Below, piece by piece: positions 1 through 35,069 of a stretch of 35,069 bases of DNA. The DNA is taken from contig JAUSKB010000010.1 of assembly GCA_030647415.1 (NCBI GenBank), positions 1 through 35,069 on the forward strand, in the 5' to 3' direction. Under the pieces are notes generated by a model. The model saw only the letters and a program-made list of their open reading frames with translations. It was not told the DNA's origin and ran no database searches. Source of the DNA: a bacterium. Lineage in GTDB: Bacteria > Patescibacteriota > Minisyncoccia > UBA6257 > GWB1-50-10. Numbering within the stretch: position 1 is the stretch's first letter; the number at the start of each line of letters is the position of its first letter. Made by a program: the position numbers and the translations under genes.

Positions 1-1
1 A

Positions 2-748
2 GAGTCCTCCGAGATTGAACGGCTGGCCAACTCCACAATCAATAACTACGTGGATGAGCGAAAAAGTTTGGCGGGCCAATACAACACAACTCTCGATGAA
101 GTGACGAAAAAAGTAGCTGCAGAGACGGGAGAAAAAGAGCGCGAGGTAGACGAACTCAAATATAATCTGGCCAATCTGACGAAGCAATTAGGCGACTACA
201 AAGACACACTTCGCACCGAGTTAGATCATGAAAGCGACGAGCAGCACTGGGAGATGGAGTTCATGCTTAAGCTCCAGGAAGCCGACCAGCGGGCAAAAGA
301 AGCCTCTAACGGCGGAGGTGGCAATAGTACGGCCGGTGAGCGATTTTCTGCCCGAATAGGGCAGGGTTTGGAGCCTGACCCATCCCTAAGAGCTACGGCC
401 GAACGTTTGATCAGCCAAGGGATCGATGATCCAACTCGTCTGGGCTATAGCGGTGATCTGGCCGTTCAGCTTGAATCTGAAATTGCATACTTGCGAAAAC
501 AGTCGCCAGAAAAAGCATCAGCTCCGGCCAAAGCATCAGGCACGACCGCCGAGAGTACTTTTCGGCGAGAAGTCCGCGACGCATGGAAAGAAGGATATAA
601 CGCTGAACAGTTGAAGCAGGTTTATGGAAGCGTCCAGTTCACTGACTCAAAAAAGTCCGCAGCTGAAATAATTGATGACGAATGGCGAATTAAAACCGCG
701 GGAGGCGTCGGCGGATTCCTCGGACGACTCTTCCGTATTGGAGTCTAA
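2..748 (+). CDS. Phage-associated coiled-coil protein, 5' end missing
   Basis: The reading frame is open to the left edge, so this is the C-terminal part of a longer protein; the GTG at 50 is probably internal. The visible N-terminal third is charged and heptad-like (repeated Glu/Lys with Leu), as in a coiled coil. A Gly/Asn/Ser linker and an Ala/Pro/Lys-rich linker follow, and the end is a short Gly-rich segment (GGVGGFLGRLFRIGV). I do not recognise a family. It ends 7 bases before the start of the large polyvalent protein, so the two are probably cotranscribed virion or DNA-ejection genes. That role is inferred from position only. Confidence 0.75.
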   Translation, partial: ESSEIERLANSTINNYVDERKSLAGQYNTTLDEVTKKVAAETGEKEREVDELKYNLANLTKQLGDYKDTLRTELDHESDEQHWEMEFMLKLQEADQRAKEASNGGGGNSTAGERFSARIGQGLEPDPSLRATAERLISQGIDDPTRLGYSGDLAVQLESEIAYLRKQSPEKASAPAKASGTTAESTFRREVRDAWKEGYNAEQLKQVYGSVQFTDSKKSAAEIIDDEWRIKTAGGVGGFLGRLFRIGV

Positions 749-755
749 AACTACT

Positions 756-3700
756 ATGAATTTCTGGAACAAAATAACATCACCATTTAAGAAAGCAGCC
801 GAGAAAACAAAAAAGACTATCGGCGACTTTTTCGCACCTGTCCCTGACCAAGTACGCGTGCGTGACTTTGTGCGGGAACTGCCGGGAGCAACAAAGACAG
901 TCGGAACAGCGGTCTTGAATTTTGGTAAAGATGTTCTTCGTGCTCCCAATCGCGCAGCGGCTTCGGCGATGCTCTCGCTTCAGAATCAAAAAGAATTTAT
1001 ACCCGGTACAGGAGTGGCTCCGAAGCTAGAAAAGTTCCTTATGGGCGATAAGCCTATTAAGGATATTCGCGGGACCGGAGAAGAAACAATTAAAACATTC
1101 GGGGGCGGCGAGAAAGCTTCAAAGAAGTATGGACTGCCGCTTGGGTTCGCATTGACCGCCCTTGATATCGTTCCCGGCATCCCGAAGAAGAAAGTAGCGG
1201 AAGAACTCGGCGAACAACTCATTAAAAGATACGGCGATGACGTCGCTAAACTGATTGTTGAAAAAGGCGGGAAGAAACTTGCTGAGCAAGCAATTAAAGA
1301 AGGTGGAGAAAAACTCGTAGAAAAGGCTGGCATCGTAATTGCCAAAGAAATGAAACCGATCACCGAGGCTGTAAAGACTGCGGAAGAAGTTATTAAATCA
1401 GTGAAGCCAGTCAACTATTTCGAGAAAGAAGGGCGCAGTTTGATGGAATTTGAAAATGCCGATCTATCCCTGCCTGAGCTCAAGCGAAAATTAGAAATAG
1501 CGATTGAAGGCAAAGAGGATGGTGGGTTATTGACCTTGATTAAAAAAGACATACAAACGAGAGAATCCGAACTTATAGATCTTGAAAAAAATCTTTACCA
1601 CGGCACTACGAAAGAAAATGCCGAATCCATACTGAAGAACGGAATAGACACAAATCTTAATAAAAAAGGATTTGCGGAAGCGCCCGACTCTTTCTACGTT
1701 GCGCCTACAGTTCAGGAAGCCTCGATGTACGGTGACGCAATCTTGCGAGTCGAACCTACGCAGAAAGTAAAGACACTGAGTGTATCGAGCGAAGAATGGG
1801 CAAAGACAATTGGCAAATCAAAAAATGCACAAGAATCAAAACTCGCCCGCGACGAACTTCGTAAGCGAGGATATGACGCTGTCCATTACGGCGATGAGGT
1901 TGAAATACTCAACCCCGAAAAATTCAAAGTAACCGGGCCACGCAACCTTACCTCAAATGCTGAAGAAGCAATCGAAACCATTAATTCCAAAGGTCACCCA
2001 GTAATAAAGGCGGGAAAGAAAGTGGCACCGCCAAAACCGAGAGCGGATGAGCTTAAACCTCCGCCTCCAACACCTCCTCGCATAACGACTGAAGTGCCGT
2101 TATCTGGAGTCCCGGATTCCCCAAAGGGAAGTGCTTTGGAAGCCATCGATGGCATGGTTGGAAAAACGAGCACACCAAAGAATTTGATCGAGTGGATAAA
2201 AGGCGTACCTAAAAAGTTCACCGAAGCATTCAGTGATCGTTTTGCACCAATCAAACGGTTCGAGGAAATGGTGAGCGACATGGCTGGAAAACCTATCGAT
2301 ATTAACTCAAGCGCATACACCGCAGCACGAATGTACGCAGGGCGCATGGGAACGGTGGAGTCATTCTTAAACGATCTCCAAAAAGTCATTTCACCATTGA
2401 GAAAAGAACGTGCTGACTTCACGCGCTTTGTTTTGTCGCGCAGAGCTCTTGAACGGGCCGAGCGCGGATTCGCCAACCCAGCTGGGGTCACGGCCGATAC
2501 AGCAAAACAAGCAATGGATGAACTCAAGACGAAAGTGGGCCCCGGCATCTTCAAACAATTCGAAGCGGCTGAACAATCGATACAAAAATGGGCAGATGAA
2601 GCGATTCTCAAACCCGCTGCAGAATCAGGACTTATCTCGAAACAGGCATACATTTCAATCGTAGCAAAAAACAAACATTGGGTTCCGTTTCAAGTCCTCG
2701 ATTATTTGCCGGACTCTGCATTCGTAGATAGTTTGCCGAAAGGCGGAGAGATCTTCTCGGTGGGCAAACAAGGCATCATCAGAGGTCTTGAAGGCACGGA
2801 AAAAATAATCCGTGATCCGTTCGAAGCGATCATCGACAAATTATCGAATGCGGTAAACCTTGCTAAGCGTAACGACGTGGCTCGTAAGCTCATCAACATC
2901 CGTGAGGTGCTGCCGGAAGCCAAAGAACTTATACAGCCTCTGGCTAAAGATGCTCGTGTGCCAAAAGGCTGGGGTTCAATCAGCGTATTCGTGGATGGAA
3001 AGAACACAAAATGGGTCGTGCCGGAAGAACTCTCCTGGGCGATGCATCAGATGAATGAGGTTGAAGCTGGCATGCTGGGAAACTTTGTAAAGTTTACTTC
3101 CAGTGCATTCAGGAAAGGAGCAACCACACTATATATACCGTTCTCGCTTTCCAATGCTGTGCGTGATGCACAGATGGCGGTCATGACTTCAAAGTACGGA
3201 TTCAATCCGGCCGACTGGGTCAGCGGCTTTGCTCAAGGTCTCAAAGGAGCGTTTGGCTGGGATTCAAAATTACTTGAAGAATTCAGTCGCAATGGCGGAG
3301 GTTTTGGCGGATTTATTCAGGGGGCACGCGAGATCAGTGGTGTGAAAAAACAATTGTTTGAGCCAACATGGTGGAAACGAACCAAAGCAGTCGTTAATCC
3401 ATTCAACCTTATAAGCAATTTTGCTGAAGCCATAGAGCTCGCGCCTCGCCTTGGAGTGTACAAGCGCGCGCTGAAGGGGGGAGCAACCGGCTTTGAGGCG
3501 GCATTTGAAGCCCGAAACGCGACGATCGACTTCGCCAAAGCTGGACAGGAGATGCGAATCATAAATATGTGGGTGCCATTTGTGAATGCGCGATGGCAGG
3601 CACTGCTCAACACGGCCCGCGTGTTTAAAGAAAGTCCCGTCAAAGCCTCGGCAAAAGCGGGCGCATTGATCGTTGCGCCAGGCGTGACGACATACTTCTG

Positions 3701-4739
3701 GAACTCCCTGAATTTTCCAGACCTCTATGAAGACGTGCCTCGCTGGATCAAAGACACTTATTTCCCAATCATTGTCGGCGAAGAAAAGGATGAGCAAGGC
3801 AATCGCGTGCCTAAGATGGTGTTGATTCCAAAAGGCGATGTCGGGCAGATCTTCTATAACCCGATCGAGTACGCCCTCGACTATGTCCGCAAAGGCGAGC
3901 CGAGCAACTTCAGCAAGCTCGCATTGGAATGGATGAGTCAACTGGCTCCGATCCCATTCACGCGTGATGGAGAGCTATCCGTAACCCAATTCCTTTCCGG
4001 AGCGATGCCTCCGATTCTGCGTACTCCAATAGAACTTGCTACGAATCAATCATTCTTCACCGGAGGCCCGATTGTTCCTAGACGCCTCGAACAAGTTTCG
4101 CCAACCGAGCAGTACGACGAAAAAACACCGCAGGCGGCGGTGGTCGTAGGTCGAGCGCTCGGTGTCTCGCCAATGAAGATGGCCTATGGGCTTGGCGGCC
4201 TCCTCGGAGGTTTCGGCCGTGAAGCAATAGACCCGGCAAAAATTCTGCAAAGTACCGCCAGCCGATTCTACCGATCCGCCGGAGGCGAGAAGCGAAACCA
4301 AGCATGGAATCTGAAAGACGAAGCGGTGGTCGGATACAGCACCGCGCGCGAGCAGGCTAAGCGGGCGATTGAGGAGAACGATATAAAAACTGCGACGGCA
4401 ATCATTGAAAACTGGAACGCATCAGCGGAAAAGATATTGCCGGACATCCTGCCATACCTCGCTCAAGATGATCCGCAAGAAGCGCAAAAAATAAGTTCGT
4501 CGGTGACATTTCAGCCGCAAGACATTGCCCGGCTGCAAAGGTCGGTCTACGACGAACAAGTCGGGGAAGCGGAACGGAAAGGAACAAAGACCCAGCTTAA
4601 TCCGAAGCTGACGAAAGACAGTCTCCGCTCAATTCGCACTGGTAAAGAAGACCCGCTCGCAACGATCGGACAAATGTTCCCGACTGAGGAACTTCAGCAG
4701 ACAGACCTGAAGCAGATGAGGCAGGGATTACGGCAATGA
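756..4739 (+). CDS. Large phage polyvalent protein: ART-like patch plus LPD38-like C-terminal region
   Basis: This encodes about 1327 aa. The ATG at 756 is chosen because it follows the previous stop by 7 bases, with GGAG about 12 bases upstream; a longer frame from 672 would overlap the neighbour. Residues 1-45 are Lys-rich. Around residues 277-395 is a segment beginning LYHGTT and including FYVAPT and GYDAVHYGDEVEIL, resembling ADP-ribosyltransferase-like domains of phage polyvalent proteins. A Pro-rich linker follows. Residues about 770-1010 contain PFSLSNAVRDAQ and PFVNARWQALLNTARVF, which resemble the LPD38 region at the C-terminus of such proteins. The family view is that these proteins are packaged in the virion and injected with the DNA. 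Domain names are from memory, so the ART call is tentative. Confidence 0.7.
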   Translation: MNFWNKITSPFKKAAEKTKKTIGDFFAPVPDQVRVRDFVRELPGATKTVGTAVLNFGKDVLRAPNRAAASAMLSLQNQKEFIPGTGVAPKLEKFLMGDKPIKDIRGTGEETIKTFGGGEKASKKYGLPLGFALTALDIVPGIPKKKVAEELGEQLIKRYGDDVAKLIVEKGGKKLAEQAIKEGGEKLVEKAGIVIAKEMKPITEAVKTAEEVIKSVKPVNYFEKEGRSLMEFENADLSLPELKRKLEIAIEGKEDGGLLTLIKKDIQTRESELIDLEKNLYHGTTKENAESILKNGIDTNLNKKGFAEAPDSFYVAPTVQEASMYGDAILRVEPTQKVKTLSVSSEEWAKTIGKSKNAQESKLARDELRKRGYDAVHYGDEVEILNPEKFKVTGPRNLTSNAEEAIETINSKGHPVIKAGKKVAPPKPRADELKPPPPTPPRITTEVPLSGVPDSPKGSALEAIDGMVGKTSTPKNLIEWIKGVPKKFTEAFSDRFAPIKRFEEMVSDMAGKPIDINSSAYTAARMYAGRMGTVESFLNDLQKVISPLRKERADFTRFVLSRRALERAERGFANPAGVTADTAKQAMDELKTKVGPGIFKQFEAAEQSIQKWADEAILKPAAESGLISKQAYISIVAKNKHWVPFQVLDYLPDSAFVDSLPKGGEIFSVGKQGIIRGLEGTEKIIRDPFEAIIDKLSNAVNLAKRNDVARKLINIREVLPEAKELIQPLAKDARVPKGWGSISVFVDGKNTKWVVPEELSWAMHQMNEVEAGMLGNFVKFTSSAFRKGATTLYIPFSLSNAVRDAQMAVMTSKYGFNPADWVSGFAQGLKGAFGWDSKLLEEFSRNGGGFGGFIQGAREISGVKKQLFEPTWWKRTKAVVNPFNLISNFAEAIELAPRLGVYKRALKGGATGFEAAFEARNATIDFAKAGQEMRIINMWVPFVNARWQALLNTARVFKESPVKASAKAGALIVAPGVTTYFWNSLNFPDLYEDVPRWIKDTYFPIIVGEEKDEQGNRVPKMVLIPKGDVGQIFYNPIEYALDYVRKGEPSNFSKLALEWMSQLAPIPFTRDGELSVTQFLSGAMPPILRTPIELATNQSFFTGGPIVPRRLEQVSPTEQYDEKTPQAAVVVGRALGVSPMKMAYGLGGLLGGFGREAIDPAKILQSTASRFYRSAGGEKRNQAWNLKDEAVVGYSTAREQAKRAIEENDIKTATAIIENWNASAEKILPDILPYLAQDDPQEAQKISSSVTFQPQDIARLQRSVYDEQVGEAERKGTKTQLNPKLTKDSLRSIRTGKEDPLATIGQMFPTEELQQTDLKQMRQGLRQ

Positions 4740-4901
4740 AGACTTCGGCTCAATCTGCTGGCGCATTTCCCGGAGCTTGTCTGACTGAACAGCATCTCGC
4801 ACCATCGGGCCGAAATTCAACCATAGATAAAGCCCGATGCCGAGACTCACCACCGCAAGCACCGCGACTAGCGCAAATAATCTTTTTTGAGCTGTAGACA
4901 T
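4728..4901 (-). CDS. Small single-span membrane protein opposite the phage genes
   Basis: A 57-aa frame on the minus strand begins MSTAQKRLFAL, runs into a hydrophobic helix (about residues 8-30, ending WLNF) and has a charged tail of about 25 residues. Its last 12 bases overlap the 3' end of the polyvalent gene, so the two are convergent. It fills an otherwise empty 209-base gap and has AAGGG three bases before the ATG, closer than usual. Its size and position next to the lysis cassette would suit a holin- or spanin-like accessory protein, but no family is recognised. A chance ORF cannot be excluded. Confidence 0.45.
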   Translation of the reverse strand: MSTAQKRLFALVAVLAVVSLGIGLYLWLNFGPMVRDAVQSDKLREMRQQIEPKSSLP

Positions 4902-4948
4902 AGACCCTTGTGTTGTAGCTTACACTCGGCTCAAAAAGCAAATCCGTT

Positions 4949-5176
4949 ATGGAACACCTAAATTACCAAAACCAAATACAGGACAAGAGGCTCGACAACC
5001 TCGAAAAAAGCGTCGACGAGATCAAGAACAACCATCTGCCCCACATCGATGGGAAACTGACGCGGGTATGCACCGATCTCGATTGGCTCAAACGGTTTTT
5101 CTGGATTGTCGCTACAGCCTCGGTCGGCGGGCTTATCGCGGCCTTGCTCAACTTACTAATTACCCTTAATAAATAA
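4949..5176 (+). CDS. Holin-associated, XhlA-like membrane protein
   Basis: This 75-aa protein has a charged amphipathic N-terminal half with a coiled-coil look (IQDKRLDNLEKSVDEIKN) followed by one strong transmembrane segment (about residues 49-70). That is the usual layout of hemolysin XhlA-type proteins, which sit next to phage amidases and help membrane permeabilisation. It lies 4 bases before the amidase start, so the two are surely cotranscribed. The topology is seen directly; the family is inferred from layout and neighbours. Confidence 0.7.
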   Translation: MEHLNYQNQIQDKRLDNLEKSVDEIKNNHLPHIDGKLTRVCTDLDWLKRFFWIVATASVGGLIAALLNLLITLNK

Positions 5177-5180
5177 CGCC

Positions 5181-5756
5181 ATGAATATCATTCAAAAAAA
5201 GTCTCCCAACTTCTGGGCCGGGCGCAAAGGTTATCGACCAGAAGGAGTGGTCATTCACATTATGGACGGCACGCTCGTCGGCACCGATTCGTGGTTCGCA
5301 AATCCAGCTTCGTTAGTGAGCTCGCACTACGGCATCGGACGAACCGGTGAAGTCCATCAGTATGTGAAAGAAGAAGATACTGCCTGGCATGCAGGCCGTG
5401 TGGATGCGGCGGTCTGGAAACTTATAAAGCCGAACATTAATCCCAATCTTTACACGGTTGGTATCGAACACGAGGGAAAGCCGGATGATATTTGGACAGA
5501 TGCAATGAAGCAGTCCAGCGCAGAACTGATCCGCGAGATTTGCCAACGATGGCAGATACCGATTGACCGCAATCACATCGTCGGCCACTTCGAGATATTT
5601 TCGAAGAAGCCGAATTGCCCGGCACGCGACAAGAAAATAATCGACGAACTCGTCGCGTTGGCCGCTGGTCAGCAAGTGTCACGTCCTTCGCAGGTCGAAG
5701 AAGGAGTGAGAAAAATTGAAGAAGGACTCGCACAAATAAAAAATTCCTTAAAATAA
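5181..5756 (+). CDS. N-acetylmuramoyl-L-alanine amidase (Amidase_2 endolysin)
   Basis: This 191-aa enzyme is expected to cut the amide bond between N-acetylmuramic acid and L-Ala of the stem peptide, as phage endolysins do at lysis. Visible family features are VVIHIMDG with the first zinc His (about residue 27), SSHYGIGRTGEVHQYV, the central WHAG motif, NLYTVGIEHEG, and GHFEIFSKKPNCPAR with the second His and a Cys ligand. After about residue 170 there is a short charged helix (VEEGVRKIEEGLAQIKNSLK), possibly an oligomerisation tail. No signal peptide is present, so release depends on a holin, consistent with the small membrane proteins on both sides. Confidence 0.92.
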   Translation: MNIIQKKSPNFWAGRKGYRPEGVVIHIMDGTLVGTDSWFANPASLVSSHYGIGRTGEVHQYVKEEDTAWHAGRVDAAVWKLIKPNINPNLYTVGIEHEGKPDDIWTDAMKQSSAELIREICQRWQIPIDRNHIVGHFEIFSKKPNCPARDKKIIDELVALAAGQQVSRPSQVEEGVRKIEEGLAQIKNSLK

Positions 5757-5758
5757 AT

Positions 5759-5935
5759 ATGGACATTCTTAAATCCGCGAGCAAAGTTGTATTCGTCCTG
5801 ATGGCCCTGGCAACGATCGGCGCGCTCTTCTTGGGCAAAATTTCAGGCGATCAATTCTTGCTTCTCGCTGGAATGGCTTTCTCGTTCTACTTTTCCAACA
5901 AAGGAGATACGACTCAGCCGTTCGCAGGAAAATAA
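5759..5935 (+). CDS. Small holin-like membrane protein
   Basis: This 58-aa frame starts two bases after the amidase stop. It has two hydrophobic stretches (VVFVLMALATIGALFLG and FLLLAGMAFSFYF) joined by a short polar turn, and a hydrophilic tail. A tiny two-span protein directly after an endolysin and directly before a terminator is the classic place for a holin. Sequence similarity to a named holin family is not evident. No clear Shine-Dalgarno is seen, so translation may be coupled to the amidase. Confidence 0.7.
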   Translation: MDILKSASKVVFVLMALATIGALFLGKISGDQFLLLAGMAFSFYFSNKGDTTQPFAGK

Positions 5936-5950
5936 AGTCGAAAACTTATC

Positions 5951-5985
5951 AAAAGCCCTGCGTCGCACCGGGCTTTTGTGTTTTA
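5951..5985 (+). terminator. Terminator of the phage lysis cassette
   Basis: AAAAGCCC at 5951-5958 pairs with GGGCTTTT at 5970-5977, followed by a T-rich stretch, 15 bases after the holin-like stop codon. Confidence 0.85.
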
Positions 5986-6089
5986 ATTGGTCTGACAAAT
6001 AAAAATATAAGGAAAAGATAAAGGTTCAAGCGATCAAAAATCTGGACTTGTCTGACAACGACTTATAAAATTCAATTACTATAGCAATC

Positions 6090-6172
6090 GTGTTTGACTT
6101 CCTTGGCGCGAAGGAATATCTTTCCGTTTGGCATAGCGGTAGACTGGTGTCGACTGGTCTCTCGTCAAACAC
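6090..6172 (+). ncRNA. Unidentified structured RNA candidate, four-way junction
   Basis: GTGTTTGAC (6090-6098) pairs perfectly with GTCAAACAC (6164-6172). Between them lie a 6-bp hairpin (6099-6116), a weak CCG/CGG hairpin (6124-6139) and an 8-bp hairpin AGACTGGT-GTCG-ACTGGTCT with two wobble pairs. The result is a closed multi-branch fold in a 440-base stretch with no gene. It is not a canonical tRNA (no T-loop). The strand is assumed from its neighbours. A palindromic TTGTCTGACAA (6049-6059) upstream, whose GTCTGACAA core recurs at 5990-5998, could be an operator. Confidence 0.45.
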
Positions 6173-6231
6173 ATTAAATTAAAAATACCTATCTCATTGT
6201 TCCTGAAAAGGATCAATCGGCCGCAAGGTCG

Positions 6232-6422
6232 AGGATGCGACACAATGGGGTTCGACAGATTGCCGCATAAGAGCTAAAATTGCTCTGCATGTTCATGTGC
6301 CGGGGATACCCGGATAACACGCGATCATGCGCGCCTTGCAAGGCGCTTCGCGTCCCGATCGCTGACTTCGGTCTGCGGACGGAAACGGCACGAACCCACC
6401 ACGAGTCGCATCCTGGTGGGTT
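6232..6422 (+). ncRNA. Unidentified structured RNA candidate with pseudoknot, abutting the integrase start
   Basis: Many stems are visible: AGAGC/GCTCT (6270-6286), a CCGGG-GATA-CCCGG hairpin with a GNRA-type loop (6300-6313), GCGATC/GATCGC (6321-6326 with 6357-6362) around a 16-base palindrome (6331-6346), GAC-TTCG-GTC (6364-6373) and TGCCG/CGGCA (6261-6265 with 6386-6390). A 9-bp hairpin (6393-6401 with 6414-6422) has a loop, GTCGCATCC, complementary to 6233-6241, giving a pseudoknot. The last hairpin ends 8 bases before the integrase ATG and could sequester its ribosome site. The GGGGTTCGACAG motif recalls tmRNA 5' ends, but no tRNA-like T-arm is found. Confidence 0.5.
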
Positions 6423-6430
6423 TCGTGTAT

Positions 6431-7549
6431 ATGCTAACTAAAGACGCAATAAATCAATTCTCGAACTGGAGACAGTTCAAGGTTAAAAAAACAACAGTAC
6501 GCGGTTACGACCGCGAGCTAAGAAACTTCTGCCTGTTTCTCCGCAACCCCGACATTGAACACATCACGTTGAGTAACGTGATGGAATATCTGAACGGCAT
6601 GGCAGACCTCGGATGGGACAGAAACAGCTTCGTCGGCAAGTGCATGGCACTCCGAAAATTCTTCGAATTCTACCGGCTACAAGGTTACAAAGTAATCGAC
6701 GAAGAACTGATCCCAATACCAGACAAAGAACCAAAGCTGCCTCGCGTAGCAAGTGATGAGCAGTATAAGCAGCTTGTCTCGGCAATTCCGCAAGACACCA
6801 GCGATCCACGACATATAAGAAATCTAGCGATTCTCGGCCTCCTTTGGGACACGGGAGCACGAAACGGAGAAGTATGCTCCCTTAACGTAGACGATCTAGA
6901 CCTGAACGAAAAGAGAGCAATAATCCGAACAGAGAAAGCAAAGTCCCGTCGACCATTCCGAGAGATCTTCTGGACGGATGACACCAATGACTATCTGGTG
7001 CGCTGGCTTAAGAAGCGAGATCACCTTACGAAAGTCATGAAGTTCGACGAACCGGGTGCACTCTTCGTGTCAGTGACTAGCGTGAAGTGCGGCGACAGGT
7101 TCTCAATCAAGGGGGTGGGCGAAATGTTGCGACGGTACTGCAACAGGGCAAAAATGCCGTACATGAACGCCCACAGCTTCCGGCACCACCGCGGACATCA
7201 CATCATCAAAAGCGGGGGATCGACTGCAGACGTCATGAATATCCTGGGCCACGCTTCAGTGCAAAGCACGACCATCTACACGATGATGCACGGCAAAGAG
7301 CTCGAACAGCGGGCGCGTCTCTTCCTCACAGACAGTAATAAAGACTTCGCAGGAGAAAGGGAACGCGACCCAGGATTCGATGACGCGCTGCAGGGTCTGG
7401 TCACATTCCTCCGGAATGAAAACCAGGGCAAAGAAGCCATCACAGTCGATGAATTCCAGCGACAGGCCGAGCACTTTTCAAAGCATGGATTATACATGCA
7501 ACGAACCCGATCCAAGACTAAAGTACCTTATCCACAGTACATAACTTGA
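6431..7549 (+). CDS. Tyrosine recombinase, phage-type integrase
   Basis: This 372-aa protein has an N-terminal SAM-like DNA-binding domain (about residues 1-90) and a C-terminal catalytic domain. Catalytic features seen are the first Arg in GARNGEV, the HSFRHH box (H-x-x-R), LGHASVQSTTIYT with the second His/Trp-position His and the nucleophilic Tyr. The ATG at 6431 is preferred to the upstream GTG at 6416, which lies within the structured segment. The C-terminal 60 residues past the Tyr are longer than in Xer proteins. The stop codon overlaps the -35 box of the next operon. It most likely integrates and excises the phage module to its left; the attachment site was not identified. Confidence 0.92.
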   Translation: MLTKDAINQFSNWRQFKVKKTTVRGYDRELRNFCLFLRNPDIEHITLSNVMEYLNGMADLGWDRNSFVGKCMALRKFFEFYRLQGYKVIDEELIPIPDKEPKLPRVASDEQYKQLVSAIPQDTSDPRHIRNLAILGLLWDTGARNGEVCSLNVDDLDLNEKRAIIRTEKAKSRRPFREIFWTDDTNDYLVRWLKKRDHLTKVMKFDEPGALFVSVTSVKCGDRFSIKGVGEMLRRYCNRAKMPYMNAHSFRHHRGHHIIKSGGSTADVMNILGHASVQSTTIYTMMHGKELEQRARLFLTDSNKDFAGERERDPGFDDALQGLVTFLRNENQGKEAITVDEFQRQAEHFSKHGLYMQRTRSKTKVPYPQYIT

Positions 7550-7573
7550 CAGGAGTTGACAGGGGAATATAAT
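7546..7573 (+). promoter_or_regulatory. Sigma70-type promoter of the HTH operon, with repeated TTGACAGG
   Basis: TTGACA (7546-7551), a 16-base spacer and TATAAT (7568-7573) match consensus. A second TTGACAGG copy (7556-7563) lies inside the spacer, ten bases on, and may be an operator half. The -35 overlaps the integrase stop. A perfect DnaA-box sequence, TTATCCACA, lies just upstream at 7528-7536, and a near copy is at 7767-7775; both could be chance. Confidence 0.75.
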
Positions 7574-7595
7574 AGTAGTGAAAGGATTCACCACT

Positions 7596-7814
7596 ATGCC
7601 TCTATCAACATTCAAACAAAAACAAGTTCAGGAAATGAAAGACAAAGCGGTGCGCCTGTACCAGCAGGGGCTGGACACGCGCACCGTTGCGAAGATGCTC
7701 AAGGAATTACATGGCTTCAAACGAAGCCATACTTGGGTATGGGAGGCCGTAAAGGAGCATGACAGTTTATCCACTTCCAAGAAGTTGACAAAAACTGACA
7801 GACGAGTAAAATGA
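7596..7814 (+). CDS. Small helix-turn-helix protein
   Basis: This 72-aa protein contains AVRLYQQGLDTRTVAKMLKE followed by a second helix in KRSHTWVWEAVKEH, the layout of a resolvase- or transposase-type HTH (residues about 18-53). The tail is Lys/Thr-rich. The start at 7596 is chosen because AGGA lies 8 bases upstream, in the loop of a small GTGAA/TTCAC hairpin. It sits directly behind the integrase with its own strong promoter and overlaps the next ORF by ATGA. By position it may be an excisionase or phage regulator; that is inference. Confidence 0.7.
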   Translation: MPLSTFKQKQVQEMKDKAVRLYQQGLDTRTVAKMLKELHGFKRSHTWVWEAVKEHDSLSTSKKLTKTDRRVK

Positions 7815-7984
7815 CCATAGGATCATTGAAAAGCGAATACGCCTACTCGTCTACGAGGGGGAAAGCACAACAGGCAAAAGGGCCGGTTGCGACTCCTCGC
7901 AGACGAGCAGTCGAGAATCAAAGCACGGGTGGCTTCCCCAGCACCGAACCCCCTGTGGCATTTCTTACACTAGAAGAAATATAA
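7811..7984 (+). CDS. 57-aa protein of unknown function, coupled to the HTH gene
   Basis: The ATG overlaps the stop of the HTH gene (ATGA), a typical coupling arrangement. The product is 57 aa, basic in its first half (RGKAQQAKGPVATPRRR) and ends with an acidic, hydrophobic tail (VAFLTLEEI). No family is recognised. Real coding status rests only on the overlap and shared promoter. Confidence 0.45.
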   Translation: MTIGSLKSEYAYSSTRGKAQQAKGPVATPRRRAVENQSTGGFPSTEPPVAFLTLEEI

Positions 7985-8067
7985 GCGCTGTCATGGTGCA
8001 TAACAGCGCGTAGTTGAGGAGTGAAGGCGACGAAATACTGAGCGCAGTAGCGCGAACGTAAAATGCC

Positions 8068-8496
8068 ATGGAACCTAACATACAGCTTGCCGTTGTCCTC
8101 GGGTTGATTAGAAATAGTGGGGGGAAAATTCTCCTCCAGAAACGCATCGACACGGTGATACCAGACGCTCATGAGAAGTGGGAGCTTCCCGGCGGGAAGA
8201 TAGATTTTGGGGAAACCCCCGAACACGCGGTTCGGCGTGAGTGCAAAGAAGAAGTTGGGTGCGACGTTAGAGTTATTCGCCTCCTCCCGCTCGCAGGTTC
8301 GAATATGTGGCAACGGACGGATGGCAGGAAACAACAGGCGGTGTACATCTGCTACGAGGTCGAGTGGGTAAGTGGTGACCCAAAGCCTCTCGATAAGAAG
8401 GTTTCCGAGGTGATGTGGTGTTCTAAGGGAGAGATTCTTGCTATGGATACCTTACTACCAGGAGTACGAGAGTTGGTGAGTTTAATAGGGGACTAA
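8068..8496 (+). CDS. NUDIX hydrolase
   Basis: This 142-aa protein carries a complete NUDIX box from GGKIDFGE through REC-KEE-VG (about residues 48-70), which binds the metal and hydrolyses nucleoside-diphosphate-linked substrates. The preceding EKWELPGG and the size fit the MutT/8-oxo-dGTPase or ADP-ribose pyrophosphatase groups; the substrate cannot be read from sequence. No Shine-Dalgarno is seen; TAAAAT lies only three bases before the ATG. It stands alone between the phage-type operon and the four-helix-bundle gene. Confidence 0.9.
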   Translation: MEPNIQLAVVLGLIRNSGGKILLQKRIDTVIPDAHEKWELPGGKIDFGETPEHAVRRECKEEVGCDVRVIRLLPLAGSNMWQRTDGRKQQAVYICYEVEWVSGDPKPLDKKVSEVMWCSKGEILAMDTLLPGVRELVSLIGD

Positions 8497-8523
8497 CATG
8501 AGAGGCATAACGGGGCGTGAGGA

Positions 8524-8544
8524 AAATCTCGAAATGTTAGTATG
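8524..8544. repeat. Left arm of 21-bp inverted repeat around the four-helix-bundle gene
   Basis: This segment (AAATCTCGAAATG core) is complementary to 8998-9018 with 2 mismatches in 21, including 13 perfect consecutive bases. It ends 5 bases before the gene start at 8550. Confidence 0.7.
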
Positions 8545-8549
8545 ACGAT

Positions 8550-8993
8550 ATGGCGACTGTACGTTGCTTTGAGGATCTCATTTGCTGGCAAAAGAGCCGG
8601 ATACTCGCTAATTTTGTCTTCGATATTACTGATCGGAGCGCGTTCAAGGACTTCGACCTGAAGCGGCAGATACGCCGGGCGGCCATCTCGCCACTCTCGA
8701 ACATCGCGGAGGGGTTTGATCGGGGAACCCGGAACGAATTCATTGACGCGCTTTATATTGCAAAGGGTGAAGTGGGGGAGGTGCGGAGCCAGCTCTATAT
8801 CGCGTACGATCGGCGGTACATATCGCAGGCCGACCTTGGGCAGGGACTGGCACTGACCGACGAGTGCGCGCGGCTAATCCAAAGCTTCGCCGAGAAAGTG
8901 AAGGGCGGGGCTCGCTCCGGCACGCAATTCAAGCACGTCCCGCGGCACGACCCGATTGATGACATCATCAAGGGGTATCTTCCGAAGAGCTGA
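8550..8993 (+). CDS. Four-helix-bundle protein (S23/IVS-encoded family)
   Basis: This 147-aa protein matches the small four-helix-bundle family first found in 23S rRNA intervening sequences. It has FEDLICWQKSR near the N-terminus, FDLKRQIRRAAISPLSNIAEGFDR (seen in parts at residues about 30-60), then an EFIDALYIAKGEVGE helix and a final long helix. Members form pentamers or work with diversity-generating retroelements; no reverse transcriptase is near here. The gene lies between inverted repeats at 8524-8544 and 8998-9018, so its whole transcript could be closed into a stem-loop, as rRNA intervening sequences are. The C-terminal 30 residues (HVPRHDPIDDIIKGYLPKS) extend past the usual bundle. 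Confidence 0.88.
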   Translation: MATVRCFEDLICWQKSRILANFVFDITDRSAFKDFDLKRQIRRAAISPLSNIAEGFDRGTRNEFIDALYIAKGEVGEVRSQLYIAYDRRYISQADLGQGLALTDECARLIQSFAEKVKGGARSGTQFKHVPRHDPIDDIIKGYLPKS

Positions 8994-8997
8994 AGAC

Positions 8998-9018
8998 CAT
9001 ATTAGCATTTCGAGATTT
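8998..9018. repeat. Right arm of 21-bp inverted repeat around the four-helix-bundle gene
   Basis: CATATTAGCATTTCGAGATTT is the partner of 8524-8544. It begins 4 bases after the stop codon of the gene it brackets. Confidence 0.7.
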
Positions 9019-9035
9019 CAAGAACTCGAAATCTC
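9012..9035. repeat. Local palindrome GAGATTTC / GAAATCTC
   Basis: Eight perfect base pairs around an 8-base loop, overlapping the right arm of the larger inverted repeat, so the two folds are mutually exclusive. There is no T-tract, so it is not a standard terminator. Confidence 0.6.
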
Positions 9036-9057
9036 AACATATCGATATATCACCCTC

Positions 9058-9393
9058 ATGCACATACTTCGATTCAGGAAGGCAAATAAAAACATTTGGC
9101 GCGCAATCAAGAACGGCACAAAGCGCGTGGAAACGCGTGCCGCAACGCCACGGTACCAGCGTATCGGAGTAGGGGAGCGGGTTCGGTTCGTGTGCGGCAC
9201 GCAGTCGTTCACAAAGTCGGTCCGGCACGTTCGCATGTTTCGGACTGTGCCGGCATTGACTCGCGCCTACCGCGTGAAGGACATTAACCCGTTTTATACG
9301 ACCACGCGCGAGCTCACCGCGATGTACCGCACCTTCCCCGGCTACACGGAGAAGATTAAACGCTATGGTATCGTTGCATTCGAGCTTCAATGA
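9058..9393 (+). CDS. ASCH-domain protein
   Basis: This 111-aa protein fits the ASCH fold (PUA-like, RNA-associated). It opens MHILRFRKANKNIWRAIKNGTKRVETRAA, where the K-x-x-E-x-R pattern is the family signature, and has GVGERVRFVCG as the typical 'G-D-x-v-x-F' strand. Such proteins are thought to bind RNA or modified nucleosides; some hydrolyse acetylated cytidine. The ATG at 9058 gives the family's usual start. Its stop overlaps the next ORF as ATGA. Exact substrate unknown. Confidence 0.75.
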   Translation: MHILRFRKANKNIWRAIKNGTKRVETRAATPRYQRIGVGERVRFVCGTQSFTKSVRHVRMFRTVPALTRAYRVKDINPFYTTTRELTAMYRTFPGYTEKIKRYGIVAFELQ

Positions 9394-9548
9394 AAGTAAC
9401 CAAGAAAAAAATTTCGCGGCGAACCATGGAAATGCTTCACCACTTCTCCTGCGCGAAGTGCCGGAAATGGTGGACGGTAGGGGGCGCTCCAAAACTCAAA
9501 AAGCGGTGGTTCTGCCCCTGGTGCGGCAGGGAAAATAGATATCGGTAG
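9390..9548 (+). CDS. Small zinc-ribbon protein
   Basis: A 52-aa basic protein with two Cys pairs, C-A-K-C and C-P-W-C, about 25 residues apart, a classic zinc-ribbon arrangement. Its ATG overlaps the ASCH stop (ATGA), so translation is probably coupled. Lys/Arg-rich flanks suggest nucleic-acid binding. No named family is recognised. Confidence 0.65.
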   Translation: MKVTKKKISRRTMEMLHHFSCAKCRKWWTVGGAPKLKKRWFCPWCGRENRYR

Positions 9549-9637
9549 CAATGCTGATAGCCACCGATAGTTCGGCATCGATTGTCGCGGTATTCCTCCT
9601 GTTACCAATTACCCTTTGCCCGTTGCATTTTTGTTGA

Positions 9638-9666
9638 TTGACAGAATAGGGGAACCAGGGTAGGAT
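9638..9666 (+). promoter_or_regulatory. Promoter upstream of the T9SS-tail gene
   Basis: TTGACA (9638-9643), 17-base spacer and TAGGAT (9661-9666), about 80 bases before the start at 9745. Confidence 0.55.
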
Positions 9667-9744
9667 TCCGACAGTATTATTCACCCTGGGCAGAAACTAA
9701 CTGCAGCCCGGGATTCACTTTCACAAACACAGAGGAGTCGATAT

Positions 9745-10680
9745 ATGAAAGCGTTGTCGCTGTTTTTTGCGGCGTTGCTTGTGCTCGTACTTGCAGCGCT
9801 TCCGGCCGGGGCGCAGTACATCGCGCCGCCGGACCACACCCCGTGTCCGGGGGAAGGGCCGTTCTCCATGTATTTCTCATGGAACCCCGAGGAGGGGGCG
9901 CTGGGGTACCGGCACACCCTCGAGAAGTTTGATGGGTTTTCGTGGCAGTTCTATACGGATGTCACAAACACCCAAACGAACACCACCGCAGACGGACTTA
10001 TGAATGGAGTCTACCGGTGGCGGGTGAACGCGATTCATGAGGGTAACGCACCGACAGACTGGGGACCATACTGGTATCTGGATGAAAACCCGTTGCCTGT
10101 TCAGCTCGCATCGTTCACCGGAAGGGTGGTGAATGCATCGTCCGTCCATTTGGACTGGGTCACGGTGAGCGAAACGAACAACTATGGGTTCGACGTTCAG
10201 CGTCGAATCGCGGGAACCAGTGCCTGGTATTTGCTGGGATTTGTGCCGGGCAATGGGACAACATTACAACGTCACGACTACTCGTATACGGACAACACCG
10301 CGACGAATGGTTTGTGGCAGTATCGTCTGGTCCAAATCGACCTGGATGGTACGCGGAATGAAGTTGAGCCCATTCAAATCAACATGGGACCAACCTCTGT
10401 CGCGGAAGTCGTCCCGCTCGAGTTCGCACTTGAGCAGAACTATCCGAATCCGTTCAATCCGTCGACGACCATTCGTTTCACCGTCCCGGTAACGGGACCG
10501 GTGACCCTGAAAGTCTACGACCTGGTTGGTCGCGAAGTTGCGATGCTTGCGGACGAGGTGATGCAGGCCGGCGCATACGAACGCACGTTCGACGCAAGCG
10601 GCCTCGCGAGCGGCGTGTACGTCTACCGGTTGCAGAGCGGCGGGAACGTCGCGACGCAGCGGATGACGTTGATGAAATAA
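9745..10680 (+). CDS. Secreted protein with type A T9SS C-terminal sorting domain
   Basis: This 311-aa protein has a clear signal peptide (MKALSLFFAALLVLVLAALP, cut near AGA-Q). It then has a fibronectin-like or jelly-roll middle including LPVQLASFTGRV, and a complete C-terminal sorting domain: FALEQNYPNPFNPSTTIRF, LKVYDLVGREV, and GLASGVYVYRLQSG ending in MTLMK. In Bacteroidota, Ignavibacteriota and relatives this tail sends proteins through the type IX system across the outer membrane. Candidate-phyla bacteria are not known to have that machinery, and none is present here. AGAGGAG lies 11 bases before the ATG. Horizontal transfer is the simplest reading, and assembly chimerism should be excluded. 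Confidence 0.9.
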   Translation: MKALSLFFAALLVLVLAALPAGAQYIAPPDHTPCPGEGPFSMYFSWNPEEGALGYRHTLEKFDGFSWQFYTDVTNTQTNTTADGLMNGVYRWRVNAIHEGNAPTDWGPYWYLDENPLPVQLASFTGRVVNASSVHLDWVTVSETNNYGFDVQRRIAGTSAWYLLGFVPGNGTTLQRHDYSYTDNTATNGLWQYRLVQIDLDGTRNEVEPIQINMGPTSVAEVVPLEFALEQNYPNPFNPSTTIRFTVPVTGPVTLKVYDLVGREVAMLADEVMQAGAYERTFDASGLASGVYVYRLQSGGNVATQRMTLMK

Positions 10681-10970
10681 ACCGCTCCTTTCTTGTATCT
10701 TGCAGATTAGCGAGAGGGGAGTGGGGGGCAGCCACCGCCGGGTCAAAGCCGTGAGTAAGCCGCCGGCAGACCAGCAGTAAGGAGTTACCGAGGATCTTCT
10801 GTGGGGTGATACTACATCGCCCACGAAGTCCAAAGCGGGGCCTCTCTAACCCCAGGGTCTACGGACCAAAACTCCACAACACTGGCCGCCCGCGATGTTT
10901 GCTGGGGGTGTGACGCATAGGAAGTACGAAAAACCGTGCAACGCGCCCCCGCCATTTGTTTGTAAAAAGA
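10681..10970. other. 290-base gap without a convincing gene; possible RNA
   Basis: GC-rich, with short hairpins such as GGGTGAT-ACTAC-ATCGCCC near 10803-10823. It contains none of the conserved blocks I know for RNase P, SRP or tmRNA. The only ORF (10895-11101) runs through a terminator and a palindrome and is rejected. The segment ends at a strong terminator, so it could be the 3' UTR of the T9SS gene or a separate RNA. Confidence 0.3.
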
Positions 10971-11002
10971 AAGCTCCGACAATGTCGGAGCTTCTCATTT
11001 TT
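10971..11002. terminator. Bidirectional terminator
   Basis: AAGCTCCGAC (10971-10980), loop AAT, GTCGGAGCTT (10984-10993), with T-rich sequence to the right and A-rich sequence to the left. It can serve the T9SS region on the plus strand and the nuclease gene on the minus strand. Confidence 0.8.
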
Positions 11003-11028
11003 AATTCAAGGGATTATCAGGAACAGGA

Positions 11029-11074
11029 GTTCATTTTCTCGCTTAGGACGGCCGTCCTAAGCGAGAAAATGAAC
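11029..11074. repeat. Perfect 46-bp palindrome
   Basis: Each 23-base half is the exact reverse complement of the other, with no loop (centre GGACGG/CCGTCC). It lies 23 bases past the nuclease stop codon on the minus strand. It has no T-tract, so it is not an ordinary terminator. Confidence 0.9.
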
Positions 11075-11097
11075 AGCGTCGAAAATTTTTATCTGAC

Positions 11098-11865
11098 TTA
11101 ATGAAGATAGCCAGCCTGCTTCAGCATATCCTCGTGCTCCCACTCCCAAAGCCGCTTTGCCCCGAGAAAGGCACGGAAGTCGTCCTGCCACCGTGGCGAC
11201 TCCTTGAGCTCAATGTGCCCCTCCGGCGGGTTCCACTCGTGCGTGCACGTCCGCTGAAACAAGTTCCCGGCAACCGTCCGCACTTGGTGCTTGCCGCCTT
11301 TCGAACGGAGGACTGCGCCGCAATTGGCGCACGAGCGCGACTGGTCAATGCGAAGTATCCACCGCGTCTCGAGGTCGGGGAGTGTTTGTTGCATCGCGGC
11401 GAAGTAGGCGGAGGTTTGCAGGTCGTAGTCGCGGTAGATAGAGAGGGACGTCTTGATGTCCAGGATGCCGAGCACGCCGCCGATTTCCGCAATTGCGTCG
11501 AGCGTCCCGGCATAGCGCTCGTCGTGGTTCACGAGGCGATGCTCGACATATTCCGGCCGGACCTTCACCTTATTCTCTTCGAGAAATTTCCGGAAGGCAA
11601 TGATGGCAGGAAGGATGGCGGGGGGGGCCTCGGGTTCGCGGCCAAGCAGAACCGCTTCGGCCGCCTCGTGCACCATCGTCCCTTCGGTCGCGGACTGCTT
11701 TTTAATACGCTCACCCTCGGCGAAGCTTGCGAGCCGACCGTAAAAACGGTAGAGTGCCGGCTTCGCCTTAATATCGACAATCTTTGTTACCCGCGGGTAC
11801 CAGAAGCCGTCGATCTCGTATCCGCACTGCTCGCGAAATTCGGTGACGGAGTTGAATTCTGTCAT
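11098..11865 (-). CDS. PD-(D/E)XK superfamily nuclease with Cys insertion
   Basis: This 255-aa protein has the exonuclease-like core of the family: TMVHEAAEAVLLG as motif I helix, YAGTLDAIAEIGG with the first acidic residue, LGILDIKTS as the D-x-K catalytic motif (about residue 140) and YDLQTSAYFAAM as the following Q-containing helix. This resembles RecB/Cas4-like and phage exonucleases. An insertion at residues about 178-215 contains C-A-N-C and C-T-H, a possible zinc site. No Shine-Dalgarno is seen; TACACT lies 5 bases before the ATG. It is divergent from the 130-aa gene. Role in recombination or defence is inferred. Confidence 0.78.
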   Translation of the reverse strand: MTEFNSVTEFREQCGYEIDGFWYPRVTKIVDIKAKPALYRFYGRLASFAEGERIKKQSATEGTMVHEAAEAVLLGREPEAPPAILPAIIAFRKFLEENKVKVRPEYVEHRLVNHDERYAGTLDAIAEIGGVLGILDIKTSLSIYRDYDLQTSAYFAAMQQTLPDLETRWILRIDQSRSCANCGAVLRSKGGKHQVRTVAGNLFQRTCTHEWNPPEGHIELKESPRWQDDFRAFLGAKRLWEWEHEDMLKQAGYLH

Positions 11866-11928
11866 AGAATAGTGTATCCAGTATAGTTAGCAATCCACAT
11901 TTATAACAGCATAACTAAAGGAGAAACT

Positions 11929-12321
11929 ATGAAATTTGCCCTGGTGTACGACGCGTTCAGCACGACCATGACGGACAACGTTACGGATCATCGCATCACT
12001 CGCGTGTATGACGCACCTTCGGTAGAAAAAGTAATTGAAATAATACTCCGCGACGCGGAAGACACGGTCGCGAAGGGCCACAGTGGGGTCGTGATGAATA
12101 GGCCCTCACTGTTTGAGTTGAAGCCAAAAAGAGGGGAGTCTATCCTCGACACCGAGCCATCCTGGGACAGGAGCCATACCGGGAAACTGGTCAGCGCAAT
12201 CACCCACAAACTCAATGAGTTCTCGAAGCGAGAGCGGCGAGCACCGGATGTGCGGCTTATTGGATTTTACAACCAACCATTTTCGATTGCACATATCCCA
12301 CGGTGGGAACGGCCGTGTTGA
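11929..12321 (+). CDS. 130-aa protein of unknown function
   Basis: Strong Shine-Dalgarno (AAAGGAG, 6 bases before the ATG) supports the start. The product opens MKFALVYDAFSTTMTDN and has a charged middle with no transmembrane segment or metal motif. A terminator follows 12 bases after the stop. The gene is monocistronic and divergent from the nuclease gene. I do not recognise the family. Confidence 0.7.
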   Translation: MKFALVYDAFSTTMTDNVTDHRITRVYDAPSVEKVIEIILRDAEDTVAKGHSGVVMNRPSLFELKPKRGESILDTEPSWDRSHTGKLVSAITHKLNEFSKRERRAPDVRLIGFYNQPFSIAHIPRWERPC

Positions 12322-12333
12322 CGGTGAGTAGGC

Positions 12334-12360
12334 GAGTCCCGCCGATGGCGGGACTCTTTT
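12334..12360 (+). terminator. Terminator after the 130-aa gene
   Basis: GAGTCCCGCC (12334-12343), loop GAT, GGCGGGACTC (12347-12356), then TTTT. Confidence 0.9.
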
Positions 12361-12373
12361 CATACACCTAGAC

Positions 12374-13372
12374 TCATTCATTTTTCATATCCTTCCCGCC
12401 ATGGAACTTCTCATGGATGTCCCGGAGCCGTTTGTTGGTGACATGCGTGTAGATCTGCGTCGTTGCGACGTTCTTGTGGCCGAGGAGCTCCTGAACGCTC
12501 CGCAGGTCCGCGCCGCGCGCCAAGAGGTCGGTGGCGTACGTGTGGCGCAGGGCATGCGGCGTAACCTTCTTCGAGAGCCCGGCGCGCATCGCGTACCGCG
12601 ATAGCTGCATCTGGATGTAGCGGGGCGACAGCCGCTTGTCTGCGCCGCTCCGAGACCGCACGTTAGTGAAGAGCGGCTCGGCGGCACCAGCCGCGAATTG
12701 TACGCGGGCGGTGTGGCGCACCGTAAGGTAGGCGCGCACCCACGCGGCGGCATGGGGGGAGATGAACACCGTCCGGGGGTGCCTCCCTTTGCCGATAATC
12801 GGGAGCTCGTAGGTGCGGTCGGGGTCCTTGTCCGTGAGGAACGAAACCTGACCGACGTTCAATGACACGAGTTCCGAGATGCGCATCCCCGACGAGAAGA
12901 ACAGTTCTAGGATGGCGCGGTCGCGCACGCCAGACGGCGTCGTGGTGTCCGGCACCGCGAGCAGGCGCTCCATTTCCTGCATCTCAAGAAATGTGACCGA
13001 GTGCTCTACCCCCTGCTTTGCAAGTTTTATTTTCGAGGAGGGGAGCGCTTCCACGTCACGCTCGGCAAAGAAATCCAGAAGCACTCGCAGTGCGATAAGA
13101 TAGTAGTTCTGGGATTTCTTGGTGAGGCACGTGCCGGATGGGGTCAGGTAGATCCGGGCGAGGTAGAGGCGGTAGTCCCAGATATGGGCCGCGGTGAGCT
13201 CGCGTGGTAGTAGGTCTTTATTCCCGGTGGCAACAAGCCACTTCACGAAGAGCCGCAAGTACTGCCGGTAGTTCTTCTGGGTGTTGCTCGACAGCCCCTT
13301 CTCGACCTCGCAGTAGTCCAGGAAGGGGAGGATGTGCTCGACAATCGGTCTGTCTTTTCCCACGGCTTTCAT
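12374..13372 (-). CDS. xerC/D-like: Xer-like tyrosine recombinase
   Basis: This 332-aa protein is close to XerC/XerD in length. It has the core-binding domain (LDYCEVEKGLSSNTQKNYRQ) and catalytic motifs GMRISELVSL (Arg), IIGKGRHPR (Lys), TPHALRHTYATDLL (H-x-x-R), LGHKNVATTQIYTHV (His and nucleophilic Tyr). Candidate-phyla genomes often have a single Xer that resolves chromosome dimers at dif, so this could be that enzyme. The accessory neighbourhood also allows an integrase of a mobile island. No Shine-Dalgarno is seen; TAGAAT lies 6 bases before the ATG, suggesting a leaderless transcript. Confidence 0.9.
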   Translation of the reverse strand: MKAVGKDRPIVEHILPFLDYCEVEKGLSSNTQKNYRQYLRLFVKWLVATGNKDLLPRELTAAHIWDYRLYLARIYLTPSGTCLTKKSQNYYLIALRVLLDFFAERDVEALPSSKIKLAKQGVEHSVTFLEMQEMERLLAVPDTTTPSGVRDRAILELFFSSGMRISELVSLNVGQVSFLTDKDPDRTYELPIIGKGRHPRTVFISPHAAAWVRAYLTVRHTARVQFAAGAAEPLFTNVRSRSGADKRLSPRYIQMQLSRYAMRAGLSKKVTPHALRHTYATDLLARGADLRSVQELLGHKNVATTQIYTHVTNKRLRDIHEKFHGGKDMKNE

Positions 13373-13569
13373 GTGCTTATTCTACCATACACTATTATTC
13401 GCACAATATATGTAAAACGAACAAGTAGTGGTAAGCCAGCTTGCTTGAATCCTCTCTGAAAATGATGCTTTCGGAGAGCCTAGTGGAATTATCCCCCTAT
13501 AAGTACAAAAGACCCATAAAGGCCAGTTTTGAGCGATTTACGGGGTGCTCTACTCCCTGTTCTGTCTAT

Positions 13570-13594
13570 CAAAAAGCCGCCTTATTGGCGGCTT
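13570..13594 (-). terminator. Terminator of the 92-aa minus-strand gene
   Basis: Read on the minus strand: AAGCCGCC, 5-base loop, GGCGGCTT then TTTTT. It lies 25 bases past the stop of the gene at 13619. A separate 10-bp hairpin (CTCTCTGAAA/TTTCGGAGAG) lies near 13451-13478 in the gap before xer. Confidence 0.85.
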
Positions 13595-13618
13595 AAATTG
13601 TTTTATATCGAATCCCTT

Positions 13619-13897
13619 TCACAATTCCTTTGTGGGAATAGTTCTTAGACGTTCAAGAACCAGTCGGCGGGCATGCGCCTCCATGGCCTCATTAAATTTG
13701 ATACCGAGGTTATGTTGAATGGCTTGCGCAAGTTTCAGCACCTCATTGTCGATAATGCGACGCAGTTTTTGCTCTGCCCAAGTGTCATTCAGCACCCGCA
13801 TGATTTCGTCAATCCGTGATTCATCGAGTCCGCATTCCCGATACACCGCGAGCCATTCAGACATTGAATCATCGGGTATTTTGATTTGAATATCCAA
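13619..13897 (-). CDS. 92-aa helical protein of unknown function
   Basis: The start is TTG with a strong GGAGG 7 bases upstream. The protein begins DIQIKIPDDSMSEWLAVY and is predicted helical and acidic in the first half, basic in the second (ARRLVLERLRTI). It resembles small phage or plasmid proteins in size, but no family is recognised. It is followed by a good terminator, so it is monocistronic or the end of the operon with the broken gene upstream. Confidence 0.65.
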   Translation of the reverse strand: MDIQIKIPDDSMSEWLAVYRECGLDESRIDEIMRVLNDTWAEQKLRRIIDNEVLKLAQAIQHNLGIKFNEAMEAHARRLVLERLRTIPTKEL

Positions 13898-13976
13898 ATT
13901 TTCCTCCGTATGTAGTTGTTTAAGGTCAATATCTTCATTTAAGTAAGCATGTATATCTTATATTCGTCAAGATTGA

Positions 13977-14333
13977 CTAGGAAACGTACTCCCACGTACC
14001 ATCAAGGTAATTTGCTACGCATTTACCACTTGTTCCCATTCCTTCGTCGTCGGCGGTGAACTTACATATTGAGGCGGCAAATCGCATCGATGAGGGAAGT
14101 GACTCGTTTCGGAAATCATACGTCGCTTTTTGAAAGTTGTATAACTCCTTTTTCTCATTCTCCAAAACAACCTCGACTTCATACAGGCACACTCCCGCCG
14201 CATCGTACTGTATCTTCAGCTCAGTACACTTTTTCCCCTGCGTGAGGGTTTCAAAAACCGATTTAATCTCCCCTTGGGAAGGAAATCATTCGGGATTTTT
14301 CTCTGGTGCGGTAAATTTGTTTTCGTTGTTCAT
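13977..14333 (-). pseudogene. Small protein gene interrupted by one in-frame TGA
   Basis: From the ATG at 14331-14333, which has GGGAG 7 bases upstream, the frame reads MNNENKFTAPEKNPE, then TGA (14286-14288), then continues without another stop for 102 codons to 13977. The part after the TGA is protein-like, with Cys residues near GKKCTELKIQYDAAGVCLYEV and SICKFTADDEG. The full product would be 118 aa. Either this is a fresh nonsense mutation or the TGA is read through. A shorter start at a GTG (14190-14192) has no ribosome site. The family is unknown. Confidence 0.65.
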
Positions 14334-14415
14334 ACGGATGCTCCCTGTTGCTATGGGTGGATGAAAATTAATCTGTTCCAAGAGTACCGCTTCAAATGAA
14401 AATGTACAAGTATCA

Positions 14416-14461
14416 GACTTCTCATTCCGTCCCGACCGCGGTCGGGACGGAATGAGAAGTC
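14416..14461. repeat. Second perfect 46-bp palindrome
   Basis: Two exact 23-base reverse-complementary halves with no loop (centre CCGACCG/CGGTCGG). It is flanked by the direct repeat ATGTACAA (14402-14409 and 14469-14476) and an outer inverted pair ACAAGTAT (14406-14413) / ATACTTGT (14485-14492). It has the same length as the palindrome at 11029-11074 but a different sequence. Confidence 0.9.
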
Positions 14462-14523
14462 CTGCAGTATGTACAAATCACTGTATACTTGTCTCTTGCC
14501 ACTAACCTACATTTAAACTAAAC

Positions 14524-14895
14524 CTATTTTGAGAATTTCAAGGACGAGAAAACAAAATCAATGAAAGCTTTGAGTCTCAATACGTACAGTCCTGCATTAC
14601 CCCACACAAACGGAAGTCACAACGGTATGCCGATGAAAGCCGGCCTGGTGTACGTCCACGCTCCGAAGTAGATCGCTATGGATTCCGCCAATGGACCACT
14701 GATAAAAACAAACAGGTAATACACCACATTCCTCGCGTTCCAATCCACCCGCAGCATGAGCAATCCAATCAGTAAAAGTAGCGGAACCGATACGGTGAGA
14801 TTATTCCCGAAGAATGCCGCGACAAGAAGTGTGAGGGCGGCGAGAACGCATGTTGCTAGAAATTTCCGCACCTCGCCATCCATAGTAAGAATCAT
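14524..14895 (-). pseudogene. Membrane protein gene with an in-frame TGA at a probable Trp codon
   Basis: The frame encodes several hydrophobic helices, then FGAWTYTRPAFIGIPL, then TGA (14617-14619), then continues LPFVWGNAGLYVLRL to a TAG at 14524. The pattern 'IP-[W]-LP..WG' is what I recall of small membrane proteins with this motif, so the TGA sits where TGG (Trp) is expected. The full product would be 123 aa with the TGA decoded. With the neighbouring gene at 13977 this makes two adjacent reading frames each broken by a single TGA. No Shine-Dalgarno is seen. Confidence 0.65.
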
Positions 14896-14928
14896 TGCGT
14901 ATCAGTAAACTTACCCGCTAGCCGTCTC

Positions 14929-14954
14929 GGGTGCTATGCCATAGCATAGCACCC
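14929..14954. terminator. Hairpin between the SDR and membrane-protein genes
   Basis: GGGTGCTATG (14929-14938), loop CCATAG, CATAGCACCC (14945-14954). No clear T-tract. It lies 48 bases past the SDR stop on the minus strand. Confidence 0.5.
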
Positions 14955-15002
14955 TCCAACTTATCGATTATTTATATTCGCGCATCAATAATACCCCATG
15001 TC

Positions 15003-15749
15003 CTACCCGAGCGTCACTAAACTCATGCCGCCATCGATGGTGAGAACCTCCCCACACACGGCGTCGTTCTTCACGAGGAAAACGATGCCTTCGGCGATCT
15101 CCTCCGGCTGGATCATCCGCTTGATGAGGTGATCCTTTCCTAGTTTCCTCTGCTCCGTGGCTCCGGGATTGCCCCACATCGCCGTCGCCACCCGGCCGGG
15201 GGCGACCGCATTCACGAGTATACACGGAGCGAGCGCCTTAGCCAGGTTCTTGGTGTAGCTCTCGAGGGCGGCCTTGAACGCAGCGTATGCGATTGCCTTG
15301 GGTCTCCCATGACCCAATCTCGCGTGCACGGAGGAGACGTTCACTATCTTGCCCGTTCGCATCAGCGGCAGAGCGTGTTTGGTCACTAACACGCAACTCA
15401 AGAAGTTGTTTCGGTAGATATTTTCGAACGCCTTGGTATTCGTCGGGCCGTCATGTTCGTCAAAGATGCCGGCGTTATTGACGAGGATATCCAGGTGCCT
15501 AAACTGCTTTTTGACTCTCCCGAGCATCGCCCGGACCTCCCTTTCTTTCGAAACATCCGCTTTCACGAGCATGTTCCTCCCGGAATGGCGGTTGCATTCT
15601 TTCAGCGTCGCCTGGGCGGACTTGAGGTCGGATTTGAAATTAATGACGACTGAATACCCCTCCTTCGCGAACGCGATCGCGGTCGCCCTGCCGATGCCCT
15701 TCGACGCGCCGGTGATTAGTGCGACCTTCCCAGGTAAATTATCTGCCAT
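15003..15749 (-). CDS. Short-chain dehydrogenase/reductase (FabG-like)
   Basis: This 248-aa NAD(P)-dependent oxidoreductase shows TGASKGIG (nucleotide-binding loop, residues 14-21), LVNNAGIF, VNVSSVHARLG with the catalytic Ser, YAAFK (Tyr and Lys of the catalytic triad) and the C-terminal IDGGMS. Length and motifs fit 3-oxoacyl-ACP reductase-type SDRs, but the substrate is not determinable. No Shine-Dalgarno is seen: TATACT ends 7 bases before the ATG, suggesting a leaderless transcript. It lies 27 bases downstream of the L,D-transpeptidase gene, so readthrough from it is possible. Confidence 0.92.
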   Translation of the reverse strand: MADNLPGKVALITGASKGIGRATAIAFAKEGYSVVINFKSDLKSAQATLKECNRHSGRNMLVKADVSKEREVRAMLGRVKKQFRHLDILVNNAGIFDEHDGPTNTKAFENIYRNNFLSCVLVTKHALPLMRTGKIVNVSSVHARLGHGRPKAIAYAAFKAALESYTKNLAKALAPCILVNAVAPGRVATAMWGNPGATEQRKLGKDHLIKRMIQPEEIAEGIVFLVKNDAVCGEVLTIDGGMSLVTLG

Positions 15750-15776
15750 AATCTTGAGTATATCCTTACTTTTTCA

Positions 15777-17150
15777 TTATACTCCTCCCGGAGTCGGCGA
15801 GGGTGTTCCTATGGCACCGGGAACCTTATCAAATAGGAACTCGATGGGGTTGTGGTAGCCGTAGGCTTGCGGGTACCCCGGCGTGTAGCCGTAGCAGTAC
15901 CGCGCCGAGCCATCCGTCCGGCGGCAGGCTTGCCCGTTCGAAGCCGTGCGAAGGCGGGCCTCCCCTCCCCTGGGGTTCTCCAAAACCGGTGCATCTTTGA
16001 TTTCGAAGTGGAGGTGCGTGTCGTTCGGGTAGGCGGTATCGCACCCATCCGGTCCGACTTTCCAATAATTCCGGCAGCCGTTCCCGCTGTTCCCCATCAC
16101 GCCCAACACGTCGCCAGCAAGGACGGCATACCCCGGAACGATTTCGGGCGCGATGGTGTCCAGATGCGCGTAGAGCGCATATCGGCGCACCGTTCCATCC
16201 ATGAATCCCATGACGACGGTGTTGCCGAGCCCATGGTCGCGCCCGTCGTTTTTCTGGACCAGCTCAATAGTGCCGTCCGCAATCGCATATACGCTCGGGT
16301 CCGCCTCGGCGGCAGTGTCCGGATTCAGCGCGAAGTCCGTGCCCGTGTGCGAGTAGTAGTCGTCGCGGAGTGTGTCGAGGGAGCCGCTGTTCGCATAGAA
16401 TGAGCGGTAGGGGTTTATGAAGCGCTGGCGAATCCAGGCGTTCGAGAGATTGACCGGCGCGTGAAATACTCCCTTCAGTGACAGGTCGGCGAAAGTCTTG
16501 TAGACAGCAATCTGGTCGCCCGTCTTCAGAAAGTCGTAGAGGGCCTTCGCCACCTCATCCGCGAACCGGAGACACCCGCCGGTGAACACGGACGAGACCG
16601 CCGTGCCGTCATCGTGGTACGGGATGCCGTGCATGAAGAAATCCTCGTAGTATTGGAGCGACCACGGCATCGTGACCGGGAAGAGTGACGAACGATGCTC
16701 GATGTGCTTCACGCCGATGCGGTAGTATCCGGTCGGCGCCTCGTACCACATACCCTCCGGTGCCTGGTAGCGCAACGGTTCTATTGCGACAATCTTCCCC
16801 TCATCGAATAGAAACGTTCTGCCTGCGGTGAGATCCACCTCGATGCCACGAGCCTCGGTCAGGCGCTTCGGGCGTGAGCATACGGCCGCACGGTCCGCCG
16901 GCGCAAGCGTTTCAGCGAAAGTTTGGTCGCAGCTACTTCCTAGAGGCGAGACCTCGGGGGCTCCTTGAGGTCTCGCCTCTTGCATTCCCCGAGGTTTTGC
17001 CTCTGGGAGGCGGATTGGTGTATTCGGGAAGGTCGGGAGCGGCAACGAGGCAGGCCGCGTCTCTTCGATATGAAAACGCGCAAAGATGCCGCCGGCAATG
17101 GCGATAGCAACGACACCGAAAGCGATGCAAATGAGATAGAAAAATTTCAT
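15777..17150 (-). CDS. L,D-transpeptidase (YkuD) fused to an M23 endopeptidase
   Basis: This 457-aa wall enzyme has an N-terminal membrane anchor (residues about 4-24). Residues about 95-225 are a YkuD domain with MHGIPYHDD and VFTGGCLRF carrying the catalytic Cys (about residue 193). Residues about 260-390 are an M23 metallopeptidase with HTGTDF (H-x-x-x-D) and HLHFE (H-x-H). One half makes 3-3 cross-links; the other cuts stem-peptide bridges. The segment EAKPRGMQEARPQGAPEVSPLG near residue 60 and PRGGEARLRTASNGQ near 400 look like in-frame repeat insertions. It lies just downstream of the other M23 gene. Confidence 0.88.
   Translation of the reverse strand: MKFFYLICIAFGVVAIAIAGGIFARFHIEETRPASLPLPTFPNTPIRLPEAKPRGMQEARPQGAPEVSPLGSSCDQTFAETLAPADRAAVCSRPKRLTEARGIEVDLTAGRTFLFDEGKIVAIEPLRYQAPEGMWYEAPTGYYRIGVKHIEHRSSLFPVTMPWSLQYYEDFFMHGIPYHDDGTAVSSVFTGGCLRFADEVAKALYDFLKTGDQIAVYKTFADLSLKGVFHAPVNLSNAWIRQRFINPYRSFYANSGSLDTLRDDYYSHTGTDFALNPDTAAEADPSVYAIADGTIELVQKNDGRDHGLGNTVVMGFMDGTVRRYALYAHLDTIAPEIVPGYAVLAGDVLGVMGNSGNGCRNYWKVGPDGCDTAYPNDTHLHFEIKDAPVLENPRGGEARLRTASNGQACRRTDGSARYCYGYTPGYPQAYGYHNPIEFLFDKVPGAIGTPSPTPGGV
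16942..16980. repeat. Palindromic repeat inside the L,D-transpeptidase gene
   Basis: AGAGGCGAGACCTC (16942-16955) and GAGGTCTCGCCTCT (16967-16980). The 13-base core GAGGCGAGACCTC and its complement recur in scpA at 30029-30072. In both proteins it encodes a PEVSP-containing peptide in a non-catalytic linker. Confidence 0.85.
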
Positions 17151-17156
17151 TCGGAC

Positions 17157-17210
17157 AGGTCTTTCAACTTCGCTCAGGGTAGACCCTTCGACTTTGTTCA
17201 GGGCAGGTAT
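17157..17210. repeat. Two tandem CCTGA-GTCGAAGG type repeats
   Basis: On the minus strand CCTGAACAAAGTCGAAGGG is followed by CCTGAGCGAAGTTGAAAG. The TGA of the first copy is the stop codon of the M23 gene. Related copies lie at 28497-28550 (scpB) and 29568-29590 (scpA). Confidence 0.7.
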
Positions 17211-18487
17211 TTCATCGGGTCAAGGTCCCCACCGACCGGCATCGGACCGCAACTTGACGGCTTCGTGCCCTCGGGGTAGCCCGGACGAGCCGCCGTGAGC
17301 GTTTGCGAGGCAAACACGGTGAAGTGGAGGTGGGGCCCGGTCGCATAGCCGGTCCTGCCAACGTACCCGACGACCTCCCCGCGCTCCACGCGGGTGCCAA
17401 CCTTCGCCTGAATCTTCGACAGGTGCCCATAGAGCGTGGTGAGCCCGTTCCCATGCTTCAACTCCACGAACTTGCCGTACGCCGCCTTCCGGCACCCGCG
17501 GTACGCGTCCTGGTCCCCCGCATTGATGACGATGCCGCTTTCGGCGGCGTACACCTCCGTACCGATGGGCGCGCCGAAATCCACGCCGTTGTGCCATTTG
17601 GATTTATAGGCGCGCTCGGCGAACGCGGTGGCGCCGTGTCCCTGCGTCAGCTTCGGATTCGCGACCGGATTAGCAAGCAATCCCCTCCCGACCGTGGGAA
17701 GCGTGTTCGGGTCAATCGTGCGCCGGAGCTCCTCTTCGATTTTGTTGATCTCAATGGAAATTTGGTCCTGGACTTTCTGGAGGTCCATCAGCTGCGCCGC
17801 GTACGCCTGCTCCCGGTTCTTCGTCGCTGTGATGAGCTGCTGTTTTCCCTCGCGTTCGCTCGCGATGATGGTCTTTCGGCTCGCGAGCGTCACCTGCTCC
17901 CGTTCCCGCGCCGTCTGTTTCTTCTCAAGGTTGGTTATCGATGTGGTGAGGTCCTGCTCCGCGACCCGGAGGTCCGAAATCGTCGACATGAGCTTTCCGG
18001 AAAGCACCGTCGCCTGCGCTGCGTCGGACACGCCATCTGAAAACCGTCCATGGCGAAGAAAAATAAGGAGCGGTTGCTCCTGCTCGGCTTCATGCAACCC
18101 GCGGATGAGCGCTCCGAGCGCCTCGCGGTGCGCCGTAACGAGCTCCCGTTGATCTGCAATCGTACCCGTAAGGCCCTCGATCTCATCCGCGAGCTGTGCC
18201 TGCGTCAATTCGTTCTCCTTGATTGCGTAGGTGAGCTCGGTGACGGTACGGTCGATGACCTTCAGGTCGCGCCCGAGTGTCTGCCCCGACTGCGTCAACT
18301 CGTCAATCTCACGCTGTACCGCCTCCTTTTTCGCCTGGATGTCGGCAAGCTCCTTCGCTTTTGCGTCAATACTTCCCTTGAGGTCCACCGGTGTTGGTAT
18401 CGCCGCAGTGACCGCAATCCAACCCGCAAAAAATATTGCCATACAGAGGCCGGCTGATGCGACACGTTCTGTAAATATTCGTCTCAT
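17198..18487 (-). CDS. EnvC-like coiled-coil M23 murein hydrolase or hydrolase activator
   Basis: This 429-aa protein has an N-terminal signal or anchor (about residues 10-30) and a long coiled coil (about 38-255, Glu/Lys/Gln-rich). The C-terminal M23 domain has HNGVDFGAPIG with the first His and Asp (about residue 299), LYGHLSKIQ and GPHLHFTVF (H-x-H). All metal ligands appear present, so it may be an active endopeptidase rather than a degenerate activator. Its ATG overlaps the gltX stop (ATGA), so the two are translationally coupled. Its stop codon lies in a dispersed repeat. It likely acts in septal wall splitting. Confidence 0.9.
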   Translation of the reverse strand: MRRIFTERVASAGLCMAIFFAGWIAVTAAIPTPVDLKGSIDAKAKELADIQAKKEAVQREIDELTQSGQTLGRDLKVIDRTVTELTYAIKENELTQAQLADEIEGLTGTIADQRELVTAHREALGALIRGLHEAEQEQPLLIFLRHGRFSDGVSDAAQATVLSGKLMSTISDLRVAEQDLTTSITNLEKKQTAREREQVTLASRKTIIASEREGKQQLITATKNREQAYAAQLMDLQKVQDQISIEINKIEEELRRTIDPNTLPTVGRGLLANPVANPKLTQGHGATAFAERAYKSKWHNGVDFGAPIGTEVYAAESGIVINAGDQDAYRGCRKAAYGKFVELKHGNGLTTLYGHLSKIQAKVGTRVERGEVVGYVGRTGYATGPHLHFTVFASQTLTAARPGYPEGTKPSSCGPMPVGGDLDPMKYLP

Positions 18488-19896
18488 GCACGTATGCGAT
18501 CGAGCGCGGCGGAAAGCCGGCGTATGGTCTCATCCGCCCCGAACACCTCGGCAAGCTCGCTCGGCCCTGGCGACGCTCCCTGTCCCGACAGCGCCACGCG
18601 GAACGGCCACAACACCTCCCCGCGGCCCCGCGCCGCGATGACCGGTTCCAGGGCCGCATCTACCGCGGCGCGGGTGAAGGCGTTCGGTGAAACGTTTCGG
18701 AGCGCCTCACGGACCGCGGCAAGGTTCTCGCGGATGACGGCGACCGGCGTTTGTTTCCAAACCAAGAGTGCAGGGTCGTACGACGGGAGGGTGAAGTAAA
18801 ATGACGCCCGCTCGGTGAACTCCCCGAGCCGCTTTAGGCGCTCCCGTTCCACCGCGACCACCCGGTAGAGGAATTCGCCATCCGCCTGCCACGCGGGCGG
18901 CGTGAGCGGCATGAGGTGCTCCGTGAGCGCCTCCACCGAGAGCGTCCGGATGTAGACGCCATTCATCCACTCGAGCTTCTTCGGATTGAATACGGCGCCG
19001 CCCTTCTGGACGCGCTCCAACGTGAACTCGCGGACCAGCGCATCAAGGTCGAGGATTTCTTGGTCGTGCACGGGGTGCCAGCCGAGCAGTGCAAGGAAGT
19101 TCCGCATCGCTTCCGGAAGGTACCCCGCGCGGCGGTAATCCATGAGCGACCCGGAGAGGAATCGCTTCGAGAGTTTCTTCCGGTCGGGTCCCAGAATGAG
19201 CGGCAGGTGGGCGTACGCGGGATGTGGTAGGTCGAGCGCCTGGTGGATAGCGAGCTGCTTCGGCGTATTCGAGATGTGGTCCTCGCCGCGGATGACCATG
19301 GAAATGCCGCTCTCGTAGTCATCCACGACGGCGGCAAAGTTGTAGAGCGGGGCGCGAAACCCCTTCGCGATGATGATATCCCCGGTGAGCGCGGCGTCGA
19401 ACGAGACGCGGCCGCGGATGAGGTCGGTGAACGTGAACAAGGCGTCCGGCATACGAAGCCGGATGACGGCCGGGTCGTGGGCGGCGAGCCGCCGGGCCGC
19501 TTCGGCTGGCGCGAGCGTCCGGCACCGACCGACGTACTTCGGCATGAGCCCCTGGGAGAGCTGCGCCGCATAGTCGGCGTCGAGCTCCTCCTTTGTGCAG
19601 AAACAGAAATATGCCCGGTCCGACTCGATGAGCTTCTGCAGGTACCGCTCATAGACCTCGGTCCGCTCGCTCTGCCGGACGATTGGACCGTCCCACGCGA
19701 GCCCCAGCCACTTGAGCCCCTCAAGGATTTCCATCTCGTACCTCGCCTCGGAACGCTCCGTGTCTGTATCCTCGATGCGCAGGAGGAACTCCCCTCCCGT
19801 ATGACGGGCGTAGAGCCAGTTGTAGAGCGCTGTCCGGACGTTCCCAATGCTTATGGGCCCCGTCGGCGAGGGGGCAAAACGGACGCGAATTCCCAT
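18484..19896 (-). CDS. gltX: Glutamyl-tRNA synthetase
   Basis: This 470-aa class I synthetase charges tRNA-Glu. It shows FAPSPTG, the LLRIEDTDTERS motif, NFAAVVDDYESGISMVIRGEDHI, and KLSKR as the KMSKS loop (about residue 242), followed by an anticodon-binding helical domain. The HIGH motif reads SIGN, because the codon for the first residue is AGC, so the usual His is Ser. Length is typical. In genomes with few synthetases it often also charges tRNA-Gln for later amidation. No Shine-Dalgarno is seen; TAGAAT ends 7 bases before the ATG. Confidence 0.95.
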   Translation of the reverse strand: MGIRVRFAPSPTGPISIGNVRTALYNWLYARHTGGEFLLRIEDTDTERSEARYEMEILEGLKWLGLAWDGPIVRQSERTEVYERYLQKLIESDRAYFCFCTKEELDADYAAQLSQGLMPKYVGRCRTLAPAEAARRLAAHDPAVIRLRMPDALFTFTDLIRGRVSFDAALTGDIIIAKGFRAPLYNFAAVVDDYESGISMVIRGEDHISNTPKQLAIHQALDLPHPAYAHLPLILGPDRKKLSKRFLSGSLMDYRRAGYLPEAMRNFLALLGWHPVHDQEILDLDALVREFTLERVQKGGAVFNPKKLEWMNGVYIRTLSVEALTEHLMPLTPPAWQADGEFLYRVVAVERERLKRLGEFTERASFYFTLPSYDPALLVWKQTPVAVIRENLAAVREALRNVSPNAFTRAAVDAALEPVIAARGRGEVLWPFRVALSGQGASPGPSELAEVFGADETIRRLSAALDRIRA

Positions 19897-19933
19897 GTCC
19901 CCTATTCTACCCTGTTGGGATGCACTCTCACAC

Positions 19934-19963
19934 TTGACAAAATTTATGTATTTTTGTTATAAT
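19934..19963 (+). promoter_or_regulatory. Strong promoter for the 212-aa gene
   Basis: TTGACA (19934-19939), 18-base spacer and TATAAT (19958-19963). The leader is about 110 bases and contains a TCGCA-ATCC-TGCGA hairpin (19973-19986) and a repeated CGCAATCCTG (19974 and 20037). Confidence 0.8.
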
Positions 19964-20080
19964 GTGCACAGCGTCGCAATCCTGCGATGACTTCAAAAAC
20001 AGTTGACCCGGAACGGATGGGTGGAGCAAACCCGACGCAATCCTGGCGACAATAATATCATCAAAAACACAGGAGGAAGT

Positions 20081-20719
20081 ATGTCAGTGCATGTATATTT
20101 CAAGGAAACCGTGCGTACTTTGCCCGGTTTCACAAGTAAGCCCTATAAGGACGGGTCGGGAAACAGGTTGAGCATCAACGACCTAACTCTGTATGGCAGT
20201 GATGGTCGTTTGCATGCGTCGCTTGGAAGCGAAAACGACGAAATTCCTGAATCGTTGATGGAGTATGTTGTTGGGTTCTCGCTTCATGAAACAGTAGTAA
20301 AAACCGGGACCCGCGAGGCGGGAATTTACAAACATGAAACTGCCGAGGCGGAGGTCGAATTCTCTCAATATGATGCAAGGCGGGAATCGTACATCGTGAA
20401 GATTACTGGCGAGAAGATGGGGGATGTCCGTGAGTTGTTCCACAAAATCAAAGCCGGCTCGGTCCGACCGGACGAGAGTTACGAGGGCGAGCAGCTCGGG
20501 CTCTCCCGCAAGGAACTTGAGGTGGTGCTGGAGCGAGTCACTGCAGAGCTGGAGCAAATTACCGCCCAGCAAGACTCCCTTGCTAAACTTGCGAGGAATG
20601 ATAACGCTCTCCGCGTGTTAGCCCTTGAACTGCGTTCGGGTTTCCCGTTCTGCAAAAAGGAATCCGTCGCAATCAAAATATTGGATATCCTCAATGGCGT
20701 AACAAGAATCCGACTTTGA
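20081..20719 (+). CDS. 212-aa protein of unknown function
   Basis: The ATG at 20081 follows AGGAGGA by 3-4 bases; the frame open upstream (from 20003) has no ribosome site. The first 110 residues look beta-rich and soluble. Residues about 140-180 form a Glu/Leu-rich coiled coil (LSRKELEVVLERVTAELEQ). No signal peptide, membrane segment or catalytic motif is seen. It is monocistronic, with a consensus promoter and its own terminator. Like the other plus-strand genes here it contrasts with the surrounding minus-strand housekeeping genes. Confidence 0.75.
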   Translation: MSVHVYFKETVRTLPGFTSKPYKDGSGNRLSINDLTLYGSDGRLHASLGSENDEIPESLMEYVVGFSLHETVVKTGTREAGIYKHETAEAEVEFSQYDARRESYIVKITGEKMGDVRELFHKIKAGSVRPDESYEGEQLGLSRKELEVVLERVTAELEQITAQQDSLAKLARNDNALRVLALELRSGFPFCKKESVAIKILDILNGVTRIRL

Positions 20720-20757
20720 GATGTCTTGATATTAACCGAGCCTGACCGGATAAACAG

Positions 20758-20792
20758 GCAGCCCAACCAACAAGGTTGGGCTTCTGCTTTTC
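20758..20792 (+). terminator. Terminator of the 212-aa gene
   Basis: GCCCAACC (20761-20768), loop AACAA, GGTTGGGC (20774-20781), then a T-rich tail. Confidence 0.88.
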
Positions 20793-20847
20793 ATATAGTG
20801 CACACACGTGGCGCCTCTGCTATTTAAATTACAAAATGAATATTACC

Positions 20848-20887
20848 CCGTGTCAGGTGGTATGACATGTCATACCACCTGACACGG
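20848..20887. repeat. Perfect 40-bp palindrome sharing a core with 32611-32638
   Basis: Two exact 20-base halves (centre TATGACA/TGTCATA). The inner AGGTGGTATGAC and GTCATACCACCT are identical to the palindrome at 32611-32638. Both lie shortly after a terminator. Confidence 0.9.
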
Positions 20888-20917
20888 TCAAAAAAATGTT
20901 GTGTCGTACTATGCGGG

Positions 20918-21013
20918 TCATGAGACTCCCGGGAAGCCCACAAGGCGCAACAATTCCTCTGCAATGACCTCTGCGGCGGCCAGGCGGACGAACGGCTGGA
21001 CCGCGGCGGCGAG
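20918..21013 (-). pseudogene. Displaced 3' end of murG
   Basis: Bases 20943-21013 match 22506-22576 of the intact murG gene with 3 mismatches in 71. In the murG frame it reads QPFVRLAAAEVIAEELLRL and then a different ending, VGFPGVS, with a TGA at 20918. The intact gene ends AKFPS. So this is an alternative murG terminus in the same orientation, 1.56 kb from the working one, and it lacks the rest of the gene. Confidence 0.85.
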
Positions 21014-21090
21014 GGGGCAAATCCCGGACTCGTACCATACGAATTCTATTATACCGCGATTTTCAGCCACTTCTAGCTACGAAAAACAGA

Positions 21091-21119
21091 TTGACAGATT
21101 TTCACATGTGTGCTACAAA
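21091..21119 (+). promoter_or_regulatory. Promoter of the 404-aa membrane-protein gene
   Basis: TTGACA (21091-21096), 17-base spacer, TACAAA (21114-21119), about 50 bases before the start. Confidence 0.65.
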
Positions 21120-21168
21120 TACACTAGCGTTTTCACCTAATTTCAAAAACATAAATAAAGGAGCATTT

Positions 21169-22383
21169 ATGGAACGATCAGTTTTTGCTGACGTCGAGAT
21201 GATTGTTCTCAAAGAGGGCAGGACTCGGCAAAACGCGCTGTCCCAGCGGATTGAAGAGACAGAGACGGCGATTGTGGAGGAGGGGCAGCGCAAACCCAAA
21301 GTGGTCAGGGAAATCACGACGTTCTTTGGCTTCGAGCGCGAAATCGAACGTCAAGCGAGCGTTCCAAGTCGCGTTGCCTCGCTTGCCGTTGAGAAGGAGG
21401 GGTTCAAAAAATCCCTCGATAGCTATTCCATATTCTCGACCGAGCGACTCGCGTTCCTGCAGTCGCTCACCGAGAAGGGAATCCAGCCGATCGCGGTTCT
21501 CCCGCGAGCGCTCTGGAACGAGCTTATGCGAGAGTTTGGGCTCATTCGCTTCGAACACGTCGACAAGGACGGGAAGACGGGCGTGAATCTAGTAGCACCG
21601 GAATTCCTGGTTGCGCTGGTGAGAGCGATTTTGGGTGCTGGATTCGTAACAGGCGTTCTCGCGCTCGTTGCGTCATTCCTCATAGCGATACCCATCACCG
21701 CAGTTTCCCTACTTTTCACTGGAGTCGCCGCGCTCATCCTTTTCGAAGAGTACGCGCAGGTAAGGTTCCGCCTACCCGACGGTCTGGCGTGGTTTACTGC
21801 CTTGTTCGCGAGCGCAGCTACGGTGAGTATTGGTATGAGCCGCAACTGTTCTAATGGTGAGTTAGTTGTGGTGGGCATTGTAGGAGGTTTTGTCCTAATT
21901 CTTCTATCCTATCTCCTGATGACCTTGTTCTTTCTATTTGGAAAAAAACCAGGAGATTACAAGGAGGGGTTTGCACCACAAATAATCGAAGCGGCGTTCC
22001 GCGTGGCGCGATGGAAGATGTTTTCCCTCCGCTCACATGCAAAGCAGGTCCGATTCCTCTGGCCGGACAGCGCCGATACAAACGGCGCCGACAAGGTGAC
22101 GGTCCGATTCCCAAAGGCGCCGAAGGGATTCGTTGACACGCTCGTAAAATTGCAGGAGGGCGGCCAACAACCCATGATCGCGGCAGTGCCGGAAGCCGTC
22201 ATGTTCAATAGTGAGGAGGCGAAGTGCGCGCTTGATGAGCAGACTCACCGACTCTTCGCAGACCCGATTCTTTTCACTGCAGATAAAAAATGGGTCGCAG
22301 TAGTCGCGCAGTTTGGCGACTTCCCGCGTGAGCAGGAAGTCGTGGCATGGGTGAAGCAGAATTTCAATCTCTGCTTCAACTAG
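21169..22383 (+). CDS. 404-aa membrane protein of unknown function
   Basis: The ATG at 21169 has AAAGGAG 7 bases upstream. Residues 1-140 are hydrophilic and helical. Residues about 145-265 hold four hydrophobic segments (LVRAILGAGFVTGVLALVAS; IPITAVSLLFTGVAALILF; WFTALFASAATVSIGM; LVVVGIVGGFVLILLSYLL). The last 130 residues are soluble, with a WPDSAD segment. No family is recognised. It has its own promoter and terminator and is the only gene between the two copies of the murG 3' end, so it looks like cargo of an inserted block. Confidence 0.8.
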   Translation: MERSVFADVEMIVLKEGRTRQNALSQRIEETETAIVEEGQRKPKVVREITTFFGFEREIERQASVPSRVASLAVEKEGFKKSLDSYSIFSTERLAFLQSLTEKGIQPIAVLPRALWNELMREFGLIRFEHVDKDGKTGVNLVAPEFLVALVRAILGAGFVTGVLALVASFLIAIPITAVSLLFTGVAALILFEEYAQVRFRLPDGLAWFTALFASAATVSIGMSRNCSNGELVVVGIVGGFVLILLSYLLMTLFFLFGKKPGDYKEGFAPQIIEAAFRVARWKMFSLRSHAKQVRFLWPDSADTNGADKVTVRFPKAPKGFVDTLVKLQEGGQQPMIAAVPEAVMFNSEEAKCALDEQTHRLFADPILFTADKKWVAVVAQFGDFPREQEVVAWVKQNFNLCFN

Positions 22384-22390
22384 AACAGAA

Positions 22391-22419
22391 CGCCTCGCAA
22401 GATTGCGGGGCGTTTTTTT
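22391..22419 (+). terminator. Terminator of the 404-aa gene
   Basis: CGCCTCGCAA pairs with TTGCGGGGCG (one G-T pair), followed by seven T. Confidence 0.9.
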
Positions 22420-22423
22420 GTTC

Positions 22424-22487
22424 AATCTCACGACGTGGCACGTCGTGAGATTTTCTAAAATGTTCGATTTCGTAAATCGAACATTTT
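22424..22487. repeat. Two tandem 14-bp hairpins at the murG 3' end
   Basis: AATCTCACGACGTG-G-CACGTCGTGAGATT (22424-22452) and AAAATGTTCGATTT-CGT-AAATCGAACATTTT (22457-22487). The second overlaps the murG stop codon by one base. They may terminate murG transcription, but there is no long T-tract on the minus strand. Confidence 0.85.
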
Positions 22488-23629
22488 TAGCTCGGGAACT
22501 TCGCGAGGCGCAACAATTCCTCTGCAATGACCTCTGCGGCGGCCGGACGAACGAACGGCTGGACCGCGGCGGCGACGTCAGCAGGCCGCTGTCCGATAGC
22601 GATGAGGCGCAGGAGCTCCTCGCGCACGATGTGCCCCGTCAGATTCCCCTCCTCCACCACGGTGGCCGCCCCGGTCTCCGCGTAGGCGTAGGCATTGCGC
22701 CGCTGATGGTCACCGGCAGACCCGGAAAGCGGCACGAGGAGCACCGGCCGTGCGAAGAGCGCACATTCGGTGATAGTGCTCGACCCGGCCCGCGAGAACA
22801 CCACGTCCGCCGCGGCGAGTGCGCGCCGCATCTCGCCCACATCGAGAAACCCCGCCGTTCGGTACCGATGGTGCAGTGCCGCCGGGAGCTGGTCCAGAAA
22901 CGTTGGGGCGCTATTTTCCACCTCCGCACTATTCGCCGGTCCGGTCTGGTGGTAAATCTGGAATGCGGGAAGAAGCGCCGCGAGGTTTTCGAGAATAAAC
23001 GTGTTTAGCCGGACCGCACCCTGCGAACCGCCGAGCACAAGGACGAGCGGCACGTCCGGGTCGAACCCGAGGGCTCGCTTCGCGCCGCCCGAGGTCTCAC
23101 GTTCGGCACGCAGGCCTGACCGGACCGGCGTGCCGACCAGCGCGGTTCGCTCGCTCGGGAAGTAGCGTGCGGAAAACGGGAAGGTGATGCCGATACGGGC
23201 GGCGAACGGCGCGGAAAGCCGGTTGGTGAGCCCCGGCACCGCATCCGATTCATGGATCATGACCGGGATACGGTAGAAGCGGGCGGCAAGGACCACCGGC
23301 AATGCTCCGGGCCCCCCTTTCGAAAAGACCGCGTCCGGCATGACCGCGTAAAACACCACGAGCGCCTGAAGGAGACCAAGGATGAATTTCGGGATGTCCA
23401 CCAGATTCTGGAGCGAGAAATAGCGCCGAAATTTGCTCCCGAGTATCAGATGCACGTCAATCTTACGGGCGCGAAACTCATCCACGCCGAGGCCGGGGGG
23501 GGCGATGTACGCGAGTCGCACCGCACCGCCCGAACGCCGGGCGAGCTCGTCCGCGACCGCAAGGAGCGGGTAGAGGTGTCCCCCGCTCCCGCCCCCAGCC
23601 AACGCAATGATGATTGGTTCCCGTCGCAT
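22487..23629 (-). CDS. murG: UDP-GlcNAc:undecaprenyl-PP-MurNAc-pentapeptide GlcNAc transferase
   Basis: This 380-aa GT28 enzyme turns lipid I into lipid II at the inner face of the membrane. It begins MRREPIIIALAGGGSGGHLYP with the donor/acceptor-loop GGGSGGH. It has DAVFSKGGPGALPVVLAA and IPVMIHESDAVPGLTNR, LVLGGSQGA at the start of the C-terminal domain, and SRAGSSTITECALFARPVLLVPL with the UDP-binding region. The start at 23629 lies 10 bases after the ftsW stop; a longer frame would overlap ftsW. Its 3' end is duplicated at 20918-21013. Confidence 0.96.
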   Translation of the reverse strand: MRREPIIIALAGGGSGGHLYPLLAVADELARRSGGAVRLAYIAPPGLGVDEFRARKIDVHLILGSKFRRYFSLQNLVDIPKFILGLLQALVVFYAVMPDAVFSKGGPGALPVVLAARFYRIPVMIHESDAVPGLTNRLSAPFAARIGITFPFSARYFPSERTALVGTPVRSGLRAERETSGGAKRALGFDPDVPLVLVLGGSQGAVRLNTFILENLAALLPAFQIYHQTGPANSAEVENSAPTFLDQLPAALHHRYRTAGFLDVGEMRRALAAADVVFSRAGSSTITECALFARPVLLVPLSGSAGDHQRRNAYAYAETGAATVVEEGNLTGHIVREELLRLIAIGQRPADVAAAVQPFVRPAAAEVIAEELLRLAKFPS

Positions 23630-23639
23630 GAACGTGTCG

Positions 23640-24761
23640 CTACGACTGGTAGCGCGATACATTTACCATGATACCACTCATGGTAAGAAAAACGGTAAGC
23701 GCCGTCCCACCGTAGCTCACAAACGGCAAGGGTACTCCCGTCAGGGGCACGAGTCCCGAGACTGCCGCGATGTTCACGAACGCCTGGAGACCAATGAGGC
23801 AGGTGCAGCCGGTGACGAAAATCCTCCCGAAGCTATCGCTCGTATGCCGGGCGATTCGGAGACCTCGCCAGATGAGGACCGAGAATGCCAAGAGAACGAA
23901 AAGCGACCCGAGGAACCCAAGTTCCTCTGCAATGACCGCGAAGATGGAATCTCCAATCGGTTCCGGCAGGTAGTACAGCTTCGTGGTCGATTGGCCGAAC
24001 CCGACGCCGGTCCAGCCGCCGGAACCGATTGCGATGAGCGCCTGGTTGATGTGGTACCCCGTGTCCGCGGTGTCCGCAGTTGGGTTGAGGAAGGTGAGCA
24101 CGCGCGCCTTGCGGTAGGGGGAAAAATAGATGAAGACGGACAGTGCGAGGGAAACCACGAGCGCGGCGACCGCGAGGAAGCGGATTTTCGCGCCGCTCGT
24201 GAAGTACATGAGGACGGATGCAAGGAAAATGAGTATGGCGACCGTGGTTGCCGGCTGGAGCAACAGGAGCACCATGACGCCGCCGACGAGCGTGAGGAAC
24301 GGGAGAAACCCCTGAACGAAGCTTGAGCCCCTGGTTGTCGAGCGGCTAACCCAGGCCGCGAGGTAGATGAAGAAGGTGAGTTTCAAAAGCTCGCTCGGCT
24401 GGAAGGTGAATGCGCCGAAATTCAACCACCGATCGGCACCCTTCACCGAAGAAACACCGAAACCGGTGAACACGAGTACGAGGAGTACGATGGAGAGAAC
24501 GAGGAACGGCGTCGCGAACCGTTGCCAGCGCCGATAGTACGCAAAACACCCGACGAGAAAACCGACCATTCCCGGGAGAAGACCGTACAGGAGCTGGTGC
24601 ATCACGAAGTACGAGCTGTCGCCGAACTTTGTGCTGGCAAGGTCGGAGGAGGCGCTGGTAAGCATCACGATACCGAAAATCGTGAGCGTGAGCACCGTCC
24701 CCAGGAACAGGTAGTCCGGGGCGCCGCTCGTCGGCCGTCGCATATTCGTTCGTCGGTTCAT
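23640..24761 (-). CDS. ftsW: FtsW/RodA-type peptidoglycan glycosyltransferase
   Basis: This 373-aa SEDS protein polymerises lipid II into glycan strands. It has about ten transmembrane helices and the family signatures VKGADRWLNFGAFTFQPSELLKL (seen in parts), TGYHINQALIAIGSGGWTGVGFGQS, KLYYLPEPIGDSIFAVIAEELG and PLPFVSYGGTA near the C-terminus. The start at 24761 is chosen because it overlaps the deacylase stop as ATGA. Order ftsW-murG on the same strand matches the dcw cluster, so the division-type FtsW rather than RodA is preferred. Confidence 0.95.
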   Translation of the reverse strand: MNRRTNMRRPTSGAPDYLFLGTVLTLTIFGIVMLTSASSDLASTKFGDSSYFVMHQLLYGLLPGMVGFLVGCFAYYRRWQRFATPFLVLSIVLLVLVFTGFGVSSVKGADRWLNFGAFTFQPSELLKLTFFIYLAAWVSRSTTRGSSFVQGFLPFLTLVGGVMVLLLLQPATTVAILIFLASVLMYFTSGAKIRFLAVAALVVSLALSVFIYFSPYRKARVLTFLNPTADTADTGYHINQALIAIGSGGWTGVGFGQSTTKLYYLPEPIGDSIFAVIAEELGFLGSLFVLLAFSVLIWRGLRIARHTSDSFGRIFVTGCTCLIGLQAFVNIAAVSGLVPLTGVPLPFVSYGGTALTVFLTMSGIMVNVSRYQS

Positions 24762-26278
24762 CGGTGGTCGCGCCGGAGCACCTGGCCGCCGCATACGCCG
24801 GTCAGTGTGCCCATTCGAAGTGCACACACGCCGTTCACGAATACATACGATGGCCGAAGCGTCTCCGGGTCGAGTACGAGCACATCGGCGGCGGAACCTT
24901 CTCTAAGCACGCCGCGATGCCGGAGGTGATAGACGCGCGCCGCACTGCCCGTCAGGCGCTGTACTGCCGCCTCGAGCGGCACTCGGCCGCTTGAGGCGGC
25001 CCAACGCAAGAATGCCGTGAAGATGTCCGATTGAACCTCGTGCGGCGCGAGCCGCCGCCGATAACCGCGTCCCTGCGTGGCGACGAGTGCCCTGCTCGAG
25101 GACAGGTAGGCGGCGAGCGGTATGCTCGCGACATCGCGGACGAGAACCGTTGCATTGCCGCGAGTGATTCGCACAACCTCCCCGAGCGTTTCGAGCGGCG
25201 ACCGATTCCTTGTTTCCGCCAACGCATCAATCGTCTTCCCCTCGAGAAACTGGAGCGAGCGGTCGAACACTCGGTCGATGACAATGCCGAGCGGCAGGTG
25301 CGCCGCGAGCGCACGAAAGTCCGGCCCGCTTCGCCTCGCCCGCTCACTCGCCTCGCTTCGCGGGCGAAGCGGGTCGGGCGAGGCGTGCAAATCGGTCGAT
25401 GCCGCTACGAGATGCTTTAATGAAATTTGCGTCGTCTCGAGTGGTTGGATGTCGAAGTGGACATCGCATTGCCCGGCAACGTGTTCGAGTATGGTCAAGA
25501 GCTCTCCGTACCGATGGGCATCGCTCACACGGGGCGTGAGGTGTGAAAAAAGGACTGCAACGCGAGCGGCGCGGCTCACCTCGAGTACGGCGTGGGCATC
25601 AGTGATGAGTGCGCGCGGAACGGCACCAAGATGAACTGCAATGACGCCACCGGCGCGCGCGACAATGCGAGCTACAGATTCAAGCGAATGTTGGGAAAGA
25701 AACTCGACGCCATCGCCCCCGTATCCGACTGAAAGTCCCAGCGCTCCCTCCCGAAGGGCGGCGATAAGAAGGTGCGCGAACGTCCGCTGGTCCCGTTCCG
25801 TGGCATCACACGTACTCGTGCCCTGTGCGGTCAATCGGAGTGCTCCGGAACCGACCAGCGTGCCGAAGTTGACGCCAAGCCGCATCCGCTCGAGGAATCG
25901 AAAGAGGTCTAGAATGGAGGGCCAGACGACGCTCGCGTTCGTTGGGTGCCGCCACACGTCCGCCGTTGCATCAGTGGGAGTGCGCCAGGGCGCGAACGAC
26001 CACCCGCACTGCCCGCCGATGACGCTCGTGATCCCCTGCGTAATGAGCGACGCACTGCCCGCCGGCGTGAATAGGTCGCCCGACCGGTCCGCATGGGAAC
26101 CCGCATCGATGAACCCGGGGGTGACAAGGTTGCCAACCGCATCGATGACCTCGTCCGCCGCCGCGTTTGCGAGCGACCCGATGCGCACGATCCGGCCGCT
26201 TCGAATAAGGAGGTCACATTTCACGGCCGGCGCTCCGGTGCCGTCGAGGACCATCCCGTGCTTGATGAGTGTTACCAT
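24758..26278 (-). CDS. N-acyl-D-amino-acid deacylase-like amidohydrolase
   Basis: This 506-aa protein fits the D-aminoacylase group of the amidohydrolase superfamily. It has LVTPGFIDAGSHADRSG, GGQCGWSFAP (compare GNCGFSIAP), REGALGLSVGYGGDGVEF, VIAVHLG, VLFSHLTP, and RGVLREGSAADVLVLDPETL at the end. The first metal site reads S-H-A-D rather than the usual H-x-H/D, so its metal binding may differ. Residues about 298-316 (SPDPLRPRSEASERARRSG) come from a palindromic insertion. It lies inside the wall operon between mraY and ftsW with ATGA coupling, suggesting action on D-amino acids from peptidoglycan; that role is inferred. Confidence 0.85.
   Translation of the reverse strand: MVTLIKHGMVLDGTGAPAVKCDLLIRSGRIVRIGSLANAAADEVIDAVGNLVTPGFIDAGSHADRSGDLFTPAGSASLITQGITSVIGGQCGWSFAPWRTPTDATADVWRHPTNASVVWPSILDLFRFLERMRLGVNFGTLVGSGALRLTAQGTSTCDATERDQRTFAHLLIAALREGALGLSVGYGGDGVEFLSQHSLESVARIVARAGGVIAVHLGAVPRALITDAHAVLEVSRAARVAVLFSHLTPRVSDAHRYGELLTILEHVAGQCDVHFDIQPLETTQISLKHLVAASTDLHASPDPLRPRSEASERARRSGPDFRALAAHLPLGIVIDRVFDRSLQFLEGKTIDALAETRNRSPLETLGEVVRITRGNATVLVRDVASIPLAAYLSSSRALVATQGRGYRRRLAPHEVQSDIFTAFLRWAASSGRVPLEAAVQRLTGSAARVYHLRHRGVLREGSAADVLVLDPETLRPSYVFVNGVCALRMGTLTGVCGGQVLRRDHR
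25332..25385. repeat. Nested palindrome inserted in the deacylase gene
   Basis: CGCCTCGCCCG (25332-25342) pairs with CGGGCGAGGCG (25375-25385). Inside is CGCTTCGC-GG-GCGAAGCG (25354-25371). The 54 bases keep the frame and encode an Arg/Ser/Pro-rich stretch unlike the flanking enzyme. Confidence 0.8.
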
Positions 26279-26313
26279 AGTTTTTAGTTGTTGGTCGTTG
26301 GTTGTCGGTTACC

Positions 26314-27360
26314 CTAGACATACCGTGCGAGAAAGAAGACGACGAGCCCGATGATACTCACGACCGCGGCGATGATCCAAAACCGCATGGTGATCTGGCT
26401 CTCCGGCCACCCAAGCGCTTCGAAGTGATGGTGGATGGGGCTCGAGTGGAACACCTTTTTTCCCCGGACCTTCTTCGAGATGAGCTGTACAATGACCGAC
26501 GCCGTTTCAATGACGAGGATGAACCCGAAGAACGGCAATAAAAGCGCCGTGTTCGTGAGCATCGCCACGACGCCGAGCGTGATGCCAAGCGACATGGAGC
26601 CCGTATCACCCATGAAGAACCGCGCGGGGTGGATGTTGAACCACAAAAAGGCGAGGAGCGCCCCGAGTATCACGGCGATCATTACGGCAAGGTCGTACCG
26701 CCCGAGGACGAACGCCACCACCGCGAGTGCGCCGAATGCGAAGAAGAGGACCCCGGCCGCAAGCCCGTCCAGCCCATCCGTGAGATTTGTCGCATTCGAA
26801 GTTGCGACCAACACAAAGATGAAAACCGGGATGTACCAGATGCCCATCTGGATGTAGCCCACGAACGGCACGAAGAGCGTGTCCCAGCCGAGCTTCACAT
26901 AGAACCACCAGGCGCCGATAGCCGCGATGCTGGTGTACAGCACGAGCTTATGCCGAACGGTGAGACCGCCACCCTTCGGACCGCGCCCCATGATACCCCA
27001 CAAATCATCTACGAGCCCGACGAGCGCCGCGAGGAGGAGCGCCGCGAGCGGCAGGTAGGTCTCCGCGCGGTTCACAAAGTTGAAGTACGAGGCGAAACCA
27101 TCGAATATGAGCGAGCCAGTCCAAAAGACCGCAGCGAGACCGATTACGGTCGCCCAGATGATAATACCGCCCATCGTCGGCGTCGCACTCTTGTCCTTAT
27201 GGAACTGATGGAAGACAGGCGTGGTCGTCGCATCCCGAATGTTCCGCTTTCGCAGGTTCCACCGGATGAGCGCGCGATAGACGAGTGGTGTGACAAGGAG
27301 CGCCACCACGAACCCAAGCGCGAACATGATAAGTACCCGAAGTGCGGCGAATAGTTCCAT
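26314..27360 (-). CDS. mraY: Phospho-N-acetylmuramoyl-pentapeptide transferase
   Basis: This 348-aa polytopic enzyme makes lipid I from UDP-MurNAc-pentapeptide and undecaprenyl phosphate. Signatures are HKDKSATPTMGGI, ALVGLVDDLWGI with the Asp pair, ATNLTDGLDGLAAG, WFNIHPARFFMGDTGSMSLG and SSPIHHHFEALGWPE. About ten transmembrane segments and full length. TAGAAT lies 12 bases before the ATG. The 35-base gap to the deacylase holds a G/T-rich repeat, but the two are probably cotranscribed. Confidence 0.97.
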   Translation of the reverse strand: MELFAALRVLIMFALGFVVALLVTPLVYRALIRWNLRKRNIRDATTTPVFHQFHKDKSATPTMGGIIIWATVIGLAAVFWTGSLIFDGFASYFNFVNRAETYLPLAALLLAALVGLVDDLWGIMGRGPKGGGLTVRHKLVLYTSIAAIGAWWFYVKLGWDTLFVPFVGYIQMGIWYIPVFIFVLVATSNATNLTDGLDGLAAGVLFFAFGALAVVAFVLGRYDLAVMIAVILGALLAFLWFNIHPARFFMGDTGSMSLGITLGVVAMLTNTALLLPFFGFILVIETASVIVQLISKKVRGKKVFHSSPIHHHFEALGWPESQITMRFWIIAAVVSIIGLVVFFLARYV

Positions 27361-27376
27361 GGTTACTGGTAAATTC

Positions 27377-27527
27377 TAAACCCTAAAAAGGAATCTCTGT
27401 TTGTCCGCCGAAGGCGGATCCGCCTCTGGCGGAGAATTTAGGATTTCGGTATTGTCCCGACTTTGTCGAGGATGCCCGATAAAATCGGCATTTAGAATTT
27501 AGTATTTAGAGTTTAGGGTTTTGCTGG
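27377..27527. repeat. Composite inverted repeat between mraY and dacA
   Basis: AAACCCTAAA (27377-27386) pairs with TTTAGGGTTT near 27518-27527. Between them lie TCCGCC-GAA-GGCGGA and TCCGCC-TCT-GGCGGA hairpins back to back (27408-27437) and CCGAT-AAA-ATCGG. The right arm encodes the last codons and the TAA of the dacA-like gene. Confidence 0.65.
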
Positions 27528-28469
27528 AAATTCATATGCCTCGTCGACCCAGTGCATCAAACCCTGTACCTCATCATAGCGGTTTTTGCTCCCCAGGAGC
27601 ACGACGACGATCCGGTCGGTGCCATGCGAGAGGATTGCGAGCAGGTTCTCCCCCGCGGCGGGGGAGGTGCCGGTTTTGCCGCCGAGAAACGTTGCCGACA
27701 ACGCAAGCGAATTGATGTTCGAGACCGTCCGGGTCGTGCCTCCGTTCAAGGGTTGGACCAAAATGCTCGTGAGCCGGCTCCACGCGAAGATGTCCGGATG
27801 CTGTGCGGCGATGTACGCTGCGAGTTTCACCAAGTCGCCTGCCGTGGACCGGTTCTCGTCCGACAGGCCCGAGCCGTCATGCACGGATGTCTGCGCCATC
27901 CCGAGTTCCAAAATCTTCGCGCGCATGAGACCACGGAACACCTCCTGTCCGCCGGCATACTCCTCGAATGCCGCGGCCGCATCGTTCGAGGAGGTCATGA
28001 GCATGACCTTCAGGAGATCGCGGGCGGTGTAGATCTCACCACTCGAAAGCTCACCTGCCTCCCCTTCCGTCTGGACCGCGATAAGACCGACCGGCACCTT
28101 CTTGTCGGGACCGAACTGTTCCAGCACCACGACGGCGGTGAGGAGCTTCGTGAGCGAGGCGATCGGTCGGGACTCGTAGGTACGATAGTTCAAGAACGAG
28201 AACGGCGTACCGATGAGCTGCGCAGTGGCTGCTGCGGCTCCGACCGTCGGGTCCAGCACGCTCCACCGGCGTTTTGGCATCCCGTCGGTTTCTGCCAGTC
28301 GGTTTTTGTCCCTCGCTTCTACTCGGGATGAATCATCGGTCGTCAGTTGTCGGTTATTAACTTGTCTGGCCGCCTCCTGCGTTTCCGCACGAGGCGCGAA
28401 CGCCTTCGAGGCCAGGACGGAGGCAAGTATGATCACGAGGAGTAGAAGCGCTTGCAAACGAAAGTTCAT
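27513..28469 (-). CDS. dacA-like: D-alanyl-D-alanine carboxypeptidase, S11 family
   Basis: This 318-aa penicillin-binding protein trims the terminal D-Ala of stem peptides. It has an N-terminal signal or anchor (LLLLVIILASVLASKAF) and then a Gln/Asn/Thr-Arg-rich spacer (residues about 36-62) derived from dispersed repeats. The catalytic motifs are SLTK (S-x-x-K), SSN (S-x-N) and GKTGTS (K-T-G). The ATG overlaps the scpB stop (ATGA). There is no obvious C-terminal amphipathic anchor, unlike many DacA proteins. The final residues PAKP and the stop are supplied by a repeat. Confidence 0.92.
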   Translation of the reverse strand: MNFRLQALLLLVIILASVLASKAFAPRAETQEAARQVNNRQLTTDDSSRVEARDKNRLAETDGMPKRRWSVLDPTVGAAAATAQLIGTPFSFLNYRTYESRPIASLTKLLTAVVVLEQFGPDKKVPVGLIAVQTEGEAGELSSGEIYTARDLLKVMLMTSSNDAAAAFEEYAGGQEVFRGLMRAKILELGMAQTSVHDGSGLSDENRSTAGDLVKLAAYIAAQHPDIFAWSRLTSILVQPLNGGTTRTVSNINSLALSATFLGGKTGTSPAAGENLLAILSHGTDRIVVVLLGSKNRYDEVQGLMHWVDEAYEFPAKP

Positions 28470-29392
28470 GGCGTGAGCGGTGTTACTTCGTTTGTCCCTC
28501 GACTTTGCTCGGGACGGTTCGAGGGACGGTGAGCTTGTCGAACCGTTGTTTGTTTGTCGGTTGTCTCCTGTTGTCGGTCGTCTGTCACTTGTCGTTGGTC
28601 TTCATTCGTCTCCTGTTGTTGGTTGTCCCTCGGCTCCGCTCGGGCCGTTCGAGGCTCTGAGGAGCCCTCAGGCTCTCGAAGAGATGGTGAGCGTGTCGAA
28701 CCATTCGTTGTTGGTTGTGGGTTACTGGTTGTTGGTTGTTCGTTCAGTGCTGTCAACTTCGCCCGATAGGCGGCATATTCTGGAAGGTCCGCACCGCGAG
28801 CAAGCCCGAGATGCCGGAGGAAGCGCGCGGTCGTCCGGTATGCGTAGAGGTTTCCACGGCTCGCCTCAGGGTCACGTTCCACGAGACCGCGGACGACGAG
28901 GTTCCGGAGGGTGAAGCTTGAATTCACGCCGCGGATGTAGTCAACAGTCGAACGCGGCACGGGACCGAGGTAGGCAACGAGCGTCACGACCTCAAGACCC
29001 GCGGGTGAAAGCTCCGCGCGAAACTCATCTTGGATAAGCGCCTGTGCAATATGCTGACAGGTGGGCTTCGTGACCAACTGAACACTCGAACCACCTGTGG
29101 TGAGCGGCGTCGAACCATGCCGAAGTATGGTCAACCCCTGCCCCAAGTCGGCGTTCAATGCCCGCTCGAGCTCATCAACGGCAGTGCCGCACGCACTCGG
29201 CTCGATGCCGAGGAGCTTGGCGGCCCGTCCCACCGCGATAGGTTCGCCGTATTGGAAGAGCAGCGCTTCAAGCTGCGCCGAGATGGGCGCTGTGTCTGTT
29301 GGTATTTTTTGCTCTTGGTCCATGTGTGTCTCAGTCGCTTCTGTTTCTACGTTGTTTGTTGTTGGTTGTTTGTCGTTTGTTGACTTACTCAT
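28466..29392 (-). CDS. scpB: Segregation and condensation protein B, with repeat-derived tails
   Basis: This 308-aa protein is the winged-helix partner of ScpA in the SMC condensin. The core (residues about 35-215) has LEALLFQYGEPIAVGRAAKLL, the SPAGLEVVTLVAYLGPVPRSTVDYIRGVNSS segment (seen in parts), LVVRGLVER and YRTTARFLRHLGL. The start at 29392 overlaps the scpA stop (ATGA). The first 25 and last 90 residues are low-complexity (Gln/Asn/Thr/Arg/Glu) and come from dispersed DNA repeats; normal ScpB is about 180-200 aa. Confidence 0.92.
   Translation of the reverse strand: MSKSTNDKQPTTNNVETEATETHMDQEQKIPTDTAPISAQLEALLFQYGEPIAVGRAAKLLGIEPSACGTAVDELERALNADLGQGLTILRHGSTPLTTGGSSVQLVTKPTCQHIAQALIQDEFRAELSPAGLEVVTLVAYLGPVPRSTVDYIRGVNSSFTLRNLVVRGLVERDPEASRGNLYAYRTTARFLRHLGLARGADLPEYAAYRAKLTALNEQPTTSNPQPTTNGSTRSPSLREPEGSSEPRTARAEPRDNQQQETNEDQRQVTDDRQQETTDKQTTVRQAHRPSNRPEQSRGTNEVTPLTP
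28500..28760. repeat. G/T-rich and GTCGAA-type repeats forming the scpB 3' tail
   Basis: On the plus strand the segment is built from GTTGTTGGTTGT-like units and CCCTCGACTTTGCTCGGGAC-like units. On the coding strand these read as NQQQET, RQVTDDRQQETTDKQ and RPEQSRG peptides. Similar units occur at 26281-26310, 28331-28360, 29350-29385, 32950-32990 and 33850-33895. Confidence 0.75.
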
Positions 29393-30225
29393 TGTACGGG
29401 CGGTGGGGTGAGCTTCGCAATCGGCCCGTGGTGAGCCCGTCGAACCCACATATCCCCGAAGTGCCTCCCCTGTTCAACATTAACAAGTTGCTCCTTCACA
29501 AGGTGCAATACCGCAAGGAATAGCGCGACCAACTCGCTCCGTTTCGCTTGCAATGAGCCTGCCTGCCCTGAGCTTGTCGAATGGGTTGAATCAGTCGAAA
29601 GACTCGAAAAGCTCATCGAGGTACTCGCGGTGAGGCGTATGAGCACTTCTTCAATCTTCTGCTTCAGATTCGCGAATTCCATCCGAATCGCCGCCGTTGG
29701 TCTCGAGAGGCGTTCCAGCTCGCCGAGCATCCGGGCAAGCGCGCTTTCCATCGCCTGCGGCGTCACGGCGGGCGGCGGGTAGAAGCCGACATTCACCGTT
29801 TGGAGGAACTCGCGCGCGAACATGACCGGCATCGGGTTCCAGAGCCGCTTCAGGTGCCGCTGCGCGCCCCTAAGTTCCTGGTAGAGCGCGAGACGCGTCT
29901 CGAGGTCCTGCATCTCCTCTGCTTCCTCGGGCGTCACCGCGAGCGAGGGTAGGAGCGCCTTCGATTTGATGAGGATGAGCTTCGAGGCGACGACGAGGAA
30001 GTCGGCGATGAGCTGTGGGTCGACGCCGCCCCGAGGCGAGACCTCGGGGGATTCTGAGGTCTCGCCTCGGGGCAATCCCTCAAGCTCCCGAACATACTCA
30101 AGGAAATCGCCGGTGACCTTCGCGATACTTATCTGCGTCACGGGTAGCTGTTCGCGCTCGATGAGCTCGAGCAGTTTCTCGAGCGGTCCCTGATAAGAAT
30201 CGAGTTGTAGGGTGAATTTATTCAT
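29389..30225 (-). CDS. scpA: Segregation and condensation protein A, with insertions
   Basis: This 278-aa kleisin bridges SMC heads. It starts MNKFTLQLDSYQGPLEKLLELIE and has QISIAKVTGDFLEYV, LIADFLVVASKLILIKSKALLP, and a C-terminal winged-helix (ELVALFLAVLHLVKEQLVNVEQ). Two non-family stretches interrupt it. One is LPRGETSESPEVSPRGG at about residue 52, between the first two conserved blocks, from a 44-base palindrome. The other is THSTSSGQAGSLQAK near residue 220, from a GTCGAA-type repeat. Both keep the frame. It is coupled to scpB by ATGA. Confidence 0.92.
   Translation of the reverse strand: MNKFTLQLDSYQGPLEKLLELIEREQLPVTQISIAKVTGDFLEYVRELEGLPRGETSESPEVSPRGGVDPQLIADFLVVASKLILIKSKALLPSLAVTPEEAEEMQDLETRLALYQELRGAQRHLKRLWNPMPVMFAREFLQTVNVGFYPPPAVTPQAMESALARMLGELERLSRPTAAIRMEFANLKQKIEEVLIRLTASTSMSFSSLSTDSTHSTSSGQAGSLQAKRSELVALFLAVLHLVKEQLVNVEQGRHFGDMWVRRAHHGPIAKLTPPPVQ
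30029..30072. repeat. Palindromic insertion in scpA, same family as 16942-16980
   Basis: CCCCGAGGCGAGACCTC (30029-30045) and GAGGTCTCGCCTCGGGG (30056-30072), 17 perfect pairs and a 10-base loop. It encodes RGETSESPEVSPRG in frame. Confidence 0.88.
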
Positions 30226-30234
30226 GACGCGAGG

Positions 30235-30282
30235 ACTTACGAAGTCCCGACATTCTGCATGCGAAGTCTGGACTTCGTAAGT
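30235..30282. repeat. Inverted repeat upstream of scpA
   Basis: ACTTACGAAGTCC (30235-30247) and GGACTTCGTAAGT (30270-30282), 13 perfect pairs, 22-base loop, between the scpA start and the ychF stop. It could act as a ychF terminator or a scpA leader hairpin. Confidence 0.7.
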
Positions 30283-30293
30283 TCAGCTATATA

Positions 30294-31442
30294 TCAGCCA
30301 TGCCGAATGACCATCACGTCGCCGTCCTGTACGACGTAGTCCTTGCCCTCGAGCCGCATCTTCCCCCTCTGTTTGGCGTGACTCCATCCACCGGTGGCGA
30401 TGAGATCTGCGTACGCGACCACCTCCGCGCGGATGAACTTCTCCTCGAAGTCCGTGTGGATGACGCCCGCCGCCTGCGGCGCCTTCGCGCCGTGTTCGAT
30501 GGTCCAGGCGCGCGTCTCGTCCTCGCCGGTGGTGAAAAAACTCACCAGTCCCAGTGTCGCATATGCCGCCGTGATGAGCTCGTTCACATTCGGCGCAGTG
30601 GCAAGGTTCGCAATAACAACTCCTGTACCTATCGCGGACGGCGAGCGGGGCATTTTCGACGGCAGATCTCGGACCGCGACGGCGGGAGAGCCAGGGCGAC
30701 CCGAGAGTACCTCGGGGACGCCCGGTGCCGAAGAAAATGCTCCGTTCACCGTCCCTATAACGCCGATTTGCCGGAGAAGCTCGTCCGGCACATCGCCCGT
30801 ATCGCCATTTAAGAGATACAGCCGCGGCTTCGCGGTCAACAGGTTCAACTCGCGCATGATGCGCGCATGCAAGTCGATGCCAGGTGGCAGAGCTCCGTTT
30901 GCATCCATCAGGAACTCACCGCGATCCAGGACCGCCTTGCACGCCTGGAGCGCTGCAAGGTCGGCGGTTCCCTCCTTCGTCTTATTTCGCACGTCCGCCT
31001 CCGCCTTCGAGATTCGCTTGTCCACCGTCTCGAGGTCTTTCAGCGCCAGCTCGGTCTTCAGTATCTCGTAGTCTCGCACCGGGTCCACCGACCCCTCGAC
31101 GTGCACGATGTCCGCTTGCGGGAAACACCGGAGCACGAAGCAGACCGCGCTCACGTCGCGGATGTGCGAGAGGAACTGGTTACCCAGCCCCTCGCCCTTG
31201 CTCGCCCCCTTTACGAGGCCCGCGATATCATAGAACTCGACCACCGCGGGCACCCGCTTCTTGGAGCTCGAGAGCTTCGCGAGCGCGTCCACGCGCTCGT
31301 CCGGTACGGGAACCACACCCACGTTCGGGTCGATGGTCGCGAACGGGTAGTTCGCAATATGCACCTCCTGGCTCGTGATGAGCTTAAAAAGGGTTGACTT
31401 CCCGACGTTCGGGAGCCCGACGATGCCGATGGATAGCTTCAT
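30294..31442 (-). CDS. ychF: Obg-family GTPase/ATPase YchF
   Basis: This 382-aa protein is the ribosome-associated P-loop NTPase YchF/OLA1. It has GIVGLPNVGKSTLF (Walker A), PFATIDPNVGVVPVPD, VEFYDIAGLVKGAS, a coiled-coil middle, and the C-terminal TGS-like domain with FFTTGEDETRAW, AAGVIHTDFEEKFIRAEV and DYVVQDGDVMVIRH. The region around residues 235-275 (PGVPEVLSGRPGSPAVAVRDLPSK, seen in parts) does not look like the family and contains a GC-rich imperfect palindrome (30694-30723), probably another insertion. The start codon overlaps the end of the 103-bp element upstream and has no normal Shine-Dalgarno. Confidence 0.95.
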   Translation of the reverse strand: MKLSIGIVGLPNVGKSTLFKLITSQEVHIANYPFATIDPNVGVVPVPDERVDALAKLSSSKKRVPAVVEFYDIAGLVKGASKGEGLGNQFLSHIRDVSAVCFVLRCFPQADIVHVEGSVDPVRDYEILKTELALKDLETVDKRISKAEADVRNKTKEGTADLAALQACKAVLDRGEFLMDANGALPPGIDLHARIMRELNLLTAKPRLYLLNGDTGDVPDELLRQIGVIGTVNGAFSSAPGVPEVLSGRPGSPAVAVRDLPSKMPRSPSAIGTGVVIANLATAPNVNELITAAYATLGLVSFFTTGEDETRAWTIEHGAKAPQAAGVIHTDFEEKFIRAEVVAYADLIATGGWSHAKQRGKMRLEGKDYVVQDGDVMVIRHG

Positions 31443-31543
31443 CCTGTTAGAGTTTTACACGCAATCTTTATACATGCAAAAATTTGTCGCTACATGAACA
31501 AAAGTCATAAGAAATCCGTCTATCTGTAAAACTCTAACAGGAT
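31441..31543. mobile_element. 103-bp inverted-repeat element, copy 1
   Basis: ATCCTGTTAGAGTTTTACA (31441-31459) and its exact complement (31525-31543) enclose 65 bases. The left end overlaps the ychF ATG. It shares ACATGC at interior position 13 with copy 2. No target-site duplication is evident. It has no coding capacity. Confidence 0.88.
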
Positions 31544-31660
31544 AAATGTGAATTTGATTTGATCAGCCAGTTGGCGGAGAAACTACAAAATTCAGTACCC
31601 CGCCACCGGCGGGGTCGAATGTGCCGACCGCCACTGGTGTAGATAGTTGAAAAAAATAGC

Positions 31661-31689
31661 TTGACTACAGGTTGAAAACGATGTATATA
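31661..31689 (+). promoter_or_regulatory. Promoter of the small membrane protein / YdcF-like operon
   Basis: TTGACT (31661-31666), 17-base spacer, TATATA (31684-31689). A CCCCGCC-ACC-GGCGGGG hairpin (31598-31614) lies upstream. Confidence 0.7.
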
Positions 31690-31740
31690 GCAGGTAGCTA
31701 ACTAACATCCTAATCATAGCGAAAAGAAAGGAGATTTGCG

Positions 31741-31953
31741 ATGATTTCACGATTTCTATGGTGGTGGTTCACCGGGGAAAAAAATTGGAGCTCCTGGGCA
31801 ACATTCCGCAGTTGGATGACCTCCGGAATTGTCGTCCTGATAATAGCCGCTTTCCTTGAGCTCAACGAACCAAGGTTGCTCACTGCTATGTTCGGAACCA
31901 TTATGGTACGAGTAGTCTTTACTATATTTTTTCCTTACAGAAAGGGGTGTTGA
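31741..31953 (+). CDS. Small two-span membrane protein
   Basis: This 70-aa protein has AAAGGAG 7 bases before the ATG. It opens with a Trp-rich stretch (MISRFLWWWFTGEKNWSSW) and has two hydrophobic segments (IVVLIIAAFLEL and AMFGTIMVRVVFTIFF). Its stop is directly followed by the TTG start of the YdcF-like gene, so the two are coupled. Family not recognised. Confidence 0.65.
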   Translation: MISRFLWWWFTGEKNWSSWATFRSWMTSGIVVLIIAAFLELNEPRLLTAMFGTIMVRVVFTIFFPYRKGC

Positions 31954-32535
31954 TTGAAACTGGCTGAGTGGTTCGAGCGGAACATCGTCATCGACGACGA
32001 CCCGCTCACGGGGACGTACGATGCAGTCATTGGTGTTGGTATTGATACGACACCTGACGGAAGAGAGCCCAGCCCGCACTCGGAGGCCGTTGCTTGGAAA
32101 TGCCGGGAACTCTTTTTCTCCGGTAGCGCTCGGCAGATACTCTTCGTCGGCGGGTACCACACGCCGGGAGGGCTCGCCGAGTCGGTAACCATGGGGCAGT
32201 TCCTTTCTGGCATAACACCCAGGAACCTCATAGAGGGGCGCCTCCTGCTTGAAACGCTGAGCGACCGGACCTACCGGAATGCGGATGCCACACGACGCAT
32301 CGCGACAGACAAGCGGTGGCGTCGGGTTATCGTCGTGTCGCAGCAGGTCTGCGCGAGACACACCAAGGCGATCTTCCGAAAGCGGCTCGCGGGAAGCGGC
32401 ATCGAGGTCGCGGTGGTGAAAGCGCAGTCACCGTACACGCAGAACTGCTCCCAGTGGCATCTCCGGAGCTTCTGGCGCTTCCTCATGTGGGATACCGTAA
32501 GTTTCCTCGTGGGGAAACTTAAGGGCTGGAACTAG
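31954..32535 (+). CDS. YdcF-like DUF218 protein
   Basis: This 193-aa protein matches the DUF218 fold. It has AVIGVGIDTTPDGR at the first strand, ARQILFVGGYHTPGG, LLETLSDRTYRNADATRR (the 'S..T.eNa' helix) and RVIVVSQQVCARHTKAIFRK. DUF218 proteins act in envelope functions such as vancomycin-sensitivity or polysaccharide transport; the chemistry is not settled. No membrane anchor of its own, but the small two-span protein upstream may provide one. The TTG start is supported by AAGGGG about 7 bases upstream. Confidence 0.8.
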   Translation: MKLAEWFERNIVIDDDPLTGTYDAVIGVGIDTTPDGREPSPHSEAVAWKCRELFFSGSARQILFVGGYHTPGGLAESVTMGQFLSGITPRNLIEGRLLLETLSDRTYRNADATRRIATDKRWRRVIVVSQQVCARHTKAIFRKRLAGSGIEVAVVKAQSPYTQNCSQWHLRSFWRFLMWDTVSFLVGKLKGWN

Positions 32536-32545
32536 TATCAACATC

Positions 32546-32576
32546 AAACGCTCCGATCCGAATCGGAGCGTTTTTG
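32546..32576 (+). terminator. Terminator of the YdcF-like operon
   Basis: AAACGCTCCGAT, loop CCGA, ATCGGAGCGTTT, then further T. Confidence 0.92.
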
Positions 32577-32610
32577 CATCCCGAAATTAATACCGGCCAG
32601 CTGTCTTGTC

Positions 32611-32638
32611 AAGGTGGTATGACACGTCATACCACCTT
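32611..32638. repeat. 28-bp palindrome of the GGTGGTATGAC family
   Basis: AAGGTGGTATGAC-AC-GTCATACCACCTT. The inner part is the same as in the palindrome at 20848-20887. Confidence 0.88.
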
Positions 32639-32701
32639 TTGGAAACAAGAAATCGCACAATCTTGCATATTCGAGTTTCACTCCATTTTCATTTTTCTTT
32701 T

Positions 32702-32804
32702 ACCCTGTTAGAGTTTTACAAAACTATTATTTACATGCGTTCGACTGGTATTGCATGCTACCCGTTATTAAAATAGTGGCGTGCGTGTAAAACTCTAACA
32801 GGGT
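32702..32804. mobile_element. 103-bp inverted-repeat element, copy 2
   Basis: ACCCTGTTAGAGTTTTACA (32702-32720) and its exact complement (32786-32804) enclose 65 bases unlike copy 3. The right end provides the TAG stop and last codons of the glycosylase gene. Confidence 0.88.
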
Positions 32805-33394
32805 GAATCTTTTTTCTTCCCTTCTTCCTTCAGTCGGAACCGCCACTTGCGCCGAGACCAGTAGGACCCGGCGTAGGCAATGCCGATGCGCGCTGAGCAC
32901 TTGATGTGCGATTTTAGGATCCGTATGCCGCGGTCCTCGATCCACAGTCCCGTTGCTCTTGTTGCTTGTTTGTTGTTGAATTGTTTGTTTATCTTGAAAT
33001 ACCTCGTCACCCGCGCCGGACCATCAATGTTCCGCATAGTTCCGCGTCTCAATCCGCACTCATCCGCATGAATTGTCACGCCACGAATAAGTATTGCCGC
33101 CGGGTACCTCGCCTCCCGAGTCACGATATTCAACATCCAGTGCATGCCATAGGTGAAGTAGACGTACCAAATGCCCGGCGGGCCGAACATCGGCGCGTTC
33201 CGTGGCGTCTGTCCGCGTGACGCATGTGAGCCCCTGTCGCTGGGCCCGTCGTACGCCTCCACCTCGGTGATTATCGCCGCGACAATCCTGCGTCCGGCGT
33301 ACCGCACGAGATATTTCCCCAGCAGGTCCCGCGCCACCATGAGTGTTGAGCGGTTGAAAAAGGGCGGTTTCAAGGGCGGTTTCAAGATTGACAT
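32795..33394 (-). CDS. mpg: 3-methyladenine DNA glycosylase (AAG/Mpg family)
   Basis: This 199-aa base-excision repair enzyme removes alkylated purines. It shows LARDLLGKYLV-like start (VARDLLGKYLVRY), IITEVEAYDGPSDRGSHASRG with the catalytic Glu, RNAPMFGPPGIWYVYFTYGMHWMLNIV (seen in parts), ILIRG, IDGPARVTRYF and a C-terminal WRF. Residues about 133-146 (INKQFNNKQATRAT) interrupt the family sequence and come from a simple repeat. The C-terminus DSPC and stop are encoded by the end of a 103-bp element. CPR bacteria often keep this enzyme. Confidence 0.93.
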   Translation of the reverse strand: MSILKPPLKPPFFNRSTLMVARDLLGKYLVRYAGRRIVAAIITEVEAYDGPSDRGSHASRGQTPRNAPMFGPPGIWYVYFTYGMHWMLNIVTREARYPAAILIRGVTIHADECGLRRGTMRNIDGPARVTRYFKINKQFNNKQATRATGLWIEDRGIRILKSHIKCSARIGIAYAGSYWSRRKWRFRLKEEGKKKDSPC

Positions 33395-33451
33395 AGATTT
33401 CTTATGGAGGGTGCACTTCCATCAGTCCCACAAACAAACACAGGAGGTTCT

Positions 33452-33661
33452 ATGGGTGCTGCAAGTGTAATAATGCCGATTATCGAAATCGAGGGAGTAC
33501 GGTATGAAGTTGATATCGTATTCAAAGGAAGTGAACTTGTAACCGACTGTAAGAAAAGGAAGGAAAAACATCGGTTCGGTTACTACAAACTTGGGAAGGG
33601 TGGCCTAACAACGGGCCCCATCAACAACGACGATATTCTTGTGATGGTGAAAAAAAATTAG
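33452..33661 (+). CDS. 69-aa protein of unknown function
   Basis: AGGAGG lies 4-5 bases before the ATG at 33452, which fixes the start downstream of the longer frame. The product has beta-rich, basic sequence (IIEIEGVRYEVDIVFKG; KKRKEKHRFGYYKLGKGG). No family recognised. A terminator follows directly. Confidence 0.65.
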   Translation: MGAASVIMPIIEIEGVRYEVDIVFKGSELVTDCKKRKEKHRFGYYKLGKGGLTTGPINNDDILVMVKKN

Positions 33662-33668
33662 TGAAGGA

Positions 33669-33695
33669 AGAGAGCCGCCTAGGTTCTCTTTTTAT
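33669..33695 (+). terminator. Terminator after the 69-aa gene
   Basis: AGAGAGCC pairs with GGTTCTCT (one G-T), loop GCCTA, then TTTTT. Confidence 0.8.
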
Positions 33696-33697
33696 TT

Positions 33698-34102
33698 CTA
33701 CAGCAGCCGCTGAACCTCGGCGAGCACCTCACTCGGCACTGGGTCGCGTGCCGGCGAGTGACCCGGGTAGCGCCAAGCGGTAATCACCCGAATCTTCGCC
33801 TGACCCCGCGAGAGGATATTGAACGGGTCCTGCTCGCGTTTCTGGTTTTCCGCTTGTTTGTCGTTGGTTGTTTGTCGTTGGTTGTTTGTTACTAGTTTGT
33901 ACATCACCCAAATCTCATGGTACCGCGTCGAGCCGCCCGGCTGCATAACAGCGACCGTATCCGGTGCAATCCCCTCCTCCGTCCGTGCGGGATACCGAAT
34001 GATGCGGCGAATCCGCGATTCGGGTATCGCGTATTGCTGCATTTTTTCCACGACGTGCGAGGTCCAACTAAATCGGGAATCGTCTTTTGGGGAACGGAAC
34101 AT
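33698..34102 (-). CDS. DUF4258-like (RelE/BrnT-fold) protein with repeat insertion
   Basis: This 134-aa protein resembles DUF4258: WTSHVVEKMQQYAIPESRIRRIIRYPAR, then a beta strand YHEIWVMYKL and KIRVITAWRYPG. Such proteins share the RelE-like fold and are often, but not always, toxins. No antitoxin partner is obvious. Residues about 71-95 (NNQRQTTNDKQAENQKREQ) come from G/T-rich simple repeats (33845-33895) and split the two strands. Toxin function is not established. Confidence 0.65.
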   Translation of the reverse strand: MFRSPKDDSRFSWTSHVVEKMQQYAIPESRIRRIIRYPARTEEGIAPDTVAVMQPGGSTRYHEIWVMYKLVTNNQRQTTNDKQAENQKREQDPFNILSRGQAKIRVITAWRYPGHSPARDPVPSEVLAEVQRLL

Positions 34103-34111
34103 ACATGCGGA

Positions 34112-34228
34112 AAATCCTAAATCCGAATATCTAAATCCTAAACAATGCCAAAATTCAAATGTTCAAAATTCTAAACTCGTTTTGATATTTGGATTTGTTT
34201 AGAAATTAGATATTAGAAATTAGGATTT
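34112..34228. repeat. 117-bp element with 32-bp imperfect inverted ends
   Basis: AAATCCTAAATCC... (34112-34143) matches the complement of 34197-34228 at 27 of 32 positions. The interior is A/T-rich. It fills the gap between the DUF4258-like and PEBP genes, and its right end overlaps the PEBP stop codon. Confidence 0.75.
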
Positions 34229-34682
34229 ATCTTCCGAATTTTCCCATCAGCTCCGCCTTCCCCAGCACGTGCCCCTCCATCGCCGAGAGCAACTCGCCCT
34301 TCGTGGAACCGAGTGCGAGGTCGAGTTTTATGTCGAGCGCATAGACCGTGAAAACGTACCGGTGCGGCGGCGCACCCTCCGGCGGGCAGGGACCGCTCCA
34401 CTTCACCTTGCCCCAGGTGTTCATCCCCTGGACCGCATCCGGCGGCAGTGTATCCTCCGCGATGTACTGCGTCTCGGCGGGAATGTTCCATATAAGCCAG
34501 TGGTCCCAGGCGGTTCCTCGCGTCGCGTCGGGGTCATCCATGGTGAGCGCGAGTGAGACGGTTTCGTGCGGAAGGTTCCGCACCTCGAGCATGGGGTTCA
34601 CATCCTCCCCATCGCAGGTATGCTTCTGCGGAATGAGTTCTCCCTCCTTGAATGCGGAGCTTTTCAACTTTATATCGACCAT
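34227..34682 (-). CDS. PEBP-family protein (YbhB/YbcL)
   Basis: This 151-aa protein matches the bacterial phosphatidylethanolamine-binding/Raf-kinase-inhibitor-like family. It has IPQKHTCDGEDVNPML, ALTMDDPDATRGTAWDHWLIWNIP with the D-P-D-A ligand site, WSGPCPPEGAPPHRYVFTVYAL and a final LGKAELMGKFGR. No signal peptide. TATACT ends 7 bases before the ATG and overlaps the extended inverted end of the 103-bp element upstream, which may therefore supply the promoter. Function in bacteria is unknown. Confidence 0.93.
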   Translation of the reverse strand: MVDIKLKSSAFKEGELIPQKHTCDGEDVNPMLEVRNLPHETVSLALTMDDPDATRGTAWDHWLIWNIPAETQYIAEDTLPPDAVQGMNTWGKVKWSGPCPPEGAPPHRYVFTVYALDIKLDLALGSTKGELLSAMEGHVLGKAELMGKFGR

Positions 34683-34690
34683 ACCGTTCA

Positions 34691-34801
34691 GTATACCCTG
34701 TTAGAGATTTGCACGCACACCATTCACTGTATACGTTTATGTGTTAGCACAAACAAGTGGGTAGTAACAAAAATTGTATGCAAATCTCTAACAGGGTATA
34801 C
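34691..34801. mobile_element. 103-bp inverted-repeat element, copy 3, with 4-bp extended ends
   Basis: The core 34695-34797 is 103 bp, bounded by ACCCTGTTAGAGATTTGCA and its complement. Pairing extends four more bases on each side (GTAT/ATAC). Relative to copies 1 and 2 the arms differ at two positions, each matched by the complementary change in the other arm. Confidence 0.88.
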
Positions 34802-34834
34802 ATTCCCTGCCCCGATATAGCTCATAAGAAACTG

Positions 34835-35069
34835 TTACCGAAGTGAGTCGAGGTTTCCGTGTCGCTTTTGCACAGCATACAGCCGTTCGACCCTGCGCTC
34901 AAGCTCACGTTTGAGCACGAGCGGGTTTAAGGTTTCATGCACCGCACGGAGTTTGGTTTTAATCTCTTCCGACACCGCCGGATGTTCCAGCGTCCGCCGG
35001 TAGGGGGTCTTCGGCGTCTGTTCATACACCCTGCGGTACCGTGATGATAGCTTCTCCTTCTCGACCATT
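34835..35069 (-). CDS. C-terminal part of an IS481/integrase-core-like transposase
   Basis: The frame runs off the right edge, so only the last 78 codons or so are seen. TPKTPYRRTLEHPAVSEEI, KTKLRAVHETLNPLVLKRELE are the typical tail following the catalytic core of DDE transposases of this kind in environmental bacteria. The catalytic domain lies beyond the window, so activity cannot be judged. No inverted repeat end is visible downstream. Confidence 0.7.
   Translation of the reverse strand, partial: MVEKEKLSSRYRRVYEQTPKTPYRRTLEHPAVSEEIKTKLRAVHETLNPLVLKRELERRVERLYAVQKRHGNLDSLR

Follow-up and report, generated by a model that had tools for sequence, protein, structure and literature searches.

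A repeated murG 3' end beside a gltX-start relic points to recombination between two alleles of a variable murG-gltX junction

Introduction

How did a second murG 3' end come to lie beyond the intact gene, in the same orientation but with another tail, and with an unrelated gene between the two copies? Genomic islands integrate in the 3' ends of genes by means of tyrosine recombinases, and the DNA next to the att repeat is then that of the element itself. The initial annotation of the window (the whole 35,069-nt stretch of DNA analysed here) read the locus in this manner, as an inserted block of 1.5 kb that restores the end of murG and might owe its mobility to an integrase acting in trans, Xer-like or of phage type, that is encoded nearby. 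It overlooked the start of gltX at the inner edge of the copy, a second orphan gene on the copy's other side (gene B) and the full extent of the additional DNA (features are given in Table 1).

Table 1. Coordinates of the features at and around the murG-gltX junction of the window
Feature	Position	Strand	Basis or remark
gltX, intact, usual downstream neighbour of murG	18484..19896	-	Pfam tRNA-synt_1c, 1.2e-89
Passenger gene B, 212 aa, orphan	20081..20719	+	no family above cut-off; terminator hairpin ~20757-20790
Perfect 40-bp palindrome, dispersed repeat	20848..20887		7 genome copies of its 24-bp core
murG 3'-end relic with the other tail (VGFPGVS-TGA)	20918..21012	-	sequence comparison with murG
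Seam, 6-nt overlap TCGCCG common to the gltX start and murG	21007..21012		reading of three sequences
gltX-start relic	21007..21065	-	17.5 bits (E 1.5e-4) with a profile from the gltX starts of 20 relatives
Passenger gene A, 404 aa, membrane-protein-like, orphan	21169..22383	+	no family match; terminator ~22387-22419
Two hairpins, perfect or nearly so, that recur dispersed in the genome	22424..22487		fold z -5.6 and -6.2
murG, intact, ends ...LRLAKFPS-TAA	22487..23629	-	Pfam Glyco_transf_28 and Glyco_tran_28_C above cut-off; start codon uncertain, frame open to 23662
murG 3' end, copy within murG	22493..22575	-	75/83 identical to 20930-21012

The repeated end of murG

The direct repeat (20943-21012 versus 22506-22575) comprises two copies in the same orientation, 1,563 bp apart, which are identical at 67 of 70 positions and share a longest exact run of 39 nt; drawn out to 20930/22493, it keeps 75/83 identical positions. 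A BLAST comparison of the murG-gltX gap with the window's own murG gives E = 2.3e-28. The repeat had been described as 71 bp long with three mismatches, which holds except for its last counted base, 21013, where the copies already differ. The relic stays in the murG frame and terminates as ...LRLVGFPGVS-TGA with its stop codon at 20918-20920, which bears out the different but intact ending reported for it, and murG proper ends at 22487. Besides replacement sites, three silent third-codon differences (GTT/GTC, CGT/CGC, CTC/CTT) were counted by eye between relic and gene; these few sites would fit an allele that has diverged as a gene.

The gltX-start relic and the seam

On the inner side, the murG copy passes over TCGCCG into gltX sequence, namely the promoter and the first codons. 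On the murG strand, this region contains TATAAT (21053-21048) and an ATG at 21038, followed by GTACGAGTCCG-gg-ATTTGCCCCCTCGCCG, which encodes V-R-V-R-F-A-P-S-P with a 2-nt frame shift; the gltX start of many relatives likewise consists of TATAAT, a few bases, ATG and the codons for V-R-V-R-F-A-P-S-P. A DNA profile built from the gltX starts of 20 relatives, with the window's sequence left out, has only two clear matches in the 35-kb window, which are the relic and, at 28.8 bits (E 4e-8), the true gltX start; the third-best place has E 8.4. As the relic scores 17.5 bits and the best off-target match in 431,529 bases of relatives' loci only 9.2 bits, it is identified as a gltX start that carries a 2-nt frame shift. 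When the relic is aligned pairwise, as DNA, to the gltX start of the window itself, the result is borderline: 1 in 5000 shuffles is equally good, and the relic is the best place in the window, yet only by 25 versus 24; it was the profile of relatives' starts that decided the matter. The relic differs from gltX at about 4 of 26 aligned positions (by eye) plus the 2-nt indel, compared with 3/70 between murG relic and murG, all of these being small numbers. The two relics share the coding strand of murG and gltX, and the gltX start precedes the murG end.

The DNA adjoining the repeat is thus the start of a host gene and not that of an element, which contradicts the proposed integration in the 3' end with restoration of murG.

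It might be supposed that contigs of two strains, or of the chromosome and a small circle, were merged by the assembler at the 39-nt exact run shared by the two murG tails, the more so as the genome is in 38 contigs. The gltX-start::murG-end seam, however, rests on 6 nt, which should be too short for an assembler to create, so that the seam must exist in some molecule, and we hold an assembly artefact to be very unlikely.

The murG-gltX junction in relatives

Besides the window's own genome, 53 relatives had a murG match, and the comparison covers the murG loci of 40 of them, with the window proteins mapped onto the murG neighbourhoods. The nearest relatives compared come from the same family, though from other genera, and their MurG is about 44-51% identical. 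In 36 of the 40 loci gltX is the next gene after murG on the same strand, and these 36 form the gap count; L073, L086 and L087, whose stretches contain no gltX, and L088, where gltX lies on the other side, were set aside. The gltX start of L078 was extrapolated from residue 116, and the start profile matches nearby.

The junction is empty in 21 of these 36 relatives (gap 13-127 bp) and loaded in 15 (gap 316-4,623 bp), mostly with unrelated orphan genes. Relatives with an empty murG site, which the initial annotation had suggested looking for, therefore exist, and because of them the window's extra DNA is accepted as an insertion, though not as one of 1.5 kb, since the whole murG-gltX gap of 2,590 bp is extra relative to the empty relatives. 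Gaps longer than 300 bp are found between ftsW and murG in 1/35 loci and between gltX and the next gene (LM23b, a label of this analysis for a peptidase-like gene of the window) in 2/30, versus 15/36 for murG-gltX (Fisher p 1e-4 and 1.5e-3, respectively, with related genomes treated as independent). The mraY-ftsW pair was dropped as a control, as it is measurable in 7 loci only and in most of those 7 another gene seemingly lies between the two.

Two genera are polymorphic at the junction, namely g12 (L048 empty, L050 and L071 loaded) and g22 (L055 empty, L053 loaded). Among the 15 loaded gaps and that of the window, similar coding sequence occurs in a single pair, L050/L071, from one genus. 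Eight passenger proteins were picked from the relatives' gaps, seven of which have no Pfam family above cut-off, while the eighth is a radical SAM/SPASM protein encoded in the longest gap. This gap (4,623 bp; locus L079 of genome G017) carries a large load, with several other open frames beside the radical SAM/SPASM gene. The differing contents and the mixed genera mark the junction as a variable spot, of which the window's gap is a loaded case. Among the papers listed in a literature search that included the Parcubacteria and the Candidate Phyla Radiation, none concerned it. The variability of the murG|gltX junction is newly noticed, and loads are frequent there in the host's family.

None of the other 15 loaded junctions contains a murG repeat, a gltX relic or such a seam, so that the pattern did not recur at these other murG loci, and the spot cannot be an att site at which every insertion produces this signature. 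This bears on the proposal that gene A is a small site-specific element, inserted in the murG 3' end with restoration of that end, and that a tyrosine recombinase from nearby acts on it in trans. The direct repeat of 70 bp with its restored gene end, the two tyrosine recombinases that the window encodes at 6416-7549 and 12374-13372, and the empty sites of relatives would agree with it, but its simple form is already refuted by the gltX relic, which makes the inner flank host DNA. The passenger genes, moreover, vary from genome to genome, the locus of gene A's only clear homologue has no match to any other window protein, and no positive evidence links either tyrosine recombinase to the block, which leaves such an element highly improbable. 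The locus resembles genomic islands of gene 3' ends in its direct repeat with an intact alternative ending, and differs from them in that the block has no recombinase (its sole gene is without a family match, in agreement with the initial annotation), that its inner flank is the next host gene and that the other loaded junctions share no constant att. A plausible mobile-element reading is hereby corrected: where the end of a gene is repeated and the second copy has a different, intact tail, no att site need be involved, and the other side of such a repeat should be checked for the start of the neighbouring gene.

The passenger genes and their spacers

The protein of gene A has three hydrophobic segments above the Kyte-Doolittle threshold, and a T-tailed terminator hairpin follows the gene on its 3' side, which agrees with its earlier description as a membrane-protein gene with its own terminator. 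Neither gene A nor gene B is assigned to a family in Pfam, NCBIfam, PADLOC or PHROG (no match for A, none above cut-off for B). Among 198 other genomes, gene A has one clear, distant homologue (25%, E 8e-19), which is situated at another place in G017, and none was confirmed in genome_contigs or viral_contigs. Gene B has two clear homologues, with identities of 46% and 37%, each in a genome from a different family than the host's, besides two weaker partial matches; the loci of the two clear homologues showed no match to any other protein of the window. Single-sequence structure models of the two passenger proteins (mean pLDDT 45 and 39) are too poor for use. The G+C content is lower in both spacers (about 0.48-0.56) than in the flanking genes (about 0.58-0.67). 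The passengers lie between two essential genes, murG and gltX, of a small-genome bacterium, and our best guess is that they are accessory cargo, uninvolved in the rearrangement itself.

In transcriptional order, the locus consists of murG, a spacer with gene A, the gltX-start::murG-end scrap, a spacer with gene B, and gltX. Since gltX directly follows murG in relatives, this order is best read as two stacked murG-x-gltX junctions, that is, two loaded versions of one variable junction arranged end to end and head-to-tail. Diverged copies of one another were considered for the passengers and spacers and rejected, the best DNA match between them being 10 nt at full identity and the proteins being unrelated. 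The units are not mutual copies, as their likeness is confined to the ends, and the absence of common DNA in the spacers therefore speaks against a simple duplication. In a less simple form, a tandem duplication within one lineage would cover everything between and including the end of murG and the start of gltX, be joined at the 6-nt overlap and later have one passenger replaced or inserted. It would dispense with a second strain, and the order of the parts also fits a duplication joint with microhomology; because the spacers share no sequence, however, at least one further gain and loss would be needed, while the murG-side relics are still 67/70 alike. We regard this course of events as unlikely.

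Origin of the stacked arrangement

The best explanation, to which we give a probability of roughly 0.7, is that the alleles of two strains recombined, with homology at one end and a microhomology joint at the other. Different strains would load murG|gltX with different orphan genes, one strain carrying murG-geneA-gltX and the other murG-geneB-gltX. A fragment of one would have entered the other, probably via DNA uptake, and undergone homologous recombination at or near murG on one side, while its opposite end, which lay within the gltX start of the donor, would have been joined through TCGCCG to the 3' end of the recipient's murG. The product would possess one intact murG, one intact gltX, both passengers in a stack and the gltX-start::murG-end scrap at the seam. 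Two routes would yield this same product. One is homology-facilitated illegitimate recombination; in the other, a fragment is first closed into a circle at the overlap and then integrates by a single crossover. What the sequences show directly is how the parts are ordered, what the two relics are, the 6-nt overlap, and the empty and loaded junctions of relatives, whereas the two donor strains, the uptake of DNA and the succession of events are inferred.

The order of the relics, gltX start followed by murG end, is that expected for a head-to-tail joint of two murG-x-gltX segments, and the unrelated spacers and proteins are those expected for two differently loaded alleles, unlike in a plain duplication. 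The murG gene is a conserved anchor and may have provided the homology between donor and recipient. ComEC, DprA and RecA family matches above cut-off are present in the genome, and the host may be naturally competent. Several points stand against the recombination of two alleles: the gltX relic is more diverged from gltX than the murG relic is from murG, a difference for which the model does not account, there is a short duplication instead of a visible loss, with murG and gltX both intact, and the 15 other loaded junctions are free of such seams. Nor was any allele with a single cargo found, the nearest MurG being about 51% identical, and scans of genome_contigs with MurG and gene A gave no confirmed match.

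Homology-facilitated illegitimate recombination is known from Streptococcus pneumoniae, Acinetobacter baylyi and Pseudomonas stutzeri, and according to PMC3240628, most illegitimate joints have an overlap of 3-10 bp, DNA of about the size of the insert is usually, though not obligatorily, deleted, and circularised linear DNA can enter by a single crossover. The window agrees with the events described there in having a joint at an overlap of a few bases, with the 6 nt of TCGCCG falling in the stated range, and foreign DNA at a conserved anchor gene, and its other side would be the homologous one; unlike the usual events, it shows a short duplication in place of a deletion of similar size, and it is known from sequence alone. 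Campbell-type integration, as outlined in the same source (PMC3240628), would give the identical arrangement if a murG-geneA-gltX fragment had been closed at the overlap, and the two routes cannot be separated from the product alone. A mechanism of the same kind is proposed for the stacked orphan immunity genes in the T6SS clusters of Vibrio cholerae (PMC5361080). As in those clusters, successive additions next to a conserved anchor would shift the earlier genes further downstream together with displaced 3' ends, whereas the scrap here derives from two housekeeping genes and the passengers are orphans, in contrast to the effector 3' ends and immunity genes of V. cholerae.

The seam thus points to an ordinary recombination scar of a known kind, unusually legible, and to a faulty exchange between strains rather than a mobile element. 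It is conceivable, if rather doubtful, that in the host's family the murG|gltX end of the cell-wall cluster serves as a recombinase-free loading dock, comparable to an integron without an integrase, where orphan genes would be swapped by homologous exchange through the two conserved flanks and mis-joined exchanges would stack them, the seam being a direct trace of this process. With 15/36 relatives loaded, the junction offers a concrete place to study gene gain without recombinases in very small genomes.

Hairpins and dispersed repeats

The two hairpins noted initially between the copies are confirmed; they lie next to murG, with further copies on contigs C9, C15, C19, C20, C32 and C34. The hairpin adjoining murG can, judging from its predicted fold, act as the murG terminator. 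Hairpins were considered as element ends and rejected, because they recur at scattered places of the genome and, for each of the two passengers, are situated on the side towards murG; they therefore do not mark the limits of the block. The palindrome at 20848-20887 is perhaps no terminator, since no T-run follows it, and may instead be a binding site or belong to a repeat family. Its core, GGTGGTATGACNNGTCATACCACC, occurs seven times in the genome (20848-20887 and 32607-32637 in the window; contigs C7, C9, C25 and C32 of G000), and 1-4 copies are present in 3 of 58 relatives, with none in the backwards-read control.

Other features of the window

A 311-aa secreted-looking protein is encoded at 9745-10680, and its C-terminus looks like a type IX secretion sorting domain, which is unexpected in such a genome. 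At 26281-33898, a repeat resembling TTGTTTGTCGTTGG is present in twelve partial copies, scattered in and between the genes.
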